Below are positions 1 to 64,000 of a stretch of 64,000 nt of DNA, piece by piece. Location: positions 1,513,501-1,577,500 of the forward strand of contig NZ_CP070982.1 in the NCBI RefSeq assembly GCF_018417595.1, written 5' to 3'. The position numbers and the translations under genes are program-made. Source of the stretch: Pseudomonas entomophila (GTDB taxonomy: Bacteria > Pseudomonadota > Gammaproteobacteria > Pseudomonadales > Pseudomonadaceae). The stretch's first letter is position 1. Every line of letters begins with the position of its first letter. Below the pieces are notes generated by a model. The model saw only the letters and a list, made by a program, of their open reading frames with translations. It was not told the origin of the DNA and ran no database searches.

Positions 1-2
1 GT

Positions 3-1514
3 TGTGCGCAGCACCTTCGCGCAGCAGGGTTGGCGGTGCGCCTGAGTTGCATGGATACGCTCGGCCCGGCGCAGTTGCAGGGGGCTGCCAGTGTGCTGCT
101 GATCGCCAGCACCTTCGGCGACGGTGACGCCCCGGATTGCGCCACGGCGTTCTGGCAGGCCCTGCAAGGCGAGGAGGGCGGGCACTGCGCCACCTTGCCC
201 TACGCGGTATTGGCCCTGGGTGATTCGAGCTATGACCAGTTCTGTGGCTTCGGGCGCAAGCTCGACCAGCGCCTGGCTGAACTGGGGGCTCGGCGCCTGC
301 TGGCGCGGGTCGATTGCGAAGGGGATGTCGACGAGGCCTTCAGCGGCTGGCTGGGCGCCTTGCTGGAACAGTTGGGCAGTGCCAGGCCGACACCCGCCGA
401 GCCCAAGCCGGTCGCGGGCTATGGCAAGCAGCAACCGTGGCGTGCGGCGGTGCTGGAAAACCGCCTGCTCAATACACCCGGGTCGGCCAAGGAAACCCGT
501 CAGCTGGTGTTTGACCTGCGCGGTAGCGGCTTCACCTATCAACCGGGCGATGCGTTGGGTGTGTGGCCACGCAATTGCGCGGCGCTGGTCGAGGAGTTGT
601 TGCAACTGATGCAACTCGATGGGCAGGCCACGGTCGAGCTCAAGGGGCATGCGCCAATGCCGCTCTCGGTCGCGCTGGAACATCACCTGGATATCACCCG
701 GGTCACCCCGCAGCAACTCGAGCGGTTCAGCCAAGGCAGCGACGACCTGCGCCGTCTGCTGCAACCTGAGCGCAAGGCCGAAATGAAGGCCTGGCTGTGG
801 GGGCGGCAACTGGCCGATGTGTTGAGCGCCTTTCCACAGCGCTTGTCGCTGACGGACTGGTTGGGCTTGCTCAAGCCCTTGCAGCCACGCCTTTACTCGA
901 TCAGCTCCAGCCCCAATGCGCATCCCGACCAGGTACACCTGACCGTCTCGACCGTGCGCTACGGGGAGCGCAAAGGTGTCTGTTCAAGCTTTCTCGCCGA
1001 CCGTGCCGGCGCGTTGGAGGTGGCGATCTTCCCGCAGCCGTCGAAGCACTTCCGCCTGCCCGAGGATGACGCCACGCCGATCATCATGATTGGCCCTGGC
1101 ACCGGTATCGCGCCGTTTCGCGCCTTTCTGGAGGAGCGTGAAGTGCGCGGGGCGAGCGGGCGCAACTGGCTGTTCTTCGGCGAGCAGCATGCGGCCAGCG
1201 ATTTCTATTACCGCGAGCAGTTGCTGGCGTGGGAAGGCAGTGGGCACTTGCGGTTGAGTACCGCCTTCTCCCGCGACCAGCCAGAGAAAATCTATGTGCA
1301 GCAGCGCTTGCTGGAGCACGGCGCCGAGCTGTGGCAATGGCTGGAGGAGGGCGCCTTCATCTATGTCTGCGGCGATGCCCAGTGCATGGCCAGGGATGTG
1401 GATGCGGCGCTGCGCCAGGTGGTGGCGGTGCAGGGCGGGATGAATGAAGACGCGGCGGCTGCCTGGGTCGAGGCGCTGGGCAAGGCTGGGCGCTATCGGC
1501 GGGATGTGTACTGA
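3..1514 (+). CDS. Diflavin reductase, CysJ/sulfite reductase alpha-like, electron donor for nitrate/nitrite assimilation (5' end outside window)
   Basis: The reading frame is open to the left edge, so the N-terminus is missing. What remains is the C-terminal part of a flavodoxin-like FMN domain (STFGDGDAP at about residues 37-45 of the visible part), then a CysJ-type FAD domain with the [10 protein letters not shown] motif near the middle, then an NADPH-binding domain ([18 protein letters not shown]) and the usual aromatic C-terminus RRDVY. The family passes electrons from NADPH through FAD and FMN to a haem or molybdenum partner. Its place before nirBD suggests it serves assimilatory nitrate reduction rather than cysteine synthesis. 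In some pseudomonads I recall this module being fused to the nitrate reductase; whether that is so here cannot be seen. Confidence 0.88.
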
Positions 1515-1570
1515 GCGCCCCGTGATGGTGACCCCTGCACCCAAGCGGTGCATGTAGACGGGCACGATCT

Positions 1571-1657
1571 CTGTAGGAGCGGCTTCAGCCGCGATCATCC
1601 GCGAAGCGGATGCCAGGCACCGCGCCGCCCGTTTCGCGGCTGAAGCCGCTCCTACAG
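1571..1657. repeat. REP-type inverted repeat pair
   Basis: The outer arms CTGTAGGAGCGGCTTCAGC and its inverse lie about 87 bases apart around a smaller central palindrome (CCGCGAAGCGG). The same design recurs many times in the window between genes. It lies between the flavoprotein gene and the nirB leader. Confidence 0.9.
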
Positions 1658-1728
1658 GCACATTGGCACATTCCCTGCTTCGAAAATTGCACAAATGCCC
1701 CGCTGGTCAACGGCGATCATCCAGGGGC

Positions 1729-1790
1729 CTCACACTGATGAGTACAGGCAAAGGCGCCTGGAGCTTCGGCTCCAGGCGCCTTTTTGTTTT
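1729..1790 (+). terminator. nirB leader: twin hexaloop hairpins overlapping an intrinsic terminator (attenuator candidate)
   Basis: A 12-bp perfect stem at 1753-1764/1769-1780 with a TTCG loop is followed by TTTTTGTTTT, a textbook intrinsic terminator placed 20 bases before nirB. Just upstream, CAGGC-AAAGGC-GCCTG (1745-1760) forms a 5-bp stem with a six-base loop having A at position 1 and G at position 4, and its 3' arm overlaps the terminator's 5' arm, so the two structures exclude each other. Two bases further upstream is CTCA-CACTGA-TGAG (1729-1742), another hexaloop hairpin. ANTAR-domain antiterminators such as NasT and NasR use paired hexaloop hairpins, so nitrate-responsive antitermination is inferred. 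The first loop lacks the A1/G4 pattern. Confidence 0.75.
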
Positions 1791-1809
1791 CCGTGATCGA
1801 GGATCGGCT

Positions 1810-4365
1810 ATGAAGGCAACAGCGAACGGCGCACCACGTGCGCGACTGGTCATCGTCGGCAATGGCATGGTCGGCCACCACTGTGTCGAGCAACTGCTCG
1901 AGCGAGGTGCCCAGGACCGTTTCGAGCTGCATGTGTTCGGCGAGGAACGCCAGCGCGCCTACGACCGGGTGCACCTGTCCGAGTACTTCACCGGTAGCTG
2001 TGCCGAGACCCTGGCCCTGTGCGAGCAGGACTTCTACACGCGCCATGGGGTGCACCTGCACCTGGGCGAAGCGGTGCTGGAGATCGACCGCGAGCGCTGC
2101 GAGGTGGTCACCGGCGAAGGCCGCTACGGCTATGACCAACTGATCCTGGCCACCGGTTCCTATCCCTTCGTGCCGCCGATCGAAGGTTCCAGCGGCAATG
2201 CCCGGCTGGTCTACCGCACGCTCGATGACCTCGACGCCATCCGCAATGCGGCCGTCGACGCCCGCCGTGGCGTGGTGGTGGGCGGCGGCCTGCTGGGCCT
2301 GGAGGCCGCCAATGCGCTCAAATCGCTGGGCCTTGAAGCGCATGTAGTGGAGTTCGCCCCGCGGCTGATGCCGGTGCAGCTCGACGCTGAAGGCGGCGCG
2401 GCCCTCAAGGCGCAGATCGAAGCCCTCGGCGTGGGCGTGCACCTGTCCCGCGCCACCCAGTCGATCGGCGCGGGCGAAGACTATCGCTACCGCATGCAGT
2501 TCGACGGTGGCGAGTACCTGGAGACCGACCTGATCGTGTTCTCCGCCGGCATCCGCCCCCAGGACGCCCTGGGCCGTGGCTGTGGCCTGGACATCGCCGC
2601 GCGCGGTGGCGTGGTGATCGACAACGAATGCCGCAGCAGCGACCCGCGGATTTTCGCCATTGGTGAATGCGCCTCGTGGAACGGCAGTGTGTTCGGCCTG
2701 GTCGCGCCAGGTTATGCCATGGCACGCAACCTCGCGGCGCTGCTGGTCGGCGATACGGCGGGCGCGTTCACCGGCGCCGACATGTCGACCAAGCTCAAGC
2801 TGCTGGGTGTCGATGTCGGCTCCATCGGTGACGCCCATGGCGCCACGCCTGGCTCGCGCAGCTACCGCTTCATCGACGAGGCCAACGCGGCCTACCGCCG
2901 CCTGGTGGTGGATGCCAGCGGCAAGCACGTGCTCGGCGCGGTGCTGGTCGGCGACAACAGCTACTACGACACCCTGCTGCAATACGCCCAGAACGGTATC
3001 GCGCTGCCGGCCGACCCGGCCGCGCTGATCCTGCCGCAAAGCGGCGGCGCACCGGCCCTGGGCGCCGATGCATTGCCCGACAGCGCGACCATCTGCTCCT
3101 GCCACAACGTCAGCAAGGGGGCGGTATGCGCGGCCATCGACAGCGGCTGTGGCGACCTTGCCGCCGTGAAGGGCTGCACCAAGGCGGCCAGCGGCTGCGG
3201 GGGCTGCGCGGCGCTGCTCAAGCAGGTGTTCGAGCACGAGCTGACCGCCCGTGGCGTGACCGTGGACAAAAGCCTGTGCGAACACTTCGCCTACACCCGC
3301 CAGGAGCTCTACGCCCTGGTGCGGGTCGAGGGCATCCGCAGCTTCGAAGAATTGCTGGCGCGCCATGGTCGTGGCCATGTCGGTTGCGACATCTGCAAGC
3401 CGACGGTGGGCTCGATCCTCGCTTCGTGCTGGAACCAGCCGATCATGGACCCCTCGCTGGTGCCCCTGCAGGACACCAACGACACCTTCATGGCCAACAT
3501 GCAGAAGAACGGCACCTACTCGGTGGTGCCGCGCATCCCCGGTGGCGAGATCACCCCGGACAAGCTGATCGTGATCGGCCAGGTGGCGAAGAAATACGAC
3601 CTCTACACCAAGATCACCGGTGGCCAGCGCATCGACCTGTTCGGTGCCCAGCTGCACGAACTGCCGCTGATCTGGGGCGAGCTGATCGAGGCTGGCTTCG
3701 AGACCGGGCACGCCTACGGCAAGTCGACGCGCACGGTGAAGTCCTGCGTGGGCAGCACCTGGTGCCGCTATGGCGTGCAGGACAGCGTGGCCATGGCCTT
3801 GCGCCTGGAGGACCGCTACAAGGGCCTGCGCTCACCGCACAAGCTCAAGTTCGCGGTATCCGGCTGCACCCGCGAGTGCGCCGAGGCGCAGAGCAAGGAT
3901 ATCGGCGTGATTGCCACCGACAAGGGTTGGAACCTGTACGTCTGTGGTAATGGCGGCATGCGCCCGCGCCATGCCGAACTGTTCGCCACCGACCTGGATG
4001 ACGAAACCCTGGTGCGCCTGATCGACCGGGTGCTGATGTTCTACATCCGCACCGCCGACAAGCTGCAGCGCACCTCGGTGTGGCGCGAAAGCCTGGAAGG
4101 CGGGCTGGATTACCTCAAGGCGGTGATCCTTGACGACAGCCTGGGCCTTGGTCACGAGTTGGAGACGCAGATGCAGCAGGTGGTCGACCGCTACGAATGC
4201 GAATGGGCCAATGCCCTGAAAGATCCGGAAAAGCTCAAGCGCTTCCGCACCTTCGTCAACGACCAGCGCCCTGACCCCGATGTGCATTTCGTTCGCGAGC
4301 GCGAACAGCGCCGACCCGCCGCGCCGCTGCACCTGATCCCCACCATTACCGAGGAGGCTGTCTGA
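1810..4365 (+). CDS. nirB: Assimilatory nitrite reductase (NAD(P)H), large subunit
   Basis: The 851-residue protein reduces nitrite to ammonium in the cytoplasm. The order of domains is an N-terminal FAD/NAD(P) reductase (VIVGNGMVG near residue 15, a second Rossmann motif GGGLLGLEAA near 160, GECASW near 285), a BFD-type [2Fe-2S] segment (CSCHN and CTKAASGCGGC around 430-465), and a C-terminal sirohaem/[4Fe-4S] module with CVGSTWC and SGCTRECAEAQ carrying the four cluster cysteines. The start at 1810 follows GAGGA and lies just after the leader terminator. An earlier in-frame ATG at 1738 sits inside the leader hairpins and is unlikely. The stop overlaps the nirD start by one base. Confidence 0.97.
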   Translation: MKATANGAPRARLVIVGNGMVGHHCVEQLLERGAQDRFELHVFGEERQRAYDRVHLSEYFTGSCAETLALCEQDFYTRHGVHLHLGEAVLEIDRERCEVVTGEGRYGYDQLILATGSYPFVPPIEGSSGNARLVYRTLDDLDAIRNAAVDARRGVVVGGGLLGLEAANALKSLGLEAHVVEFAPRLMPVQLDAEGGAALKAQIEALGVGVHLSRATQSIGAGEDYRYRMQFDGGEYLETDLIVFSAGIRPQDALGRGCGLDIAARGGVVIDNECRSSDPRIFAIGECASWNGSVFGLVAPGYAMARNLAALLVGDTAGAFTGADMSTKLKLLGVDVGSIGDAHGATPGSRSYRFIDEANAAYRRLVVDASGKHVLGAVLVGDNSYYDTLLQYAQNGIALPADPAALILPQSGGAPALGADALPDSATICSCHNVSKGAVCAAIDSGCGDLAAVKGCTKAASGCGGCAALLKQVFEHELTARGVTVDKSLCEHFAYTRQELYALVRVEGIRSFEELLARHGRGHVGCDICKPTVGSILASCWNQPIMDPSLVPLQDTNDTFMANMQKNGTYSVVPRIPGGEITPDKLIVIGQVAKKYDLYTKITGGQRIDLFGAQLHELPLIWGELIEAGFETGHAYGKSTRTVKSCVGSTWCRYGVQDSVAMALRLEDRYKGLRSPHKLKFAVSGCTRECAEAQSKDIGVIATDKGWNLYVCGNGGMRPRHAELFATDLDDETLVRLIDRVLMFYIRTADKLQRTSVWRESLEGGLDYLKAVILDDSLGLGHELETQMQQVVDRYECEWANALKDPEKLKRFRTFVNDQRPDPDVHFVREREQRRPAAPLHLIPTITEEAV

Positions 4366-4727
4366 TGAACCATTCCAATATTGCCGTGACACAACTTTTG
4401 CACTGGCAGGCGGTGTGCCAGGTCCGCGACCTGGTGGCCGATTCGGGCGTGGTGGCCTGGCTCGACGGCGAGCAGGTGGCGCTGTTCTACCTGCCGGGGC
4501 GCGAGCAGGCGCTGTATGCCGTCGACAACCGTGATCCGCGGTCGGGGGCCAATGTCATCGGCCGCGGCCTGGTGGGCAGCCTGGGCGGCGAGCTGGTGGT
4601 GGCGGCGCCGTTGTACAAGCAGCATTTCAGCTTGCAGGACGGGCGCTGCCTGGAGGACCCGGCGCAGCGGCTGCGGGTGTGGCCGGTGCGGGTGAAGGGG
4701 GAGCACGTTGAGATCGCCCAGCACTGA
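4365..4727 (+). CDS. nirD: Nitrite reductase (NAD(P)H), small subunit
   Basis: This 120-residue protein has the Rieske-like fold of NirD (the region RDLVADSGVVAWLDGEQVALFY and the C-terminal YKQHFSLQDGRCLEDP). As in other NirD proteins the Cys-His pairs that would bind a Rieske cluster are absent, so its role is structural or accessory to NirB. It is translationally coupled to nirB through TGATG. A REP pair directly downstream probably marks the end of the operon. Confidence 0.95.
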   Translation: MNHSNIAVTQLLHWQAVCQVRDLVADSGVVAWLDGEQVALFYLPGREQALYAVDNRDPRSGANVIGRGLVGSLGGELVVAAPLYKQHFSLQDGRCLEDPAQRLRVWPVRVKGEHVEIAQH

Positions 4728-4741
4728 CTTAGCACGAACTT

Positions 4742-4827
4742 TGCAGGAGCGGCTTCAGCCGCGATCACCCGCGAAGCGGGTGCCAGGCACCGCGTCGCCT
4801 GCATCGCGGCTGAAGCCGCTCCTACAG
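4742..4827. repeat. REP-type inverted repeat pair
   Basis: Arms GCAGGAGCGGCTTCAGCCGCG and its inverse, with the central palindrome CACCCGCGAAGCGGGTG. It separates the nir operon from the Rhs gene. Confidence 0.9.
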
Positions 4828-4934
4828 AGGCGTCAGGGTTTCCCCCATGGCCGAACCGCCCCCGCCTTAGTATCATTTCACCCTCACGGACCACCCGGGA
4901 CCCCGCGTCCCCGGCCTAGGAAGGCCCTTTCACG

Positions 4935-7900
4935 ATGTCTGCCGCACCCGCCGATGCCGCGCTCACCACGCGCGAAATCCAGATCGCCATTGCCCCTCTC
5001 GACACCCTCCTCAGCGAAGACCTCGGCGCCGCCGCCGCTTCCGTTGACCACTGGCTGCAGGAAATCAGCTACGGCCTGGTCGATTTGCAACTGCTGCGCC
5101 AGGCCGCCGAAACCGTACCCGCCATGTCCAACGCCCTGGCCTGCGTGGACGCCCTGATCGATATCCTCGAACTGGTCGAAAACCCTTCTCCCGACCCACT
5201 GCTGTGGGTCAGCCTGGGCATCAACCTGATCGGCATCGTCCCCTATCCACCCGGCCTGTCCCGTGCCCGCACGGTGCTGCGCCCGGTGCTGCAGCTGACC
5301 CGCCAGACCCTGCGCCGCCGCCCCGGCGCGCACATCGGCGCGGTGATCCTGGAAATCATCGACGGCCACCTGCATGCCAATATCCGCGGTGCCCTGGAGC
5401 ACTACGTGCGCGAGGCCCTGGCCCAGTTGCCGGCCATGCTCAGCGCCGCCGCGGAGACCGCGCGCCTGCTGTTCACCTCGTTGGCCAAGACCATTGCCGC
5501 CGCCGCCCGTGGCAAGCTGGATGCCGCCAGCAGCCACCGCCTGGCCCGCGCACAAATGGCCCAGGTGGCGCTGTACGATTCGGCCCTCGAAACCGATGCC
5601 TGGCGCCTGGCCCTCTCGGCCCTGGCCAATGCCACCGAAGGCAGCCTCAAGGACGGCTACAACAGCGTCGCCCGTCACTTCAGCGGCGAGCTGGACAGCC
5701 TGCTCGGGCCGTTGATCCGCACCCTCGAAGACCTGGCCAAGGTCGTGCCCCAGCGCCTGCAGGCCCTGGGCAGCGCCGGTATGGAAAACAGCATCGCCTG
5801 GTTGCTGACCCGCCTGCTCGCGACCGTGCTGGCCAACCCGCGCCGCCCGGGCATGGCCGTCGCCATCCGCCCCGGCGTCACCCACCAGGCCCGGCATGTC
5901 CACGCCGAAGGGCCGACCGAGGTGGTGCGCAGCCAAGTCCGGGCGAGCAAGCAGCCCAAGCCTGCGAAGAACGGACCCTGTGCCTGCACCGGGTTCAGCA
6001 TCGGCCATGTGCTCGGCGACGAAACGCTGGCCCATCAGGATTTCAGCCTGTCCGGGCCGTTCCCGGTCAACTGGACGCGCACTTACAACTCCCGGCTGGC
6101 CAAGCTGGACGACGGCAGCCTCGGTGCCCGCTGGATCACCGAGTTCACCACCTGCCTCGATGTCGTGGACAAGGGCGTGGTGTTCCACGACAGCGACGGC
6201 CGCAGCCACGACTACCCGCTGCCCAAGGTCGGCAAACCGCACTACGACCCGATCGAGTACGTCAGCCTGGTGCGTACTGCCGAGCAGCAACTGGTGTTGC
6301 TGCGTGGCCTGGACCGCCGTGAAACCTATGCCCGCCAGGGTGACCGCTTTTACCTGACGCATATCCAGCTGCGCAGCGGCGCCGGGGCAATGCTGCACTA
6401 CGAGCACCAGTACAACGGCCGGCCGGTGCTGTCGGACATCAACACCTATTCCGACAACGACCCCGAAAAAGTCCACCTGCAACTGGGCACCTTGCTCGAT
6501 GACCATGGGCATATCCAGGGCCTGTGGCAGGTGGTCGATGGCACGCCGCTGCGGCAGCTGTGCGGCTACCACTACGACGCCCACGGCGACCTGATCGCCG
6601 CCCAGGACGAACACGGTGCCGCCTGGCAGTACCAGTACCGCCAGCACCTGATCACCCGCTACACCGACCGCACCGGGCGCGGCATCAACCTGGAATGGGA
6701 CGGCAGCGGCCCACAGGCCAAGGCCATCCACGAGTGGGCCGACGACGGCAGCTTCGAGACCCGCCTGGCCTGGGACCCGAACATCCGCCTGACCTATGTC
6801 ACCGACGCCCACGGCCAGGAGACCTGGCACTACTACGACGCCCTGGGCTACACCTACCGCCTGATCCACCCGGACGGCCGCGAGGAGTGGCTGTTCCGCG
6901 ATCAGCGCAAGAATGTCATCCGCCACGTCCACCCCGACGGCAGCCAGGACCGCTACACCTACGATGAGCGCAGCAACCTGTTGCAGCACATCCGCGCCGA
7001 CCACAGCACGGTGCATTACGCCTACGACGATCACGACCAGCCGATCAAGCTGCGCGATGCCGAAGGTGGCTTGTGGCTACGCGACTACGACGAACGCGGC
7101 AACCTGGTCGAAAGTGTCGACCCGTTGGGCCACAAGACCGAGTTCGCCTACACCCCGACTGGGCTGGTCAAGGCGATCAAGGATGCGCTGGGCAACGAAA
7201 AGACGCTCGCCTACAACGATGCCGGACAGTTGCTTGCCTACACCGACTGCTCCGGCAAGAGCAGCCAGTGGACGTACAACGCCTTCGGCCAGTTGACCGA
7301 CTTCACCGATGCGGCCGGCAGCACAACCGCCTACGAGTACCAGGCCGGGCAACTGGCCAAGATCACCCATCCCGACAAGACCGAGGAGCGTTTCAACTAC
7401 GACGCCGAAGGGCGTCTGCTGGCGCATGTCGATGCCCTTGATCGCTGTACCACCTGGACCTACAACGCGGTCGGCCTGCTGAGCGAGCGCGTCGACGCCA
7501 ACGAACACACCCTGCGTTATCGCTGGGACAAGCTCGGCCGCTTGATCGGGCTGGAAAACGAGAACACCAGCAAGGCCACCTTCCTCTATGACCCGATCGG
7601 CCGGCTGCTGCAAGAAACTGGCTTCGATGGCCTGGTCACCCGCTACCAGTACGACCCGTACAGCGGTCGCCTCGCGAGCACCCAGGTTGGCCAACGCCGG
7701 ATCGAGCTGACCTTCGACCCGATGGGCCGATTGCGTGAGCGTACAGCCCGTCTGGGCAACCAAAGCCAAAGCGAGAGTTTCGCCTACGATGGCAACGGCC
7801 AGCTGATCCAGGCCGTCAACGCCGCCAGCAAGCTGCAATGGTTCCACGACGAAGCCGGCAACCTGACCCGCGAGCACCAACACTACCTGGCCACCGGCAC

Positions 7901-9710
7901 GCCGATGGTCGCGGTGTGGCAGCACGAGTACGACGCGCTCAATCAACGCACCGCAACGATTCGCCCGGATGGCCACAAGGTCAGCTGGCTGACCTACGGC
8001 AGCGGCCACCTGCTCGGCATGACCCTCGACCAGCACGAAATGCTGGCCTATGAGCGGGATGACCTGCACCGCGAAATCGTGCGCCATCAGGGCAATCAGC
8101 TGATGCAAACCCAAGCCTGGGACCCGGCCGGGCGTTTGCAGGAGCAACTGCTGGGCAGCCATGACGGCCAGTCCACGCTGCTCAAGCGTCAGTACCGCTA
8201 TGACGCCGCTGGCCAGCTGAGCAACATCCACGACAGCCGTCGCGGCCCGTTGGAGTACCAGTACGATCCCGTCGGCCGCCTGCTCAAGGCCACCAGCCGC
8301 CTGGGCGTGGAAACCTTTGCCTTCGACCCGGCCGGTAACCTGCTGGACCAGAAAACCCAGGAACTGAACCGCCCGCTGGAAGCCGACCCACGGCGCAACA
8401 AGCTGATGGACAACCTGCTGCGCGAGTATGCCGGTACCCATTACCGCTACGACGAACGCGGCAACCTGGTGCACCGCCTGCACAACGGTGCCCACGCGCA
8501 TTTCACCTGGGACCTGTTCGACCGGCTGGCCAGTTACAACGACGACAAGCTCAAGGTCGATTACAGCTACGACGCCCTGGGCCGACGCTTGCACAAGCAT
8601 TCGGTGGCGCACTTCTGGGATCGCCCGGAAGCGGGGACCGGCTGGAACCAGCTGCAACGGGCCAAGCGCCAACGCGAGCTCGGTTGTGGCTTCACCCTGT
8701 TTGGCTGGGACGGCGACACCCTGGCCTGGGAAAGCTCACCGCCACGCGATGAAGGCGACACCGGCCGCACCGTGCACTACCTGTACGAACCGGGCAGCTT
8801 CGTGCCGGTCGCCCAGGCCCTGCGCAAGAGCCCGATCCGCCTGCACAAGCAACCGGATTGGAGCCAGCGCGAATACGACTTCGATCAGGATCCGCTGTGG
8901 CATACCGAGGTGAAGCCACAGCCGTTCGAGGCGATTGCCTGGTACCAGTGCGACCATCTCGGTACACCGATGGAGCTGACCGATGAGCAAGGCGATATCG
9001 CCTGGGCCGGCCAGTACAAGGCCTGGGGCGAAGTCCGCGTGGAGCGCTCGGACTGGGCCAAGCAGCAGGGCCTGAGCAACCCGATTCGCTTCCAGGGTCA
9101 GTACCACGACCATGAGACGGGGCTACATTACAACCGCCATCGATACTACGACCCAAATAGCGGCAGGTATACCTCAAACGATCCGATCGGTTGGCTCGGT
9201 GGATTGAATATGCATCAGTACGCGCCTAACTCGACTGCATGGACTGATCCACTCGGTTTGGCGCGCTCGAAATCTGCAGCCCCCAAACCAAGTGGTACCA
9301 ATAATGCTGGCGGCACGCCGGGCTCCAAGCAGCGTTGTCACTGCCCATGTCCGGCAGGGGGTAGCAACGTCATGTATCATTACACCAGCAAAGCCGGTAT
9401 GGCTGGCATCCTGGCAAGTCAACAGTTGAATCCGTCTTTGAGAGCAAACAATCCGAATGATGCAAGGTACGGCGACGGGCAATATCTGACTGACATTAAG
9501 CCTGGGGAAAAATCCAACAATCAATTATCGCGCCAATTCTATGGAGTGGGTTATCTCGGAAAAAGAACGAGTAACTACGTGGCAATTGACACAACGGGTC
9601 TTGATGTGCAGAAAGGCCGAGATGGTGTGTTTTTGGTACCTAATGATAAGCCGCTTGATTTGCGCGGGCGGATAGTCGGGTTTGGGGAAAATGAGGGGTG
9701 CCGTTCATGA
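4935..9710 (+). CDS. Rhs-family polymorphic toxin with C-terminal HYD1-type ADP-ribosyltransferase
   Basis: The 1591-residue protein starts with about 330 residues of helix-rich sequence without an obvious PAAR domain, followed by a DUF6531-like entry segment (PCACTGFSIGHVLGDETLAHQDFSLSGPFPVNWTRTYNS). Then comes a long array of YD/Rhs repeats (YDALGR, YDPVGRL, YDERGNL) and the terminal Rhs core (GLHYNRHRYYDPNSGRY). A DPIG...DPLG pair exactly 18 residues apart at 1416-1441 is the known self-cleavage motif that releases the tip. The 150-residue tip contains MYHYTSKAGMAGIL, LNPSL, DARYGDGQYLTD and KGRDGVFLVP, which match the Tox-ART-HYD1 family as I recall it. Base composition falls sharply after about 9120, the usual sign of tip exchange. 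Export is probably by a type VI system encoded elsewhere; no vgrG or T6SS gene is in the window. AGGAAGG precedes the start. Confidence 0.92.
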   Translation: MSAAPADAALTTREIQIAIAPLDTLLSEDLGAAAASVDHWLQEISYGLVDLQLLRQAAETVPAMSNALACVDALIDILELVENPSPDPLLWVSLGINLIGIVPYPPGLSRARTVLRPVLQLTRQTLRRRPGAHIGAVILEIIDGHLHANIRGALEHYVREALAQLPAMLSAAAETARLLFTSLAKTIAAAARGKLDAASSHRLARAQMAQVALYDSALETDAWRLALSALANATEGSLKDGYNSVARHFSGELDSLLGPLIRTLEDLAKVVPQRLQALGSAGMENSIAWLLTRLLATVLANPRRPGMAVAIRPGVTHQARHVHAEGPTEVVRSQVRASKQPKPAKNGPCACTGFSIGHVLGDETLAHQDFSLSGPFPVNWTRTYNSRLAKLDDGSLGARWITEFTTCLDVVDKGVVFHDSDGRSHDYPLPKVGKPHYDPIEYVSLVRTAEQQLVLLRGLDRRETYARQGDRFYLTHIQLRSGAGAMLHYEHQYNGRPVLSDINTYSDNDPEKVHLQLGTLLDDHGHIQGLWQVVDGTPLRQLCGYHYDAHGDLIAAQDEHGAAWQYQYRQHLITRYTDRTGRGINLEWDGSGPQAKAIHEWADDGSFETRLAWDPNIRLTYVTDAHGQETWHYYDALGYTYRLIHPDGREEWLFRDQRKNVIRHVHPDGSQDRYTYDERSNLLQHIRADHSTVHYAYDDHDQPIKLRDAEGGLWLRDYDERGNLVESVDPLGHKTEFAYTPTGLVKAIKDALGNEKTLAYNDAGQLLAYTDCSGKSSQWTYNAFGQLTDFTDAAGSTTAYEYQAGQLAKITHPDKTEERFNYDAEGRLLAHVDALDRCTTWTYNAVGLLSERVDANEHTLRYRWDKLGRLIGLENENTSKATFLYDPIGRLLQETGFDGLVTRYQYDPYSGRLASTQVGQRRIELTFDPMGRLRERTARLGNQSQSESFAYDGNGQLIQAVNAASKLQWFHDEAGNLTREHQHYLATGTPMVAVWQHEYDALNQRTATIRPDGHKVSWLTYGSGHLLGMTLDQHEMLAYERDDLHREIVRHQGNQLMQTQAWDPAGRLQEQLLGSHDGQSTLLKRQYRYDAAGQLSNIHDSRRGPLEYQYDPVGRLLKATSRLGVETFAFDPAGNLLDQKTQELNRPLEADPRRNKLMDNLLREYAGTHYRYDERGNLVHRLHNGAHAHFTWDLFDRLASYNDDKLKVDYSYDALGRRLHKHSVAHFWDRPEAGTGWNQLQRAKRQRELGCGFTLFGWDGDTLAWESSPPRDEGDTGRTVHYLYEPGSFVPVAQALRKSPIRLHKQPDWSQREYDFDQDPLWHTEVKPQPFEAIAWYQCDHLGTPMELTDEQGDIAWAGQYKAWGEVRVERSDWAKQQGLSNPIRFQGQYHDHETGLHYNRHRYYDPNSGRYTSNDPIGWLGGLNMHQYAPNSTAWTDPLGLARSKSAAPKPSGTNNAGGTPGSKQRCHCPCPAGGSNVMYHYTSKAGMAGILASQQLNPSLRANNPNDARYGDGQYLTDIKPGEKSNNQLSRQFYGVGYLGKRTSNYVAIDTTGLDVQKGRDGVFLVPNDKPLDLRGRIVGFGENEGCRS

Positions 9711-10003
9711 GGTTTCTTAAGGTTAAGTGGAATCATGCACATCTTGATGAGCCGCATCTGATATACCAAGAGGTTGATAATGAATCTTGGGAGGTCAGAA
9801 AGGTAGAGCTTTTTGGAGATGGCACCTTGTGTGGTTATGCGTCTAAGTCGGGCGAGTTTGGTGATTCGATATTGAGTGATCAAAAAATTCCGAGCATTGA
9901 TGAAATTAATGAGTCTGAAGAGTTTTATGCAGAGATAATTACGCAGGGCGAGTTTGAGCGGATCTGGGTGTGGGCAATGAATGCGAGCGGGCTACATAAT
10001 TAA
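9707..10003 (+). CDS. Immunity protein of the Rhs toxin, DUF6881-like
   Basis: A 98-residue acidic protein whose ATG overlaps the Rhs stop codon (ATGA), so it is translationally coupled to the toxin. The pattern LKVKWNH...DEP.LIYQEVD...WEVRKVELFGDG..GYA...IPSIDEIN...EEFYAEIITQGEFERIW fits the DUF6881 family as I remember it, whose members often sit behind polymorphic toxin genes. The inferred role is to neutralise the ADP-ribosyltransferase tip in the producer. An in-frame GTG at 9698 would add three residues but has no better context. Confidence 0.85.
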   Translation: MRFLKVKWNHAHLDEPHLIYQEVDNESWEVRKVELFGDGTLCGYASKSGEFGDSILSDQKIPSIDEINESEEFYAEIITQGEFERIWVWAMNASGLHN

Positions 10004-10015
10004 GTGCTTGCTGAT

Positions 10016-10041
10016 GGCTCCAGTCTGTGCGGTCTGGAGCC
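10016..10041 (+). terminator. Hairpin downstream of the toxin-immunity pair
   Basis: GGCTCCAG and CTGGAGCC form an 8-bp stem with a 10-base loop 12 bases after the immunity gene stop. The T-rich run (10054-10059) starts about 12 bases beyond the stem, so efficient intrinsic termination is uncertain. The rest of 10042-10269 holds no gene I can support. Confidence 0.5.
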
Positions 10042-10269
10042 TACGGGTAAAAATTTTTTAACAAGTCAGCGCAGTCTATCAGGGATGTGTTGAATTTACC
10101 GAGGCGGAAAGGGGATGGATTTATTTTTTCATTATTGGTGCTGCCCACGCTGACGTGCCAACACCCCGCGTACTAGAGCATGGTAGGAATACTTTGCCAA
10201 ATGGGGTAGCCAGAGTAAACTCTCCATCCTAAAAATTTTCGCCGCGCCCAGAACTGCAGAGAAAATACC

Positions 10270-10733
10270 ATGAGAAAACTTCATTCTACTTCGGGCCTTG
10301 GAAAGCTGGAAAAGTATGAGTCATGGCGAGAGCAGTGGGAAACCCCATCAGATCTCAACCTTTTCTCATACCTCCGTAGTGAGTGCCATCCTGAGGGTAC
10401 CTTGATCGTCAGCAAATTATTGTTGCCCGATATGCTATGTGTCGATGACGGTGTATTTCTTGATCTCTCATTTAATGAATCCACCTATCTATCGCTTAAA
10501 AAAGAGAATGCACTTCAAGCATAGAGTGAAGCATGAATCACACATTGCTCTATGATATGTATGATGGGTGTCCAGGCAATGTGTCTGATGAAGTGTTTGT
10601 AAGGCTGTTGGTGCTACTAAAGTACTCTTGGGGTTTGGTTTTGCGTGATGGATTCCCTGAAAAGCAGTTCACCATAACTATCGAAAACAATATTGAAGGC
10701 TATGGTCCGTCATTAACTTTCTGCCAGTTTTAA
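10270..10733 (+). pseudogene. Probable decayed small gene (two fragments, frameshifted), orphan-immunity-like
   Basis: Two short AT-rich open frames follow each other: 10270-10524 (84 residues, MRKLHSTSGLGKLEKYESW...) and 10533-10733 (66 residues, ending ENNIEGYGPSLTFCQF). The third frame between them reads RMHFKHRVKHESHIAL, which would join the two naturally if one base were changed in the A6 run near 10498-10503 and another near 10550. I therefore read the locus as one gene of about 150-160 residues broken by two frameshifts. The alternative is two real small genes, though the second lacks a clear ribosome site. I do not recognise the family. Its position behind an Rhs toxin suggests a former immunity gene. 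Confidence 0.45.
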
Positions 10734-10899
10734 ACATAAGGTAAGGCATCTATCAAGATCTAAGTGCTAGCTCATGTCGCAGCCTGTTTGAAGCCACGAA
10801 ACCTGCAATTATTCTTCGCGCGACAACGGTAGAGAGCTTGGGCTAATTCAAGCGACACCCGACCTAGGAAAGCTTGCAGAGAAAATAAATCTGTCCCGA

Positions 10900-11382
10900 A
10901 TGGCACTTGCTCTTATGCCTGAGTATTTTGAGATTGTTTTTCAGCAAGTTGCAAAAAGCGACTTGCGTGCATTGCTGGAATGCATAGAGATGGGATCTCA
11001 AGCCCTCTCTGGCTTAGCTGTTTCTGAAGAATTTGGAGGGGACGTCTCGGCGGGAATTAACAAAAATTTGATTGATGCGTTTTTTGCCCATCAGGGAGAT
11101 GTGTGCCTGATGGAGCATTTGCATGAGTTTAATGCTTCAGGAACCATACGTCTTCCTCTGGTTTTTTTGAGAGTCATTAAGTATAAGGGCGAAGTGGATG
11201 TTGAGCTGTCTTTCAATGACGCCCCGTCGTTTGATATTGACCGCGTAATGCTTGCTATGCAGGGGTATGCCGATGAACTATCAAAGAAATTTCATATAAA
11301 GGAGTTCTACGGCGGGCTTGAACCTGCAGCGGATATTGATACTAGATATTTTACTGGTAATACTTTAGGGTCTTTGGGCTGA
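10900..11382 (+). CDS. Hypothetical protein in the Rhs-linked AT-rich region, possible orphan immunity protein
   Basis: A 160-residue acidic protein with a short hydrophobic N-terminus (MALALMPEYFEIVFQQ) and a C-terminal part rich in beta-like stretches (LPLVFLRVIKYKGEVDVELSFNDAPS). The start is uncertain: ATG codons lie at 10900 and 10915, neither with a good ribosome site, and the frame stays open upstream to 10792, so this may be the surviving 3' part of a longer gene. I do not recognise the family. Low GC content and position after the toxin-immunity pair fit the immunity genes that collect behind rhs loci. Confidence 0.55.
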   Translation: MALALMPEYFEIVFQQVAKSDLRALLECIEMGSQALSGLAVSEEFGGDVSAGINKNLIDAFFAHQGDVCLMEHLHEFNASGTIRLPLVFLRVIKYKGEVDVELSFNDAPSFDIDRVMLAMQGYADELSKKFHIKEFYGGLEPAADIDTRYFTGNTLGSLG

Positions 11383-11692
11383 AAGGCTAGGGCAGGGCCT
11401 GAGTTGAATATTTTTTGCACGCTCACTGGTCCAGGCACCAGACTTGCAACTGGTTGCAGTTAAAGCTTGAGAAATCATCTGCTGCAAAGAAATAGAAGAC
11501 ATGGGATTCTGAAAAATCAAAATGTTTATTGAAACAGCCGACAGCTCTGAGTGGCTCGTCTGGACGCGCGATGCCCCATTGTATGAGCGCATTCGGGGGC
11601 AGCTTGACGATTAAGTCCATTAGCTGATCTAGATGGGCGTAGCCACTCTGTTAGTTTGCCTTGCTGTTAATAAAGCTTTTCAGGTGAATGGC
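11383..11692. other. Gap with fragmentary open frames, no supported gene
   Basis: Two overlapping short frames are visible. On the plus strand 11522-11614 encodes 30 residues (MFIETADSSEWLVWTRDAP then LYERIRGQLDD) that read like the C-terminal tail of a real protein. On the minus strand 11423-11620 encodes 65 residues (starting MDLIVKLPPNALIQW and ending LQVWCLDQ), also of plausible composition. Neither has a convincing ribosome site and they cannot both be real. The stretch is probably debris of displaced toxin or immunity cassettes. Confidence 0.35.
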
Positions 11693-11989
11693 ATGCTTGA
11701 CATTGATGTCTCTGGTAGAAATGGAAAAGTTAAATTCAATGACTTTTGTTTTGATGAGCGTCAATCCCTCGATTTATGCTTGGACGATTTAAAAGAAGAC
11801 ATGCTGCAAATCAAGTTTCCCGGAGATTTGATTTTAGACGTAGGGTGGCGACCGTCCTTTGACATCCGCGGTGGCTTTCACATCTTGCTGATCAAAAATT
11901 ACGATTGGGAAAAGCCGATTTATCACGGTTTTTCCAGAACAACTGAAACACTCAAGGCCAAAATTTCTGAGGCGCTTCTACTGATATGA
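11693..11989 (+). CDS. Hypothetical protein, possible orphan immunity protein
   Basis: A 98-residue acidic protein (MLDIDVSGRNGKVKFNDFCF...), mostly alternating short beta-like segments, ending KAKISEALLLI. I chose the ATG at 11693 because AGGTGA precedes it; an in-frame ATG at 11633 would add 20 residues. No family is recognised. It is the last gene of the AT-rich block that starts at the Rhs toxin tip, which supports a cassette of toxin-immunity remnants but not a specific function. Confidence 0.5.
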   Translation: MLDIDVSGRNGKVKFNDFCFDERQSLDLCLDDLKEDMLQIKFPGDLILDVGWRPSFDIRGGFHILLIKNYDWEKPIYHGFSRTTETLKAKISEALLLI

Positions 11990-12130
11990 AGCACACACCC
12001 AAACCTTGAGGCCTAGGTTGCTGGGTCTACGCGTCTGGCGTCAGTTGCAACAGAACAAGTAACACGGCAGTGGGGGGCGACGCCTGCCGCCCCGTGAGGT
12101 ATCGCGTCGCAGCATGTAACCGTTTCGGCC

Positions 12131-12400
12131 TCAATGCCTCATCCCCAGCTCCGCATCATCCATCAGCGCCTTGGCCAGCGCGCTCAGGTAATACGACGCC
12201 CAGAGCAGTTGCGGTTTTTCTTCCATGACCCCGGCAATGGTCAGGTCGCGCACGCAGCCCATCAGTTCCGAGGCTTGTTCGCGGGCGTGCTGGCAGGGGA
12301 TACCGGGTTCGATGCAGAACAGCGGGGCGGTCTGGCCTTCGCCTTGGTAGAACTTGGTTTTGCCTGCGGTGGTGTTGGGGGTGGTGTCGTCTGTGGTCAT
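12131..12400 (-). CDS. DUF3077 family small protein
   Basis: An 89-residue soluble protein with a low-complexity Thr-rich N-terminus (MTTDDTTPNTTAGKT) and a conserved-looking body: FYQGEGQTAPLFCIEPGIPCQHAREQASELMGCVRDLT, then a helix LLWASYYLSALAKALMDDAELG. I recall this as DUF3077, common in multiple copies in Pseudomonas and of unknown function. The start follows AGGGAG. The gene downstream in the same direction has a similar size and helical C-terminus. Confidence 0.75.
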   Translation of the reverse strand: MTTDDTTPNTTAGKTKFYQGEGQTAPLFCIEPGIPCQHAREQASELMGCVRDLTIAGVMEEKPQLLWASYYLSALAKALMDDAELGMRH

Positions 12401-12435
12401 TGTTTTTCTCCCTGAAGTTGTTGGTGCCTGGGCGG

Positions 12436-12511
12436 GCCCTTTCGCCAGCAAGGCTGGCTCCTACAGGTGAAACGCAGCCCCGGTAGGAGCCGGCTTGCCG
12501 GCGAACAGGGC
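12436..12511. repeat. REP-type pair, GCCGGC subtype
   Basis: TTCGCCAGCAAGGCTGGCTCCTACA and, after a short spacer, the inverse-type element GGTAGGAGCCGGCTTGCCGG. These are diverged palindromes of the subtype seen also at 53411 and 60006, placed between the two small minus-strand genes. Confidence 0.75.
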
Positions 12512-12521
12512 CGGGCGCGGG

Positions 12522-12761
12522 CTAGTGCAGCGCCTGTGGAGCTTTGGGCATCTGCACCTGGATCAACGCCGACTCGAGCAGCACGCGCAGCGATTCGACT
12601 TCATGCATCGACGCCATCATCAGGATCGTGGCCGGGGACCTGGGCTGGGCATGCACGGCCTGATGGGCCACGGTCAATGCGCACAGGGCGTACTCGGTGG
12701 CCTGGATGAGGGTGTCTTCGAGGGAATGAGGATGGGGTGGGTCGGGGACGATCTTTAACAT
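12522..12761 (-). CDS. Small hypothetical protein, DUF3077-neighbour type
   Basis: A 79-residue protein starting MLKIVPDPPHPHSLEDTLIQ and continuing with an amphipathic helix (ATEYALCALTVAHQAV) and a second helical half (MMASMHEVESLRVLLESALIQVQ). The start follows AAGAGG at good spacing. It resembles small proteins that often accompany DUF3077 genes in pseudomonads; function unknown. It lies upstream of the DUF3077 gene on the same strand with a REP pair between them. Confidence 0.7.
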   Translation of the reverse strand: MLKIVPDPPHPHSLEDTLIQATEYALCALTVAHQAVHAQPRSPATILMMASMHEVESLRVLLESALIQVQMPKAPQALH

Positions 12762-13289
12762 GACTACCTCTTGCTGATGAGTGGGACCACCACCGTCTGC
12801 TGTCAAACAAGAGGGTGGCAGCTGTACATGGGTTGACAGACCGGTCAGCAAGAGCAAAACCCCGGCGCACACGAAGTGCCCCACATACAGCCGCCATGAA
12901 AAGCGAAGCCGTTGAAGTTGCTCTTGGAAGTCGGCCTGTCAAAGCCGGTCGCTGATTCAAGCGACCCGCCGAGACTAGAGCCGTGCCAGAACGACCGCAA
13001 CGGAAAAAGGGCGGCGGGAGTATGTTTGGGAAATGGACTACAAGGAAGGGGTTAAATCTGATTTCAGAGCCTGAAATGCAACCCCATCGAGGCGTGTCAT
13101 ATCCCTGGCTCCACACTAACCTCAAGCCTTGCGCGATCCTTGTGGGAGCGGCCTTGTGTCGCGAAAGGGCCGCAAAGCGGCCCCAGCGATCATTGCATCG
13201 ACACTGAGATCCTGGGGCTGCTATGCAGCCCTTTCGCGACACAAGGCCGCTCCAACAGGGCTTGCCGTTTTACGGATACACTGCCGGGC
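12762..13289. other. 528-base intergenic region with a REP pair
   Basis: No gene is supported. 13139-13258 holds inverted repeats of the GTGGGAGCGGCCTTGTGTCG subtype about 100 bases apart, each joined to a GGGCCGC/GCGGCCC hairpin. A 74-residue frame at 12983-13207 runs into the repeat and is rejected. The promoter of the LysR gene must lie between the repeat and 13290. Confidence 0.7.
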
Positions 13290-14222
13290 ATGAACCTCGA
13301 CACCCGCATCAAGTACCGCCACCTGCTGTGCTTCCTGGAAATTGCCCGGCAGGGCAGCCTGGCCAGGGCCGCCGACGTGCTCGCCATCAGCCAGCCGGCG
13401 ATCTCCAAGACCCTCAAGGAGCTGGAAGACCTGCTCGAGGCGCGCCTGTTCGAGCGCTCGCGCAATGGCGTCGCGCTGACCCCGGCCGGCACCCGCTTCA
13501 TGCGCTACGCCGGCCCCAGCGTGCAGGCCCTGCGCGAGGGCGTGGGCAGCGTGCGCGGCGAGGCGCGCACGCCGTCGCAGGTGCGCATCGGCGTGCTGTC
13601 CACCGTCGAGGGGCTGTTGATGCCGGAGGTGCTCTGCCGCCTGCACCAACGCCACGAGGCACTGGTGATCAGTGTGGTGACCGGGGTGAGCGCGCAACTG
13701 CTCGGGCAGTTGCACCTGGGCGAGCTGGAACTGGTGGTCGGGCGCATGACCGACAGCCCGCAGATCCAGGGCCTGTCGTTCGAGCACCTGTACAGCGAAT
13801 CGATGGCCCTGGTGGTGCGCCCGGGCCATCCGCTGCTGGCCAGCACGCCGGTGGAGCGGGCCCAGGTGGGGCGCTATCCGCTGGTGCTGCCGCCCCAGGG
13901 CACCACCATTCGCCAGCACGCCGACAGCCTGTTCGTGCAGTGCGGCATCCCGATGCCGGCGCAGCGCCTGGAAACCTTGTCGCTGGCCTTGAGCCGTCGC
14001 TACCTGCTGGGCAGCGACGCGCTATGGGTGGCGCCGCGCGACGCCGTGCTGCTCGACCTGCGGCACAACGAACTCGCCGAACTCGACCTGGGCGTGCGCG
14101 AACCGGGTGGCTCGGTGGGCATCTGCCGCAACGCCGCGGTGCCGCAGAGCCTGCCGGCCCAGTGGATGTGCGAGGTACTGCGCGAGGTGGCCGGGCAGTA
14201 CCGGGACGGCGATTACCCCTGA
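13290..14222 (+). CDS. LysR family transcriptional regulator, PcaQ/GbpR-like
   Basis: A 310-residue regulator with an N-terminal winged HTH (IKYRHLLCFLEIARQGSLARAADVLAISQPAISKTLKELE, residues about 7-46) and a LysR substrate-binding domain (IGVLSTVEGLLMPEVL onward). The HTH closely resembles the PcaQ group, which elsewhere controls protocatechuate degradation, but no aromatic-catabolism gene is next to it. Its 3' end overlaps the 3' end of the convergent tolC-like gene by 10 bases. It may regulate the neighbouring minus-strand operon or a remote target; the sequence does not decide. Confidence 0.85.
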   Translation: MNLDTRIKYRHLLCFLEIARQGSLARAADVLAISQPAISKTLKELEDLLEARLFERSRNGVALTPAGTRFMRYAGPSVQALREGVGSVRGEARTPSQVRIGVLSTVEGLLMPEVLCRLHQRHEALVISVVTGVSAQLLGQLHLGELELVVGRMTDSPQIQGLSFEHLYSESMALVVRPGHPLLASTPVERAQVGRYPLVLPPQGTTIRQHADSLFVQCGIPMPAQRLETLSLALSRRYLLGSDALWVAPRDAVLLDLRHNELAELDLGVREPGGSVGICRNAAVPQSLPAQWMCEVLREVAGQYRDGDYP

Positions 14223-15559
14223 GCCGGGCGGGTGAGCAGGGCGCTGAGGCGCTTGAGGTTGTCGTCGCCCAGGCTGCCGCTGGCGGCCATCAGGCGCAGC
14301 TGGGCCTGGAGAATGGCGTAGCGCTGGCGGGCCAGCTGCAGGGTGGTGCGGGTGACCTGCTGTTCGGCATCCACCACGTCGCTGCTGATCCGCGCGCCGG
14401 CTTCGAAGGCGTGGGTGGTGATCTGCAGGTTGCTCTGGCTGGAACGTAGCGCCTGCTGCAAGGCCTGGTACTGGCTGAGCCCGCCGGTCAGGTTGAGGTA
14501 GGCCTGGCGGGCCATGAAGTCGGCCTCGCGGCGGGCATCTTCCAGTTCATCCTCGGCGGCGCCATGCAGGGCGCGCGCCTCGCGGGTGCGGCTCTGGGTG
14601 CCGCCACCGGCGTACAGCGGTACGCTCAGTTGCACGCCGACCACGGTCTGGGTGTACTTCTCCTCGGGCACGGTGACGTCGTAGAGGCTGCCGCCGACCG
14701 AGGCGAAGCGCCCGTGGGCGGCGACCAGGTCGAGGGTCGGCAGGTGGCCGGCCTGTTGTTTCTCCACTTCCTGCTCGGCGATCAGCCGGCGCACTTCGGC
14801 GGCCTGCACCTTGAGGTTCTGCGCCCGGGCCTGTTCGGTCCAGGCCTCCATGCGCGCCGGTTGCGGGCCGGCGAAGGCCACTTGGTCATCCAGCCGCGCC
14901 AGTTCGCCGGGGTCGTTGCCGATCAGTCGCGCCATGGCCTGTTGTTGCAGGCGCAGGGCATTGCCCGCAGCGATCTGCTCGGCCTGGGCCAGGTCGTAGC
15001 TGGCCTGGATGCGCTGTACTTCGTTCTCGGTGCCCGAGCCTTCGCGGCGGAAGCGTTGCGCCTTGTCCAACTGTTGGCCGAGGCTGCGCACCTGCTGGCG
15101 GCTGGTGTGCAACTGGTCTTCGGCCAGCAGCAGTTCGAAGTAGGTGTCGGCCACGCGCAGCATCAGGTCCTGGCGCGCCGCCAGCAGGTCGATTTCGCCA
15201 GCGGTGGCCTGGGCTTTGCCCTGGGCATGGTCGATGACGTTCTGCCAGCGCAGCAGCGGCTGGACCAGCACCAGCGCGTAGGCGTTGGAGTTATCCTTGT
15301 CGCGCTGTGCGCCACCGCTGTGCTCGCGGTCGACCCAGGCCGCGCCGCCTTCCAGCGACAGGTGCGGCAACAGCGTGGCCAGCCCCTGGGGGGCCTTTTC
15401 TGCCGCGGCCTGCTGGCGTTGCTGGGCGGCGGCGTAGGTCATGTCGTGATCCACGGCCTTGAGGTAGGTCTGGTACAGGTCGCTGGCCTGGCCAGGGTTG
15501 CTGCACAGCGCCAGCAGCGCCAGCGCGGCTACGCGGATTCGGGGGCGGTGTCCGGGCAT
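14213..15559 (-). CDS. TolC-family outer membrane efflux protein
   Basis: A 448-residue protein with a signal peptide (VAALALLALCSNPGQASDLYQ) and the two-fold TolC pattern: long coiled-coil helical stretches (about 40-190 and 240-430) and a beta-strand region around GVQLSVPLYAGGG. It would form the outer membrane exit duct. It is the last gene of the ten-gene operon and overlaps the transporter gene upstream by 31 bases, which indicates coupled expression. It completes an EmrA/EmrB-type tripartite pump. Confidence 0.9.
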   Translation of the reverse strand: MPGHRPRIRVAALALLALCSNPGQASDLYQTYLKAVDHDMTYAAAQQRQQAAAEKAPQGLATLLPHLSLEGGAAWVDREHSGGAQRDKDNSNAYALVLVQPLLRWQNVIDHAQGKAQATAGEIDLLAARQDLMLRVADTYFELLLAEDQLHTSRQQVRSLGQQLDKAQRFRREGSGTENEVQRIQASYDLAQAEQIAAGNALRLQQQAMARLIGNDPGELARLDDQVAFAGPQPARMEAWTEQARAQNLKVQAAEVRRLIAEQEVEKQQAGHLPTLDLVAAHGRFASVGGSLYDVTVPEEKYTQTVVGVQLSVPLYAGGGTQSRTREARALHGAAEDELEDARREADFMARQAYLNLTGGLSQYQALQQALRSSQSNLQITTHAFEAGARISSDVVDAEQQVTRTTLQLARQRYAILQAQLRLMAASGSLGDDNLKRLSALLTRPAQG

Positions 15560-17100
15560 GTCGCAGATTCCTTTGCGGGTTGAGGCTTGGGGGTCCTGGG
15601 GTTGCGCATCATCAGCACCATGGGCACGCCGACCAGCATGACCGCGCCGAGCAGGCCGAAGAGCATGCTGAAGCCGAGCATCTGCGCCTGGTCGCGGGCT
15701 TCGAGGAAGGCCAGCAGGGTGTTGGCCTGGCCGGGGTCGAGCAGGTCGGTGGACAGGCGCCTGGGGTCGAGGTTGGCGACCTCCCAGCCGCCGGCGAGCA
15801 GGCGGGTTTCGTCGACGTGCTCGGACAACTGCCGGTAGCGCGACCAGGAGAAGCGCGTGAGCAGGGTGGCGGCGATGGCGATGCCGACGCTGCCGCCGAG
15901 CTGGCGCATCAGGTTGAGCACGCCGGAGCCGACCGAGATCAGCCCTTGCGGCAGTTGGCGCATGGCCAGGTTGGTCAGTGGCACGAAGATCATGCCCAGG
16001 CCGAAGCCGCGGATGACCAGCGGCCAGAACAGCGTGTCCGGGTTGCTTTGCAGGGTGAACTGGGTGTGCAGGTACATGGCGTAGCCGTAGATCAGGATGC
16101 CCAGGCAGATGAACACTCGCTCGTCGATACGGTTCTCCTGGGACAGCTTGCCGATCACCAGGGTGCTGACGGCGCTGGCCAGGGCGCCGGGGAAGATCAC
16201 CAGGCCACTTTGGTAGGCGCTCTGCTCAAGCAAGGTCTGCAACAACAGCGGCACCATGAACAGGGTGCTGTACAGGCCGAAGCCCACGCAGAACGCGCAG
16301 ATCGAGCCGAGCAGGAACTCGCGGTTGGCGAACAGCGACAGGTTGACGATCGGGTTGGCGACCCGTCGCTCCCAGTAGCAGAACCCAACCAAGCCGAGCG
16401 CCGACAGCACCAGGCACAGCACGGTGAGGTCCGATTCCAGCCAGTCCCAGTGCTCGCCGCGCTCCAGCAGGATCTGCAAGCTGCCCACCCCGAGGGCGAG
16501 CAGGGTGAAACCAAGGTAGTCGATGCTCTGCGGGCGTCGCTCGTGGCGTGAGTCGTCCACGCACAGCCAGGCCAGCAGCAGTGCTACCGCGCCGATCGGC
16601 AGGTTGATCAGGAAAATCCAGTGCCAGGAAAACGCATCGATCAGGTAGCCGCCCACCGACGGCCCCAGGGTCGGCCCCATCATCACCCCGACGCCGTACA
16701 CCGCCATGCCGGCGCTGACCTTCTCCTTGGGGAACACGTCGTAGATGATCGCCTGGGAGATCCCCAGCAGGCCGCCACCGGCCAGGCCCTGGACCACCCG
16801 GCACAGCACCATCTGCCACAGCTCCACCGACAGCGCGCAGCCCAGCGAGGCGACCACGAACACGGCGGACGACACCAGGTAATAGGCGCGCCGGCCGAAC
16901 CAGGCCGACAGCCAGCCACTGGCCGGCAGGATCACCACGTTGGCGACGATGTAGCCGGTCGACACCCAGGAGATCTCGTCCACCGACGCCCCGTAGCTGC
17001 CCATCAGGCTGGGGATCGCGACGTTGACGATGGTCACGTCGAGCAGTTCCATCATCGAGATCAGGGTGACCGTCAAGGCCACCAGCCAGGGCGATTTCAT
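15529..17100 (-). CDS. DHA2-type major facilitator drug/metabolite exporter, EmrB-like
   Basis: A 523-residue inner-membrane protein with about 14 hydrophobic segments. It begins WLVALTVTLISMMELLDVTIVNVAIPSL, the typical DHA2 first helix with the D-x-T-I-V-NVA-P motif, followed by the loop motif GWLSAWFGRRAYY and motif C-like MMGPTLGPSVGGYLID. The start overlaps the stop of the emrA-like gene by four bases (ATGA). It is proton-driven and would export the product of the upstream enzymes through the EmrA-TolC conduit, conferring self-resistance. The substrate is unknown. Confidence 0.93.
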   Translation of the reverse strand: MKSPWLVALTVTLISMMELLDVTIVNVAIPSLMGSYGASVDEISWVSTGYIVANVVILPASGWLSAWFGRRAYYLVSSAVFVVASLGCALSVELWQMVLCRVVQGLAGGGLLGISQAIIYDVFPKEKVSAGMAVYGVGVMMGPTLGPSVGGYLIDAFSWHWIFLINLPIGAVALLLAWLCVDDSRHERRPQSIDYLGFTLLALGVGSLQILLERGEHWDWLESDLTVLCLVLSALGLVGFCYWERRVANPIVNLSLFANREFLLGSICAFCVGFGLYSTLFMVPLLLQTLLEQSAYQSGLVIFPGALASAVSTLVIGKLSQENRIDERVFICLGILIYGYAMYLHTQFTLQSNPDTLFWPLVIRGFGLGMIFVPLTNLAMRQLPQGLISVGSGVLNLMRQLGGSVGIAIAATLLTRFSWSRYRQLSEHVDETRLLAGGWEVANLDPRRLSTDLLDPGQANTLLAFLEARDQAQMLGFSMLFGLLGAVMLVGVPMVLMMRNPRTPKPQPAKESATCPDTAPESA

Positions 17101-18164
17101 AGGGTCTGGCCCTTGTCGTCACGGGTGTCGACCTCGACGAACACGCTCATGCCCTGGCTGATGGCATCCTTCATCCCAGCGGGCAGGTCCTTGAACTCGA
17201 TGCGTGTCTGCACCCGTTGCACCACCTTGGTGAAGTTACCCGTGGCGTTCTCCTGGGGCAGCAACGAGAAGCGTGCGCCCGTGGCCGGCACCAGGCTGTG
17301 CACCACGCCTTCGAAGGTCTGGCCGGGGAAGGCGTCGACGCTGATCCGCGCCGGCTGGCCGACCCGCACGCGGCCGATCTGGGTCTCCTTGAAGTTGGCC
17401 ACCACCCAGACGTGCTCGGTGCTCACCAGGCTCAGCAGTTTTTGCCCGGCCACCACGAACTGCCCGGGCTGCACGTCCTTGTGCACGATGAAGCCGGCCC
17501 GCGGCGAGGTCTGCCGGGTGTCCTGCAGGTTGATGCGCGCCAAGGCCAGTTCGGACTCGGCGGCCTTGATCCGGTACTCCTCCACCTTGAGCGCCGCCTG
17601 GTTGGCCAGGGTGCCCTCGCGGGCGGCGTTGGAGTTGTCGCGTGCGCCCTGCAACTGGTGGTTCAGGGCGCTGTAGCGGGCGCGCGCGGCTTCCAGGTCC
17701 TGGGTGCTGACCACCCCCTGTTCGGCCAGGCGCTGGGTGCGCCGGTAGTCGCTGGCGGCCTGTTCGACGTTGGCCACCAGTTGGCCGATCATGGCCTTGG
17801 CGGCCTGGCTGCGGGCGACGGCGCCGCGCACCTGGCTGTCCACCAGCCCGGGCATGCCGCCCTGGCCGGTCGCCACCAGGGCGCCCAGGTAGTTGGCCTC
17901 GGCCCGTTCGACCCGCTGGTGGTACTCGTCCTCGCGCACCTGGAACAGCAGGTCGCCTTTGCCCACCTGGGTGTTCTCGCGCACCGGCACCCGGACCACC
18001 ACACCGCTCAGCTTGGCGCGGATCGGGATGATGATCCCTTCCACTTCGGCGTTGTCGGTGCTGACGTACTGCCGCGCATACTGCCAGCGCTGCCAGCCCA
18101 GCAGCGCCAGGCCCGCGAGCACCGCCGCGCAGACCGCCAACTTGGCATGCTTGCCTTTCAACAT
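17097..18164 (-). CDS. HlyD/EmrA-family membrane fusion protein
   Basis: A 355-residue periplasmic adaptor with one N-terminal membrane helix (LAVCAAVLAGLALLGWQRW), the first half of a lipoyl/barrel-sandwich domain (VSTDNAEVEGIIIPIRAKLSGVV), a long coiled coil (about 85-200), the second lipoyl half (SPRAGFIVHKDVQPGQFV) and a C-terminal beta-barrel (IGRVRVGQPARISVDAFPG). It links the EmrB-like pump to the TolC-like duct. The ATG at 18164 follows GAGGGT; 73 bases separate it from the DUF3050 gene upstream. Confidence 0.92.
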   Translation of the reverse strand: MLKGKHAKLAVCAAVLAGLALLGWQRWQYARQYVSTDNAEVEGIIIPIRAKLSGVVVRVPVRENTQVGKGDLLFQVREDEYHQRVERAEANYLGALVATGQGGMPGLVDSQVRGAVARSQAAKAMIGQLVANVEQAASDYRRTQRLAEQGVVSTQDLEAARARYSALNHQLQGARDNSNAAREGTLANQAALKVEEYRIKAAESELALARINLQDTRQTSPRAGFIVHKDVQPGQFVVAGQKLLSLVSTEHVWVVANFKETQIGRVRVGQPARISVDAFPGQTFEGVVHSLVPATGARFSLLPQENATGNFTKVVQRVQTRIEFKDLPAGMKDAISQGMSVFVEVDTRDDKGQTL

Positions 18165-18237
18165 GTCATACACCCTCGTTCGTGTTGCAAGGGGACAGGG
18201 ACCCTTGCCCGCCGCATCGACGGGCAAGGGCATGGGC

Positions 18238-19038
18238 TCAGACGGCGGCGGCGACGCTGGCCTGACGGGCTTTGTGCACCGCGCGCTGGTCGAGCTGTTC
18301 GAGCACGCCCTGCCACAGCAGCGTACGGGCGACCAGGGCATCGCGCGCGCTGTGCACCAGTTCCTGCTGCTGCTCCGGCTGGTCGACGATCTCGGCGATG
18401 ATCCGCTTGGCGGCCGGGCCGTGGTCGTCGCCGTCCATCTCGATGTGGCGCTTGAGGTAGTAGGTCAGCATCGGCACGTTGGACTCGTCGATCGCCCATT
18501 GCTCGAGCAGGCGGCCGAACATGTCGGGGATGATGTCTTCGCGGCCGAAGAAGAAATACGCCAGCACCTGCACGGTCGAGCCATTCAGGGCCACATCGAG
18601 GGTCTTGCTGACGAACACCCGGGCCGGTGCTGGAATGTCGGCGCTGTCCAGGGCATGGGCCAGGGAGGTGCCGGCTTGCAGCAGGGCCTGGAAGTGGCGG
18701 AACGGCCCGGTGTCGGCGCCGATCTCGTCCATGGCCTGCAGGTACAGCTCCAGGTGGCTGATGAAGCCGCCGCCCGGGCGCTCGTCGGTTTCCTCGCCGG
18801 TGACGATCTCGTTGATCAGGCGCGCGGCCAGGGTGTGGCGCGGTGGCAGCCAGGGCAGGTCGACGCAGGTCAGGTCGCGCTGGATGCGCTTGAGCAGGGT
18901 CATGAAGTCCCAGACGGCGAACACGTGGTTCTCCATCAGCAGGCGGACATCCTCCACCGTGCTGATGCGGGCGAACAAGGGGTGTTCCAGCAGGGTGCGG
19001 CGTTCGTGCTGGATCAGGTTATCGACTTCGAAGGACAT
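18238..19038 (-). CDS. DUF3050 protein, predicted haem-oxygenase-like (di-iron oxidase) fold
   Basis: A 266-residue, mostly helical soluble protein that I recognise as DUF3050. Possible metal ligands in the order expected for a haem-oxygenase-like di-iron oxidase are H38 (ENHVF), E77 (LINEIVTGEE), H95 (GFISHLELY), E167 (FFFGREDII), and H198/E200/D202/H206 in the segment RHIEMDGDDHG. Enzymes of this fold catalyse N-oxygenation, C-C cleavage and terminal-alkene formation (for example UndA), but DUF3050 itself has no function I know of. The ATG at 19038 follows GGAG at good spacing; upstream ATGs at 19050 and 19077 are weaker. It lies among the biosynthetic genes and just before the exporter. 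Confidence 0.8.
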   Translation of the reverse strand: MSFEVDNLIQHERRTLLEHPLFARISTVEDVRLLMENHVFAVWDFMTLLKRIQRDLTCVDLPWLPPRHTLAARLINEIVTGEETDERPGGGFISHLELYLQAMDEIGADTGPFRHFQALLQAGTSLAHALDSADIPAPARVFVSKTLDVALNGSTVQVLAYFFFGREDIIPDMFGRLLEQWAIDESNVPMLTYYLKRHIEMDGDDHGPAAKRIIAEIVDQPEQQQELVHSARDALVARTLLWQGVLEQLDQRAVHKARQASVAAAV

Positions 19039-19078
19039 ACTCGGCTCCATGAGTGTGATTGTTGTGTGTTGGGGCATT

Positions 19079-20050
19079 TCAGTGTTCTTGTGGGGCCTGC
19101 TCGGCAACCGTCTGCCAGGTGCCGGAGTAGGGGAAGCGCGCCTGGCAATAGCGCAAGGCGCCGAAAAAGCGGGGCTCGAGCAGCGCCCGGCGGCCGTCGT
19201 ACCAACCGCTGGCCAACAACTGCCGGTGCAGCCGCGGCAGGCGCCAGCACGGCACCCGCGGGTACAGGTGATGCTCCAGGTGGAAGTTCGAGCCCAGGTG
19301 CAGCAGGGTGCTCAGCAAATCGGTGCGCGAACGGGCGACCGGCTGCTCGACACCGACGTCGAAGGCGTGCTCCTGATAGGCGTTGAGCGCCGACACCAGC
19401 AAGGCAACCAGCAGGCAGGCCAGCAGCGCCGGCAACAGCACCGGCCAGCGCATCACCAGCCACAGCCAGAACAGCGGCCACAGCACCTGGCAGGCGAGGT
19501 TGAACCTGGCCAGCAGGCGGATCTGCCCGGCCGGCAGCGGCAGCGTGCCTTCGACCTCGGCGCCGGGCAGGGCCAGGCGCAGGGTCTGCAGCAGATAGCG
19601 CGCGGTGGCATGCAGGCGCGACACCAGCAGCCGGGTCACGGCCAGCCGGTAGCGACGCAGCAGACGCCAGTCCGGGTCGTCGGGGCCACCGTTGTGGCGG
19701 TGATGCTGCCAGTGGTCGACGAAGTAGCCGGTGGCGCAGAAACCGCACAGCAGCGAGCTCAGCAGCACCGCCAGCAGGCAACTGAGCAGGCGGTTGTGGC
19801 TGAGGTTGAAGTGCAACCCCTCGTGCCCGAGGATGCCTTGCACGAACAGGCCGTAGCCGGCCGGCAACAGCAGCGGCCAGGCCAGCAGCCACGCCCAGGG
19901 CGCCTGTTCGGCGGCCACCACGAACAAGGCCAGGGGCACGCCGAACAGCAGCAGTGCGTAGCCGATCACCAACGCCGATTCCAGTGCCGATGGCGTGAGC
20001 AAGCGGCGGTCCGGGCGCAAGGCGGGCTTGTCCAGCGGCAGGTGCTTCAT
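19079..20050 (-). CDS. Membrane fatty acid desaturase/hydroxylase-type di-iron enzyme
   Basis: A 323-residue integral membrane protein with the three histidine boxes of this superfamily: HEGLH (76-80), HWQHH-RH (113-119) and HLEHH (257-261), plus an extra H228 in NAYQEH. Hydrophobic pairs of helices lie at about 25-70, 88-105 and 180-225. Members desaturate, hydroxylate, acetylenate or decarboxylate acyl chains using O2. The gene is 10 bases downstream of the SDR gene and 40 bases before the DUF3050 gene, so one oxidative step on a lipid-derived intermediate is likely. Substrate and regiochemistry cannot be read from the sequence. Confidence 0.92.
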   Translation of the reverse strand: MKHLPLDKPALRPDRRLLTPSALESALVIGYALLLFGVPLALFVVAAEQAPWAWLLAWPLLLPAGYGLFVQGILGHEGLHFNLSHNRLLSCLLAVLLSSLLCGFCATGYFVDHWQHHRHNGGPDDPDWRLLRRYRLAVTRLLVSRLHATARYLLQTLRLALPGAEVEGTLPLPAGQIRLLARFNLACQVLWPLFWLWLVMRWPVLLPALLACLLVALLVSALNAYQEHAFDVGVEQPVARSRTDLLSTLLHLGSNFHLEHHLYPRVPCWRLPRLHRQLLASGWYDGRRALLEPRFFGALRYCQARFPYSGTWQTVAEQAPQEH

Positions 20051-20060
20051 CGCCCGGGCC

Positions 20061-20888
20061 TCAGTCGATCAGTTCAGGCTTGAGCGCCAGTTGCCCGGCC
20101 TTGCTCAGGCTGCGCAGGCGCAGGCCGATGAAGGCGTCGACCAGGCTCGGCAACCAGCGCGCGGTGTACATCGCCACGCTACCGAGGAAGGTCAGGCCAC
20201 GGTTGCGCAGGCCGCGCTTGACGCAGGCCCGCAGCAGCCCGTTGCTGGCGTCGTCGAGCTTTTCCTCCAGCGACAGCAGCACGCGGTCGCCGCGCTTGAA
20301 GCTGACCAGGCGCTTGACCGACAAGCCCACCCGTTCGGCCGGGTCGTGGATGGCGGTGTCGATGAAGCCGGGGAACACCGTGACCACGTCCAGCTGCCCC
20401 GGGTACTGCATGCGCAGCACGTCGGAGTAGGCGCTCATGGCGCGCTTGCTGGTGGCATAGGCGGCCACATAGGGCGCGTTGACCAGGGCGAACAGCGAGG
20501 ACACGTTGACCACCTTGCCGCGGGTGCGCAGCAGCGCCGGCAGGAACCGCGCGGTCAACTGCCAGGGCGCCAGCAGGTTGATCTCCAGGGCACGGCGCAC
20601 GTCATCGTTGACCCCGGTCTCGCCGCGCTCGAGGGTGAGCACGCCGGCGTTGTTCACCAGGATGTCGATGTCGCCGAAACGGTCCTGGATCGCGTCGACC
20701 GTCTCGTTCACCCGGGCCTGGTCGCACAGGTCGAGCTGGTAGTAGGCGTCGAAGTCGACGGCGGCCTGGGGTTCGAGGCGATCGATGCCGATCACCGTGG
20801 CGCCCTGGCGCTTGAGTTTGCGCGCTGTGTGCAGGCCGAGGCCGCGTGCCGCGCCGGTCATGACGACGATCTTGTTGTGCAGGTTCAC
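20061..20888 (-). CDS. Short-chain dehydrogenase/reductase
   Basis: A 275-residue classical SDR: cofactor motif TGAARGLG (11-18), NNAG (79-82), catalytic S130 or S131 with Y144 and K148 (YATSK). D36 in VIGIDRLEP after strand 2 suggests NAD(H) preference. The C-terminal 60 residues are basic and hydrophobic (LRNRGLTFLGSVAMYTARWLPSL), which could associate with membrane, as seen in SDRs acting on lipids. It starts with GTG overlapping the stop of the acyl-CoA dehydrogenase-like gene by four bases. Confidence 0.93.
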   Translation of the reverse strand: MNLHNKIVVMTGAARGLGLHTARKLKRQGATVIGIDRLEPQAAVDFDAYYQLDLCDQARVNETVDAIQDRFGDIDILVNNAGVLTLERGETGVNDDVRRALEINLLAPWQLTARFLPALLRTRGKVVNVSSLFALVNAPYVAAYATSKRAMSAYSDVLRMQYPGQLDVVTVFPGFIDTAIHDPAERVGLSVKRLVSFKRGDRVLLSLEEKLDDASNGLLRACVKRGLRNRGLTFLGSVAMYTARWLPSLVDAFIGLRLRSLSKAGQLALKPELID

Positions 20889-22030
20889 GCGTTGGCTCCC
20901 TTGGCGATGCTGAAGGTGGCGGTGTGCAGGTAGTGGTCGAGGTTGGCCGACATGCTGAAGCGCCCCGGCGGGTGGAATTGCAGGCCACGGGTGCTGTTCA
21001 GCCAGTTGCTGGTGTCGTTGCTGCGGATGAACGCCAGGCCTCCCAGCATCTGCTGGGCCAGGTCCGAGGCCCGGGCCAGCTGTTGCTCGATGCCGTAGCG
21101 GGTCAGCAGCAGGCGCGCCAGCAGGTCGTCCGCACCGTCGTCCAGGTGCTCGACTTCATGGGCCAGGCCCTCGACGGCGCTCAGGCACAGTTGCAGCTGG
21201 CTGGCCAGTTCGACACGCTGCAGGTCGTTCCAGCGTCGCTCGCCGACCACGGTCTCGGCCATCCCCAGGCAAGCGCCCAGGTAGGTGGCGCAGATCAGCA
21301 GCTCGAACCAGACGAAGCCGATGGTCTGCACTTCGCCCAGCTGCGCCTTGAGCCCGGCCGAGAAGATCATCTTGTCGCTGACATAGACGTCCTCCAGGCG
21401 CAGCTCCAGGCTCTGGGCCCCGGCCAGCGCGCTGTTGGCCCAGAACGGGTGACGGCTCATGCCCGGTGCCGCTGCTGGAATCAAGGCGATCATCAGCTCT
21501 TCGCCCTGTTCGGTGTCACGGCTGAAGCTGGCGGTCAGCAGGTCCATGGAGCTGGCCAGGCTGCAGGGTTGCTTGCTGCCGTTGAGGCGCACGCCGTCGG
21601 CCAGGCGCACCGCTTCCATGCCGGCGTCGAGGATGCCGCCCCCCGGCACGCCCTCGGCGAAGCCTGAGGCTACCAGCAGGCGCTGCTGGGCGATGGCCGA
21701 CAACAGCAAGCCTTCGGCGCCCGCGCCCTTGGCCGCCACGGCGACCAGGCTGGCGACGGAGAACTGGTGCATGGTGCTGGCGATCGCCAGCGAGGGCGAC
21801 AGGGCGCCGATGGCCACCTGCACCTGTACCGCCTCGAGCGCCGTGGCACCCAGGCCGCCAGCCGCCTTGGGCACCAGCAGGCCCACCGGGCCGGTGCGCT
21901 TGAACCAGTCCACGACCGGACTGCCATGGGCTTCGCGCTGGTCGAAGGGCAGCTCCGCCAGCAAGCGGGCGAAGCCGGGGGCGAAGTGTTCCAGGGTCTG
22001 CCTGGAGCGCTGTAGCAATGACAAGGGCAT
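20885..22030 (-). CDS. Acyl-CoA dehydrogenase-family flavoprotein
   Basis: A 381-residue protein with the acyl-CoA dehydrogenase layout: N-terminal helices (GPVGLLVPKAAGGLGATALEA), the middle beta domain (RLNGSKQPCSLASSMDLLTASF) and the C-terminal helical bundle (LASDLAQQMLGGLAFIRSN). The usual catalytic glutamate is not evident by eye, so it may be an oxidase, monooxygenase or alpha,beta-dehydrogenase of the family acting on a carrier-bound or free substrate. The ATG at 22030 is four bases after the SRPBCC gene stop; the longer upstream frame is an out-of-frame artefact over that gene. Confidence 0.88.
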   Translation of the reverse strand: MPLSLLQRSRQTLEHFAPGFARLLAELPFDQREAHGSPVVDWFKRTGPVGLLVPKAAGGLGATALEAVQVQVAIGALSPSLAIASTMHQFSVASLVAVAAKGAGAEGLLLSAIAQQRLLVASGFAEGVPGGGILDAGMEAVRLADGVRLNGSKQPCSLASSMDLLTASFSRDTEQGEELMIALIPAAAPGMSRHPFWANSALAGAQSLELRLEDVYVSDKMIFSAGLKAQLGEVQTIGFVWFELLICATYLGACLGMAETVVGERRWNDLQRVELASQLQLCLSAVEGLAHEVEHLDDGADDLLARLLLTRYGIEQQLARASDLAQQMLGGLAFIRSNDTSNWLNSTRGLQFHPPGRFSMSANLDHYLHTATFSIAKGANA

Positions 22031-22034
22031 TACA

Positions 22035-22478
22035 TCAATCCTTGATCTGACTGTTCGGGAACAGGCCATTGATGATGGCGCTGATGTTGTCGCGGATCGC
22101 CTGGCGGGCCACCGGGTCGAGCATGTCGGCGAGCATCGGCATGCCCAGGTCGAAGCAGGAGTGGAAGGCGATGCTGGCGCCCTCGGGTGCTTCGCTGACC
22201 TGCCAGTACCCCGAGAAGTGGTCGATGTCGCCGGCGGTCTGGCGGAAGTGGATATGCAGGTTGGCGGGGTCGAAGACATCGCGCTCCTGCCACTTGAGAA
22301 TGCCGCTGTGGAAGTTCACCTCCCAATTGCTGAGCACCTGGTTGTCGTCGATCGATTCGATCTCGATGTTGCGCACCGACTCGCACAGTTGCGGGTACAG
22401 GCTGAAGTTGCTGATGGCGGCATACACCTGTTCGGCGCTCTGGCTGGGAACGTAGGCGTTAAGGCTGACTTCTTTCAT
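22035..22478 (-). CDS. SRPBCC (START/polyketide cyclase-like) protein
   Basis: A 147-residue protein with the helix-grip pattern: strand 1 EVSLNAYVPSQSAEQVYAAISNFSLYPQLCESVRNIEI, alternating strands (LSNWEVNFHSGILKWQERDVF, HIHFRQTAGDIDHFSGYWQV) and a long C-terminal helix (DPVARQAIRDNISAIINGLF). The fold encloses hydrophobic ligands and includes aromatase/cyclases and lipid-transfer proteins. A role in binding or cyclising the pathway intermediate is inferred. AAGGAG precedes the ATG. Confidence 0.85.
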   Translation of the reverse strand: MKEVSLNAYVPSQSAEQVYAAISNFSLYPQLCESVRNIEIESIDDNQVLSNWEVNFHSGILKWQERDVFDPANLHIHFRQTAGDIDHFSGYWQVSEAPEGASIAFHSCFDLGMPMLADMLDPVARQAIRDNISAIINGLFPNSQIKD

Positions 22479-22488
22479 GTCGCTCTCC

Positions 22489-23748
22489 TTATTGGGTGAA
22501 AGTGCGGGCGAGGGCGGTGGCGAGGCCGTCCAGCAGCCAGGCCACATCGCTGTCGCTGTACAGCGCGGGTGGCGTGAGGCGGATCACCCGGTGATCGTTG
22601 AGCGAGTGATTGACGACGATGCGCTGGTCGATCAGGTGCATGACCATGTTGGCGGCCAGCCCCGCGTCGGCGAACTCCAGCCCCAGCAGCAGGCCGGCGC
22701 AGCGCAAGCGCACCTGGTCGGCGCGGGGTTGTTCGCGCAGCACGGCTTGCAGGCCGCTTTGCACCTGCTGGCCCAGGGCTTCGGCCCGTTCCACCAGGCC
22801 GTCGCGCTGCATGACCTGCAGCGTGGCCAGCACCGCGGCCATGGCCAGTGGGTTGGCGCCGAAGGTGGTGGTGTGCATCAACGGGTTGCGGTTGAGCGGC
22901 GCCTGGATGTCGGGGGTGCAGACCATGGCGCTGACCGGCACGCAGCCGCCGGACAGGCTCTTGCCCACCAGCAGGATGTCGGGCACCACGCCTTCGTGGT
23001 CGCAGGCCCACCAGCGCCCGGTGCGGCCCAGGCCCGACTGGATCTCGTCGGCGATCAGCACCGCGTTGTGGCGGTCGCACAGCTCGCGCACCTGGCGCAG
23101 GTAACCGGGCGGCGGCAGGATCACACCGGCTTCGGCCTGCACCGGCTCGAGGATCACGCAGGCCCGATCTGGCAGGGCTTCGAGGGTGTGGCGCAGCGCC
23201 TCGATATCGCCGAACGGCACGAACTGGCTCTCGCCAAGACGGTTGGCGAACGGCGAGCGATAGAGCTCCCGGCCGGTCACCGCCAGCGCGCCCAAGGTCT
23301 TGCCGTGGTAGCCGCCGACGGTCGAGACCACGTGCTTGCAGTCGTTGAGCCAGGCCAGCTTGAGCGCCGCCTCGGTGGCCTCGGTGCCGGAGCTGCAGAA
23401 ATACACGTACTGCAAGTCGCCGGGGCAGACCGCGGCCAGTGCCGCGGCGGCCTGGGCCTGGTAGGGGTTGAGCAGCAGCTTGCTGGCCAGCGGATGGCTG
23501 TGCAGCTGGTGGCTGACCCGTTCGAGTACGTCGGGGTGCCCATGGCCCAGCAGGAACACGCCATAGCCACCGGCGTCCAGGTAACGATTGCCCTGGCTGT
23601 CGAACAGGTACACCCCGGCGCTCGAGGCCTCGATCGGCAGGTTCATCATCGAGGCCAGGCGGGCGTAGCCGGCGTTGACGTGGTCACGGTACTGCTGCTG
23701 GATCAGCGCCGTGTCGAAGACATCGGGCATTGTGCTGAAGCTGTTCAT
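22489..23748 (-). CDS. Class III PLP-dependent aminotransferase
   Basis: A 419-residue fold-type I aminotransferase. Visible features are the cofactor-binding SSGTEATEAALK (about 119-130), GGYHGKTLGA (145-154), D234 in LIADEIQSGLGRTG, and the Schiff-base lysine K263 in LLVGKSLSGG. Relatives use ornithine, 4-aminobutyrate or polyamine-like donors, and several natural-product members aminate long-chain aldehydes. Directly downstream of the acyl reductase gene (5 bases apart), it most likely aminates the aldehyde that the reductase would make; that step is inference. The start at 23748 is internal to a longer open frame that overlaps the reductase gene. Confidence 0.92.
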   Translation of the reverse strand: MNSFSTMPDVFDTALIQQQYRDHVNAGYARLASMMNLPIEASSAGVYLFDSQGNRYLDAGGYGVFLLGHGHPDVLERVSHQLHSHPLASKLLLNPYQAQAAAALAAVCPGDLQYVYFCSSGTEATEAALKLAWLNDCKHVVSTVGGYHGKTLGALAVTGRELYRSPFANRLGESQFVPFGDIEALRHTLEALPDRACVILEPVQAEAGVILPPPGYLRQVRELCDRHNAVLIADEIQSGLGRTGRWWACDHEGVVPDILLVGKSLSGGCVPVSAMVCTPDIQAPLNRNPLMHTTTFGANPLAMAAVLATLQVMQRDGLVERAEALGQQVQSGLQAVLREQPRADQVRLRCAGLLLGLEFADAGLAANMVMHLIDQRIVVNHSLNDHRVIRLTPPALYSDSDVAWLLDGLATALARTFTQ

Positions 23749-23753
23749 CGTGC

Positions 23754-24827
23754 TCAGGCCTCCAGGGCGACGTCGGCGCGGCGTTGCGCCGGGGTGGGCA
23801 CTTTCAGCATGCGTTGCATGGCCGAGAGCTTGGGCGACAGGCGGGCGAGGGTGAGCGCCAGCTCTTCGCGCGGCGAGCGTTGCGCCAGGCGCCTGGCCGG
23901 CAGCAGCTCTGCCAGTGAGCTGGGCAGTGGCTGCAGCAGGCTGGCGTAGCGGCATAGCTGGGTGGCCCGGCCGAGGGCCGCGCGGATGTTTTCCTCAAGC
24001 GCAGGCAGGAACACCGGGCGTACCAGGCGCTCGTAGATGTCGGGGTTCATGCAGCGCGGGCGCTGGAACGGCTTGCCTTGCTGGTCCATCTCCAGGCACA
24101 TCAGGTCCAGCAGCGTGCGGATGTCCAGTGCCTGCGGGCCGTTGCTGAGGAAGTAGTCGTCGCCGATCAGGCGCTGGTCCAGCGCGCTGACGATGGCCGC
24201 GGCGGCGACGTCGCGGGCGATCACGTCGACCCGACCATTCTCGGGGCACGGGATGATCGGCAGGTAGCCCGACATCATCAGCCCCATGGTCAGGTGGAAC
24301 CCTTGCAGGATCGGCATGTGGCCGGTCTGGCTGTCGCCGATGATGATCGATGGGCGGAAGATCGACACCGGGACACCGGCTTCGCGCACCAGGGTCTCGG
24401 CCTGGCGCTTGACGATCTCGTAGGGCGTCGAGGGCATCACGCCGGCGTGGTAGTCGCATGGGTGGGTGAACGCGGTGCTGATGTGGTAGAGCGGCACCTG
24501 GGCGTCGCGCACCAACTGCAGCACCTGCTCGGTACCCTGGTAGTTGACCGAGAACACGGCTTCGGCGTGGCCGTCCAGGCGGGTGATGGCGGCGCTGTGG
24601 ATCACCCAGTCGATGCGTGGCAGCAGGGCCAGGTAGTCGGCGGCGCTCAGGCCCAGGCGTGGCTGGCAGATATCGCCGCGCAGGGTTTCGACGCCGGGGT
24701 GGCGAATCGCGCTGCGCCGGGTCAGGCAAATCAGGTCGTAGCGCTCGGCCAGTTGGTCAATCAAGGTATCGCCCAGTACGCCGGCACCGCCGGTAAGGAA
24801 AACAGTCATCCGTGAGGGGCCGGACAT
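23754..24827 (-). CDS. Extended SDR / thioester reductase-like (fatty acyl reductase-type) protein
   Basis: A 357-residue extended SDR. It has the cofactor motif LTGGAGVLG (11-19), DWVIHSAAITRLDG (73-86), a catalytic serine in HISTAF (117), and Y136/K140 in TPYEIVKRQAE, followed by IFRPSIIIGDSQTGHMP as in the NAD_binding_4 group (thioester reductase domains of NRPS/PKS and fatty acyl reductases). These release thioester-bound acyl groups as aldehyde or alcohol. It is stand-alone here, with no A or carrier domain, so the substrate would be acyl-CoA or acyl-ACP. The ATG at 24827 follows AAGGAG, and this is the first gene of the operon. Confidence 0.88.
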   Translation of the reverse strand: MSGPSRMTVFLTGGAGVLGDTLIDQLAERYDLICLTRRSAIRHPGVETLRGDICQPRLGLSAADYLALLPRIDWVIHSAAITRLDGHAEAVFSVNYQGTEQVLQLVRDAQVPLYHISTAFTHPCDYHAGVMPSTPYEIVKRQAETLVREAGVPVSIFRPSIIIGDSQTGHMPILQGFHLTMGLMMSGYLPIIPCPENGRVDVIARDVAAAAIVSALDQRLIGDDYFLSNGPQALDIRTLLDLMCLEMDQQGKPFQRPRCMNPDIYERLVRPVFLPALEENIRAALGRATQLCRYASLLQPLPSSLAELLPARRLAQRSPREELALTLARLSPKLSAMQRMLKVPTPAQRRADVALEA

Positions 24828-24829
24828 GT

Positions 24830-24905
24830 GCTTGCACTCCTTGCTCGCAGAAAGTGGGTGAAATGGCAGTTTTCATGGGCGGCCGCTTGCACGCCTGTGC
24901 AAGCG
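24830..24905. promoter_or_regulatory. Operator candidate: octamer GCTTGCAC three times upstream of the biosynthetic operon
   Basis: GCTTGCAC occurs at 24830-24837 and 24885-24892 in one orientation and inverted at 24897-24904. The last two form a perfect 9-bp inverted repeat, CGCTTGCAC-GCCT-GTGCAAGCG, 57-78 bases before the start codon of the first operon gene. The arrangement suits a regulator site, with the adjacent AraC protein the obvious candidate. No clear -10/-35 pair was recognised. Confidence 0.5.
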
Positions 24906-24925
24906 ACCACGTGATCGAAACGAAG

Positions 24926-24947
24926 AAAAAAGCCGGCCTGGGCCGGC
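24926..24947 (-). terminator. Intrinsic terminator after the AraC gene
   Basis: Read on the minus strand, a 7-bp GCCGGCC/GGCCGGC stem is followed by a run of six T. It lies downstream of the AraC gene and upstream of the operon, so the regulator is probably a separate transcription unit. Confidence 0.75.
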
Positions 24948-25013
24948 GGCAATGCCTGCGCTAGGAAGTGGAGATCCCGGTCAGCGGAGGTCGGAAGGGA
25001 TGATGGCGTTTCA

Positions 25014-25748
25014 CTACTGCTGATTCTTGAACGAATCGCTCGTATTGCGCAGCACCATGGCGACGCGGCTGGGCGACATCCCGACCATGCGCCGCATCAT
25101 GCGGGTGAGGTGGGCCTGGTCGGCGAAACCGCCGGCCATGGCCGCGTCAGTGAGGCTGGCATCGTGGGCGAGGGCGTGGCAGGCACGTTCGAGCTTGCGC
25201 CAGATGATCCATTGCGAGAGCGGCACGCCCATATGGCGGGTGGCGAAGAAGCGCAGGCGCGGGCTGGAAAGGCCGACGGCACTGGCCGCGCGGGAGATCG
25301 CGCCGATCCCCGCGCAATCGTCGCGCAACAGGTGCAGGGCATTGGAGAGCCGAGGGTCGAAGGCATCGTCGGTCACCAGCAGGCGCTCCAGGGTTTCGAC
25401 CACCTCCTGGAAGCTGTCGGCTTGGCGGATGCAGTTGACGATCTCGGCGCTGGCCACTGCCGTGCCGCTGGTGTCGACCAGGGCATTCAGCGCCCGGCCC
25501 AGCGGGGCGTCGGGATAGAGGTAGAGGAATGCGATGCGGTCGGGGCTGGGCAGCGAGCGGTGGTCGACGAAGGGGCCGATGATCACCCCGGCGCCGGTCA
25601 GCGCGCGGTCGGCGAGCTCCACGGTGATATCACCGCGCAGGCCGATACAGAGCTGGATGGCGACGTGGGCATGGGCGCTGGTCTGGTCGGCCGTGCCGGT
25701 ATAGCCCAGCCAGTAGTCACCGAAAGTCACCTCGCCATCCCATCTCAT
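25014..25748 (-). CDS. AraC family transcriptional regulator
   Basis: A 244-residue protein with an N-terminal cupin-like sensing half (SAHAHVAIQLCIGLRGDITVEL) and a C-terminal AraC/XylS double HTH (LERACHALAHDASLTDAAMAGGFADQAHLTRMMRRMVGMSPS, about 190-232), complete with the FADQAHLTR and GMSPS signature. The layout resembles small AraC proteins that sense amphipathic or aromatic compounds. It directly precedes the biosynthetic and export operon on the same strand, separated by a terminator and inverted repeats, so it is the likely cluster regulator. Confidence 0.92.
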   Translation of the reverse strand: MRWDGEVTFGDYWLGYTGTADQTSAHAHVAIQLCIGLRGDITVELADRALTGAGVIIGPFVDHRSLPSPDRIAFLYLYPDAPLGRALNALVDTSGTAVASAEIVNCIRQADSFQEVVETLERLLVTDDAFDPRLSNALHLLRDDCAGIGAISRAASAVGLSSPRLRFFATRHMGVPLSQWIIWRKLERACHALAHDASLTDAAMAGGFADQAHLTRMMRRMVGMSPSRVAMVLRNTSDSFKNQQ

Positions 25749-26006
25749 CGCACGTCCCTGAAGCCCGTCCCTGACAGGCTGGCCGTCCCTCGGCCAGCCG
25801 CTGAATCGCCGGCCATGATAACGGTCTGATATATGTCGGTCGATACAATTCGCAACATATAATCATTTGCACTGACGCCAGCCGTTTCAGTACTTGAACT
25901 TCTAGGACTTTTGTCGCTCTCATGCCGGTAGCCATTGGTCGTGGCCGCCTGATAAGCTCGCGGCTTTACCCTGATTGCCCCTATGGCGCATGAACAAGGA
26001 AATAGC

Positions 26007-26735
26007 ATGAAACAGCATCGTTTGGCGGCTGCGGTTGCCCTGGTAGGCCTGGTCCTGGCCGGTTGCGACGCCCAGACCAGCAGCGTCGAGCTGAAGACTC
26101 CGGCACAGAAAGCCTCCTACGGTATCGGCCTGAACATGGGCAAGAGCCTGGCTCAGGAAGGCATGGACGACCTGGACTCCAAAGCCGTCGCCCAAGGTAT
26201 CGAAGACGCTGTCGGCAAGAAAGAACAGCGCCTGAAAGATGAAGAGCTGGTCGAGGCCTTCAGCGCCCTGCAGAAGCGCGCCGAAGAGCGCCTGGCCAAG
26301 GCCAGCGAGGAAGCGGCCGCCAGCGGCAAGAAATTCCTCGAGGAAAACGCCAAGAAACCAGGTGTGGTCACCACCGCTTCCGGCCTGCAGTACGAAGTGG
26401 TCAAGAAGGCCGACGGCCCGCAGCCCAAACCAACCGACGTGGTCACTGTCCACTACGAAGGCAAGCTGATCGATGGCAAGGTGTTCGACAGCTCCGTCGA
26501 GCGCGGCAGCCCGATCGACCTGCCGGTCAGCGGCGTGATCCCGGGCTGGGTCGAAGGCCTGCAACTGATGCACGTCGGCGAGAAGTACAAGCTGTACATC
26601 CCGGCTGAACTGGCTTATGGCGCCCAGAGCCCGAGCCCGCTGATCCCGGCCAACTCGGTCCTGGTATTCGACCTGGAACTGCTGGGCATCAAGGACCTGA
26701 GCAAGGCTGAAGTCGAAGAAGCGCCCGCCAAGTAA
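26007..26735 (+). CDS. FKBP-type peptidyl-prolyl cis-trans isomerase, lipoprotein
   Basis: A 242-residue cell-envelope folding catalyst. The signal peptide ends in the lipobox LVLAGC with lipidated C20. It is followed by the FKBP_N dimerisation helices (about 35-110) and an FKBP domain (VVTVHYEGKLIDGKVFDSSVERGSP, VIPGWVEGLQLMHVGEKYKLYIPAELAYG). Asp follows the lipidated cysteine, which in enterobacteria favours inner-membrane retention; the rule in pseudomonads differs. AAGGA precedes the ATG at 26007; an upstream ATG at 25983 would spoil the signal peptide. It begins a conserved block shared, from memory, with P. aeruginosa. Confidence 0.93.
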   Translation: MKQHRLAAAVALVGLVLAGCDAQTSSVELKTPAQKASYGIGLNMGKSLAQEGMDDLDSKAVAQGIEDAVGKKEQRLKDEELVEAFSALQKRAEERLAKASEEAAASGKKFLEENAKKPGVVTTASGLQYEVVKKADGPQPKPTDVVTVHYEGKLIDGKVFDSSVERGSPIDLPVSGVIPGWVEGLQLMHVGEKYKLYIPAELAYGAQSPSPLIPANSVLVFDLELLGIKDLSKAEVEEAPAK

Positions 26736-26757
26736 ACCCTGGCTTGCTTCCCCCTGG

Positions 26758-26787
26758 CGCCCCGTTTCGACGGGGCGTCGTCGTTTT
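26758..26787 (+). terminator. Intrinsic terminator after the FKBP gene
   Basis: CGCCCCG-TTTCGA-CGGGGCG forms a 7-bp stem followed by TCGTCGTTTT, starting 22 bases after the stop codon. Confidence 0.7.
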
Positions 26788-26864
26788 CAGGGGCGCTTGA
26801 CGCGAACGGATGGCCTGCGCCACTGTCGCAACCTATGCTGGCGCGCGAACACGGGTGTGGTTGT

Positions 26865-26998
26865 CGCAAAACGTTTGCGTCATTGAAACGACTGTGTAAA
26901 AAACGCCCGATTCGTGCCCGGCCCTTGGCTGACGGGCACCTTGTGCCGTGAAGGCGACCCTGTTCACAAGGTTATCCACAATTTTTGTGGATAACCTT
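26865..26998. promoter_or_regulatory. Two inverted repeats before the DUF1232 gene, one made of two DnaA-box nonamers
   Basis: CGCAAA-ACG-TTTGCG lies at 26865-26879, and TGTCGCAA occurs twice as a direct repeat (26824 and 26862). Further on, AAGGTTATCCAC-AATTTTT-GTGGATAACCTT (26968-26998) is a perfect 12-bp inverted repeat. It contains TTATCCACA at 26972-26980 and again inverted at 26986-26994, each matching the DnaA box consensus TTATNCACA. The repeat ends 21 bases before the DUF1232 start codon. Confidence 0.6.
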
Positions 26999-27019
26999 CC
27001 TGGCTCCTCTGGAGGTATC

Positions 27020-27460
27020 ATGAGCGCACCCTGGAATTTTGCCCGCTTCCTGCCCTTGGCCGAGCGCCTGCTCAGCCGCGGGCGCTTGCCGGCGCTGCTG
27101 TTCGCCGTGGCCCGCAAGGGCCCCAAGCTGGGGCAACTGCGTGAGGATGTGCGGCTGATGCAGGCGCTGTGCCTGGCCTGGTGGCGTGGCGAGTACCGTG
27201 CGGTGAGCCCCAAGGCGCTGGTCACCATCGTCGCCGGGCTGTTGTACTTCGTCAGCCCGCTGGACGCGATCCCCGACTGGTTGCTCGGTGTCGGTCTGCT
27301 CGACGACATCGCCGTGCTGGGCTGGGTGCTCAAGACCGTCGCCGACGAGCTGGGCCGCTTCAAGGCCTGGCGCGACAGCCAGGCCCCGGAGAAACTGCGT
27401 GTGGTCGAGCGCCTGCCGGATACCCCTGAAGCCCTGCGCCTGGAACGACCTGGCAACTGA
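27020..27460 (+). CDS. DUF1232/YkvA-family small membrane-associated protein
   Basis: A 146-residue protein with the DUF1232 core (SPKALVTIVAGLLYFVSPLDAIPDWLLGVGLLDDIAVLGWVLKTVADELGRF, about 61-113) with two short hydrophobic segments and the typical SPLDAIPD motif. Flanking regions are basic. Function unknown; members often sit in membrane-stress contexts. GGAGG precedes the ATG at an ideal distance, which decides the start against an upstream in-frame ATG at 26948 that lies before the inverted repeat. Confidence 0.88.
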   Translation: MSAPWNFARFLPLAERLLSRGRLPALLFAVARKGPKLGQLREDVRLMQALCLAWWRGEYRAVSPKALVTIVAGLLYFVSPLDAIPDWLLGVGLLDDIAVLGWVLKTVADELGRFKAWRDSQAPEKLRVVERLPDTPEALRLERPGN

Positions 27461-27493
27461 GTTCACCGGATCCCCGAGGTTGGTAATATAATT

Positions 27494-27510
27494 GGCATAA
27501 GCGTTATGCC
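27494..27510. promoter_or_regulatory. Inverted repeat, likely operator of the HTH gene pair
   Basis: GGCATAA-GCG-TTATGCC is a perfect 7-bp inverted repeat 41 bases before the HTH gene start, next to an AT-rich TAATATAATT stretch (27484-27493) that could be the promoter -10 region. Autoregulation by the XRE-type protein is inferred. Confidence 0.55.
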
Positions 27511-27550
27511 TACGGATTACATGCCGTGATCCAACGTCAAGGGGGTTGTT

Positions 27551-27895
27551 ATGGGTATTCAGGTCATCAGCCGGGACGGTCAGCCCGAGTACGCCGTCGT
27601 GCCCTGGGAGCAATACCAGGCGCTGCTCGCGGCCGCAGGCCAGGCACCTGCCAACGCATCAAGCTCCACCGACAACATCGAAAGCACACCTCAAAACGCC
27701 AGCTTGTCTTCATTGGACCAGCTGGCGTCGTTGCGTCAGGCCAAAGGCCTGGCACCAGAACAGCTGGCGCGCACGGTCGGCATCAGCCCGGCTTATCTGG
27801 CCATGATCGAGGCCGGCGAGCGTCGCCCGGATGCGGCGATCCTGCGCAGCCTGGCCTGGCACCTGGGCGTGGCGGGCTGGAGCGAACCGTCATGA
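27551..27895 (+). CDS. XRE-type helix-turn-helix protein
   Basis: A 114-residue protein. The first 30 residues (MGIQVISRDGQPEYAVVPWEQYQALLAAAG) resemble the N-terminal part of antitoxin-like DNA-binding proteins. A Ser/Asn-rich linker follows, then an XRE HTH at about 55-105 (LDQLASLRQAKGLAPEQLARTVGISPAYLAMIEAGERRPDAAILRSLA). The next gene overlaps its stop by ATGA, so the two are a coupled pair. The layout resembles a toxin-antitoxin or regulator-partner operon, but conservation in this genomic block (from memory) favours a housekeeping role. Confidence 0.88.
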   Translation: MGIQVISRDGQPEYAVVPWEQYQALLAAAGQAPANASSSTDNIESTPQNASLSSLDQLASLRQAKGLAPEQLARTVGISPAYLAMIEAGERRPDAAILRSLAWHLGVAGWSEPS

Positions 27896-28266
27896 GCCAG
27901 GTCAGGATCAGCCGTCAGCAATGGGAGAACCTGTTGACCGAGCTCGACCTGGCCCGCCGTCAACGCCACCTGCTCACCTACCGGGCGCTGCTTGAGCGTC
28001 TGCAGTTACCCAGCCCGGCCATGCAGACCCTGACCGCCGCCCTGGAGTATCTCGCCGTGCTCGATGCCCGCGCCGAGCAGCCCTTGCGCAGCTCGCTGGT
28101 GATCAGCCAGGGCGCCAGCCGCCTGCCGCGTACCGGGTTCTTCGAGTGCGTCGAGCGGCTGGGGCGGTTCTCGGGGCCGGTGGATGGCATGGAGGCGGCG
28201 TCCTGGCATGCCTCGGAAGTGGTGCGGGTGTTCGAGTACCGCTATCCGGAAGCCGAACGGGCCTGA
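27892..28266 (+). CDS. Hypothetical protein coupled to the HTH gene
   Basis: A 124-residue soluble protein. The N-terminal half is helical and basic (QQWENLLTELDLARRQRHLLTYRALLERLQLPSPAMQTLTAALEYLAVLDA). The C-terminal half reads SSLVISQGASRLPRTGFFECVERLGRF and ends FEYRYPEAERA. No catalytic motif or known domain is recognised. It is translated from an ATG overlapping the HTH stop codon. It converges on the EAL-CBS-GGDEF gene with a REP pair between them. Confidence 0.8.
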   Translation: MSQVRISRQQWENLLTELDLARRQRHLLTYRALLERLQLPSPAMQTLTAALEYLAVLDARAEQPLRSSLVISQGASRLPRTGFFECVERLGRFSGPVDGMEAASWHASEVVRVFEYRYPEAERA

Positions 28267-28285
28267 TGTTCATACCAACACACCA

Positions 28286-28372
28286 CTGTAGGAGCGGCTT
28301 CAGCCGCGATGCAGGCAACGCGTTACCTGGCACCCGTTTCGCGGGTGATCGCGGCTAAAGCCGCTCCTGCAG
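28286..28372. repeat. REP-type inverted repeat pair
   Basis: Outer arms CTGTAGGAGCGGCTTCAGC and the inverse copy GCTAAAGCCGCTCCTGCAG around the centre CACCCGTTTCGCGGGTG. The right arm overlaps the last codons and stop of the convergent EAL gene. Confidence 0.9.
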
Positions 28373-30118
28373 TGTGGTATCAATCAGGCTCAGGCTCGAC
28401 CCGAGGGTATCCTTGGCCTGGCGCTTGGCCTGGGAGGCCAGTTCCGCCAATTGCCCGGCATCCAGTTCAAGGCTGCTCCCGGCCGCCAGCCACACCACCC
28501 CGATCGAGAGCGACAGCAACGCAAAGGTCTCGCGCTGGCCCTGGCGGTTGTGCGAGGTGAAACACCCCGCCTCCAGGTGCTCGCTGCGGTAGAAGCGCCG
28601 ACACTGCCGGGCAAAGGCTTCCAGCAGCAGTTGCAGGCGCGTGCGCCAGTCGCTGGACCCCAGCACCAGCATGAAATCGTCCCCGCCGATATGCCCGACG
28701 AAGTCGCGGCTCGGATCCACGCAATCGTTCAGGCACTGGGCCAGGCACAGCAGCACTTCATCGCCCCGGGCGTAGCCGTAGATGTCGTTGAACGGTTTGA
28801 AACTGTCGATATCGACGTAGCACACCGCCGCCTCGCGCCGCTGTTCCAGCAGGCGGGCCAGGCACTGCTGGATCGGCACGTTGCCCGGCAGGAGGGTCAG
28901 CGGGTTGGCATGCCGGGCCTGCTGGAGCTTCTGCTCGGTGATCAGTTTGAGTACGTCGATCACCCGCCCCAGCCCCTGGTAACGGCCGCTCTGGGTGATG
29001 ATGAAATCTTCCTCGATACGCTGGCGGGCTCGGCTGGTGAGCAGTCGGCTGACCTGTTGCAGCGATTGGCCGCGCTCGACGGCCAGGTAGTCCTGGCTCA
29101 TCAGCCGGCTGATCGGCTTGCGCGCGAACAGGTCGGTGCCGAAGGGCTTGAGCAGGGCATCGGCCAGCGAATGGCGATGCACGATGCCACACGGTTTGCC
29201 GCGCTCGTCCAGCACCGCCAGGGAGTTCAGGTTGGCTTGCCGGCGAAAGGCTTCGAGCACGTGCTGCGTGGCGGTGTCGAGGGTCACCGCCGGTTGCTCG
29301 ATGAGCAGGGCGCTGAGGTCGTGGCTGTCTTCGCCCAGGGCCACGCCGGTACCCGGCGCCTGGGGCAGCAGGGTGAGGGTATCGCGGTGTGGAAACTCCT
29401 GGGGACGGCCAAGCAGGTAGCCCTGCACCAGGTCGACGCCCATCTCGCCGAGTACCGCCAGTTCATCTTTCAGCTCGATACCTTCGGCGATCACCTGGGC
29501 GCGGGAAGCGCGGGCGATCTGCAGGATGGAGCCGACGAACTCGCGCTTGAGCGGGTCCAGGTGAATACCGTCGATGAAATGGCGGTCGATCTTCACGTAG
29601 TCGGGGCGCAGTTCCGACCACAGGCGCAGGCTCGAATAGCCCGCTCCAAGGTCGTCCAGGGCAATGGAAAAACCCATGTCACGGTAGTGGTGCAGGGCGT
29701 TGTACAGCAACTGGAAGTCTTCGGTGGGGGTCTGTTCGGTCAGCTCGATGACCACGCGGCTGGGCGGCAGGCCGACCTGTTCGAGCATCTTCAGGGTGCG
29801 CCCGGACGGGTGGTGGGGTTCGAGCAGCGATTCCGGCGAGATGTTGAGGAACAGCTTGCCTTCCAGGCCCTGCTCGCTGAAACGGCGGCAGGCGCTTTCC
29901 CGGCACAGCACTTCCAGCTCGCTCAGGCGCCCGGCCTGGCGGGCGATGGCGAACAGGTTCAACGGTGAGTGCAACGGGCTGTTGGACGGGCCGCGGCTGA
30001 GGGCCTCGTAACCGAGGATGCGGCGTTCGGACAGGCAGACGATGGGTTGGAACAGGCTGTGGACGCTGCGTTGAGCCAGGATGGCGCTCAATGCGCTGAG
30101 CTGTTCGGTGACGGTCAT
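28355..30118 (-). CDS. EAL-CBS-GGDEF cyclic-di-GMP signalling protein
   Basis: A 587-residue cytoplasmic protein. The EAL domain (about 10-245) keeps the catalytic set: EALSRG, NISPES, ELTEQ, DDLGAGYSSL, KIDRHFI, AEGIE, so phosphodiesterase activity is likely. Two CBS repeats lie at about 280-400 (LAVLDERGKPCGIVHRHSL, and the region ending FIITQSGRYQGLGRVIDV). A C-terminal GGDEF domain (about 420-570) has GGDDF, an accepted active-site variant. The C-terminus LQERL and the stop codon are formed by a REP arm. AGGA supports the ATG at 30118. It lies next to prc, as I recall for P. aeruginosa (PA3258-PA3257). Confidence 0.93.
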   Translation of the reverse strand: MTVTEQLSALSAILAQRSVHSLFQPIVCLSERRILGYEALSRGPSNSPLHSPLNLFAIARQAGRLSELEVLCRESACRRFSEQGLEGKLFLNISPESLLEPHHPSGRTLKMLEQVGLPPSRVVIELTEQTPTEDFQLLYNALHHYRDMGFSIALDDLGAGYSSLRLWSELRPDYVKIDRHFIDGIHLDPLKREFVGSILQIARASRAQVIAEGIELKDELAVLGEMGVDLVQGYLLGRPQEFPHRDTLTLLPQAPGTGVALGEDSHDLSALLIEQPAVTLDTATQHVLEAFRRQANLNSLAVLDERGKPCGIVHRHSLADALLKPFGTDLFARKPISRLMSQDYLAVERGQSLQQVSRLLTSRARQRIEEDFIITQSGRYQGLGRVIDVLKLITEQKLQQARHANPLTLLPGNVPIQQCLARLLEQRREAAVCYVDIDSFKPFNDIYGYARGDEVLLCLAQCLNDCVDPSRDFVGHIGGDDFMLVLGSSDWRTRLQLLLEAFARQCRRFYRSEHLEAGCFTSHNRQGQRETFALLSLSIGVVWLAAGSSLELDAGQLAELASQAKRQAKDTLGSSLSLIDTTLQERL

Positions 30119-30134
30119 GGACTGCTTCCTGAAT

Positions 30135-30165
30135 GAAAAAAGGCCGGACGCTTGCACGTCCGGCC
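30135..30165 (-). terminator. Intrinsic terminator after prc
   Basis: On the minus strand GGCCGGACG-TGCAAG-CGTCCGGCC followed by a run of seven T-equivalents (30135-30141). It separates prc from the EAL-CBS-GGDEF gene. Confidence 0.85.
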
Positions 30166-30226
30166 CTTCTATTTCACGACAGCCCGATGACTGTTTGATG
30201 ACAGGTCACATTATTTTGCCATCACT

Positions 30227-32308
30227 TCAGTGCTTGGCCACCGAAGTGCTCAGGCCCAGGTAGTCGAGCAGGATGCGGCCTGTCTCGGAGAGGTAGGCGT
30301 CGTCCTCGGGCTTGGTGTCTTCCGGCTCGGCCGGCAGCGCATCCTCGTCTTCCTTCTTCAGCTCCTTGAGCGGCTCCTCGCCCTTGGCCTTGCGACGAAT
30401 GTTCTCAAGGGCCAACTGCTTGGCCTCGATCTCGTCGTGGCGGGCGCGACGCTCCTGCTCGTTGAGGCTGACGGTCTTCTCGTTCATCAGCTTCTGGGTC
30501 AATGCCAGGCGGTCGCGGATGTAGACGAACTCGGCGTCCTTGTCGCTGCGTGCGTCATGCTGCGCCTTGAGCTGGGCCAGGAACGGCTTGAACGGGTCAG
30601 AGGCCGGCTTGACCACCGGGCGAATAGTGTCCCAGGGCATGGCTTCAGGCAGCGCGCTTTCGCCGATTTCCTTCGTATCGATGATCGATGGGTAGGCGAT
30701 GTCCGGCAGCACGCCCTGGTGCTGGGTGCTCTGCCCGGAAACCCGGTAGAACTTGGCCAGGGTGAGCTTGAGCTCGCCGTGGTTGAGCGGCTGGATGGTT
30801 TGCACGGTGCCCTTGCCGAAGGTCTGGCCACCGATGATCAGCGCGCGGTGGTAGTCCTGCATGGCACCGGCGAAGATCTCCGAGGCGGACGCCGAGAGGC
30901 GGTTGACCAGCAGCGCCAGCGGGCCTTTGTAGAAGGCGCCGGGGTTCTCGTCCTCGAGCACGTCGACACGGCCGTCAGCATTGCGCACCAGCACGGTCGG
31001 GCCTTTCTCGATGAACAGGCTGGTCAGTTCGGTGGCTTCCTGCAGCGAGCCGCCACCGTTGTTGCGCAGGTCGATGACCACGCCGTCGACTTTTTCCTTC
31101 TGCAGTTCGGTCAGCAGTTTCTTCACGTCGCGGGTGGTGCTCTTGTAGTCCGGGTCACCCGCGCGGTAGGCCTTGAAGTCCAGGTAGAAGGCCGGGATCT
31201 CGATGATCCCCAGCTTGTAGTCGCGGCCGTCCTGCTTGAGCTTGAGCACCGACTTTTTCGCCGCCTGCTCCTCGAGCTTCACGGCTTCGCGGGTGATTGC
31301 GACGATCTTGCTGGTCTGGTCGTTCGGTGCGTTGCTGGCCGGGATGACCTCCAGGCGCACCACCGAACCTTTCGGGCCGCGGATCAGCTTGACCACTTCG
31401 TCCAGGCGCCAGCCGACCACGTCTACCATTTCCTTGTTGCCCTGGGCGACGCCGATGATCTTGTCGGCGGGGGCGACCTGTTTGGTTTTCGCCGCCGGGC
31501 CAGCCGGCACCAGGCGCACGATCTTGACCTGGTCGTTGTCGCTTTGCAGCACCGCGCCGATGCCTTCGAGCGACAGGCTCATGTTGATGTCGAAGTTCTC
31601 GGCGTTGTCCGGCGACAGGTAGTTGGTGTGCGGGTCGTAGGATTGGGCGAAGGTGTTGATGTAGGCCTGGAAGATGTCTTCGGCACGGGTCTGGTCCAGG
31701 CGCGACAGCTGGTTCTTGTAGCGCTTGGTGAGGGTTTCCTGGACCTGCTTGAGCTCCTTGCCGGAGATCTTCTGGCGCAGTACCTCGTCCTTGACGCGTT
31801 TGCGCCACAGGTCGTCGAGCTCGGCCTGGTTCTTCATCCACGGGGCGTCCTTGCGGTCGACCAGCAGGTCTTCCTTCACCGTGAAGTCGATCTTGTCGAC
31901 GCCTTTGTTCAGTTCGTTGAGGGCGAAGTCCAGACGCTGCTTCACGCGGTCCAGGTAGCGCTTGTAGATGGTGAAGCCGGGGTCGAGGTTGCCGCTCTTG
32001 AGGAAGTCGTCGAACTGGGTCTTCCACTTGTCGAATTCGGCGATATCCGCAGCGGTGAAGTAGCTGCGCGAAGGGTCGAGCAGCTTGATGTAGCTGTCAT
32101 AGATGATGACCGAACGGGCGTCGTCCAGTGGCGGCTTGCTGTAGTGGTGGCGCTTGAGCAGTTCGACGATGTTGAGGCTGGCGACGACCTCGTCGCGGTC
32201 CGGCTGCAGGCTGTCCCACTTGTTGGCGGCGGCCGCATTGCCACCGAGCGCGAGGCTGCCGAGCCCGATCACCAGGGCGAGGGCGGTGCTGGGGAGGAAA
32301 TGCTTCAT
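30227..32308 (-). CDS. prc: Tail-specific carboxy-terminal processing protease
   Basis: A 693-residue periplasmic S41 protease. The signal peptide (STALALVIGLGSLALGGNAAAA) is followed by an N-terminal helical domain, a PDZ domain around 235-320 (LEGIGAVLQSDNDQVKIVRLVPAGPAA), and the S41 core with SASASEIFAGAMQDY carrying the serine, the lysine of FGKGTVQ, and VIDLRNNGGGSLQEA. A charged tail rich in K and E follows. It degrades periplasmic proteins with apolar C-termini; in P. aeruginosa Prc/AlgO cleaves MucA variants. I start at 32308 because the signal peptide begins there; an ATG at 32341 adds 11 residues and neither has a strong ribosome site. Confidence 0.95.
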   Translation of the reverse strand: MKHFLPSTALALVIGLGSLALGGNAAAANKWDSLQPDRDEVVASLNIVELLKRHHYSKPPLDDARSVIIYDSYIKLLDPSRSYFTAADIAEFDKWKTQFDDFLKSGNLDPGFTIYKRYLDRVKQRLDFALNELNKGVDKIDFTVKEDLLVDRKDAPWMKNQAELDDLWRKRVKDEVLRQKISGKELKQVQETLTKRYKNQLSRLDQTRAEDIFQAYINTFAQSYDPHTNYLSPDNAENFDINMSLSLEGIGAVLQSDNDQVKIVRLVPAGPAAKTKQVAPADKIIGVAQGNKEMVDVVGWRLDEVVKLIRGPKGSVVRLEVIPASNAPNDQTSKIVAITREAVKLEEQAAKKSVLKLKQDGRDYKLGIIEIPAFYLDFKAYRAGDPDYKSTTRDVKKLLTELQKEKVDGVVIDLRNNGGGSLQEATELTSLFIEKGPTVLVRNADGRVDVLEDENPGAFYKGPLALLVNRLSASASEIFAGAMQDYHRALIIGGQTFGKGTVQTIQPLNHGELKLTLAKFYRVSGQSTQHQGVLPDIAYPSIIDTKEIGESALPEAMPWDTIRPVVKPASDPFKPFLAQLKAQHDARSDKDAEFVYIRDRLALTQKLMNEKTVSLNEQERRARHDEIEAKQLALENIRRKAKGEEPLKELKKEDEDALPAEPEDTKPEDDAYLSETGRILLDYLGLSTSVAKH

Positions 32309-32392
32309 GCTGATTCGACGTGGAGGCAATTGATCACGCATAGTAGGCCGTCTTTTCCGTTCGCCGGTTCCATGAAACCGGACGCATACTGC

Positions 32393-32420
32393 AAAAAGCC
32401 TGGGACGTGCTCGCCCAGGC
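32393..32420 (-). terminator. Terminator-like hairpin in the divergent prc/quinone oxidoreductase region
   Basis: On the minus strand GCCTGGG-(9)-CCCAGGC is followed by TTTTT. It lies 85-112 bases upstream of prc and points toward it. It could stop antisense or read-through transcription or act as an attenuator in a long prc leader. Confidence 0.5.
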
Positions 32421-32450
32421 TCAGTCATATGATTCAACTATGGAGGCACT

Positions 32451-33413
32451 GTGAAGGCATTGCAAGGCGTTGACGGACATGTGGCCTGGGTCGAGGCCGA
32501 TCGTCCGGCCTGTGACGCGGGGCAGGTGCGTATTCGCGTGGCTGCCGCGGGGCTGAACCGCGCCGACCTGTTGCAGATGAAGGGGCTGTATCCGCCACCG
32601 CCAGGCGCCAGTCCGTACATGGGCCTGGAATGCGCCGGCGTGGTCGAGGAAGTCGGTGCCGGCGCTGACTGGCGCGTGGGTGACCGGGTGTGCGCGCTGC
32701 TGGCCAGCGGGGCCATGGCCGAGGAAGTGGTGGTCGATGCCCGCCATGTGCTGCCGGTGCCCGAGGGCCTGAGCCTGCACGAAGCGGCGGCGTTGCCCGA
32801 GGTGTATGCCACGGCCTGGTTGAACATCTTCCAGCTCGGTGGCCTGAAGGCCGGCGAGAAGGTGCTGGTGCATGCCGGGGCCAGTGGCGTGGGTTCGGCA
32901 GCGATCCAGCTGTGCAAGGCTTTCGGTAGCCCGGTGTGGGTCAGCGTGGGTTCGCCGGAGCGCCTGGCCTACTGCCAGGGCCTGGGCGCGGCGGGTGGCG
33001 TGGTGCGCAACGCCAACCTCGATGAACTGGAGCAACTCGGGCCGTTCGATGTGATCCTCGATCCGGTGGGTGCCGGTTACGGGCAGTTGAACCTCAAGGT
33101 GCTGGCCCGCGACGGGCGCTGGGTGATCATTGGTTTGATGGGCGGACGCAAGTTCGAGCTGGACCTGGCGCTGGTGCTGGGCAAGCGCCTGGAGATCACC
33201 GGGTCGACCCTGCGCAATCGGGACGACGGGTTCAAGGCCGAGTTGCTGCGCGAGCTGCAGCAGCAGGTGTGGCCATTGTTCAGTGAAGGGCGGTTGTCAC
33301 CGCAGTTGGTCGATACCTATCCGGTTGAGTTCGCCCAGGCGGCGTATGCCGAGCTTGAGAGCAACCAGGTGTCGGGCAAGTTGGTCATGGTGATCGATCC
33401 GAGCCTGGCGTAA
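32451..33413 (+). CDS. NAD(P)H quinone oxidoreductase, zinc-free alcohol dehydrogenase superfamily
   Basis: A 320-residue MDR-family enzyme of the quinone oxidoreductase/PIG3 type: N-terminal GroES-like part (GLNRADLLQMKGLYPPPPGASPYMGLECAGVV), then the NADPH-binding fold (LVHAGASGVGSAAIQLCKAFG at about 141-161) and FDVILDPVGAGY. Zinc-binding cysteines are absent, as expected for quinone reductases. It reduces quinones or enones with NADPH. The GTG start follows GGAGG. It is divergent from prc and convergent with the HAD gene. Confidence 0.93.
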   Translation: MKALQGVDGHVAWVEADRPACDAGQVRIRVAAAGLNRADLLQMKGLYPPPPGASPYMGLECAGVVEEVGAGADWRVGDRVCALLASGAMAEEVVVDARHVLPVPEGLSLHEAAALPEVYATAWLNIFQLGGLKAGEKVLVHAGASGVGSAAIQLCKAFGSPVWVSVGSPERLAYCQGLGAAGGVVRNANLDELEQLGPFDVILDPVGAGYGQLNLKVLARDGRWVIIGLMGGRKFELDLALVLGKRLEITGSTLRNRDDGFKAELLRELQQQVWPLFSEGRLSPQLVDTYPVEFAQAAYAELESNQVSGKLVMVIDPSLA

Positions 33414-33426
33414 ACAGGTCCGGCCT

Positions 33427-33449
33427 CTTCGCGGGCTTGCCCGCGAAAG
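33427..33449. repeat. Single REP-type palindrome
   Basis: TTCGCGGGCTTGCCCGCGAAA lies between the convergent quinone oxidoreductase and HAD genes and may also serve as a bidirectional terminator. Confidence 0.7.
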
Positions 33450-33472
33450 GGCCGGAACTGGTGCAACAGATC

Positions 33473-34126
33473 TCAGGTCCAGCTCAGAATCGGCCAGCCA
33501 TTGATTTCGGCATGTTCACGCAACACAGAATCCGGATTGACCACGTTCGGATAATCCACCTTCAGCAATAACGGCAAGTCGTTCCTTGAGTCGGAATAGA
33601 AACTCGCCCCCTCCAGGTTCTCCTGCTCCTGGTCCAGCCACGCCAGCAACCGAGTGATCTTGCCTTCACGGTAGGTCAACACACCGTGGGTCTTGCCGGT
33701 AAACACTCCGTTCACCGCCTCCAGTTCGATCGCCAGGTATTCATCCACGCCCAGGCGTGCCGCGATCGGCCCCACCAGGTGCGCGCCGCTCGCCGAGATG
33801 ATCAGGATCCGGTCGCCACGCTTGCGGTGCTCGGCGATGCAGCGGCAGGCATCGCCATAGATGATCGGCTCGATCACATCCTCCACCCACGGCTCGACCA
33901 GGTGCTCGACCTCTTCCAGGGTGCGCCCGGCGATGGGCTCCAGGCTGAAGGCCATGTAGTCCTCCATGGCCAGGTGGCCCTTGCCGTAGGCCTCCATCAG
34001 CTCATGGTCGCGCTTGAGGAACGCCTTGCCGTCGACCCAGCCCAGCCGGGCCATCTGCGCGCTCCACAGCGACGCGCAGTCGCCATGGATGAGGGTTTCG
34101 TCCAGATCGAAAATTGCCAGTGCCAT
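33473..34126 (-). CDS. HAD-IB family phosphatase (phosphoserine phosphatase-like)
   Basis: A 217-residue hydrolase with the four HAD motifs: DLDETL with nucleophile D7 (7-12), ISAS (about 110), the lysine region around GKTHGVLTYREGKI, and YSDSRNDLPLL. The helical cap after motif I fits subclass IB, like SerB and CicA. It is the last gene of the ABC-transporter operon (13-base gap to the ATPase gene), which suggests it removes a phosphate from the imported compound or a derivative. The substrate is unknown. Confidence 0.88.
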   Translation of the reverse strand: MALAIFDLDETLIHGDCASLWSAQMARLGWVDGKAFLKRDHELMEAYGKGHLAMEDYMAFSLEPIAGRTLEEVEHLVEPWVEDVIEPIIYGDACRCIAEHRKRGDRILIISASGAHLVGPIAARLGVDEYLAIELEAVNGVFTGKTHGVLTYREGKITRLLAWLDQEQENLEGASFYSDSRNDLPLLLKVDYPNVVNPDSVLREHAEINGWPILSWT

Positions 34127-34139
34127 GCGTTGATGCTCC

Positions 34140-35129
34140 TTAGGCTACTTCCCGTAGCGCCGTGGGGTCGATCGACAAGGATACCCGCTGGCCGTCGGCG
34201 TGCAGGTCTGCCGCCGAACGGTTGAGCACGTCCACCACCAGCTCCACATCGCGTACCTTCACCCGATAGCGGATGACGTTGCCCAGCAGGCTGTGGCTGC
34301 GTACCTCGCCGTCCAGTTCACCGTTCAAACTCAAGGTGATGGACTCCGGGCGGATGGCCAGGCGGCTGGCCACCGGGCGTTGCAGCAGGCGGCTGGCGCT
34401 TTCGGCGTCGAGCAGGTTGTAGTTGCCGATGAAGCCCGCGGCGAACAGGTCGACAGGGGCGGTGTAGAGGGTCTCGGCGTCGCCGCTCTGGACGATGCGC
34501 CCCTGGTTCATCAGGACGATGCGGTCCGACATGGTCAGCGCTTCTTCCTGGTCGTGGGTGACGAAGATGGTGGTCAGCCCCAGCTCGCGCTGGATCGCGC
34601 GGATCTGCTCGCGCAGGTGCTTGCGGATGCGCGCATCCAGTGCCGACAGCGGCTCGTCGAGCAGCAGCAGGCGCGGGCGGGTGACCAGTGAACGGGCAAG
34701 AGCGACGCGCTGGCATTGGCCACCGGACAGTTGATGCGGGTAGCGGCCGGCAAAGCTGCCCAGCTCCACCAGGTCGAGCACCTCACGCACCCGGGCCTGG
34801 CTTTCGTCGGCCTTGACCTTCTGCATGCGCAGGCCGAAGGCGACGTTCTGCTCCACGGTCATGTTGGGGAACAGCGCGTAGCTCTGGAACACCATGCCGA
34901 TGCCGCGCTTCTGCGGGCTGAGCGGGACGATGTCCTGGCCATCGAGCAGGATTCGCCCGTGGTCCACCGGTGTCAGCCCGGCGATGCAGCGCAGCAGGGT
35001 GGACTTGCCGCAGCCGGAGGGGCCGAGCAGGGTGACGAACTCGCCGCGTTCGATCTGGCAGTCGATGTTCTCGAACACCGGGCTGCCGGCGTAGCTTTTT
35101 TGCAGTTTCTGTACGCTGACGAAGCTCAT
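34140..35129 (-). CDS. ABC transporter ATP-binding protein, PotA/PhnT-like
   Basis: A 329-residue ATPase: Walker A GPSGCGKST (36-44), Q-loop FQSYALFP, signature LSGGQCQR, Walker B LLLDEP, D-loop LSALD and the switch histidine in FVTHD. The C-terminal TOBE-like domain (AIRPESITLSLNGELDGEVRSHSLLGNVIRYRVKV) is typical of importers for polyamines, iron or phosphonates. It powers the two permeases upstream with a one-base gap to the nearer one. Cys in place of the common Arg or Lys after LSGGQ is a minor oddity. Confidence 0.93.
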   Translation of the reverse strand: MSFVSVQKLQKSYAGSPVFENIDCQIERGEFVTLLGPSGCGKSTLLRCIAGLTPVDHGRILLDGQDIVPLSPQKRGIGMVFQSYALFPNMTVEQNVAFGLRMQKVKADESQARVREVLDLVELGSFAGRYPHQLSGGQCQRVALARSLVTRPRLLLLDEPLSALDARIRKHLREQIRAIQRELGLTTIFVTHDQEEALTMSDRIVLMNQGRIVQSGDAETLYTAPVDLFAAGFIGNYNLLDAESASRLLQRPVASRLAIRPESITLSLNGELDGEVRSHSLLGNVIRYRVKVRDVELVVDVLNRSAADLHADGQRVSLSIDPTALREVA

Positions 35130-35130
35130 G

Positions 35131-35925
35131 TCAGGTCTTGTCCTTGTTCAAGCGGTTGGCGACCCAGGTCAGCACCAGCACGAAGGCGAAGTAGGAGATC
35201 ACCAGGGCGCTGTTGAAGTGGCCGCTGCTGTTGCGCATGTTGTTCAGGTACACCTGCAGGGTTTCGTAGCGGGTGCCCACCAGCAGGTTGGCGAACACGA
35301 ATTCGCCGAACAGGAACGAGAACGACAGCAGCAGCGCCACCATCAGGCCCTTGCGCAGGTTGGGCAGCACCACCAGGAAGGCGGCCTGCCAGGTGCTGGC
35401 GCCCAGCAGTTGGGCGGCGTCCATCAGGTCGCGCAGGTTGATGGCCTGCAGGTTGTTGGTGATGGCCCGGTACATGAACGGCAGGGCGATGGTGAAGTAG
35501 CAGCCGATCAGGATCCAGGGTGTGCCGACCATGGCCATCGGCCCGCTGCCGTACAGCTGCAGCAGGCCCACCGACGACACCACCGGCGGCACCGCGAACG
35601 GCAGCAGGATCAGCACGTTCATCAGCGCGTCGAGTTTCGGGAAGTGGTAATGCACCACGAACAACAGCGGCAGGATCAGCACCACCGACAACAGCAACGC
35701 GCCCACGCACACCAGCAGCGACTGGCCGAAGGCGGCGAGGAAGCGCGGCTCGCTCCACAGCGCGAGGTACCACTTGAAGGTCAGGCCACTGGGCAGCAGG
35801 GTCGCCGACCAGCTGGTGGCCAGCGAGTAGAGCAGGGTGCCGGCCAGCGGCAGCAGCAGGATCAGGAACAGCAGGTAGACCACCACCCGGTGGTAGAGCC
35901 CGCCTGCGTTGTGTTCAGCGCGCAT
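35131..35925 (-). CDS. ABC transporter permease (second)
   Basis: A 264-residue inner-membrane protein with six helices. The EAA-type loop DLMDAAQLLGASTWQAAFLVVLPNLRKGL lies at about 173-202. It pairs with the permease encoded upstream, and the two genes overlap by 11 bases. Its size and loop match the C-terminal half of the Fe(III), phosphonate or polyamine permease families. Confidence 0.92.
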   Translation of the reverse strand: MRAEHNAGGLYHRVVVYLLFLILLLPLAGTLLYSLATSWSATLLPSGLTFKWYLALWSEPRFLAAFGQSLLVCVGALLLSVVLILPLLFVVHYHFPKLDALMNVLILLPFAVPPVVSSVGLLQLYGSGPMAMVGTPWILIGCYFTIALPFMYRAITNNLQAINLRDLMDAAQLLGASTWQAAFLVVLPNLRKGLMVALLLSFSFLFGEFVFANLLVGTRYETLQVYLNNMRNSSGHFNSALVISYFAFVLVLTWVANRLNKDKT

Positions 35926-36754
35926 GGTAGCTCCTCTTGAGCAGCCATTGATGGACCACCGTGACCACGGTCATCAACCCCACCAGCACCATCGCCAGGG
36001 CACTGGCCAGGTTCGGGTCGAGGCTGATGTCGCCGGCCACCAGCCCGGCGATGCGGATCGGTAGCACGTTGAAGTTGCCGGTGGTCAGGGCATAGACGGT
36101 GGCATAGGCGCCCAGGGCGTTGGCCAGCAGGATGACGAAGGTGCCCAGCAGTGCCGGGGTGAGCACCGGCAGGCCGATATGCCGCCAGAACTGCCAATGG
36201 CTGGCGCCCAGCAGCGCGGCGGACTCGCGCCAGTCTTCGCGCAGGGCGTCGAAGGCGGGGTAGAGCAGCAGCACGCCCAGGGGGATCTGGAAGTAGGTGT
36301 AGACCAGGATCAGGCCGGTCTTGGAATAGATGCTGAAATCACCGAGCAGGCCCATCTGCTTGAGCAGCAGCGTCAGTGCGCCGTTGAAACCCAGCAGGAT
36401 GATGAAGGCGAACGCCAGCGGCACGCCGGCGAAGTTGCTGGTCATGTTGGCGAAGGCGCTGACGAAGTCGCGCAGTTTAGAGTCGACCCGGCGCAACGAA
36501 TAGGCGCCCAGCGTGGCGATGACGATGCCGAACAGGCTCGACCAGAAGCTGATCTCCAGGCTGCGCTGCAGCGCCTGCAGGTAGAACTTCGAGGCGAAGA
36601 CCTTGCTGAAGTTGGCCAGGCCCCAGCCGCTTTCGCTCTGCAGGCTGTTGAGGGCGACCCAGGCCAGCGGCGCGACCTGGAAAATGATGAAGAACACGGC
36701 GAACGGCAGCAGGCAGAGCAGGGCCAGGTAGCGGCCGCGATGGCTTGCATTCAC
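35915..36754 (-). CDS. ABC transporter permease (first)
   Basis: A 279-residue six-helix permease with the EAA loop WRESAALLGASHWQFWRHIGLPVLTPALLG at about 174-203. It starts with GTG overlapping the stop of the phosphatase-like gene by four bases (GTGA), a coupling repeated through this operon. ATG alternatives lie in other frames. The substrate presumably matches that of the downstream enzymes. Confidence 0.92.
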   Translation of the reverse strand: MNASHRGRYLALLCLLPFAVFFIIFQVAPLAWVALNSLQSESGWGLANFSKVFASKFYLQALQRSLEISFWSSLFGIVIATLGAYSLRRVDSKLRDFVSAFANMTSNFAGVPLAFAFIILLGFNGALTLLLKQMGLLGDFSIYSKTGLILVYTYFQIPLGVLLLYPAFDALREDWRESAALLGASHWQFWRHIGLPVLTPALLGTFVILLANALGAYATVYALTTGNFNVLPIRIAGLVAGDISLDPNLASALAMVLVGLMTVVTVVHQWLLKRSYHAR

Positions 36755-37557
36755 TTGAGCAGCTCCCGGCAGACCGGCTTGTCGTGGGGCGCGCCGAGCA
36801 GTTCGCAGATCGTGCCGCACAGTTCGGTCTGCAATGGCTTGGCCGCGGGGTCGAGGCTGAACGCGTCGCCGAAGACGAACAGCGGCACTTCGCGTTCCTC
36901 GGCCAGCAGGCCGTTGTGCGAGCGGTCGTTGTTCATGCCGTGGTCGGCGGTGACCAGCACCTGATAGCCCTCTTCCAGCCAGCGTGGCAGGTAGTCGGCC
37001 AGCAGGATGTCGGCGCTGCGCGCGGCGTTGCGGTACTGGCTGCTGTCCAGGCCGTGGCGGTGGCCGGCGTCGTCGATGTTCATCGGGTGCACCAGCAGGA
37101 AGTTGGGGGCGTGGCGGCGGCGCAGGTACTCGGCGTCGGCCAGCAGGTGCGAATCGGGGTAGTGGTCGGCGTAATAGAACAGGCCGTGCTGGATGGGTAG
37201 CTTCGGTGCGTGGGTGTGGCGGTCGCGCAGCGGGTCGAAGGGCGAGCGGTTGTACAGTTCGCTCATCCAGTGGTAGGCCGCCGCCGCGGTGCCCAGGCCC
37301 GCCTCGCGGGCGTAGTGGAACACGCTGCGTTGGTTGGACAGGCGGTTGACGTTGTTGTGCACGATGCCGCTGTCGATGGGCGGCACGCCGGTGAGGATGC
37401 ATTCGTACAGCGGCCGCGACAGCGACGGCAGTTCGCATTCGACGCGATACAGCGCGGCGCGGTCGGCCTCGACGTAGGCGTGCAGGTGGCCCATGGCGTG
37501 GTGCGCGACCTGGTGGTTGAGGCCGTCGAGCAGGACCAGGATGACGTTGTGTTGCAT
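36751..37557 (-). CDS. Alkaline phosphatase-superfamily enzyme (nucleotide pyrophosphatase/phosphodiesterase-like)
   Basis: A 268-residue protein with the metal-binding pattern of the superfamily: LVLLDGLNHQ near the N-terminus, the nucleophile region SRPLYECILTGVPPIDSG, PMNIDDAGHRHGLDS with D and H ligands (about 162-176), and VTADHGMNN with D and H ligands (about 207-215). There is no signal peptide, so it is cytoplasmic. The family hydrolyses phosphodiesters, phosphomonoesters or phosphonates. Encoded between the binding protein and the first permease, it should act on the imported organophosphorus compound. GGAG precedes the ATG at 37557. Confidence 0.85.
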   Translation of the reverse strand: MQHNVILVLLDGLNHQVAHHAMGHLHAYVEADRAALYRVECELPSLSRPLYECILTGVPPIDSGIVHNNVNRLSNQRSVFHYAREAGLGTAAAAYHWMSELYNRSPFDPLRDRHTHAPKLPIQHGLFYYADHYPDSHLLADAEYLRRRHAPNFLLVHPMNIDDAGHRHGLDSSQYRNAARSADILLADYLPRWLEEGYQVLVTADHGMNNDRSHNGLLAEEREVPLFVFGDAFSLDPAAKPLQTELCGTICELLGAPHDKPVCRELLK

Positions 37558-37588
37558 GGTGGCTCCAGTCATGTACCGCGTTGCCTTC

Positions 37589-37671
37589 TTCGCGGGTAAA
37601 CCCGCTCCCACAGGGAGTGATGCTGTCCTCAAGGTCAGCACGGCACCTGTGGGAGCGGGTTTACCCGCGAA
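37589..37671. repeat. REP-type inverted repeat pair inside the transporter operon
   Basis: TTCGCGGGTAAACCCGC and its inverse, each next to GCTCCCACAG, form arms about 80 bases apart. It separates the binding-protein gene from the rest of the operon, a position known from E. coli malE-malF to raise the level of the first gene's mRNA. Confidence 0.9.
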
Positions 37672-37703
37672 AGGGCCGGTTCAGGCGCTAGTCAACTCGC
37701 CCC

Positions 37704-38762
37704 TTACTCCATCTCGATGATCACCTGCTCCTGCCACTTCTGTGGCAGGGCCTTGGAGGTCGCTTCCCAGGCTTCGGCGTTCTTGATCGGTTGGGCCGCC
37801 TTGTACTGCTCGTTGGGCAGCAGCTTGGCCTGCACGTCCGCCGGCAGCTTCAGGTGCTCGGCGCGGATCGGCCGGGCGTGGCCGATGGCCAGGTTGGTCT
37901 GGCCGGCATCGCTGAAGATGTACTCGCGGGCAAGCTTCGCCGCGTTCGGGTGCTTGGCGTACTTGTTGATGATGGTGGTGTAGCCGGAGGTGACCGAACC
38001 ATCCGACGGGATCAGCACTTCAAAGCGCTTCGGGTCGATCTGGTCGCGGTAGCTCAGGCCGTTGAAGTCCCACACCACACCGACTTCCACCTCGCCCTTC
38101 TCGAGGGTCTGGATGGTCGGGTTGGCCAGCGACAGGCGTTTCTGCTGGGCCAGCTTGGTGAACAGCTGCAAGCCCGGCTCGATGTTGCTCTCGTCGCCCT
38201 TGTAGGCGATGGCGGCGGCAAGCACGCCATTGGCGGCCTGGGCGGCGGTACCGACGTCACCGATGGCGACCTTGTACTTGCCCTTCTCCAGGTCGTGCCA
38301 GCTGGCGGGGCGCTCGCCTTCCTTGACCAGGTCCTTGTTGATGATGAAGGCGATGGTGCCGGTATAGGCCAGGGCCCAGTGGCCGTCCTTGTCCTTGGCC
38401 CACGCAGGTACCTGTTCCCAGGTGCTGGGTTTGTACGGCTGGGTCACGCCCTTGGTGGCGGCGATCGGGCCGAAGGCGGCGCCGACGTCGCCGATGTCGG
38501 CGCTGGCGTTGTCCTTCTCCGCGTCGAACTTGGCGATTTCCTGAGCCGAGCTCATGTCGGTGTCGCTGTGCTTGAGGCCGTACTTTTTCGCCAGGTCTTC
38601 CCAGGTGCCTTTCCAGTTGGCCCAGGCATCGGGCATGCCCACGCTGTTGACCGTGCCTTCCTTGCGGGCGGCGTCTTCAAGGGCCTTGAGGTCATCGGCC
38701 ATGGCCGTGGTGCAAAAAGCGATGGCCGAACCGAGCAGTGACGCCATGAACAACTTTTTCAT
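37704..38762 (-). CDS. ABC transporter periplasmic substrate-binding protein
   Basis: A 352-residue protein with signal peptide MKKLFMASLLGSAIAFCTTAMADD and the type II binding-protein pattern of the iron/phosphonate/polyamine group (DIGDVGAAFGP, LAYTGTIAFIINKDLVKEGERPASWHDLEKGKYKVAIGD, VWDFNGLSY, EYIFSDAGQTNLAIGHARPIR). It starts the operon and is divergent from the GntR gene. AAGGAG supports the start at 38762. The ligand is not readable; the linked phosphatases suggest a phosphorylated or phosphonate compound. Confidence 0.92.
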   Translation of the reverse strand: MKKLFMASLLGSAIAFCTTAMADDLKALEDAARKEGTVNSVGMPDAWANWKGTWEDLAKKYGLKHSDTDMSSAQEIAKFDAEKDNASADIGDVGAAFGPIAATKGVTQPYKPSTWEQVPAWAKDKDGHWALAYTGTIAFIINKDLVKEGERPASWHDLEKGKYKVAIGDVGTAAQAANGVLAAAIAYKGDESNIEPGLQLFTKLAQQKRLSLANPTIQTLEKGEVEVGVVWDFNGLSYRDQIDPKRFEVLIPSDGSVTSGYTTIINKYAKHPNAAKLAREYIFSDAGQTNLAIGHARPIRAEHLKLPADVQAKLLPNEQYKAAQPIKNAEAWEATSKALPQKWQEQVIIEME

Positions 38763-38826
38763 CCGAAGCTCCTTTGGTGGGTGCCTTGCATTCGTTGTTA
38801 TGAATGGACCTGCGCTTGCGAACCGT

Positions 38827-39073
38827 TGGTCTAGGTCAGCAAACCTTGAGCCAAGGTAGGCCTGTTGCGTGACAGTTTGATGTAAGGCGGGCGCCCCCAA
38901 GGGCGGCGACGGCCCTGGAAATACAGCGTAGACCACATCGCAAGGCCAGGATTTACGGGGGCTGGCCCGAATCTGGCAGGTGTGGATCAGGGCTTTGTCA
39001 CAGGATGTTCATCAGCTGTGCCTAGGCTTGCACTAATCTCCGAATGCCCTGTTATGGGGCTGGACTAGTCCAG
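38827..39073. promoter_or_regulatory. Divergent control region with palindromic operator candidates for the GntR/UTRA regulator
   Basis: CTGGACTAGTCCAG (39060-39073) is a perfect 14-bp palindrome 14 bases before the GntR start codon. A related imperfect site, TGGTCTAGGTCA (38827-38838), matches 9 of the 12 central positions and lies 65 bases before the binding-protein gene. CCTTG-AGC-CAAGG (38844-38856) is a further inverted repeat. UTRA-type GntR regulators bind such short palindromes, so both divergent promoters are probably controlled by the neighbouring protein. Confidence 0.6.
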
Positions 39074-39087
39074 ATAGGTAACCTTTG

Positions 39088-39801
39088 ATGCAAGCGACGC
39101 CACCGCGCGCGGTAACAGCCATCTGCCAGGCCCTGCAGGAGCAGATCGAACATGGTCTGCTGGCGCCGGGCGGCAAGCTGCCGGCCGAACGCAAGCTCAG
39201 CGAGGTGTTCGACACCACGCGCATCACCCTGCGCGAGGCGCTGGTGCAGCTGGAAGCGCAGGGCCTGATCTACCGCGAGGAGCGGCGTGGCTGGTTCGTC
39301 GCACCCGAGCGGCTGACTTACGACCTGATCCAGCGTAGCCATTTCCATGCAATGGTCCGTGACCAGGGGCGCGAGCCGCGCACCGAGTTGCTCTCGGCGC
39401 GGCTGCAGCCGGCCCCTGCGGCGATCTGCGCGCGCCTGCATCTGCCGGCGCTGTCCAGCGTGGTGTGCATCTGCCGGCTGCGGCGCATCGATGGGCGGGC
39501 GGTGCTGTATGCCGAGCACTACCTCAATCCGCGTTACTTTCCGGGGATCCTCGAGCTGGACCTGGCGCGGTCGCTGACCGAGATCTATGCGCGCGAGTAT
39601 GGGATTGAGTATGGGCAGGTGTGCTTCGAGATCCTGCCGACGGCGTTGCCGGTGGCGGCGGCCGGTGCGCTGAAGATGTCGGCGGGGAGTCCGGGGTTGC
39701 ATATCACCCGGGTCAACAGTGACCAGCATGGGCATCTGATCGACTGTGACCTGGAGTATTGGCGGCACGATGCGATCCGCATCCGCGCCGAGGCCGGTTA
39801 A
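39088..39801 (+). CDS. GntR family regulator with UTRA ligand domain
   Basis: A 237-residue protein with an N-terminal GntR winged HTH (LQEQIEHGLLAPGGKLPAERKLSEVFDTTRITLREALVQLEAQGLIYREERRGWFVA, about 14-70) and a C-terminal UTRA domain (PRTELLSARLQPAPAAICARLHL..., about 95-235), the HutC/PhnF layout. It is divergent from the ABC-transporter operon and likely represses it until the ligand is present. The ATG at 39088 is preferred over the adjacent in-frame TTG. Confidence 0.92.
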   Translation: MQATPPRAVTAICQALQEQIEHGLLAPGGKLPAERKLSEVFDTTRITLREALVQLEAQGLIYREERRGWFVAPERLTYDLIQRSHFHAMVRDQGREPRTELLSARLQPAPAAICARLHLPALSSVVCICRLRRIDGRAVLYAEHYLNPRYFPGILELDLARSLTEIYAREYGIEYGQVCFEILPTALPVAAAGALKMSAGSPGLHITRVNSDQHGHLIDCDLEYWRHDAIRIRAEAG

Positions 39802-39815
39802 GACGGTCCTTTTTT

Positions 39816-39899
39816 GTAGGAGCGGCTTCAGCCGCGATGCAGGCGACGCGGTTGCCGGCACCCGCTTTGCGGGTGATCGCGGCTGAAGCCGCTCCTACA
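39816..39899. repeat. REP-type inverted repeat pair
   Basis: GTAGGAGCGGCTTCAGCCGCG and its inverse around CACCCGCTTTGCGGGTG, between the convergent GntR and mscS genes, ending two bases before the mscS stop. Confidence 0.9.
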
Positions 39900-39900
39900 C

Positions 39901-42045
39901 TTACTTCGTTTCGCCCATGGCGCCACCGCCAGCGGTCACCACCTGCACCGACAACCGCGGCGTCGCCAGGTCCAGCCCGGCTTCATCCAGCTGGCGCTTC
40001 AACGCCAGGTTGAACGCCCGCGACACCTCCCACTGCTTGATCGGCGCGGTCTTGAACCGCGCCCGCAGGATCGCCGAGCCCGACTCGAAGCTCTCCACCC
40101 CCTGCAATTCCAGCGGCGACCAGATATTGCGACGCATCAGCGGGTCGTTGCGCAGCTTCTGCCCCACTTCGCGGATCAGCGTGATGGCCTGGTCGATGTT
40201 CATGCTGTGGGGGATGGCCACGCGGAAGATCGCGTAGCCGAACTCCCGCGAGTAGTTCTTGATGCTCTTGATCTCGCTGAACGGGATGGTGTGGACGATG
40301 CCGTCGATATCGCGCAGGCGCACGGTGCGGATGGTCAGGCCCTCCACCGTGCCCAGGTGGCCGCCGACGTCGACATAGTCGTCGATGGCCAGCGAGTCCT
40401 CGATGATGATGAACAGCCCGGTGATCAGGTCGGCCACCAGCGACTGGGCGCCGAAACCGATGGCCAGGCCGATGACACCGGCACCGGCCAGCAGCGGGGT
40501 GACGTTCATGCCCATGTTGGCCAGGGCGACGATCACCGCGATGATGAAGATCACCACGAACATCACGTTGCGGATCAGCGGCATCATGGTTTGCGCCCGG
40601 GCGTTGGCCAGGCCGCGGCGCGAGCGCACCAGGGCGTGGTGCACGGCGGTGTCGGCGAGGATCCACACCAGCCAGGCGACGATCAGCGTGCCGGCCAGGC
40701 CCAGCAGGCGCAGGCTCACTTCATGGCCGTCGCCCTCGGCGAAGCTGATCATCGAGCGGCCCCACACGCGCAGGCCCAGTTCGATGAACGCCAGCCAGAT
40801 GAACAGGTGTACCAGCACATAACCAAAGTTGCGCAGGCGCTCGGTGTAGACCGCCTGGCGCTTGTTGGCGCGCTTGGGGTTGGCGGCGTGGCGGCGCACC
40901 AGGCCGTTGAGCACCATGCACACCACCACCAGCACGGTGCACATCAGCGACTGGCGCAGGGCGGTGCTGGTGTCGCCGGCGGAAACGAAGGTGGCGAACA
41001 GCGAGATCGCCACCAGGATCAGGGCCGGGATGTACCAGAAGCTGCCGAGGATCTCGATGGTGTCGCTCAGGGTGCGTCGGGTCAGGCGCCGGGCCAGCGG
41101 CTGGTTGCGGATCAGGTGGGCGATCGGGCGGCGGAAACGCAGGATGAACAGCCCCGTGCACACCGCGGCGATGACGTTGGCGAGGGTGGCCAGTGCATGG
41201 GCCAGGTGGCTGCCCAGGGCGGTGGTCAGGCGCGGGTCGCTCATCGCCTCGCCGAACGCGGCGAAGCTGCCGATCATCCACAGCGGGCGAAACGCCTGGT
41301 GGCGCAGGATGTGCAGCGCGCGGCGGCGGTGCGGACCGTCGAGCAGGGAGAAGGCGATCACGCAGATGGCCGAGAACAGCGTGCCGACCACCAGGGCGTA
41401 GGCCAGGACCATGGCCATGGATTTACCCAAGGAGGAGGGCAGGGCAAAGCTCAGGTAGACGGTGAAGATGAGGGCCACCAGCCAGGGGCCGAGCTTGCGC
41501 AGGGCGAAGCGCACCAGGTCCCAGGTGCGCGGGTGCTGGGGCAGTTCCTCGCTCAGGCCGAAGCGTACCCGTACCTGGTGGCCGACCCAGTTGAAGGCAT
41601 AGGCCAGCAGGCTCCACACCGCGATGATCGCGGCGAAACCGAACAGCATCGCCGGCCATTGGTGCACCGGCACTACCAACGCGGTCAGTTCGTCACGGGC
41701 CTGGCTGATCTCCAGCGACCAGCGCTTGAACGGGCTGGCCTCGCCGCTGAACTGTTGCTCGAAGTCATGCAGGGCGCCGCCGATCAACCCCAGCACACCT
41801 TGTTCGACGGTGGGTTGCGATTGCTTGCTGGCATCGCGCAGTTTCTTCAGGTCGCTCAACAGCTTGGCTCGCTGCTGGTCGTTCTCCAGGTTCTTGATCA
41901 CTTCGTCCAGGGATTTGCCCAGGGGTTCGCTGGCCTCGGGCTGGCTGGGCGCGCTCGAACCGAGCAGGCCCGGCAGGCCGGCGGCGTGCACGGGGGTGAC
42001 GAACAGGAACAACAGAAGGGTCAGGCAGCGCAGGAATGCAGGCAC
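39901..42045 (-). CDS. Large MscS-family mechanosensitive channel, YbiO-like
   Basis: A 714-residue inner-membrane protein with signal peptide (LTLLLFLFVTPVHAA), a periplasmic helical part (about 35-110), some ten additional membrane helices (about 130-520) and the MscS core: pore helix LANMGMNVTPLLAGAGVIGLAIGFGAQSLVADLITGLFIIIEDS and beta domain IDDYVDVGGHLGTVEGLTIRTVRLRD. It releases solutes on hypo-osmotic shock. The size suits the YbiO subfamily. A 56-residue membrane protein gene lies 44 bases upstream on the same strand. Confidence 0.93.
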   Translation of the reverse strand: MPAFLRCLTLLLFLFVTPVHAAGLPGLLGSSAPSQPEASEPLGKSLDEVIKNLENDQQRAKLLSDLKKLRDASKQSQPTVEQGVLGLIGGALHDFEQQFSGEASPFKRWSLEISQARDELTALVVPVHQWPAMLFGFAAIIAVWSLLAYAFNWVGHQVRVRFGLSEELPQHPRTWDLVRFALRKLGPWLVALIFTVYLSFALPSSLGKSMAMVLAYALVVGTLFSAICVIAFSLLDGPHRRRALHILRHQAFRPLWMIGSFAAFGEAMSDPRLTTALGSHLAHALATLANVIAAVCTGLFILRFRRPIAHLIRNQPLARRLTRRTLSDTIEILGSFWYIPALILVAISLFATFVSAGDTSTALRQSLMCTVLVVVCMVLNGLVRRHAANPKRANKRQAVYTERLRNFGYVLVHLFIWLAFIELGLRVWGRSMISFAEGDGHEVSLRLLGLAGTLIVAWLVWILADTAVHHALVRSRRGLANARAQTMMPLIRNVMFVVIFIIAVIVALANMGMNVTPLLAGAGVIGLAIGFGAQSLVADLITGLFIIIEDSLAIDDYVDVGGHLGTVEGLTIRTVRLRDIDGIVHTIPFSEIKSIKNYSREFGYAIFRVAIPHSMNIDQAITLIREVGQKLRNDPLMRRNIWSPLELQGVESFESGSAILRARFKTAPIKQWEVSRAFNLALKRQLDEAGLDLATPRLSVQVVTAGGGAMGETK

Positions 42046-42089
42046 CGGGAAATCTACCTCAGGTCAAACGATTGCCCGAGTGTAGAGCT

Positions 42090-42260
42090 TTATGTGGGGA
42101 GTTTCTCGAGGATCTTCCAGCAGGTGAGGCCGAAGATGCCCAGGGTGCCGATCCACATCATCAGCACGCCGATGTTGCGCTCGCGCAGGCTGAAACCGAT
42201 GGTCAGCAGCATCAGGAACAGGAAGACGGGCACGAACAGGGAGAGGAAGGGTGATGACAT
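42090..42260 (-). CDS. Small two-helix membrane protein
   Basis: A 56-residue protein: MSSPFLSLFVPVFLFLMLLTIGF, a short RERN loop, then IGVLMMWIGTLGIFGLTCWKILEKLPT. Two membrane helices with a positively charged connecting loop. AAGGAT lies at usable spacing before the ATG. No function is known to me; its position suggests co-transcription with the mscS-like gene downstream. Confidence 0.7.
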   Translation of the reverse strand: MSSPFLSLFVPVFLFLMLLTIGFSLRERNIGVLMMWIGTLGIFGLTCWKILEKLPT

Positions 42261-42340
42261 GGGCAGCGATCCTTTTGTTTCGGGGCATGCCCTAAGCATA
42301 GCGGGTTGCAGCGGTGGGGCGTTGACCCGGGGCATGTTCG

Positions 42341-42427
42341 CTGTAGGAGCGGCTTCAGCCGCGATGCAGGCAACGCGGTGGCTGGCACCCGCTTCGCCGG
42401 TGATCGCGGCTAAAGCCGCTCCCACAG
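42341..42427. repeat. REP-type inverted repeat pair
   Basis: CTGTAGGAGCGGCTTCAGC and its inverse (GCTAAAGCCGCTCCCACAG), between the small membrane protein gene and the aminopeptidase stop. Confidence 0.9.
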
Positions 42428-42463
42428 AGGTCATGCCGAATCAATGGGGTGTGGTTTGTGGCC

Positions 42464-43753
42464 TCAAGGCAGTTCGCGACTGCGGTAGAACGCGGTGAGT
42501 ACCTTCACCAGGTGCGCCAGGTCATGGCTGCCGCACAGCTCGCGGATCGAGTGCATGGCGAAGGTCGGCAGGCCGATATCGACGGTGCGCACGCCCAGGT
42601 GGCTGGCGGTGATCGGGCCGATGGTCGAGCCGCAACCCATGTCGCTGCGCACCACGAAGCTCTGCACCGGCACCTCTTCGGCCATGCACAGGTGGCGGAA
42701 GAAGCCGGCGGTTTCGCTGTTGGTGGCGTAGCGCTGGTTGTTGTTGACCTTGATCACGGGGCCGGCGTTGAGCTTGGGCCCGTGGTTGCCGTCGTGCTTG
42801 TCGGCGTAGTTGGGGTGCACGCCATGGGCGTTGTCGGCCGAAACCATCAGCGAGCGCTGGATGGCGCGCACGTAGTCGTCGCCGTCCGGCAGCAGGCGCT
42901 GCAGGGTCTGTTCGAGCATCGGGCCGTCGGCGCCGCAGGCCGAGCAGGAGCCGACCTCTTCGTGGTCGTTGCACACCAGCACGCAGGTTTCGTCGCTGTC
43001 GGCGGCGAGCAGTGCCTGCAGGCCGGCATAGCACGACAGCAGGTTGTCCAGGCGGGCGGCGGCGATGAAGTCGCCGTTCAGGCCGATCAGCGCGGCGTCT
43101 TGCGTGTCGTAGAAGCTCAGCTCGTAATCGAGCACCACGTCGGCGTTGAGGTCGTGCTCGCGGGCCAGTTGCTCGGTGAGCAGGGCGCGGAAGTCGACAC
43201 GTTCGTCGCCGGCCACTTGCGCCAGGATCGGCGGCAGCTCGGTCTGCGGGTTGATCTGCCAGCCTTCGTTGGCGGTGCGGTTGAGGTGGATCGCCAGGTT
43301 CGGGATCACCGCGATCGGCAGCTTGAAGTCGATCAGCTGGCTTTCCACCTTGCCGTCACGGCGGAAGGTGACCCGGCCGGCCAGCGACAGGTCGCGGTCG
43401 AACCAGGGGGCGAGCAGGGCGCCGCCGTACACTTCGACGCCCAGTTGCAGGAAGCCCTGGCGCTGCAGCTCGGGTTGCGGCTTGACCCGCAGGCAGGGGC
43501 TGTCGGTGTGGGCGCCGACCATACGGATCCCGCCCAGCAGCGGCGAGAGCTTGCCCAGCTTGATGGCGATGATCGAGGAATCGTTGCGGGTCACGTAGTA
43601 GCGACCGCCAGGCACCGTGGCCCAGCTGTCGCGCTCGTCCAGGCGCTGGTAACCGGCGGCCTCGAGGCGTTGCACGAGGCTGGCGGTGGCGTGGAAGGGC
43701 GTCGGGGAGGCCTTGAGGAATTCGATCAGGCCGGCATTCAGGGCGTCGCGCAT
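42464..43753 (-). CDS. apeB: M18 family aminopeptidase
   Basis: A 429-residue cytoplasmic metallopeptidase. Metal and catalytic motifs are [14 protein letters not shown] (H and D at about 81-83), the substrate-face [15 protein letters not shown] (about 235), CNDHEEVGS with the Glu pair (about 264-272), [17 protein letters not shown], and the C-terminal HSIREL. It removes N-terminal, mainly acidic, residues from peptides. Length and motifs match the bacterial M18 enzymes. Confidence 0.95.
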
Positions 43754-43817
43754 AAGTCACTCCAGACAGCAGTGGCGCGAGTTTAGCGCAGTTGGGCGGG
43801 AAATTGTGCCAGCCTCT

Positions 43818-43900
43818 TTCGCGGGCAAGCCCGCTCCCACAGGGACCGCACCGCCTGGAAGGCCAGCGCAGTACCTGTGGGAGCGGGCTTGCCCGCGAAG
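43818..43900. repeat. REP-type inverted repeat pair
   Basis: TTCGCGGGCAAGCCCGCTCC and its inverse with adjoining CCCACAG/CTGTGGG blocks. Confidence 0.9.
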
Positions 43901-43923
43901 AGGCCGGTACAGCCCCAGAACAC

Positions 43924-44559
43924 TCAGAACGGTGCCGGGCACTCGAATTTCAGGCGTTCGCCCGTCACCGGATGGGTGAAGCCCAGCATCGACGCATGCA
44001 GGCACAGACGCTCATGGGCTGCCAGCGCCTCGGGGTTGGCGTACAGCCGATCCCCCAGCAGTGGATGACCGATCGACAGCATGTGCACACGCAATTGGTG
44101 CGAACGCCCGGTGATCGGCGTCAGTTCGACACGGCAATAGTCGCCGCAGCGCTCGACGATGCGCCAGAAGGTCAAAGCATGCTTGCCCTGCTCATGGTCG
44201 ACCACATGCCGTGGCTTGGTCGGCGGGTCGTAGCGCAGTGGCAGGTCGATGCTGCCGCTGTCCAGCGCCGGCTGGCCCCAGCACAGCGCGGTGTAGGCCT
44301 TTTCCGTCTCGCGGTCGTGGAACTGGCGTGACAGCTCGCGGTGGCTGTCGGCGTCGCGGGCCAGCAGGATGATCCCCGAGGTTTCCCAGTCCAGGCGATG
44401 GACGATCAGGGCATCGGGGTAGCCGTTTTCCTGCAGGCGGGTGATCAGGCAGTCCTTGTTGTCCTCGGCGCGGCCTGGCACCGACAACAGCAGGGTCGGC
44501 TTGTTGATCACCAGGATGGCGGCGTCTTCGTGAAGGATCTGGATGTTCGACAGCGGCAT
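43924..44559 (-). CDS. RluA family pseudouridine synthase
   Basis: A 211-residue enzyme with the RluA catalytic motif HRLDWETSG (about 56-64, catalytic Asp in RLD), KAYTALCWG and the C-terminal GRSHQLRVHMLSIGHPLLGDRLY. No S4 domain is present, which fits RluA (23S rRNA/tRNA) rather than RluC or RluD. Start at 44559 (MPLSNIQILHED); the longer frame upstream runs through a REP element. Confidence 0.93.
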   Translation of the reverse strand: MPLSNIQILHEDAAILVINKPTLLLSVPGRAEDNKDCLITRLQENGYPDALIVHRLDWETSGIILLARDADSHRELSRQFHDRETEKAYTALCWGQPALDSGSIDLPLRYDPPTKPRHVVDHEQGKHALTFWRIVERCGDYCRVELTPITGRSHQLRVHMLSIGHPLLGDRLYANPEALAAHERLCLHASMLGFTHPVTGERLKFECPAPF

Positions 44560-44579
44560 TGCAGGTTCTCTATAGACAG

Positions 44580-44688
44580 TTGGGGCCGCTTTGCGGCCCT
44601 TTCGCGGCACAAGGCCGCTCCTACAGGGATCGTGAAACCTCTGTAGGAGCGGCCTTGTGCCGCGAAAGGGCTGCGAAGCAGCCCCAAA
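44580..44688. repeat. REP-type inverted repeat pair, GCGGCCTTGTGCCGCG subtype
   Basis: Mirror copies of GGGGC-hairpin plus TTCGCGGCACAAGGCCGCTCCTACAG, about 45 bases between arms. It lies between minE and the pseudouridine synthase gene and may end the min transcript. Confidence 0.88.
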
Positions 44689-44708
44689 GTTGGCCCGAAG
44701 GCGCTGGA

Positions 44709-44963
44709 TCAGCGCTCAGGCAGGGTGATGTTCAGCTCGAGGATCGAGCAGCTGCCCTGGTTCTCCAGCGCCACCTGCACATCGTCGTTGCCGATGTTGA
44801 CGTACTTGCGGATCACCTCGACCAGCTCTTTCTGCAGAGCCGGCAGGTAGTCCGGGGTGCTGCGCTGGCCGCGCTCGTGCGCCACGATGATCTGTAGACG
44901 CTCTTTCGCTACCGACGCGCTGGTCTGTTTCTGCCTGCCACGAAAGAAGTCAAAAAGGTTCAT
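44709..44963 (-). CDS. minE: Cell division topological specificity factor MinE
   Basis: An 84-residue protein: amphipathic N-terminus [12 protein letters not shown] for membrane binding, the MinD-interacting helix [17 protein letters not shown], and the dimerisation domain [19 protein letters not shown]...[11 protein letters not shown]. It drives MinCD oscillation so that division occurs at mid-cell. It is three bases downstream of minD. Confidence 0.97.
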
Positions 44964-44966
44964 GGT

Positions 44967-45779
44967 TTACTTGCCTCCAAACAGACGCGCAAAGAATCCT
45001 TGCTTCTGCACGTCGATGAACCGCAGGGGCTTCTCTTTGCCCAGCAGACGGTCGACGGTGTCACTGTACGCCTGGCCGGCATCGCTCTGGTCGTCAAGGA
45101 TGACCGGGATGCCTTGGTTGGAGGCCTTGAGAACGGCTTGCGACTCGGGAATCACACCCTTGAGCTTGATCGCCAGGATCTCTTCGACGTCGGCGATGCT
45201 GAGCATCTCGCCCTTTTCGACGCGCTCGGGGTGGTAACGGGTGATCAGCAGGTGTTCCTTGATTGGTTCCTCGCCGTTCTCGGAACGGCGCGACTTGCTC
45301 GACAGGATGCCCAGCATGCGGTCGGAGTCACGGACCGACGACACTTCGGGGTTGGTCACGACGATGGCTTCGTCGGCGAAGTACATCGCCAGGTGCGCGC
45401 CTTTCTCGATACCGGCCGGCGAGTCGCAGATGACGTAGTCGAACTGCTCCTTGAGCTCCATCAGGACCTTCTCGACGCCTTCTTGCGTCAGGGCGTCCTT
45501 GTCGCGGGTCTGGCTGGCGGCCAGCACGAACAGGTTCTCCAGGCGCTTGTCCTTGATCAGGGCCTGCTGCAGGTTGGCTTCGCCGTTGACCACGTTGACG
45601 AAGTCGTACACCACGCGGCGCTCGCAGCCCATGATCAGGTCGAGGTTACGCAGGCCGACGTCGAAGTCGACGATGACCGTCTTGTAGCCGCGCAGTGCGA
45701 GGCCGGTACCAATGGCGGCGCTGGTGGTGGTCTTGCCCACACCCCCCTTGCCGGAAGTGACGACGAGAATCTTGGCCAA
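44967..45779 (-). CDS. minD: Septum-site determining ATPase MinD
   Basis: A 270-residue ParA/MinD ATPase with the deviant Walker A GKGGVGKTT (10-18), IVDFDVGLRNLD, SPAGIEKGA, and the C-terminal amphipathic membrane-targeting helix GFFARLFGGK. It recruits MinC to the membrane and is released by MinE. It is 96 bases downstream of minC and 3 bases upstream of minE. Confidence 0.98.
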   Translation of the reverse strand: MAKILVVTSGKGGVGKTTTSAAIGTGLALRGYKTVIVDFDVGLRNLDLIMGCERRVVYDFVNVVNGEANLQQALIKDKRLENLFVLAASQTRDKDALTQEGVEKVLMELKEQFDYVICDSPAGIEKGAHLAMYFADEAIVVTNPEVSSVRDSDRMLGILSSKSRRSENGEEPIKEHLLITRYHPERVEKGEMLSIADVEEILAIKLKGVIPESQAVLKASNQGIPVILDDQSDAGQAYSDTVDRLLGKEKPLRFIDVQKQGFFARLFGGK

Positions 45780-45875
45780 GGTGTTTCACCCCTAAATAAA
45801 CGGGACGCAGGTCCCTGCAAATACGAAAAACGGCAACGTGAAAAAAGTTGCGCTAAAAATGCCGGCAAGTATCCG

Positions 45876-46628
45876 TTAAAGACGGGTGATGTTCAACACA
45901 TCGCCGGACAGGCTGACTTGTACGCCCGAGCCCCACAGCGGGTCGCGGCGCAGGTCTTCGCAGACCTTGTACTGGCCGGCGATGGAGACCATTTCCGCGG
46001 TCATCTGCTGGCAGAAGATGCGCGCCTTGGTGTTGCCCTTGATCCCCGCCAGGGCGCGGCCGCGCATGGCGCCGTACACATGGATGTTGCCGTCGGCGAG
46101 AAGTTCCGCGCCCGGGCTGACGGAGCCGGTGACCACCAGGTCGCCGCCCTGGGCGTAGATCTGCTGGCCGCCGCGCACGGGCGAGGTGATGATGCGCGTC
46201 GGGCGCACCTCGGGTTCGGCCGGCGCTGGTGGCGGGGCAGGCTCTGGCTCGGGCTTCTTCACCTCAGGCTCTGGCTCCAGCGGGCGCTCGCGGGCACCCG
46301 ACGGCGGCAGCACCGGCAGGTCGATGGCAATCGCTGCGGCGATGTCTTCGATGCGGCTGGCGCGGATTGCCAGGGTGCGCAGGCCATGGTGACGGCAGAT
46401 GCGCATCAAACCGGGCAGGTCGATGGCGCCTTCGTCAGCCGGCAGCTTGTCCAGGGCCAGCACCAGCGGGGTGTTGCTGAAGAAATTCGGCGCCTGCGCC
46501 ACTTTCGCCGCCAGCTGGCGGTCGAGGGATTCGAGGTCGTTGCGCGCCAGTTCCAGCACGGTGATGGCAAGCATGCTGCCCTTGAGCTGGAACACGGGGG
46601 CGTTGTCGGGTGTCTGGTTGGGGCTCAT
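45876..46628 (-). CDS. minC: Septum-site determining protein MinC
   Basis: A 250-residue FtsZ-polymer inhibitor. The N-terminal domain ([28 protein letters not shown]...) is followed by a Pro/Glu-rich linker ([23 protein letters not shown]) and the C-terminal beta-helix domain ([46 protein letters not shown]) that binds MinD. The start is 46628 (MSPNQTPD) or three codons earlier at 46637; neither has a strong ribosome site. Confidence 0.95.
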
Positions 46629-46737
46629 GGTCTGCATAGACGGCTTGTTGCGAGAAAAGTGCCCTGACTTATAGCGATAAGACCGTTTGCCCGCAACCGA
46701 TGTAGAATGCCGGGCTCATGTCTTGCCGGAAGCTTCA

Positions 46738-47670
46738 ATGGAACGCCCGCGTTTTCGATCCTCTTTCCTTCACCCACGATTCTGGGGCCTGTGGCTGGGC
46801 CTGGGCCTGCTGTGGCTGGTCGCCCAGCTCCCGTACCGCGCCCTGCTGGCGCTGGGGCGTGCCCTGGGCGCGGTGATGTACCGGGTGGCCGGCGAGCGCC
46901 GGCGCATCGCCGCGCGCAATCTCGAACTGTGTTTCCCGGAACTGTCCGGCGACGAACGGCAGCGCCTGCTCAAGGAAAACTTCGCCTCCACCGGTATCGC
47001 CTTCTTCGAAATGGCCATGAGCTGGTGGTGGCCAAAGGCCCGGTTGGCGCGCCTGGCCCATATCGAGGGCATCGAGCACCTGCAGGCCGCCCAGCGTGAA
47101 GGAGAGGGCGCCATTCTCATGGCCGTGCATTTCACCACCCTGGAGATCGGCGCCGCGTTGCTGGGGCAGGTCCACACCATCGACGGCATGTACCGCGAGC
47201 ACGGTAATGCGGTGTTCGACTTCATCCAGCGCCGTGGCCGCGAGCGCCACAACCTCGACTCGCTGGCGGTGGAGCGCGACGACGTGCGCGGCATGCTCAA
47301 GTTGCTGCGCAAGGGCCGGGCGATCTGGTATGCCCCGGACCAGGACTACGGCATCAAGCAGAGCATCTTCGTGCCGCTGTTCGGCATCCCGGCCGCCACT
47401 GTCACCGCGACCACCAAGTTCGCCCGCCTGGGCAAGGCCCGGGTGATTCCGTTCACCCAGAAGCGCCTGGACGATGGCAGCGGCTATCGTCTGGTGGTGC
47501 ATCCGCCGCTCGAGGGCTTCCCGGGTGAGACCGAAGAAGCCGATTGCCTGCGTATCAACCAGTGGGTCGAGGGTGTGTTGCGTGAGTGCCCTGAGCAGTA
47601 CCTGTGGGCGCACCGGCGCTTCAAGTCGCGGCCCGAGGGCGAGCCGCGGTTGTACGACAAGAAACGCTGA
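46738..47670 (+). CDS. Lipid A biosynthesis acyltransferase (LpxL/HtrB family)
   Basis: A 310-residue inner-membrane acyltransferase with one N-terminal helix (WGLWLGLGLLWLVAQLPY), the catalytic H-x4-E motif VHFTTLE, GRAIWYAPDQDYG and ATTKFARLGKARVIPFTQKRL. It adds secondary acyl chains to lipid A. It is divergent from minC and upstream of a patatin gene. Which acyl chain it transfers (LpxL1 or LpxL2 type) cannot be told by eye. Confidence 0.93.
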   Translation: MERPRFRSSFLHPRFWGLWLGLGLLWLVAQLPYRALLALGRALGAVMYRVAGERRRIAARNLELCFPELSGDERQRLLKENFASTGIAFFEMAMSWWWPKARLARLAHIEGIEHLQAAQREGEGAILMAVHFTTLEIGAALLGQVHTIDGMYREHGNAVFDFIQRRGRERHNLDSLAVERDDVRGMLKLLRKGRAIWYAPDQDYGIKQSIFVPLFGIPAATVTATTKFARLGKARVIPFTQKRLDDGSGYRLVVHPPLEGFPGETEEADCLRINQWVEGVLRECPEQYLWAHRRFKSRPEGEPRLYDKKR

Positions 47671-47690
47671 CTTTTTATTGGTGTTGACCT

Positions 47691-47756
47691 TTTCGCGGGC
47701 AAGCCCGCTCCCACAGGGGGGGGCGATACCTGTGGGAGCGGGCTTGCCCGCGAAAG
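47691..47756. repeat. REP-type inverted repeat pair, closely spaced
   Basis: TTCGCGGGCAAGCCCGCTCC with CCCACAG and the mirror copy, with only a G-run and a short spacer between arms. Confidence 0.88.
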
Positions 47757-47793
47757 GGCCGGCCTGTTCTCCATCCTTTCCAGGGAAGAATCG

Positions 47794-48942
47794 ATGACCC
47801 CCACCACAGGCCTGATCCTCTCTGGCGGCGGCGCCCGCGCCGCCTACCAGGTCGGCGTGCTCGCGGGCATCGCCGAGCTGCTGCCGCCCGGCGCACCCAA
47901 CCCGTTTCCGGTGATCGTCGGTACGTCGGCGGGCGCCATCAATGCCGTCAAGCTGGCCAGCGGTGCTACTCGCTTCGCCGAGTCGGTGCAGCACCTGACG
48001 GCCTTCTGGCAGCACTTTCGCAGCCATCAGGTGGTACGCAGCGACTGGCCGGGGGTCATCCACCAGGCCAGCCGCTTCGTCGGGCACAGCCTGCTGGGGC
48101 TGGGGCGCCATGTGCCGGTGGCGCTGCTCGACAGCCGTCCGCTGCGCGCCCTTTTGCACAAGCACCTCGACCTCGATGGCATCGGCCACTCCCTGGCGGC
48201 CAACCAATTACGCGCCGTCGCCATCACCGCTTTTGGCTACGAGTCGGGCCAGGCCGTGACCTTCTACCAAGGCCGCGACACCATCGAACCCTGGCTGCGC
48301 CACCGCCGCATCGGCATGCCCACCCCGCTGACCATCGACCATCTGCTGGCCAGCTCGGCGATTCCGCTGCTGTTCGCCCCGGTGCGGTTGGGCGAGGAGT
48401 ACTTCGGCGATGGCGCGGTGCGCCAGTCGGCGCCGATCAGCCCGGCGTTGCACCTGGGCGCCAGCCGTGTGCTGGTGGTGGGGGTCAGCGGCAACCCCCA
48501 GCGGCCCGCGCCGCCATTGCCGACCCAGCGCGTGTTCAGCGGCCAGCAGCCGAGCCTGGCGCAGATCGGCGGGCACATGCTCAACAGCACCTTCATCGAC
48601 AGCCTCGAGGATGATATCGAGCTGCTGCAGCGTCTCAACCACCTCAGCCACCTGCTGCCAGCGCACCTGGATACCCGGCGCCTGGGCCTGGCGCCGATCG
48701 AGGTGCTGGTGGTGGCGCCCAGCCAGCCGCTGGACGAGATTGCCGCCCGGCACCGGCGCGAGTTGCCGGCGGCGTTGCGCCTGTTCCTGCGCGGGCCGGG
48801 GGCGACCAAAACCAGTGGGGCAGGGGTGTTGAGCTATCTATTGTTCGAGGCGAGCTATTGCAGCGAGCTGATTGAACTGGGGCGCAAGGATGCACTGGCG
48901 AAGAAGCGCGAGCTGACTCAGTTTCTGGGATTGGCGGGGTGA
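47794..48942 (+). CDS. Patatin-like phospholipase
   Basis: A 382-residue protein with the patatin set: oxyanion-hole loop LSGGGARAAYQVG (9-21), nucleophile motif GTSAG (about 44-48) and the dyad aspartate in FGDGAV (about 208). The C-terminal part contains a DUF3336-like helical extension typical of larger bacterial patatins. It hydrolyses acyl esters of phospholipids. There is no signal peptide, so the site of action is cytoplasmic or it is exported by a dedicated system. It lies in a cluster of outer-membrane lipid genes (lipid A acyltransferase, mlaA). Confidence 0.9.
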   Translation: MTPTTGLILSGGGARAAYQVGVLAGIAELLPPGAPNPFPVIVGTSAGAINAVKLASGATRFAESVQHLTAFWQHFRSHQVVRSDWPGVIHQASRFVGHSLLGLGRHVPVALLDSRPLRALLHKHLDLDGIGHSLAANQLRAVAITAFGYESGQAVTFYQGRDTIEPWLRHRRIGMPTPLTIDHLLASSAIPLLFAPVRLGEEYFGDGAVRQSAPISPALHLGASRVLVVGVSGNPQRPAPPLPTQRVFSGQQPSLAQIGGHMLNSTFIDSLEDDIELLQRLNHLSHLLPAHLDTRRLGLAPIEVLVVAPSQPLDEIAARHRRELPAALRLFLRGPGATKTSGAGVLSYLLFEASYCSELIELGRKDALAKKRELTQFLGLAG

Positions 48943-48955
48943 CCGGGTCGCCTGG

Positions 48956-49040
48956 GTAGGAGCGGCTTCAGCCGCGATCACCCGCAAAGCGGGGGCCGGG
49001 CATCGCGTTGCCTGGATCGCGGCTGAAGCCGCTCCTACAG
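48956..49040. repeat. REP-type inverted repeat pair
   Basis: GTAGGAGCGGCTTCAGCCGCG and its inverse between the convergent patatin and mlaA genes. Confidence 0.9.
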
Positions 49041-49050
49041 CGAACAGTTG

Positions 49051-49866
49051 TTACTCGGCGATCTGCAACTTGCGCGCCTGGGTGTACACGTAGCGCAGCT
49101 TCTCGTACTCGAACGGCGAGTTGGTCTGCCCGTAGCGGAAGTTGTTGGTGTAGCGCCGGTCGATCACACGCAGCAGGGTGATTTCGGGGTGGTCCTCGGC
49201 CGCTTCGGCCATGTTGAGGTAGTTGAGCTCCCGCTCGCCCACGTAGTCCACCACCAGCCCGGTGGTGTCGCGCAGGTTCGACGGCCCCAGGATCGGCAGC
49301 ATGATGTATGGCCCTTCCGGCACGCCATAGACGCCCAGGGTTTGGCCGAAGTCCTCGTTCTGTTTCGGCAGGCCCATCTTGGTTGCCGGGTCCCACAACC
49401 CGCCGACGCCAATGAGGGTGTTGAACATCAAACGTGCGGTGATTTCCGCCGAACGCCTGGGCTTGAGCTGCAGCACGCTGTTGAACAGGTTAGGCACATC
49501 CCCCAGGTTGCTGAAGAAGTTGCTGACGCCGGTACGCACGAAGCCCGGCGTGACATAGCGGTAACCGTTGACCACCGGCAGGAACACCCACTCGTCGAAG
49601 CGGTAGTTGAAGTGATAGATGCGCCGGTTCATTGACTCCAGCGGGTCGTACACGTTCAGCGCGGCCAGGGTCGAGCGCTCGAATTCGCGCTGGTCCAGGC
49701 CCGGGTTGAATTTCAATGCGCGCAGCGGGTCGAGGAAACCGTCGGGTTCCGCCGAGAGGGTGCCGATGGTTTCGGATTCGACCACGCTGGCACGCGGCGC
49801 GGTCTCCTCGGCCAGGGCGCAGCCGCTGGCGAGCAGGGCGGTGACGAGCAGCAGTCTGTTAACCAC
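49051..49866 (-). CDS. mlaA: MlaA/VacJ outer-membrane lipid asymmetry lipoprotein
   Basis: A 271-residue protein with signal sequence VVNRLLLVTALLASGCALAEE (candidate lipidated Cys) and the MlaA body (YDPLESMNRRIYHFNYRFDEWVFLPVVNGYRYVTPGFVRTGVSNFFSNLGDVPNLFNSVLQLK...FNTLIGVGGLWDPATKMGL...GVYGVPEGPYIMLPILGPSNLRD). It extracts misplaced phospholipids from the outer leaflet for return by the Mla pathway. It starts with GTG after GGAG and overlaps the end of the upstream alpha/beta-fold gene by 8 bases, so the two are coupled. Confidence 0.94.
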   Translation of the reverse strand: MVNRLLLVTALLASGCALAEETAPRASVVESETIGTLSAEPDGFLDPLRALKFNPGLDQREFERSTLAALNVYDPLESMNRRIYHFNYRFDEWVFLPVVNGYRYVTPGFVRTGVSNFFSNLGDVPNLFNSVLQLKPRRSAEITARLMFNTLIGVGGLWDPATKMGLPKQNEDFGQTLGVYGVPEGPYIMLPILGPSNLRDTTGLVVDYVGERELNYLNMAEAAEDHPEITLLRVIDRRYTNNFRYGQTNSPFEYEKLRYVYTQARKLQIAE

Positions 49867-51157
49867 GGAAGAACTCCAGCATGGCGTCGCTGTTGACGCG
49901 GTAGTTGAGGTTGCCGCAATGGCCGCCATGGGGGTAGAGCGTGAGACGGTCGCCGAACACCCGGCGCAGGAAACCGATATCGCCGGGCCCGAGGATCACG
50001 TCGTCGGCGTTGTGCATCACGGCGATCTTGGGGCTTTCGCGCAGGTAGTCTTCCAGGGCGTACAGGCTGACCTGGTCGATCAACTGCAGCACGCTGTTGC
50101 CATCGGTGCGTGCACGCCACATCGGAATCACCTGTTCGGTGATGTAGCAGTCGAAGTCGCATTGCAGGGCGCGCTTGAAGAACGGCTCCAGGCTGCTGCC
50201 CTCGGTGATCGGCAGCTTCGGCGGGATGATCAGGCCACGGCGGTTGATCAGGTCGGAGGTGAAGGCGATGTCGGCCGCCGAGAAGCGGAACGAGGTACCG
50301 ATGAGCATGGCCATCTGTTCGTTGGACAGGTGCTCGCGGGACCTCTGGAAGTCATACAGCAGGGCGTCATTGAGGTCGATGTAGCCCTTTTCCTGGAAGT
50401 AGCGGGTGAGCTTTTCCAGCATCAGCTCGTAGAAAGTGGTGCTCTTGTCGATGCCCTTGACCCGGGTCTGCACCAGCTTGTCCAGGTTGGTGACCGAGGT
50501 GTACAGGTTGACCGGCGGGTTGAGCAGCAGCACGCGCTTGAACTTGAAGCTCTGGCGGGTTTCGTCCAGCTTGCTGACGAACGCCGCGTCCAGCGCCCCC
50601 AGGCTGTAGCCGGTGAGGTAGTACTCGCTGACCGGCAGGCGCGGATGTTGCGCGCGCACCGCCTGCATGACCCGGTACAGGTCCTTGGCGTCTTCGCTGG
50701 TCACCCCTGGGGTGGCGAAGCGTGAGGCGGCGCTCATGAAGTCCCAGCTGGTGGGCGATGACAACTGCACCACGTGGTAGCCGGCCTGGTAGAACAGTTT
50801 CTTCAGGTATTCGTTGATGCTGCTGGAGTAGGGCGCGCCGGTGCCGGCGATCAGGAAGATCAGCGGCGCCTCGTGGTCCTGCCTGGCCAGGCGATAGCGC
50901 AGCTTCTTCACCGACCAGAAGTTGTCGGGCAAGGTGAATTCGCGCTCAGGGCGCAGCGTCAGGCTGTAGTCGGCCTGGTCGATGTCGTCGTCGCTAGGCA
51001 GCGTCGGGCGATGGTCCGGCGGCGTGGTGGCGATGGTCGCCTCGAACGGGTTGGTCAGCGGAAAGCCGTAGCTCGCGGCGTCGATGTCCCGCGCCAGGGC
51101 GGCCGCAGCCATGAGCAGGCCGCCAAGCAGGGCGGCGAGGCGCAAAGGTCGAAGCAT
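49859..51157 (-). CDS. Exported alpha/beta-hydrolase-fold protein coupled to mlaA
   Basis: A 432-residue protein with signal peptide MLRPLRLAALLGGLLMAAAALARD. A hydrolase fold is suggested by LIFLIAGTGAPYSSS, nucleophile elbow GYSLG (near 196), an aspartate in HNADDVILGP and a histidine in LYPHGGHCG near the C-terminus, which would give a Ser-Asp-His triad. The region between (about 205-350) is a large helical cap. No substrate is known to me. Overlap with mlaA suggests work on envelope lipids, which is inference. The GGGGGA before 51157 supports this start. Confidence 0.8.
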   Translation of the reverse strand: MLRPLRLAALLGGLLMAAAALARDIDAASYGFPLTNPFEATIATTPPDHRPTLPSDDDIDQADYSLTLRPEREFTLPDNFWSVKKLRYRLARQDHEAPLIFLIAGTGAPYSSSINEYLKKLFYQAGYHVVQLSSPTSWDFMSAASRFATPGVTSEDAKDLYRVMQAVRAQHPRLPVSEYYLTGYSLGALDAAFVSKLDETRQSFKFKRVLLLNPPVNLYTSVTNLDKLVQTRVKGIDKSTTFYELMLEKLTRYFQEKGYIDLNDALLYDFQRSREHLSNEQMAMLIGTSFRFSAADIAFTSDLINRRGLIIPPKLPITEGSSLEPFFKRALQCDFDCYITEQVIPMWRARTDGNSVLQLIDQVSLYALEDYLRESPKIAVMHNADDVILGPGDIGFLRRVFGDRLTLYPHGGHCGNLNYRVNSDAMLEFFRG

Positions 51158-51375
51158 GAAATCCCCCAGGAAAACGCAAGGTCGTGCAATCAATACGCAG
51201 GCTAGGACCACGGCTGGCGGGGCAAAGTTGCCGCCGTTCATGCCTTTGTCGCGCCAGATGTTGCCGCGCCGGGCAATGTTTGTCTTGTGCAACATAGCTG
51301 CAGGCAGGTGATTTTGCCTTACATCGGGGCTTGGGCGATCATGCGGCGTTTCGGTTACCGCTATTGGAGAACGGG

Positions 51376-51744
51376 ATGTCGCGGTCGCTTCCGGTCGTTG
51401 CCTTGATGCTGTTCCTGGCCCTGTGGCTGGCCGCCAGTTATGGCGTGCGTTACGAATTGATGGAGGATGCCCGTTGGGTGGGGCTGTGCAGCGTGCCGGG
51501 CGAGCAGTGGCAATGCCAGGTGCGCTCGCTGCTGGGGTTGGCGATTCATTTCCAGGTGATTGCCTGGGCTGGGTTGGGGCTGGCGTTGATCGCCCAGTTG
51601 CTTTCGGCGCGGGCGGGTCGGTGGCTGGCGGTGCTAGCTCTGGTGTTCGGACTGCCTTCGCTGGTGCTGTATACCGCCAGCATCGCGGTGTTCACGGTGG
51701 TGCTGGCGGGGTTACGCCTGGTCCGGCAAACGCGGGGCGGCTGA
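51376..51744 (+). CDS. Small inner-membrane hypothetical protein
   Basis: A 122-residue protein with three to four membrane helices: LPVVALMLFLALWLAASYGV, then a short periplasmic loop with two cysteines (LCSVPGEQWQCQVRS), then FQVIAWAGLGLALIAQLLSA and WLAVLALVFGLPSLVLYTASIAVFTVVLAGL. The two loop cysteines may form a disulfide. GGAG precedes the ATG. No family function is known to me. The 218 bases before it show no other gene. Confidence 0.7.
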   Translation: MSRSLPVVALMLFLALWLAASYGVRYELMEDARWVGLCSVPGEQWQCQVRSLLGLAIHFQVIAWAGLGLALIAQLLSARAGRWLAVLALVFGLPSLVLYTASIAVFTVVLAGLRLVRQTRGG

Positions 51745-51765
51745 CAGGGGCTGCTGTGCAGCCCA

Positions 51766-51847
51766 TTCGCGGGTAAACCCGCTCCCACACGGACCTTGCC
51801 GGGTTCAAATGCCACGCAGTACCTGTGGGTGCGGGTTTACCCGCGAA
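51766..51847. repeat. REP-type inverted repeat pair
   Basis: TTCGCGGGTAAACCCGC and its inverse with CTCCCACA/TGTGGG blocks, between convergent genes. Confidence 0.88.
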
Positions 51848-51863
51848 GGAGGCAATGCAGGAC

Positions 51864-53393
51864 TCAGGCCTTGCGCAGGCTGCGCCACAATGCCCCGGTC
51901 ATCATCACGCTGACCATTGCCCAGCCCCAGGCCTGCTGATTGCTCAACCCCTCCTGGAACAGCTGCGGCGCAATGCCCGCTCCGATGATGAACGCCAGCA
52001 ACGCCACTTCCGCCCGCCTTGCCGTCACCGGCCGCAGCAGGTACACCACGGCCGGCAGCAGCAACGCGGCGCTAGGGAAGCTGCGATAGCGCGGGTCGAA
52101 CACCATCGCCAGCATGCTCACCGCTGCGGCAAACCCCGCCGCCAGCAACCACGCGCCGCCATTGTGCTCGAGCCAGGCGAACAAGCGCTGGCGCCAGCCC
52201 TCGCGACGGGCCAGGGCCAGCGTGCCGTGGGCCAGCACCAGCAGGTTCAGCCCGGCCAGGGCCACGGCCCACAGCCATTCCCCGGCAAAACGGGCGTTGG
52301 TGCGCATCAGCTCGCCCCACAACCCCAGGCTGCCGGCGCCCACGGCCGCCAGCAGCGGCAGCAGCAAGGCGGCGCGGGCATTGGCCGGGCGCCCGGCCAG
52401 GGCCAGGGTGGCCAGCATCAGCAGCACGTTGGCCAGCAACCATTGCGGCCACAGCGCCAGGTTGCTCACCGGCCCTTCGAGCACGCCCTTGTCCAGGCGG
52501 TCGGCGTCGTACAGGCCCCAGTAGCCGCCAACGGCGCCTTCGCTGGCGCGCTTCCACGGTTGGTCGAAGGCTTCGATCAGGTTGTAGTGCCAGCCATTGG
52601 CTTCGGCCAAGGCCACGAAGCCGCGGATGAAGCGTGCTTCGTTGACCCGGCTGGGCACCGCCGTCTCGCGCTGACGGCCCTCGCTGGGCCACCCGGTCTC
52701 GCCGATCAGGATATCCTTGGGCGCGAAGCGGTTGCCGAACACCTGGCGCACCTCGGCGACATGGGCCAAGGCCGCGTCGATGCCACGCGGGTCATCCTCC
52801 CAGTAGGGCAGCAGGTGGATGGTGAGGAAGTCCACCGCCGGCGCCACCTGCGGGTGCTGCAGCCAGAATTCCCAGACATCGGCGTAGGTCACCGGTACGC
52901 TCACCTGGCTTTTCACCTTGCCGATCAATGCCGCCAGGCGCTCGCCGGTCACTTCCTTGCGCAGCAGCGCCTCGTTACCGACGATCACCGCGCTGACCAC
53001 GTCCGGGTTGGCGTTGGCTTCGGCGATCAGCAGGTCGATCTCCTTGTCGGTGTCCGCCGGGTTGGCATTGACCCAGGCGCCGAGCATCACCTTCAGGCCA
53101 TGCTTGCGCGCCAGCGCCGGGATCGCCTCCAGGCCGGTCATCGAGTAAGTGCGGATGCACTGGAAACGCTCGGCCAGCAGTGCCAGGTCGGCGTCCATGC
53201 GCGCCGGGCGCAGGCGCAACGGCTGGTCGAACGGCGACTGGTCCTTGTCGAACGGCGTGTAGGAGGCGCACTGCAGCTTGTGCGTCGGGCTGGCCGCATC
53301 GGGCAGGTGCACCGGCTTGCCCAGGCCGTACCAGAGGGCACCGAGGCAGGTGAAGGCCAGCAGGCAGGCGAGCAGGTAGGTGGTGCGGAGCAT
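51864..53393 (-). CDS. Membrane-anchored GH17 family beta-1,3-glucan enzyme
   Basis: A 509-residue protein. One N-terminal membrane helix (TYLLACLLAFTCLGALWYG) is followed by a GH17 domain (about 40-310) with the acid/base in VIVGNEALL (E141) and the nucleophile in LIGETGWPSEG (E232), both classical GH17 motifs, and then seven or so C-terminal membrane helices (about 316-500). Such proteins act as beta-1,3-glucosyltransferases or glucanases on periplasmic glucans. A longer frame upstream runs across a REP element and is not coding. Confidence 0.9.
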   Translation of the reverse strand: MLRTTYLLACLLAFTCLGALWYGLGKPVHLPDAASPTHKLQCASYTPFDKDQSPFDQPLRLRPARMDADLALLAERFQCIRTYSMTGLEAIPALARKHGLKVMLGAWVNANPADTDKEIDLLIAEANANPDVVSAVIVGNEALLRKEVTGERLAALIGKVKSQVSVPVTYADVWEFWLQHPQVAPAVDFLTIHLLPYWEDDPRGIDAALAHVAEVRQVFGNRFAPKDILIGETGWPSEGRQRETAVPSRVNEARFIRGFVALAEANGWHYNLIEAFDQPWKRASEGAVGGYWGLYDADRLDKGVLEGPVSNLALWPQWLLANVLLMLATLALAGRPANARAALLLPLLAAVGAGSLGLWGELMRTNARFAGEWLWAVALAGLNLLVLAHGTLALARREGWRQRLFAWLEHNGGAWLLAAGFAAAVSMLAMVFDPRYRSFPSAALLLPAVVYLLRPVTARRAEVALLAFIIGAGIAPQLFQEGLSNQQAWGWAMVSVMMTGALWRSLRKA

Positions 53394-53410
53394 CGGGTGG
53401 TCACGTTCCC

Positions 53411-53440
53411 CTGTAGGAGCCGGCCTTGCCGGCGAAAGGG
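53411..53440. repeat. Single REP-type element, GCCGGC subtype
   Basis: CTGTAGGAGCCGGCCTTGCC with GGCGAA adjoining, 18 bases upstream of the GH17 gene. No second arm is obvious. Confidence 0.65.
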
Positions 53441-53642
53441 CCGGTACAGACCGGCCAAAGGCTGTGATAGTAGCCCGGCACCAAGGCTTTGGCATGCAAG
53501 GATCGCGCAGACCCTCATCGCGCGATGACGCTAATGGCACAGTGCTGTCGCTGATCGTTCGCTGGAGGTCGCTGACAGAGCAGGTCGCGCGCCGGGGCAG
53601 GTCGATGATGCAGTCTCCAAGACCTGACGAGGGGATGCTTTG

Positions 53643-54491
53643 ATGAGTATGCGACGTTTCCTGGGGGTGGGCACCGCCCTGGTATTGGCCATGAGCACTG
53701 CACAGGCAATGGCCAAAGAAGTGAGCATCGGTTACGTGGATGGTTGGTCCGACAGCGTGGCGACCACCAACGTGGCTGCCGAAGTCATCAGGCAGAAGCT
53801 CGGCTACGACGTGAAGCTGCAGGCGGTGGCCACCGGGATCATGTGGCAGGGCGTGGCCACCGGCAAGCTCGACGCCATGCTCTCGGCCTGGCTGCCGGTC
53901 ACCCATGGTGAGTACTGGGCCAAGAACAAGGATAGCGTCGTCGACTACGGGCCCAACTTTAAAGACGCCAAGATCGGCCTGATCGTCCCCGAGTACGTCA
54001 AGGCCAACAGCATCGCCGACCTCAAGACCGACCAGAGCTTCAAGCAGAAGATCGTCGGCATAGACGCAGGCTCCGGGGTGATGCTCAAGACCGAGCAGGC
54101 GATCAAGGATTACGACCTGACCGGTTACAAGCTGACCGCCAGTTCGGGTGCTGCGATGACCGCCGAACTGGGGCGCTCCTACGCCAAGAATCAATCCATC
54201 GCCGTGACCGGCTGGGTACCGCACTGGATGTTCGCCAAGTGGAAGCTGAAGTTCCTCGAGGATCCGAAAGGCGTTTATGGCGCGGCGGAAACAGTCAACA
54301 GCATCGGCAGCAAGGATTTGGCGGGCAAGGCCCCGGAAGTGGCCGAGTTCCTGAAGAAGTTCCAGTGGCAGTCGAAGGATGAGATCGGTGAGGTGATGCT
54401 GGCGATCCAGGAAGGCGCCAAGCCCGAGGCGGCGGCCAAGGACTGGGTGGCCAAGCATCCGGAGCGGGTCAAGGAGTGGACCGGCAAGTAG
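53643..54491 (+). CDS. Glycine betaine/choline-type substrate-binding protein (OpuAC family)
   Basis: A 282-residue periplasmic protein: signal peptide ending in TAQAMA-KEV, then KEVSIGYVDGWSDSVATTNVAAEVIRQKLGYDVKLQAV and MLSAWLPVTHGEYW, with GWVPHWMFAKWKL near the C-terminus. Tryptophans W37, W89 and W207/W212 could form the aromatic cage for a quaternary ammonium. It is a stand-alone gene with no permease nearby, so it may feed a transporter encoded elsewhere. GAGGGG precedes the ATG. Confidence 0.9.
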   Translation: MSMRRFLGVGTALVLAMSTAQAMAKEVSIGYVDGWSDSVATTNVAAEVIRQKLGYDVKLQAVATGIMWQGVATGKLDAMLSAWLPVTHGEYWAKNKDSVVDYGPNFKDAKIGLIVPEYVKANSIADLKTDQSFKQKIVGIDAGSGVMLKTEQAIKDYDLTGYKLTASSGAAMTAELGRSYAKNQSIAVTGWVPHWMFAKWKLKFLEDPKGVYGAAETVNSIGSKDLAGKAPEVAEFLKKFQWQSKDEIGEVMLAIQEGAKPEAAAKDWVAKHPERVKEWTGK

Positions 54492-54522
54492 TTAGACTTG
54501 ACCTCTTGATCTGATATGCCTG

Positions 54523-54609
54523 CTGTAGGCGTGGCTTCAGCCGCGATCACCCGCGAAGCGGGTGCCAGGCACCGCGATGCCTGCATCGCGGCTAAAGCCG
54601 CTCCTACAG
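54523..54609. repeat. REP-type inverted repeat pair
   Basis: CTGTAGGCGTGGCTTCAGCC and its partner GGCTAAAGCCGCTCCTACAG around CACCCGCGAAGCGGGTG. Confidence 0.88.
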
Positions 54610-54737
54610 GGCGAACGGTTGTTGCGAAATCTGTAAAACACCGTTGCATCTAAGACTAAGGTCGTCTGGTTGGCGTCCAACGGCAGCATAAAGTTGGAGT
54701 CGGGTTCTCCCTACTCTGTGCTGCTAGGACAAAAACA

Positions 54738-55049
54738 ATGAACGACAGCATCTATCAATCGATACAGAACAGTCCGCGTTTCAAGGAACTGGTCACCAAA
54801 CGCGAGCGCTTCGCCTGGATTCTCTCGGCGATCATGCTCGGCCTCTACTGCGCCTTCATCCTCCTCATCGCCTATGGCCCGCATGTTCTGGGCAGCAAGC
54901 TCAGCCCCGGCTCGTCGATCACCTGGGGCATTCCCCTGGGCGTCGGCCTGATTCTCTCGGCGTTCGTGCTCACCGCGATCTACGTGCGCCGCGCCAACGG
55001 CGAATTCGACGAGTTGAACAAGGCGATCCTCGAGGAGGCCAAGCAATGA
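54738..55049 (+). CDS. DUF485 small membrane protein, ActP partner
   Basis: A 103-residue protein with two membrane helices ([23 protein letters not shown] and [29 protein letters not shown]) and the DUF485 motif [13 protein letters not shown]. It overlaps the acetate symporter gene by four bases (ATGA). DUF485 genes (E. coli yjcH) regularly precede actP; a helper role is likely. Confidence 0.92.
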
Positions 55050-56710
55050 TCCGTCACATGAAAACCGTGGCCGTCCTGGCCTGCGGCGCTTTCGCACCCG
55101 CCGTGTGGGCTGCCGATGCCCTGACCGGCGAGGTGCAGAAACAGCCGCTGAACGTCGCGGCGATCGCCATGTTCGTGGCCTTCGTCGCCTTCACCCTGGG
55201 CATCACTTACTGGGCCTCCAAGCGCAACAAGTCGGCCGCCGACTACTATGCGGCCGGCGGCAAGATCACCGGCTTCCAGAACGGCCTGGCGATCGCCGGC
55301 GACTACATGTCGGCGGCCTCGTTCCTGGGCATTTCCGCGCTGGTGTTCACCTCCGGCTACGACGGCCTGATCTACTCCATCGGCTTCCTGGTCGGCTGGC
55401 CGATCATCCTGTTCCTGATTGCCGAACGCCTGCGCAACCTGGGCAAATACACCTTCGCCGACGTGGCCTCGTATCGCCTCGGGCAGAAGGAAATCCGCAC
55501 CCTGTCGGCCTCCGGTTCGCTGGTGGTGGTGGCGTTCTACCTGATCGCCCAGATGGTGGGGGCCGGCAAGCTCATCGAGCTGCTGTTCGGCCTGGACTAC
55601 CATGTGGCGGTGATCCTCGTCGGTATCCTGATGTGCCTGTACGTGCTGTTCGGCGGCATGCTGGCCACCACTTGGGTGCAGATCATCAAGGCGGTGCTGC
55701 TGCTGTCCGGTGCCAGCTTCATGGCGCTGATGGTGATGAAACACGTCGGCTTCGACTTCAACACCCTGTTCTCCGAGGCGATCAAGGTGCACGCCAAGGG
55801 TGAGGCGATCATGAGCCCGGGCGGCCTGGTCAAGGACCCGATCTCGGCGTTCTCCCTCGGCCTGGCGCTGATGTTCGGTACCGCCGGCCTGCCGCATATC
55901 CTGATGCGCTTCTTCACCGTCAGCGATGCCAAAGAAGCCCGCAAGTCGGTGCTCTATGCCACGGGCTTCATTGGTTACTTCTACATCCTGACCTTCATCA
56001 TTGGCTTCGGCGCAATCCTGCTGGTCAGCACCAACCCCGACTTCAAGGATGCCGCCGGCGCCCTGATCGGCGGCAACAACATGGCGGCGGTGCACCTGGC
56101 CGATGCCGTGGGCGGCAGCGTGTTCCTCGGCTTCATCTCGGCGGTGGCCTTCGCCACCATCCTGGCGGTGGTCGCCGGCCTGACCCTGGCCGGTGCCTCG
56201 GCGGTGTCCCATGACCTGTACGCCAGCGTCTGGCGCAAGGGCAAGGCCAACGACAAGGATGAGATCCGCGTGTCGAAGATCACCACCGTCGCTCTGGGGG
56301 TGTTGGCGATCGGTCTGGGCATCCTGTTCGAGAAGCAGAACATCGCCTTCATGGTCGGCCTGGCTTTCTCCATTGCCGCCAGCTGCAACTTCCCGGTGCT
56401 GCTGCTCTCGATGTACTGGAAGAAGCTGACCACCCGTGGCGCCATGATCGGCGGCTGGCTGGGCCTGGTGAGCGCGGTGGGCCTGATGATCCTCGGGCCG
56501 ACCATCTGGGTGCAGATCCTCGGTCACGAGAAAGCCATCTACCCGTACGAGTACCCGGCGCTGTTCTCGATGATCATCGCCTTCGCCGGCATCTGGTTCT
56601 TCTCGGTCACCGACAAGTCCAAGGCCGCCGACGACGAGCGGGCGCTGTTCTACCCGCAGTTCGTGCGTTCGCAGACCGGCCTGGGGGCCAGCGGAGCGGT
56701 TTCCCATTGA
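55046..56710 (+). CDS. actP: Cation/acetate symporter
   Basis: A 554-residue sodium:solute symporter family protein with a cleavable N-terminus ([18 protein letters not shown]) and about 13 membrane helices. SSS-family signatures visible are [31 protein letters not shown] and [31 protein letters not shown]. It takes up acetate and other short carboxylates with Na+ or H+. It is coupled to the DUF485 gene and followed by a terminator. Confidence 0.95.
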
Positions 56711-56729
56711 TAGGTCACGTTGCCTGAAC

Positions 56730-56760
56730 CACGCCCCGGCTTGCCGGGGCGTGGTCGTTT
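56730..56760 (+). terminator. Intrinsic terminator after actP
   Basis: CCACGCCCCGG-CTTG-CCGGGGCGTGG is an 11-bp stem followed by TCGTTT, 20 bases after the actP stop. Confidence 0.75.
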
Positions 56761-56888
56761 ACGGGAAGAGGCGCACTTTCCCGGGAATTTTCTGGATCGT
56801 GCTGCTCAGCTACCAGGCGCATTACAAGAGGGCGCGTCGAGCGCCCGCCCTGGATGAGGTTGGCATTGCAGGGCGGGTGAGCCGGCTG

Positions 56889-57041
56889 TCATATCCGGCC
56901 GAGCAGCAACAGCACCAGCAGTACCACCAGCACCACGCCAACGATGCCGGAAGGGCCATAGCCCCAACTGCGCGAGTGCGGGAAGACCGGCAAGCCACCG
57001 ATCAGCAGCAGGATCAGGATGATGATGAGGATCGTGGTCAT
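56889..57041 (-). CDS. DUF3309 small membrane protein
   Basis: A 50-residue protein: MTTILIIILILLLIGGLPVFPHSRSWGYGPSGIVGVVLVVLLVLLLLGRI. Two membrane helices flank the loop PHSRSWGYGPSG typical of DUF3309. AAGGA precedes the ATG. The function is unknown; related small proteins are often stress-induced. Confidence 0.82.
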   Translation of the reverse strand: MTTILIIILILLLIGGLPVFPHSRSWGYGPSGIVGVVLVVLLVLLLLGRI

Positions 57042-57247
57042 GGTGGAGTCCTTGCGTGGTTGAGGGGCAGGGCCTCGGAATGCTGGGCGCTTACTGTGTG
57101 CGACTGTCGCAGGTGGGCAAAGATTCAATCGGATCGCGACCACCGGCCCGCGATATCCCCTTATTCAGCATCCTGATGCCGCACCGCGGCCCCCCGGGTT
57201 GTGGCTAGACTCCTGGCCAAACCCACCGATCAGGACCCGATTTCCCC

Positions 57248-58063
57248 ATGCACAACCGAATGATGATCACCGGTGCCGGTTCCGGCCTTGGCCGCGAGAT
57301 TGCCCTGCGCTGGGCCCGTGATGGTTGGCGCCTGGCGCTGGCGGACATCAACGAAGCAGGGTTGCGCGAGACGCTGGAGCAGGTGCGCGAGGCCGGTGGC
57401 GATGGTTTCATCCAGCGCTGCGATGTGCGCGACTACAGCCAGCTCACGGCCCTGGCCCAGGCCTGCGAGGAGAAGTTCGCGGGCATCGACGTGATCGTCA
57501 ACAATGCCGGGGTCGCTTCGGGCGGTTTCTTCGCCGAGTTGTCGCTGGAGGACTGGGACTGGCAGATCGCCGTCAACCTGATGGGGGTGGTCAAGGGGTG
57601 CAAGGCCTTCCTGCCGCTGCTGGAGCGCAGCAAGGGGCGGATCATCAACATCGCTTCGATGGCCGCATTGATGCAAGGGCCGGGCATGAGCAACTACAAC
57701 GTGGCCAAGGCCGGTGTGCTGGCGCTGTCGGAAAGCCTGCTGGTGGAACTGCGCCAGTCGGAGGTCGCGGTGCATGTGGTCTGCCCGTCGTTCTTCCAGA
57801 CCAACCTGCTCGACTCGTTTCGTGGACCAGACCCGGCAATGAAGGCACAGGTCGGCAAATTGCTGGAAGGTTCGCCCATCAACGCCGCCGACATTGCCGA
57901 GCACATTCATGGGCGGGTGGCCGCGGGCGAGTTCCTGATCCTGCCCCATGAGGCTGGGCGCCAAGCCTGGCAGCTCAAGTGCCAGGCACCGCAGCGTCTC
58001 TATGATGAGATGGCGGACATGGCCGTCAAGATGCGGGCGAAGTCTCGTAGAAGCGGCAACTGA
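57248..58063 (+). CDS. Short-chain dehydrogenase/reductase
   Basis: A 271-residue classical SDR: TGAGSGLG cofactor motif (9-16), NNAG (about 88), serine in NIASMAAL, YNVAK (Tyr-x3-Lys). D33 in LALADINEAG suggests NAD(H) preference. The C-terminus is basic (MAVKMRAKSRRSGN). The substrate is unknown. It precedes rsmI with about 125 bases between them. Confidence 0.92.
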   Translation: MHNRMMITGAGSGLGREIALRWARDGWRLALADINEAGLRETLEQVREAGGDGFIQRCDVRDYSQLTALAQACEEKFAGIDVIVNNAGVASGGFFAELSLEDWDWQIAVNLMGVVKGCKAFLPLLERSKGRIINIASMAALMQGPGMSNYNVAKAGVLALSESLLVELRQSEVAVHVVCPSFFQTNLLDSFRGPDPAMKAQVGKLLEGSPINAADIAEHIHGRVAAGEFLILPHEAGRQAWQLKCQAPQRLYDEMADMAVKMRAKSRRSGN

Positions 58064-58187
58064 GCGGTGTGGCTGTAGGATCTTTTACTGTCGCTGGTAG
58101 GAACGGTCTATTTGTCTGGCGAACGATTGTGTAGGCAAAAGGCCAGGGTGCAGTCTCCGATTTTCCCTGTAGCTGGAGGATCGGAGC

Positions 58188-58373
58188 ATGCTGGTAATCG
58201 GACGCGAGATCGGTGAGGTGATTGTCATCGCCGATGACATCAAGATCCAGGTGATGGCGGTGGAAAACGGCCAGGTGCGCTTCGGCATCCAGGCCCCTCG
58301 TCATGTCGAGGTGCACCGGGTCGAGGTGTACAAGCGAATCAAGGCGTTGGCCCAGGTGAAGCAGCAAGCCTGA
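58188..58373 (+). CDS. rsmI: CsrA/RsmA-family RNA-binding regulator, RsmI type
   Basis: A 61-residue dimeric RNA-binding protein that blocks translation at GGA motifs. MLVIGREIGEVIVIADDIKIQVMAV and GIQAPRHVEVHRVEVYKRIK follow the CsrA fold. R44 (VHR), important for RNA contact, is present, and position 4 is Ile where RsmA has Leu. The divergence from RsmA and RsmE and the position next to the SDR and osmoprotectant genes match the third P. putida paralogue RsmI as I recall it. Three GGA triplets lie in the ribosome-binding region at 58175-58185, which suggests auto- or cross-regulation. Confidence 0.9.
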   Translation: MLVIGREIGEVIVIADDIKIQVMAVENGQVRFGIQAPRHVEVHRVEVYKRIKALAQVKQQA

Positions 58374-58379
58374 TGGGCG

Positions 58380-58607
58380 TCAGCCCAGCAGCTCGCGCGG
58401 CACGTCATGCCTGGCCAGTAGCTGGCATTGCTGGCTTTCCACGTCGAACAGGATGAACGCCTGGCCCTTGGCCAGTGCCTGGCGCACGCGCAGTACGCGG
58501 GTTTCCAGGGGCGTGTCGTCGCCGTTGTCGGTGCCGTCGCGGGTGACGAAGTCCTCGATCAGGCGGGTCAGGGTTTCGGCTTCGAGTTGGTCGTGGGGGA
58601 TCAGCAT
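58380..58607 (-). CDS. YheU/UPF0270 family protein
   Basis: A 75-residue protein beginning MLIPHDQLEAETLTRLIEDFVTRDGTDNGDD, the UPF0270 signature, followed by LETRVLRVRQALAKGQAFILFD and CQLLARHDVP. Function unknown. No strong ribosome site is seen, but the conserved start MLIPHD.L decides the position. It converges on rsmI with a six-base gap. Confidence 0.88.
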   Translation of the reverse strand: MLIPHDQLEAETLTRLIEDFVTRDGTDNGDDTPLETRVLRVRQALAKGQAFILFDVESQQCQLLARHDVPRELLG

Positions 58608-58690
58608 GGTCTGGGTGCAGTGGTGGGCGTGGGTGCATGCTACGTGAAATCTGCGGACATGCGCAGTCACTCATTGAACCGGCGCAACCT

Positions 58691-58777
58691 TTGTAGGCGC
58701 GGCTTCAGCCGCGATCACCCGCGAAGCGGGTGCCGGATATCGCGGCGCGTGCATCGCGGCTGAAGCCGCTCCTACAG
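58691..58777. repeat. REP-type inverted repeat pair
   Basis: TTGTAGGCGCGGCTTCAGCC and its partner GGCTGAAGCCGCTCCTACAG around CACCCGCGAAGCGGGTG. Confidence 0.88.
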
Positions 58778-58787
58778 AGAAAGCTCG

Positions 58788-59972
58788 TCAACCTTTGTTA
58801 CCCACCAGGCTGTCCACCGCCGGTACCCGTGTCTCGCTCTCCATCTGCGCATCGTGCTCCAGTTGGTGGCTGAAACGCTCCAACGAGGCATGGGCCGGCT
58901 GCGAGTCGCTGGCGAACACCGGTGGGCTGAGCAGGTAGCCCGAGAGCAGGCGGCTGAGCGCCGCCAGGCTGTCGATATGGGTACGTTCGTAACCGTGGGT
59001 GGCGTCGCAGCCGAAGGCGACCAGGGCGGTGCGGATATCGTGTCCCGCGGTCACCGCCGAATGGGCGTCGCTGAAGTAGTAGCGGAACAGGTCGCGGCGC
59101 ACGGGCAGGCCCTGGTCGCCGGCAAGCTTGAGCAAGTGGCGTGACAGGTGGTAGTCGTAAGGGCCGGATGAATCCTGCATGGCCACGCTCACCGCATGTT
59201 CGCTGGAGGCCTGCCCCGGTGCCACCGGGGCGATGTCGATACCGACGAACTCACTGACATCCCAGGGCAGGGCGGCCGCAGCACCGGAGCCGGTCTCCTC
59301 GGTGATGGTGAACAGCGGGTGGCAGTCGATCAGCGGCTGGCGACCACTTTCCATCACGGCCTTGAGCGCGCCCAGCAGGGCGGCTACGCCGGCCTTGTCG
59401 TCCAGGTGGCGGGCGCTGATATGGCCGCTTTCGGTGAATTCCGGCAGCGGGTCGAACGCCACGCAGTCACCGATGGCGATACCCAGCGCCTCGCAATCGG
59501 CGCGGGTGGCGCAGTAGGCGTCCAGGCGCACCTCTACGTGGTCCCAACTGATCGGCATCTGGTCGATGGCGGTATTGAACGCGTGCCCACTGGCCATCAA
59601 TGGCAGCACGCTGCCGCGAAACACGCCGGTATCGGTGAACACGCTGACCCGGCTGCCCTCGGCGAAGCGGCTCGACCAGCAGCCCACCGGGGCCAGGGCC
59701 AGGCGGCCGTTGTCCTGCAACTGGCGCACGCTGGCGCCGATGGTGTCCAGGTGCACAGCGACGGCGCGATCGGGCGAGCTCTGGCGGCCCTTCAGGGTGG
59801 CGCGGATGGTACCGCGGCGGGTGAGCTCGTAGGGGATGCCAAGCTCGTCCAGGCGTTCGGCCACATAGCGCACGATGGTGTCGGTGAAGCCGGTGGGGCT
59901 GGGGATGGCGAGCATTTCCAGCAGGACCTTCTTCAGGTAGTCGAGGTTGGGTTCGGGGGGGCATGAAGGCAT
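58788..59972 (-). CDS. Osmoprotectant (NAGGN) operon M42-type peptidase
   Basis: A 394-residue metallopeptidase of the M42/M20 type: AVHLDTIGASVRQL (H and D metal ligands), DDKAGVAALLGAL (bridging Asp), TEETGSGAAAALPW (Glu pair), VGIDIAPV and the final H in RTHIDSLAA. I recall it as the third conserved gene of the N-acetylglutaminylglutamine amide system, probably degrading or trimming the compound. AAGGAG supports the start at 59972. A REP pair separates it from ngg. Confidence 0.9.
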   Translation of the reverse strand: MPSCPPEPNLDYLKKVLLEMLAIPSPTGFTDTIVRYVAERLDELGIPYELTRRGTIRATLKGRQSSPDRAVAVHLDTIGASVRQLQDNGRLALAPVGCWSSRFAEGSRVSVFTDTGVFRGSVLPLMASGHAFNTAIDQMPISWDHVEVRLDAYCATRADCEALGIAIGDCVAFDPLPEFTESGHISARHLDDKAGVAALLGALKAVMESGRQPLIDCHPLFTITEETGSGAAAALPWDVSEFVGIDIAPVAPGQASSEHAVSVAMQDSSGPYDYHLSRHLLKLAGDQGLPVRRDLFRYYFSDAHSAVTAGHDIRTALVAFGCDATHGYERTHIDSLAALSRLLSGYLLSPPVFASDSQPAHASLERFSHQLEHDAQMESETRVPAVDSLVGNKG

Positions 59973-60005
59973 GGCACACTCCTTAGGCGTTATGTCGTGT
60001 CTGCG

Positions 60006-60076
60006 GGCCCTTTCGCCGGCAAAGCCGGCTCCTGCAGGTACGGCGCCTGTGGGAGCGGGTTTGCCCGCGAAGAGGC
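60006..60076. repeat. Mixed REP-type pair inside the NAGGN operon
   Basis: TTCGCCGGCAAAGCCGGCTCC (GCCGGC subtype) faces GGGAGCGGGTTTGCCCGCGAA (GCGGG subtype), an unusual combination of two REP subtypes in one pair. Confidence 0.75.
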
Positions 60077-60086
60077 CAGCACGGGC

Positions 60087-61832
60087 TCACATCAATGGCC
60101 GGCTATGGGGAAACAGCAGGTCGACGAATCGTTCGGCGGTGGGCTGTGGCTCATGATTGGCCAACCCTGCGCGCTCGTTGGCTTCGATGATCACGTAGTC
60201 CGGATGCTCGGCATCGCGGACCATGAAATCCAGCCCCACCACCGGGATCTCCAGCGCACGGGCGGCGCGCACGGCGGCATCGGCCAGCACCGGGTGCAGG
60301 CGGCTGGTGACGTCCTCCAGCGTGCCGCCGGTGTGCAGGTTGGCGGTGCGTCGCACGGCCAGGCGCTGACCGGCCGGCAGCACATGGTGGTAGCCCAGGC
60401 CCGCGGCCTTGAGTGTGCGCTCGGTCTCGTCGTCCAGCGGGATGCGGCTTTCGCCGCCCGTGGCGGCCTGGCGCCTGCGGCTCTGGGCGTCGATCAGCGC
60501 GTGGAGGTTGTGCCTGCCGTCGCCAATCACCTGCGCCGGATGGCGGATGGCGGCGGCCACCACTTCGTAGCCGATCACCAGGATGCGCAAGTCGCTGCCT
60601 GGGTGAAAACTCTCCAGCAACACGCGGCTGTCGAAGCGCCGCGCCTGTTCGATGGCCTGGTCGAGTTCGTCGAGGCGGCCCAGGTTCACCGCTACCCCCT
60701 GGCCTTGTTCGCCGTCCACCGGTTTGACCACTACCGCGCCATGCTCGTCGAGGAACGCCTGGTTGTCGTCGGCGGCGCCCGCCAGTTGCTGCGCCGGTAC
60801 TTGCAGACCGGCAGCGTGCAGCACTTTGCGGGTCAGGCACTTGTCCTGGCAGAGGGTCATGGTCACGGCGCTGGTCAGGTCGCTGAGCGATTCGCGGCAG
60901 CGAATGCGTCGCCCGCCCAGGCTCAGGGTGAACAGGCCGCTGGCGGCATCGTCTACCTGCACATCGATGCCGCGGCGCAGCGCCTCGTCGACGATGATCC
61001 GGGCATAGGGGTTGAGCCCGGCCTCAGGCCCCGGCCCGAGGAACAGCGGCTGGTTGATGCCATTCTTGCGCTTGATCGCGAACGTCGGCAGGTTGCGAAA
61101 ACCGAGCTTGTGGTACAGGCGCTTGGCCTGGCGATTGTCGTGCAGCACCGAGAGGTCGAGGTAGGCCAGGCCCCGGCTCAGGTAGTGTTCGACCAGATGG
61201 CGGACCAGCACCTCGCCGACGCCCGGGCGCGTGCCGTGCGGGTCGACGGCCAGGCACCAAAGGCTGCAACCATGCTCGGGGTCGTCGAAGGCCTTGTGAT
61301 GGTCCAGGCCCATGACACTGCCGATCACTGCGTTGCTGTCTTCATCCTCGGCCAACCAGTACACCGGGCCGCCAAGGTGGCGCGGGGTGAGCAACTCAGG
61401 ATCCACCGGCAACATGCCGCGTGCCTGGTACAGCGTGTTGATCGCCTGCCAGTCGGCGGCGCCTTGCGCGCGACGGATGCGGAAGCCGCGGAATACCCGT
61501 TGCGCGGGGCGGTAATCGGTGAACCACAGGCGCAGGGTATCGGACGGATCGAGGAACAGTTGTTGCGGCGCCTGGGCCAGTACCTGCTGGGGGGCGGCCA
61601 CGTACAAGGCGATATCGCGCTCGCCGGTCTGTTCTTCCAACAGGGCCTCGGCAAGGCTGACCGGGTCGGGGAAGGTGTGCCCGATCAGCAACCGTCCCCA
61701 GCCACAGTGCACCGCGCGTGGCTGAGCGTGAGGTTGATTGCCGTCACCGGCCAGGCGCGCCTGCAGGCGCTCGTAGGACGGCGCCTGGCCGCGCAGCAGG
61801 CGCTGACCGTAGGCGATTTCGTGAGCTTTCAT
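60087..61832 (-). CDS. ngg: N-acetylglutaminylglutamine synthetase
   Basis: A 581-residue two-part enzyme: an N-terminal GNAT acetyltransferase domain (about 100-270; VDPHGTRPGVGEVLVRHLVEHYLSRGLAYLDLSVLHDN) and a C-terminal ATP-grasp ligase (about 300-575; GAVVVKPVDGEQGQGVAVNL, VGLDFMVRDAEHPDYVIIEANERAGL). It makes the N-acetylated glutamine dipeptide that is then amidated by the asparagine-synthase-like partner. Three bases separate it from the upstream gene. Confidence 0.94.
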   Translation of the reverse strand: MKAHEIAYGQRLLRGQAPSYERLQARLAGDGNQPHAQPRAVHCGWGRLLIGHTFPDPVSLAEALLEEQTGERDIALYVAAPQQVLAQAPQQLFLDPSDTLRLWFTDYRPAQRVFRGFRIRRAQGAADWQAINTLYQARGMLPVDPELLTPRHLGGPVYWLAEDEDSNAVIGSVMGLDHHKAFDDPEHGCSLWCLAVDPHGTRPGVGEVLVRHLVEHYLSRGLAYLDLSVLHDNRQAKRLYHKLGFRNLPTFAIKRKNGINQPLFLGPGPEAGLNPYARIIVDEALRRGIDVQVDDAASGLFTLSLGGRRIRCRESLSDLTSAVTMTLCQDKCLTRKVLHAAGLQVPAQQLAGAADDNQAFLDEHGAVVVKPVDGEQGQGVAVNLGRLDELDQAIEQARRFDSRVLLESFHPGSDLRILVIGYEVVAAAIRHPAQVIGDGRHNLHALIDAQSRRRQAATGGESRIPLDDETERTLKAAGLGYHHVLPAGQRLAVRRTANLHTGGTLEDVTSRLHPVLADAAVRAARALEIPVVGLDFMVRDAEHPDYVIIEANERAGLANHEPQPTAERFVDLLFPHSRPLM

Positions 61833-61835
61833 CGG

Positions 61836-63623
61836 TCAGATTCCTAGCTCGCTGAGCCACAGGTTCAAGGCGGCCAGCTGCCACAGCTTGGAGCCGCGCA
61901 GCGGGGTGAGCTGGCTGTGCGGGTTGCTCAGCAGGCGATCAAGCATCGCCGGGTTGAACAGGCCGCGGTCCTGGCTGGGGTCGGTGAGCAGTTCGCGCAC
62001 CCAGTCCAGTGTCGCGCCTTGCAGGTGCTTGAGGCCGGGTACCGGGAAATAGCCTTTCTTGCGGTCTATCACTTCATGGGGGATGACCCGCCGCGCAGCC
62101 TGCTTGAGCACCTGTTTGCCGCCATCAGGCAGCTTGAAGCGGCCCGGGATGCGTGCTGACAATTCGACCAGGCGGTAGTCGAGGAAGGGCGTGCGCGCCT
62201 CCAGGCCCCAGGCCATGGTCATGTTGTCCACGCGCTTGACCGGGTCGTCCACCAGCATCACCGTGCTGTCCAGGCGCAGGGCCTTGTCCACCGCATCGGG
62301 CGCACCCGGACGAGCGAAGTGCTCGCGCACGAAGTCACCTGCGGCATCGCTCTCCAGCAGCCAGGGCGCTTGCACGGTCTCGCGGTATTCGTCGTGGCTG
62401 CGGTCGAAGAAGGCGGCGCGGTAGGCGCTGAATGCGTCTTCGGCGCCGTCGACCTGTGGGTACCAGTGATAGCCGGCGAACAGCTCGTCGGCGCCCTGGC
62501 CGCTCTGCACGCCCTTGCAGTGCTTCGCGACTTCCCGCGAGAGCAGATAGAAGGCGATGCAGTCATGGCTGACCATCGGTTCGCTCATGGCGCGGAACGC
62601 CGCCGGCAACTGTTCGATGATCTCGTGTTCGTCGATGCGCAGTTGATGATGGCGGGTGCCGTAATGGCGGGCGATCAGGTCGGAGTACTGGAACTCGTCA
62701 CCGCGCTCGCCACCGGCATCCTCGAAGCCGATGGAGAAGGTCGACAGGTCATCGATCCCGCTTTCGCGCAGCAGGCCGACCAACAGGCTGGAGTCGACGC
62801 CACCAGACAACAGCACGCCGACATCCACCGCCGCGCGCTGGCGGATCGCCACTGCGTCGCGTGTGGTATCGAGCACCCGGGTGGTCCAGCCTTCGAGGTC
62901 GAGTTCGCGCTCATCCGGGTTCGGGCCGTAGTGCAATTGCCACCAGGCCTGGCGTTCGACTTCACCGTGGTGGTCGATACGCATCCAGGTGCCGGGTTCG
63001 AGCTTCTGCACATTGGCCAGCAGGGTGCGCGGCGCGGGTACCACGGCGTGGAAGTTGAGGTAGTGGTTGAGCGCCACCGGGTCGATCATCGGGTCGATAT
63101 CGCCGCCCTTGAGCAGCGCCGGCAGGGTCGAGGCGAAGCGCAGGCGTTCGCCGTTGCGCGACAGGTACAGCGGCTTGACGCCGAGGCGGTCGCGGGCCAG
63201 GAACAGGCGCTGGTTGTCGCGCTCCCAGATGGCCAGGGCGAACATGCCGTTGAGCTTGGGCAGCAGTGCCGCACCCCAGGCGTGGTAGCCCTTGAGCAGC
63301 ACTTCGGTGTCGCCGTCCGAGTGGAAGTGGTAGCCCAGCTCCTGAAGCTCCTGGCGCAGTTCGGGGAAGTTGTAGATCGCGCCGTTGAAGGCCAGCGACA
63401 GCCCCAGGGGCGTGTCGACCATGGGCTGGGCCGAGCCGTCGGACAGATCCATGATCTTCAGTCGGCGGTGGCCGAGGGCAATCGGGCCCTGGCTATGGAA
63501 GCCCCAGGCGTCGGGGCCGCGGGGTGCCAGGTGGTGGGTGATGCGCTCCACGGCGGCGAGGTCCGCCGGGCGTGGGGCTTGGTCGAGGGGGGTGAAACGT
63601 AACTCTCCTGCTAATCCGCACAT
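61836..63623 (-). CDS. asnB: Asparagine synthase-like N-acetylglutaminylglutamine amidotransferase
   Basis: A 595-residue enzyme with an N-terminal class II glutaminase (nucleophile Cys2 in MCGLAGEL, RGPDAWGF, FNGAIYNF) and a C-terminal synthetase domain with the PP-loop VLLSGGVDSSLL (about 267-278) and SGQGADELFAGY. It transfers ammonia from glutamine to form the C-terminal amide of the osmoprotectant NAGGN, which accumulates at high osmolarity. It is the first gene of the three-gene operon; TAAGGA precedes the ATG. A TATATAA-rich stretch around 63709-63727 is the likely promoter area. Confidence 0.94.
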   Translation of the reverse strand: MCGLAGELRFTPLDQAPRPADLAAVERITHHLAPRGPDAWGFHSQGPIALGHRRLKIMDLSDGSAQPMVDTPLGLSLAFNGAIYNFPELRQELQELGYHFHSDGDTEVLLKGYHAWGAALLPKLNGMFALAIWERDNQRLFLARDRLGVKPLYLSRNGERLRFASTLPALLKGGDIDPMIDPVALNHYLNFHAVVPAPRTLLANVQKLEPGTWMRIDHHGEVERQAWWQLHYGPNPDERELDLEGWTTRVLDTTRDAVAIRQRAAVDVGVLLSGGVDSSLLVGLLRESGIDDLSTFSIGFEDAGGERGDEFQYSDLIARHYGTRHHQLRIDEHEIIEQLPAAFRAMSEPMVSHDCIAFYLLSREVAKHCKGVQSGQGADELFAGYHWYPQVDGAEDAFSAYRAAFFDRSHDEYRETVQAPWLLESDAAGDFVREHFARPGAPDAVDKALRLDSTVMLVDDPVKRVDNMTMAWGLEARTPFLDYRLVELSARIPGRFKLPDGGKQVLKQAARRVIPHEVIDRKKGYFPVPGLKHLQGATLDWVRELLTDPSQDRGLFNPAMLDRLLSNPHSQLTPLRGSKLWQLAALNLWLSELGI

Positions 63624-63744
63624 AATTCCTTACCGGTTTTGCCGTTGGGGAGGTGCGCCCTTTATTCCGGGCACCTAGTGAAGGACATGGGTGAGCTGCG
63701 AGAGTTTTATATCGATCTGTTATATAGGGTGGTGCGCGAGTGCC

Positions 63745-63831
63745 CTGTAGGAGCGGCTTCAGCCGCAATGCGGGCGTCACCGTGCCTGGCACCCGCTTCG
63801 CGGGTGATCGCGGCTAAAGCCGCTCCCACAG
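63745..63831. repeat. REP-type inverted repeat pair
   Basis: CTGTAGGAGCGGCTTCAGCC and its partner GGCTAAAGCCGCTCCCACAG around CACCCGCTTCGCGGGTG, upstream of the NAGGN operon and downstream of the partial gene. Confidence 0.9.
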
Positions 63832-63867
63832 TGGTCGTATCGGATCGCCCAACCGGCGAACAATCCA

Positions 63868-64000
63868 CTACTTGCCGCGAATCAGGCGGCGCAAGGCAAA
63901 GCGGTTGGGATGGCACGCCTCGGCAACGGCCCTGGGGACCGGCAACGGTTCGCCGCAGACCCACGCCGCGATCAATTCGCCCGACAACGGCGCCGTGATC
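63868..64000 (-). CDS. 3' end of a probable FAD-dependent (DAO-type) oxidoreductase
   Basis: On the minus strand a frame open to the window edge ends at a TAG stop (63868-63870). The 43 visible residues (ITAPLSGELIAAWVCGEPL, then PVPRAVAEACHPNRFALRR and LIRGK) look like the tail of a D-amino-acid-oxidase-type FAD protein, where the last dinucleotide-binding helix (SGELIAAWVCG) is followed by a proline-rich end. The assignment rests on a short stretch. Confidence 0.55.
   Translation of the reverse strand, partial: ITAPLSGELIAAWVCGEPLPVPRAVAEACHPNRFALRRLIRGK

Follow-up and report, generated by a model that had tools for sequence, protein, structure and literature searches.

What do ten adjacent genes on the minus strand of the Pseudomonas entomophila genome make, and has their pathway been described before? 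The genes lie at positions 14213–24827 of the window, the 64,000-nucleotide stretch of contig NZ_CP070982.1 analysed here, to which all coordinates refer. As in the initial annotation, seven encode enzyme-like proteins and three an EmrA/EmrB/TolC pump, and its domain calls agreed with our profile results for all ten proteins. The tight packing it described held in that the ten genes are consecutive, but 4-base overlaps occur at only two of the nine junctions. Once gene starts had been set by reference to 13 relatives, the junction gaps from g1 to g10 were 5, 10, 4, −4, 10, 40, 73, −4 and −31 bases. The two longest gaps, 40 and 73 bases, flank the DUF3050 gene g7, one on each side. For Pseudomonas donghuensis P482, Operon-mapper divided the gene set 7 + 3 (PMC8154892).

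An AraC-type regulator gene upstream of g1 (25014..25748, minus strand; HTH_18), overlooked at first, is a conserved eleventh member of the locus. It adjoins g1 on the same strand in 13/13 relatives, comes first in the gene order in all 15 named Pseudomonas loci, and also precedes the cluster of Pseudomonas putida W15Oct28 (PMC4219678). The operon is presumably regulated by this AraC protein. Between AraC and g1 a pattern scan, the only evidence used here, gave a terminator-like hairpin with a T tail (24932..24947, minus strand); 8 such sites were counted in 13900–26100, versus a mean of 5.4 in shuffles. In the alignment upstream of g1, inspected for Fur and AraC sites, nothing was common to all 14 sequences between the end of the AraC coding region and the start-codon region. 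The G + C content was 67.8% for the cluster and 64.6% for the window. The same FKBP-type and LysR genes enclose the cluster in the window, L048–L052, L054 and L063, and were not found together as flanks in L053, L055–L060, L072 and L073. A genomic island, considered on composition, was set aside.

The desaturase gene was present in 14 of the 398 sampled Pseudomonas genomes (P. entomophila included), each time with all ten genes in the same order, and the gene set is therefore more than a chance assembly. All 15 named Pseudomonas loci had the ten genes plus AraC in order; this set came from one pattern-based scan, its organisms overlap with the 13 relatives, and the two counts are not additive. 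The genome samples comprised 398 genomes each, or 369 for the class; in one further survey, the 30 Pseudomonas loci inspected were those with the highest scores among 242 matching genomes. Relatives of g4 at E 1e-60 occurred in 3/369 genomes of the class, P. entomophila included. One non-Pseudomonas genome (L118) had relatives of all seven enzymes, but an MMPL transporter instead of the pump. The initial annotation would have given up its reading if the genes did not co-occur outside this strain, or if homologous clusters were linked to a known product. The genes do occur together in other species, and no report identifying the compound was found in a literature search that left out most subscription papers.

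The initial annotation recognized no described Pseudomonas pathway here. This reading is ruled out by two reports of the same ten genes in the same order: in W15Oct28 by Ye et al. in 2014 (PMC4219678), and in P482 by Matuszewska et al. in 2021, as “cluster 17” (PMC8154892). The published order is that of the P. entomophila locus, which also has the upstream AraC gene described for W15Oct28. Per protein, this locus is 77–90% identical to that of W15Oct28 (L068) and 69–81% identical to that of P. donghuensis HYS (L065). HYS stands in for P482, being of the same species, and 9/10 of its gene lengths equal those in the P482 table (PMC8154892). There was no categorical difference from the W15Oct28 and P482 clusters, and the P. 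entomophila locus is another copy. The poor detection by standard tools that had been foreseen was borne out, antiSMASH 2.0 having flagged the cluster and newer versions, including 5.0, not (PMC8154892). The locus is thus conserved in many Pseudomonas species and has two published descriptions, one of which includes antibacterial phenotypes of mutants, and neither names its chemistry.

These phenotypes come from P482, where disruption of the second SDR gene (homologue of g5) or of emrA (homologue of g8) lowered antibacterial activity on minimal medium, both mutants being similar to the wild type on LB (PMC8154892). Disruption of the g5 homologue alone, BV82_4240, abolished activity against Dickeya solani on glycerol and made no difference against it on glucose; neither the g5 nor the g8 homologue differed significantly in expression from one carbon source to another (PMC8154892). 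The pyoverdine peak was absent in the emrA mutant (PMC8154892), and part of the emrA phenotype may therefore be indirect. For W15Oct28, the authors report failed attempts at cluster inactivation, and pyoverdine genes as the site of most activity-negative transposon insertions (PMC4219678).

The stand-alone thioester-reductase-like SDR g1 (23754..24827, minus strand; NAD_binding_4, 116.6 bits) carries the motifs TGGAGVLG and YEIVK, with Tyr136 and Lys140 invariant in 7/7 aligned sequences, L118 included. The class III aminotransferase g2 (22489..23748, minus strand; Aminotran_3, 295.8 bits) has Lys263 within GKSLSGG, also invariant in 7/7, and putrescine aminotransferases were its best PDB relatives. 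Judged by their families, g1 and g2 would fit the acyl-to-amine conversion proposed earlier. As also noted then, none of the ten proteins has a carrier, ligase, NRPS or PKS domain. Two further proteins are candidate chain enzymes: the short-chain dehydrogenase g5 (20061..20888, minus strand; adh_short, 127.6 bits) and g6 of the membrane fatty-acid desaturase/hydroxylase family (19079..20050, minus strand; FA_desaturase, 104 bits). The latter has three His boxes (HEGLH at 76, HWQHH at 113 and HLEHH at 257), whose histidines were invariant in 14/14 aligned sequences; a solved relative was not found at E 0.01.

The export genes encode an EmrA-type membrane fusion protein, g8 (17097..18164, minus strand), an EmrB-type MFS exporter, g9 (15529..17100, minus strand; TIGR00711, 414.1 bits, above the 230.2 cut-off), and a TolC-type outer-membrane channel, g10 (14213..15559, minus strand; TIGR01844, 252.7 bits, above 225.15). 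For g8, HlyD_D23 (84.7 bits) was above its cut-off and TIGR00998 (218.2 bits) below 390.8. The operon thus encodes all three parts of an EmrAB-TolC exporter (membrane fusion protein, DHA2 permease and TolC channel), consistent with the dedicated biosynthesis-plus-export operon that had been predicted.

The initial annotation took g4 (20885..22030, minus strand) for an unsaturating acyl-CoA dehydrogenase; the evidence leans to a flavin monooxygenase of the acyl-CoA-dehydrogenase fold, acting on an amine. The Acyl-CoA_dh_M match (27.3 bits) is under the 33.3 cut-off, and g4 lies below the Pfam and NCBIfam cut-offs for acyl-CoA dehydrogenases. Flavin monooxygenases rank first by sequence profiles, with acyl-CoA dehydrogenases close behind, several of which are also matched by phmmer and a wider profile. 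Foldseek gave flavin monooxygenases as the first two hits, butyryl-CoA dehydrogenase as the third and isovaleryl-CoA dehydrogenase as the thirteenth. A flavin monooxygenase was also first in the structural comparison, but the VIA margin was small. The relative search scored the 8000 best candidates, and nearly all source names among the matches listed (120 of 989) say acyl-CoA dehydrogenase. Residues 325–370 contain no Glu, but E243 was invariant across 49 aligned relatives, and it is here that the catalytic Glu of isovaleryl- and long-chain acyl-CoA dehydrogenases is located. A relative named isobutylamine N-hydroxylase has E243 as well, and g4 homologues were annotated as isobutylamine N-hydroxylase in both reports (PMC8154892; PMC4219678). 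The VlmH-type resemblance of g4 is by family likeness and annotation. No flavin reductase domain was found among the ten proteins. From these relationships g4 is probably a flavin monooxygenase, an amine N-hydroxylase. One other match to the g4 profile, G1013, belongs to a different cluster.

The DUF3050 protein g7 (18238..19038, minus strand; 274.4 bits) belongs to the haem-oxygenase-like di-iron proteins and, among these, to the MgoB/PvfA-type clade; it is 46% identical over 256 residues to the DUF3050 protein of the genome's own mgo-type operon. Its residues E83, H95, E167, H198, D202 and H206 were invariant in 12/12 aligned sequences. In a tree without HamA, PvfA and the published MgoB, g7 and 12 mgo-type rows grouped in a single clade (support 100/100). 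The tree had 38 rows, drawn from the window, 10 of the 13 cluster-17 relatives, the genome's own mgo-type copy plus 13 chosen sequences, 15 chosen other DUF3050 loci, and L118 as a 203-residue piece; L007, L097 and L086 are absent, having either a stop within the matched segment or no match at all. Outside Pseudomonas, the neighbours of DUF3050 genes were mixed and unrelated (10 neighbour proteins, 7 loci). In a separate look at locus contexts, L101, L115 and L117, where the DUF3050 ORF itself was not called, were judged on their other ORFs. Within the g7/mgo clade, two further members have hemerythrin genes as neighbours. With such mixed neighbours and hemerythrin genes beside two clade members, taking DUF3050 as proof of N-oxidation is too strong; further oxidation of the nitrogen by g7 is a possibility. 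Among PDB sequences, 9vwb was the sole DUF3050 chain, for which the literature search gave no paper. In Pseudomonas syringae, an insertion mutant of mgoB (DUF3050) still made mangotoxin, slightly less of it, and the authors suspected that the insertion had not abolished function (PMC3298696).

The SRPBCC protein g3 (22035..22478, minus strand; Polyketide_cyc, PF03364, 58.5 bits) is a possible binder of a lipid intermediate or partner in the nitrogen chemistry. Its assignment to the HamE/MgoD/PvfD family was not supported: compared with the genome's own MgoD-type protein and 13 relatives, g3 was not close (hhalign probability 8.7%). None of the 52 g3 relatives found was among the matches listed for that protein (120 of 668).

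We infer the chemical steps and their order as follows. An acyl thioester from primary fatty-acid metabolism would be reduced to the aldehyde by g1, transaminated to a primary alkylamine by g2 and N-hydroxylated in a flavin-dependent reaction by g4; this reductase–aminotransferase–N-hydroxylase sequence is reasonably likely. g7, perhaps with g3 holding the substrate, would oxidise the nitrogen further or couple it, the likeliest outcome being a diazeniumdiolate (N-nitrosohydroxylamine) or some other N-oxidised group. The alkyl chain would be adjusted by g6 and g5, and the product exported by g8–g10. That the operon's product is a small antibacterial derivative of a lipid amine, made by this scheme and then exported, has, in our judgement, a chance just above even. 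An N–N end point is speculative, because the operon lacks AurF and NRPS genes and g3 does not closely resemble MgoD, and we consider it rather unlikely. Just as tentatively, we propose that a long-chain alkyl or alkenyl diazeniumdiolate is formed with neither carrier nor NRPS: an azodyrecin-like front would supply a fatty N-alkylhydroxylamine, to which a back half built on the HamA/MgoB-type DUF3050 protein would add the second nitrogen. If true, the product would be a hydrophobic, metal-binding antibacterial lipid, and the operon a minimal system for finding the N–N forming enzyme, still unidentified in fragin biosynthesis. Together, g4 as N-hydroxylase and the mgo-type placement of g7 predict a hydrophobic N-oxidised fatty amine, with loss of NO if it is a diazeniumdiolate, and the operon is a small carrier-free system for testing the role of DUF3050.

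The same enzymes could also N-hydroxylate the amine and form no N–N bond, g7 taking the hydroxylamine to an oxime, nitroso, nitro or nitrile group. Other haem-oxygenase-like di-iron enzymes carry out N-oxidation without making N–N bonds, g3 is not MgoD-like, and none of the ten proteins looks like a nitrosating partner. We give this outcome a real but minor chance, considering that, among DUF3050 relatives whose context has been studied, the closest are those of mgo/pvf/ham operons (PMC5878181). A different product, an unsaturated fatty amine or a condensed amine not N-oxidised by g4, would result if g4 were a real acyl-CoA or acyl-ACP dehydrogenase. The fold, the weak Acyl-CoA_dh_M match, the high Foldseek ranks of acyl-CoA dehydrogenases with the small structural margin, the invariant E243 and the names of most named relatives point this way. 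It is nevertheless unlikely, as flavin monooxygenases come first in the sequence profiles, the Pfam match is below cut-off, and E243 is shared with the relative named isobutylamine N-hydroxylase. The fatty amine of tambjamine would be its parallel.

The phenotypes might instead stem mainly from the pump, through pyoverdine or general efflux, with the enzymes making something unrelated to antibiosis. The pyoverdine peak missing in the P482 emrA mutant agrees with this, whereas the loss of activity against D. solani on glycerol after disruption of the g5 homologue alone (PMC8154892) and the different transporter accompanying the enzymes in L118 make it improbable. A valanimycin- or azodyrecin-like azoxy product is more improbable still, despite a common front half (reductase, transaminase, VlmH-like enzyme and desaturase) and despite VlmB, a haem-oxygenase-like di-iron oxygenase according to PMC11705231, being of the fold class of g7. 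DUF4260 (PF14079) had no match in the P. entomophila genome, a weak test for VlmO since this family is only weakly related to the VlmO homologue Ady6. Its only LPG_synthase_C match, at 4.5 Mb, is of MprF type and not VlmA, because it has the lysylphosphatidylglycerol synthase membrane region. The azoxy route is unsupported on these two counts.

g2 resembles the aminotransferase half of the prodigiosin enzyme PigE (323.6 bits), far under the PigE cut-off of 850, and scores higher with the putrescine aminotransferase model (377.3 bits, also under its cut-off). The reductase and aminotransferase of PigE are separate proteins here, g1 and g2.

With the ham/mgo/pvf clusters (fragin, valdiazen and related signals) the operon has in common a DUF3050 protein of the same clade as the mgo-type copies, an SRPBCC protein, not close to the mgo one in the case of g3, a thioester-reductase domain and, in ham, an aminotransferase (PMC5878181). 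Instead of their NRPS-like adenylation–thiolation–reductase protein it has only the stand-alone reductase g1. An AurF-type N-oxygenase domain is lacking among the ten proteins and present in the genome's separate mgo-type operon. The amine would come from an acyl chain, in contrast to the amino acid used in ham/mgo/pvf. The diazeniumdiolate-forming enzymes of ham have been called elusive (PMC11659414), and fragin shows a 30 Da (NO) loss in MS (PMC5878181).

Unlike the ady and vlm clusters, the operon has no flavin reductase or methyltransferase domain, and no relative of VlmA or VlmO was found. Set alongside by description, g7 stands where these clusters have VlmB/Ady8. The logic from acyl group to aldehyde, amine and hydroxylamine, with a VlmH-like enzyme, is alike, and a desaturase is common to ady and the P. 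entomophila operon (PMC9379638).

Ten ORFs were found on the minus strand at 14213–24827, at the coordinates claimed in the initial annotation, and their Pfam and NCBIfam matches agreed with the domains guessed there, which bore out the operon: a thioester-reductase-like SDR (g1), a class III aminotransferase (g2), an SRPBCC protein (g3), an acyl-CoA-dehydrogenase-fold protein (g4), a further SDR (g5), a membrane desaturase/hydroxylase family protein (g6), a DUF3050 protein (g7), EmrA (g8), EmrB (g9) and a TolC-type protein (g10). Comparison with 13 relatives set the likely starts of g2, g3, g4, g7 and g8 at 23748, 22478, 22030, 19038 and 18164. The resulting gaps from g1 to g10, in bases, were 5, 10, 4, -4, 10, 40, 73, -4 and -31: spacing is close throughout, yet 4-base overlaps occur at two junctions only. 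Upstream, on the same strand as g1, there was an AraC-family gene (25014–25748, HTH_18), with a terminator-like hairpin between the two.

Two other gene groups were recognized in the window. At 4935–9710, a 1591-residue Rhs-repeat protein carried a C-terminal Tox-ART-HYD1 (ADP-ribosyltransferase-like) domain and was followed by low G + C DNA (44% in 10001–12000); together with small downstream ORFs, it resembles an interbacterial polymorphic toxin. The second group, at 30–4365, comprised flavodoxin/FAD reductase-like and nitrite-reductase-like (NIR_SIR) genes. A nitrite link with the cluster would be attractive, but the distance of ~10 kb may be coincidence.

The ten-gene cluster is a conserved unit. 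A g6-type desaturase was present in 14 of the 398 sampled Pseudomonas genomes, including this one, and all 13 others carried the ten genes in unchanged order. In one of them (L053 9195–10130) a TGA fell within the desaturase match; the ORF itself was uninterrupted (311 residues), and the match probably extended beyond the gene end. A scan of named genomes, overlapping in organisms with the sampled set, gave 15 cluster loci, all from Pseudomonas: P. entomophila COR5 and 4A7, P. capeferrum WCS358, P. putida W15Oct28, P. donghuensis HYS, P. veronii DSM 11331, P. paracarnis, P. lactucae, P. fluorescens ISL-62, P. pudica and five further Pseudomonas sp. strains. The AraC gene and the ten genes were in order on a single strand in 15/15, the closest copy being that of COR5 (97–100% per protein).

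The pathway had been taken as unrecognised, but the same ten genes appear in two papers, and the operon is a further copy of an already described, still orphan cluster. Ye et al. 2014 listed them downstream of an AraC gene in P. putida W15Oct28; pyoverdine genes accounted for most of their activity-negative transposon mutants, while the cluster was not successfully inactivated and its role remained hypothetical (PMC4219678). In P. donghuensis P482, they were described in identical order (BV82_4236–BV82_4245) by Matuszewska et al. 2021 under the name “cluster 17”. With the SDR homologue mutated, activity against Dickeya solani was abolished on glycerol and no different on glucose, and ~90% of the activity against a second target was lost. 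The emrA mutant kept ~40% activity on glucose and ~30% on glycerol, and its pyoverdine peak was gone as well; on LB both mutants resembled the wild type. The paper names no product (PMC8154892), and no later identification was found in the literature searched.

The DUF3050 search covered 398 genomes of the phylum and matched 17 non-Pseudomonas genomes (18 loci, all retrieved). One of the 17, from the same class, had relatives of all seven enzymes in one minus-strand run (locus L118): g1 33%, g2 45%, g3 42%, g4 43%, g5 43%, g7 55% over 203 residues, and g6 weakly (30% over 180 residues). Named non-Pseudomonas g3 relatives include Lysobacterales 69-70, Ahniella and Tahibacter, and this genome may therefore belong to that group. 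The run also held an MMPL transporter, a LolA-like/DUF1329 protein, a protein without assignment and an NAD-binding reductase; EmrA, EmrB and TolC had no match in the stretch. Thus, the seven enzymes stay together, while the transporter varies. The NAD_binding_1 reductase (L118 6968–8053) adjoins the DUF3050 gene and is a candidate electron donor, of which the Pseudomonas operon has none. Elsewhere, a g4-like gene (39%) lay in a different run (L123 2824–12541) with an amine oxidoreductase, an ABC1 kinase-class III aminotransferase fusion, a ketosynthase III-like protein, an AMP ligase with carrier domain and DUF3419, which looks like another uncharacterised amine pathway.

Elsewhere in the same genome lies an mgo/pvf-type operon (contig C1, ~137063–144627; L003 2064–9628), which encodes GntR, DUF3050, AurF, an adenylation-thiolation-reductase protein and a Polyketide_cyc2 SRPBCC protein; g7 shares 46% identity with its DUF3050 protein. 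Two DUF3050 matches were found in 11 of 14 cluster-bearing Pseudomonas genomes, and one each in W15Oct28, S37 and 8O. A tree was built from 38 DUF3050 proteins. On one side of a branch with 100/100 support were the cluster copies (11 rows, 100/100), the mgo-type copies (12 rows, 94/91), L118 and two further rows; on the other were 12 other DUF3050 rows. Two DUF3050 genes of this clade, from different genomes, adjoin hemerythrin-domain genes (L105 6007–7607, L117 6753–9227). Six g7 residues were invariant (12/12 aligned), their spacing of 12, 72, 31, 4 and 4 nearly equalling that of the di-iron ligands in the template of a published DUF3050 model (12, 72, 30, 4, 4; PMC4520260). The solved DUF3050 structure 9vwb matched g7 with an E value of 1.6e-73. 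For g3, 52 relatives were recovered; against the mgo-type SRPBCC protein of the same genome, BLASTP gave no useful similarity and profile comparison a probability of 8.7%.

The following chemistry comes from the cited papers. Azodyrecin is proposed to arise from a fatty acyl reduced to the aldehyde, transamination, N-hydroxylation by VlmH/VlmR-like enzymes and desaturation (PMC9379638); alanosine AlnG is another acyl-CoA-dehydrogenase-like enzyme with proposed N-hydroxylation (PMC7347517). In the proposal for fragin, conversion of an amino group to the diazeniumdiolate is assigned to HamA, HamC and HamE, and antifungal activity requires every ham gene (PMC5878181). The diazeniumdiolate-forming enzymes were termed elusive; hydroxylamines form without HamA or HamE, and a hamA mutant yields fragin if fed an intermediate already containing the N-N bond (PMC11659414), which suggests to us that HamA acts between hydroxylamine and N-N bond. 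HamA and/or HamE are also listed as putative N-N enzyme (PMC11705231). Against such a role, an mgoB insertion mutant still produced mangotoxin, slightly less, though its authors doubt that the insertion abolished function (PMC3298696).

An azoxy route of the VlmO/VlmA type is disfavoured, because relatives of VlmO and VlmA were not found in this genome, although VlmB is described as belonging to the fold class of g7. A lipid-derived, aminated and exported product, as initially annotated, is plausible, with N-hydroxylation now added, and we think that it would be an N-oxidised fatty amine. The end point may be a diazeniumdiolate, but the SRPBCC partner, g3, belongs to a different family, and DUF3050 is also found in other settings. 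The N-oxidised fatty amine is proposed from the coupling that the operon would make between two published schemes: the azodyrecin-type front half has counterparts in g1, g2, g4 and g6, and the ham-type second half contributes one element, g7.
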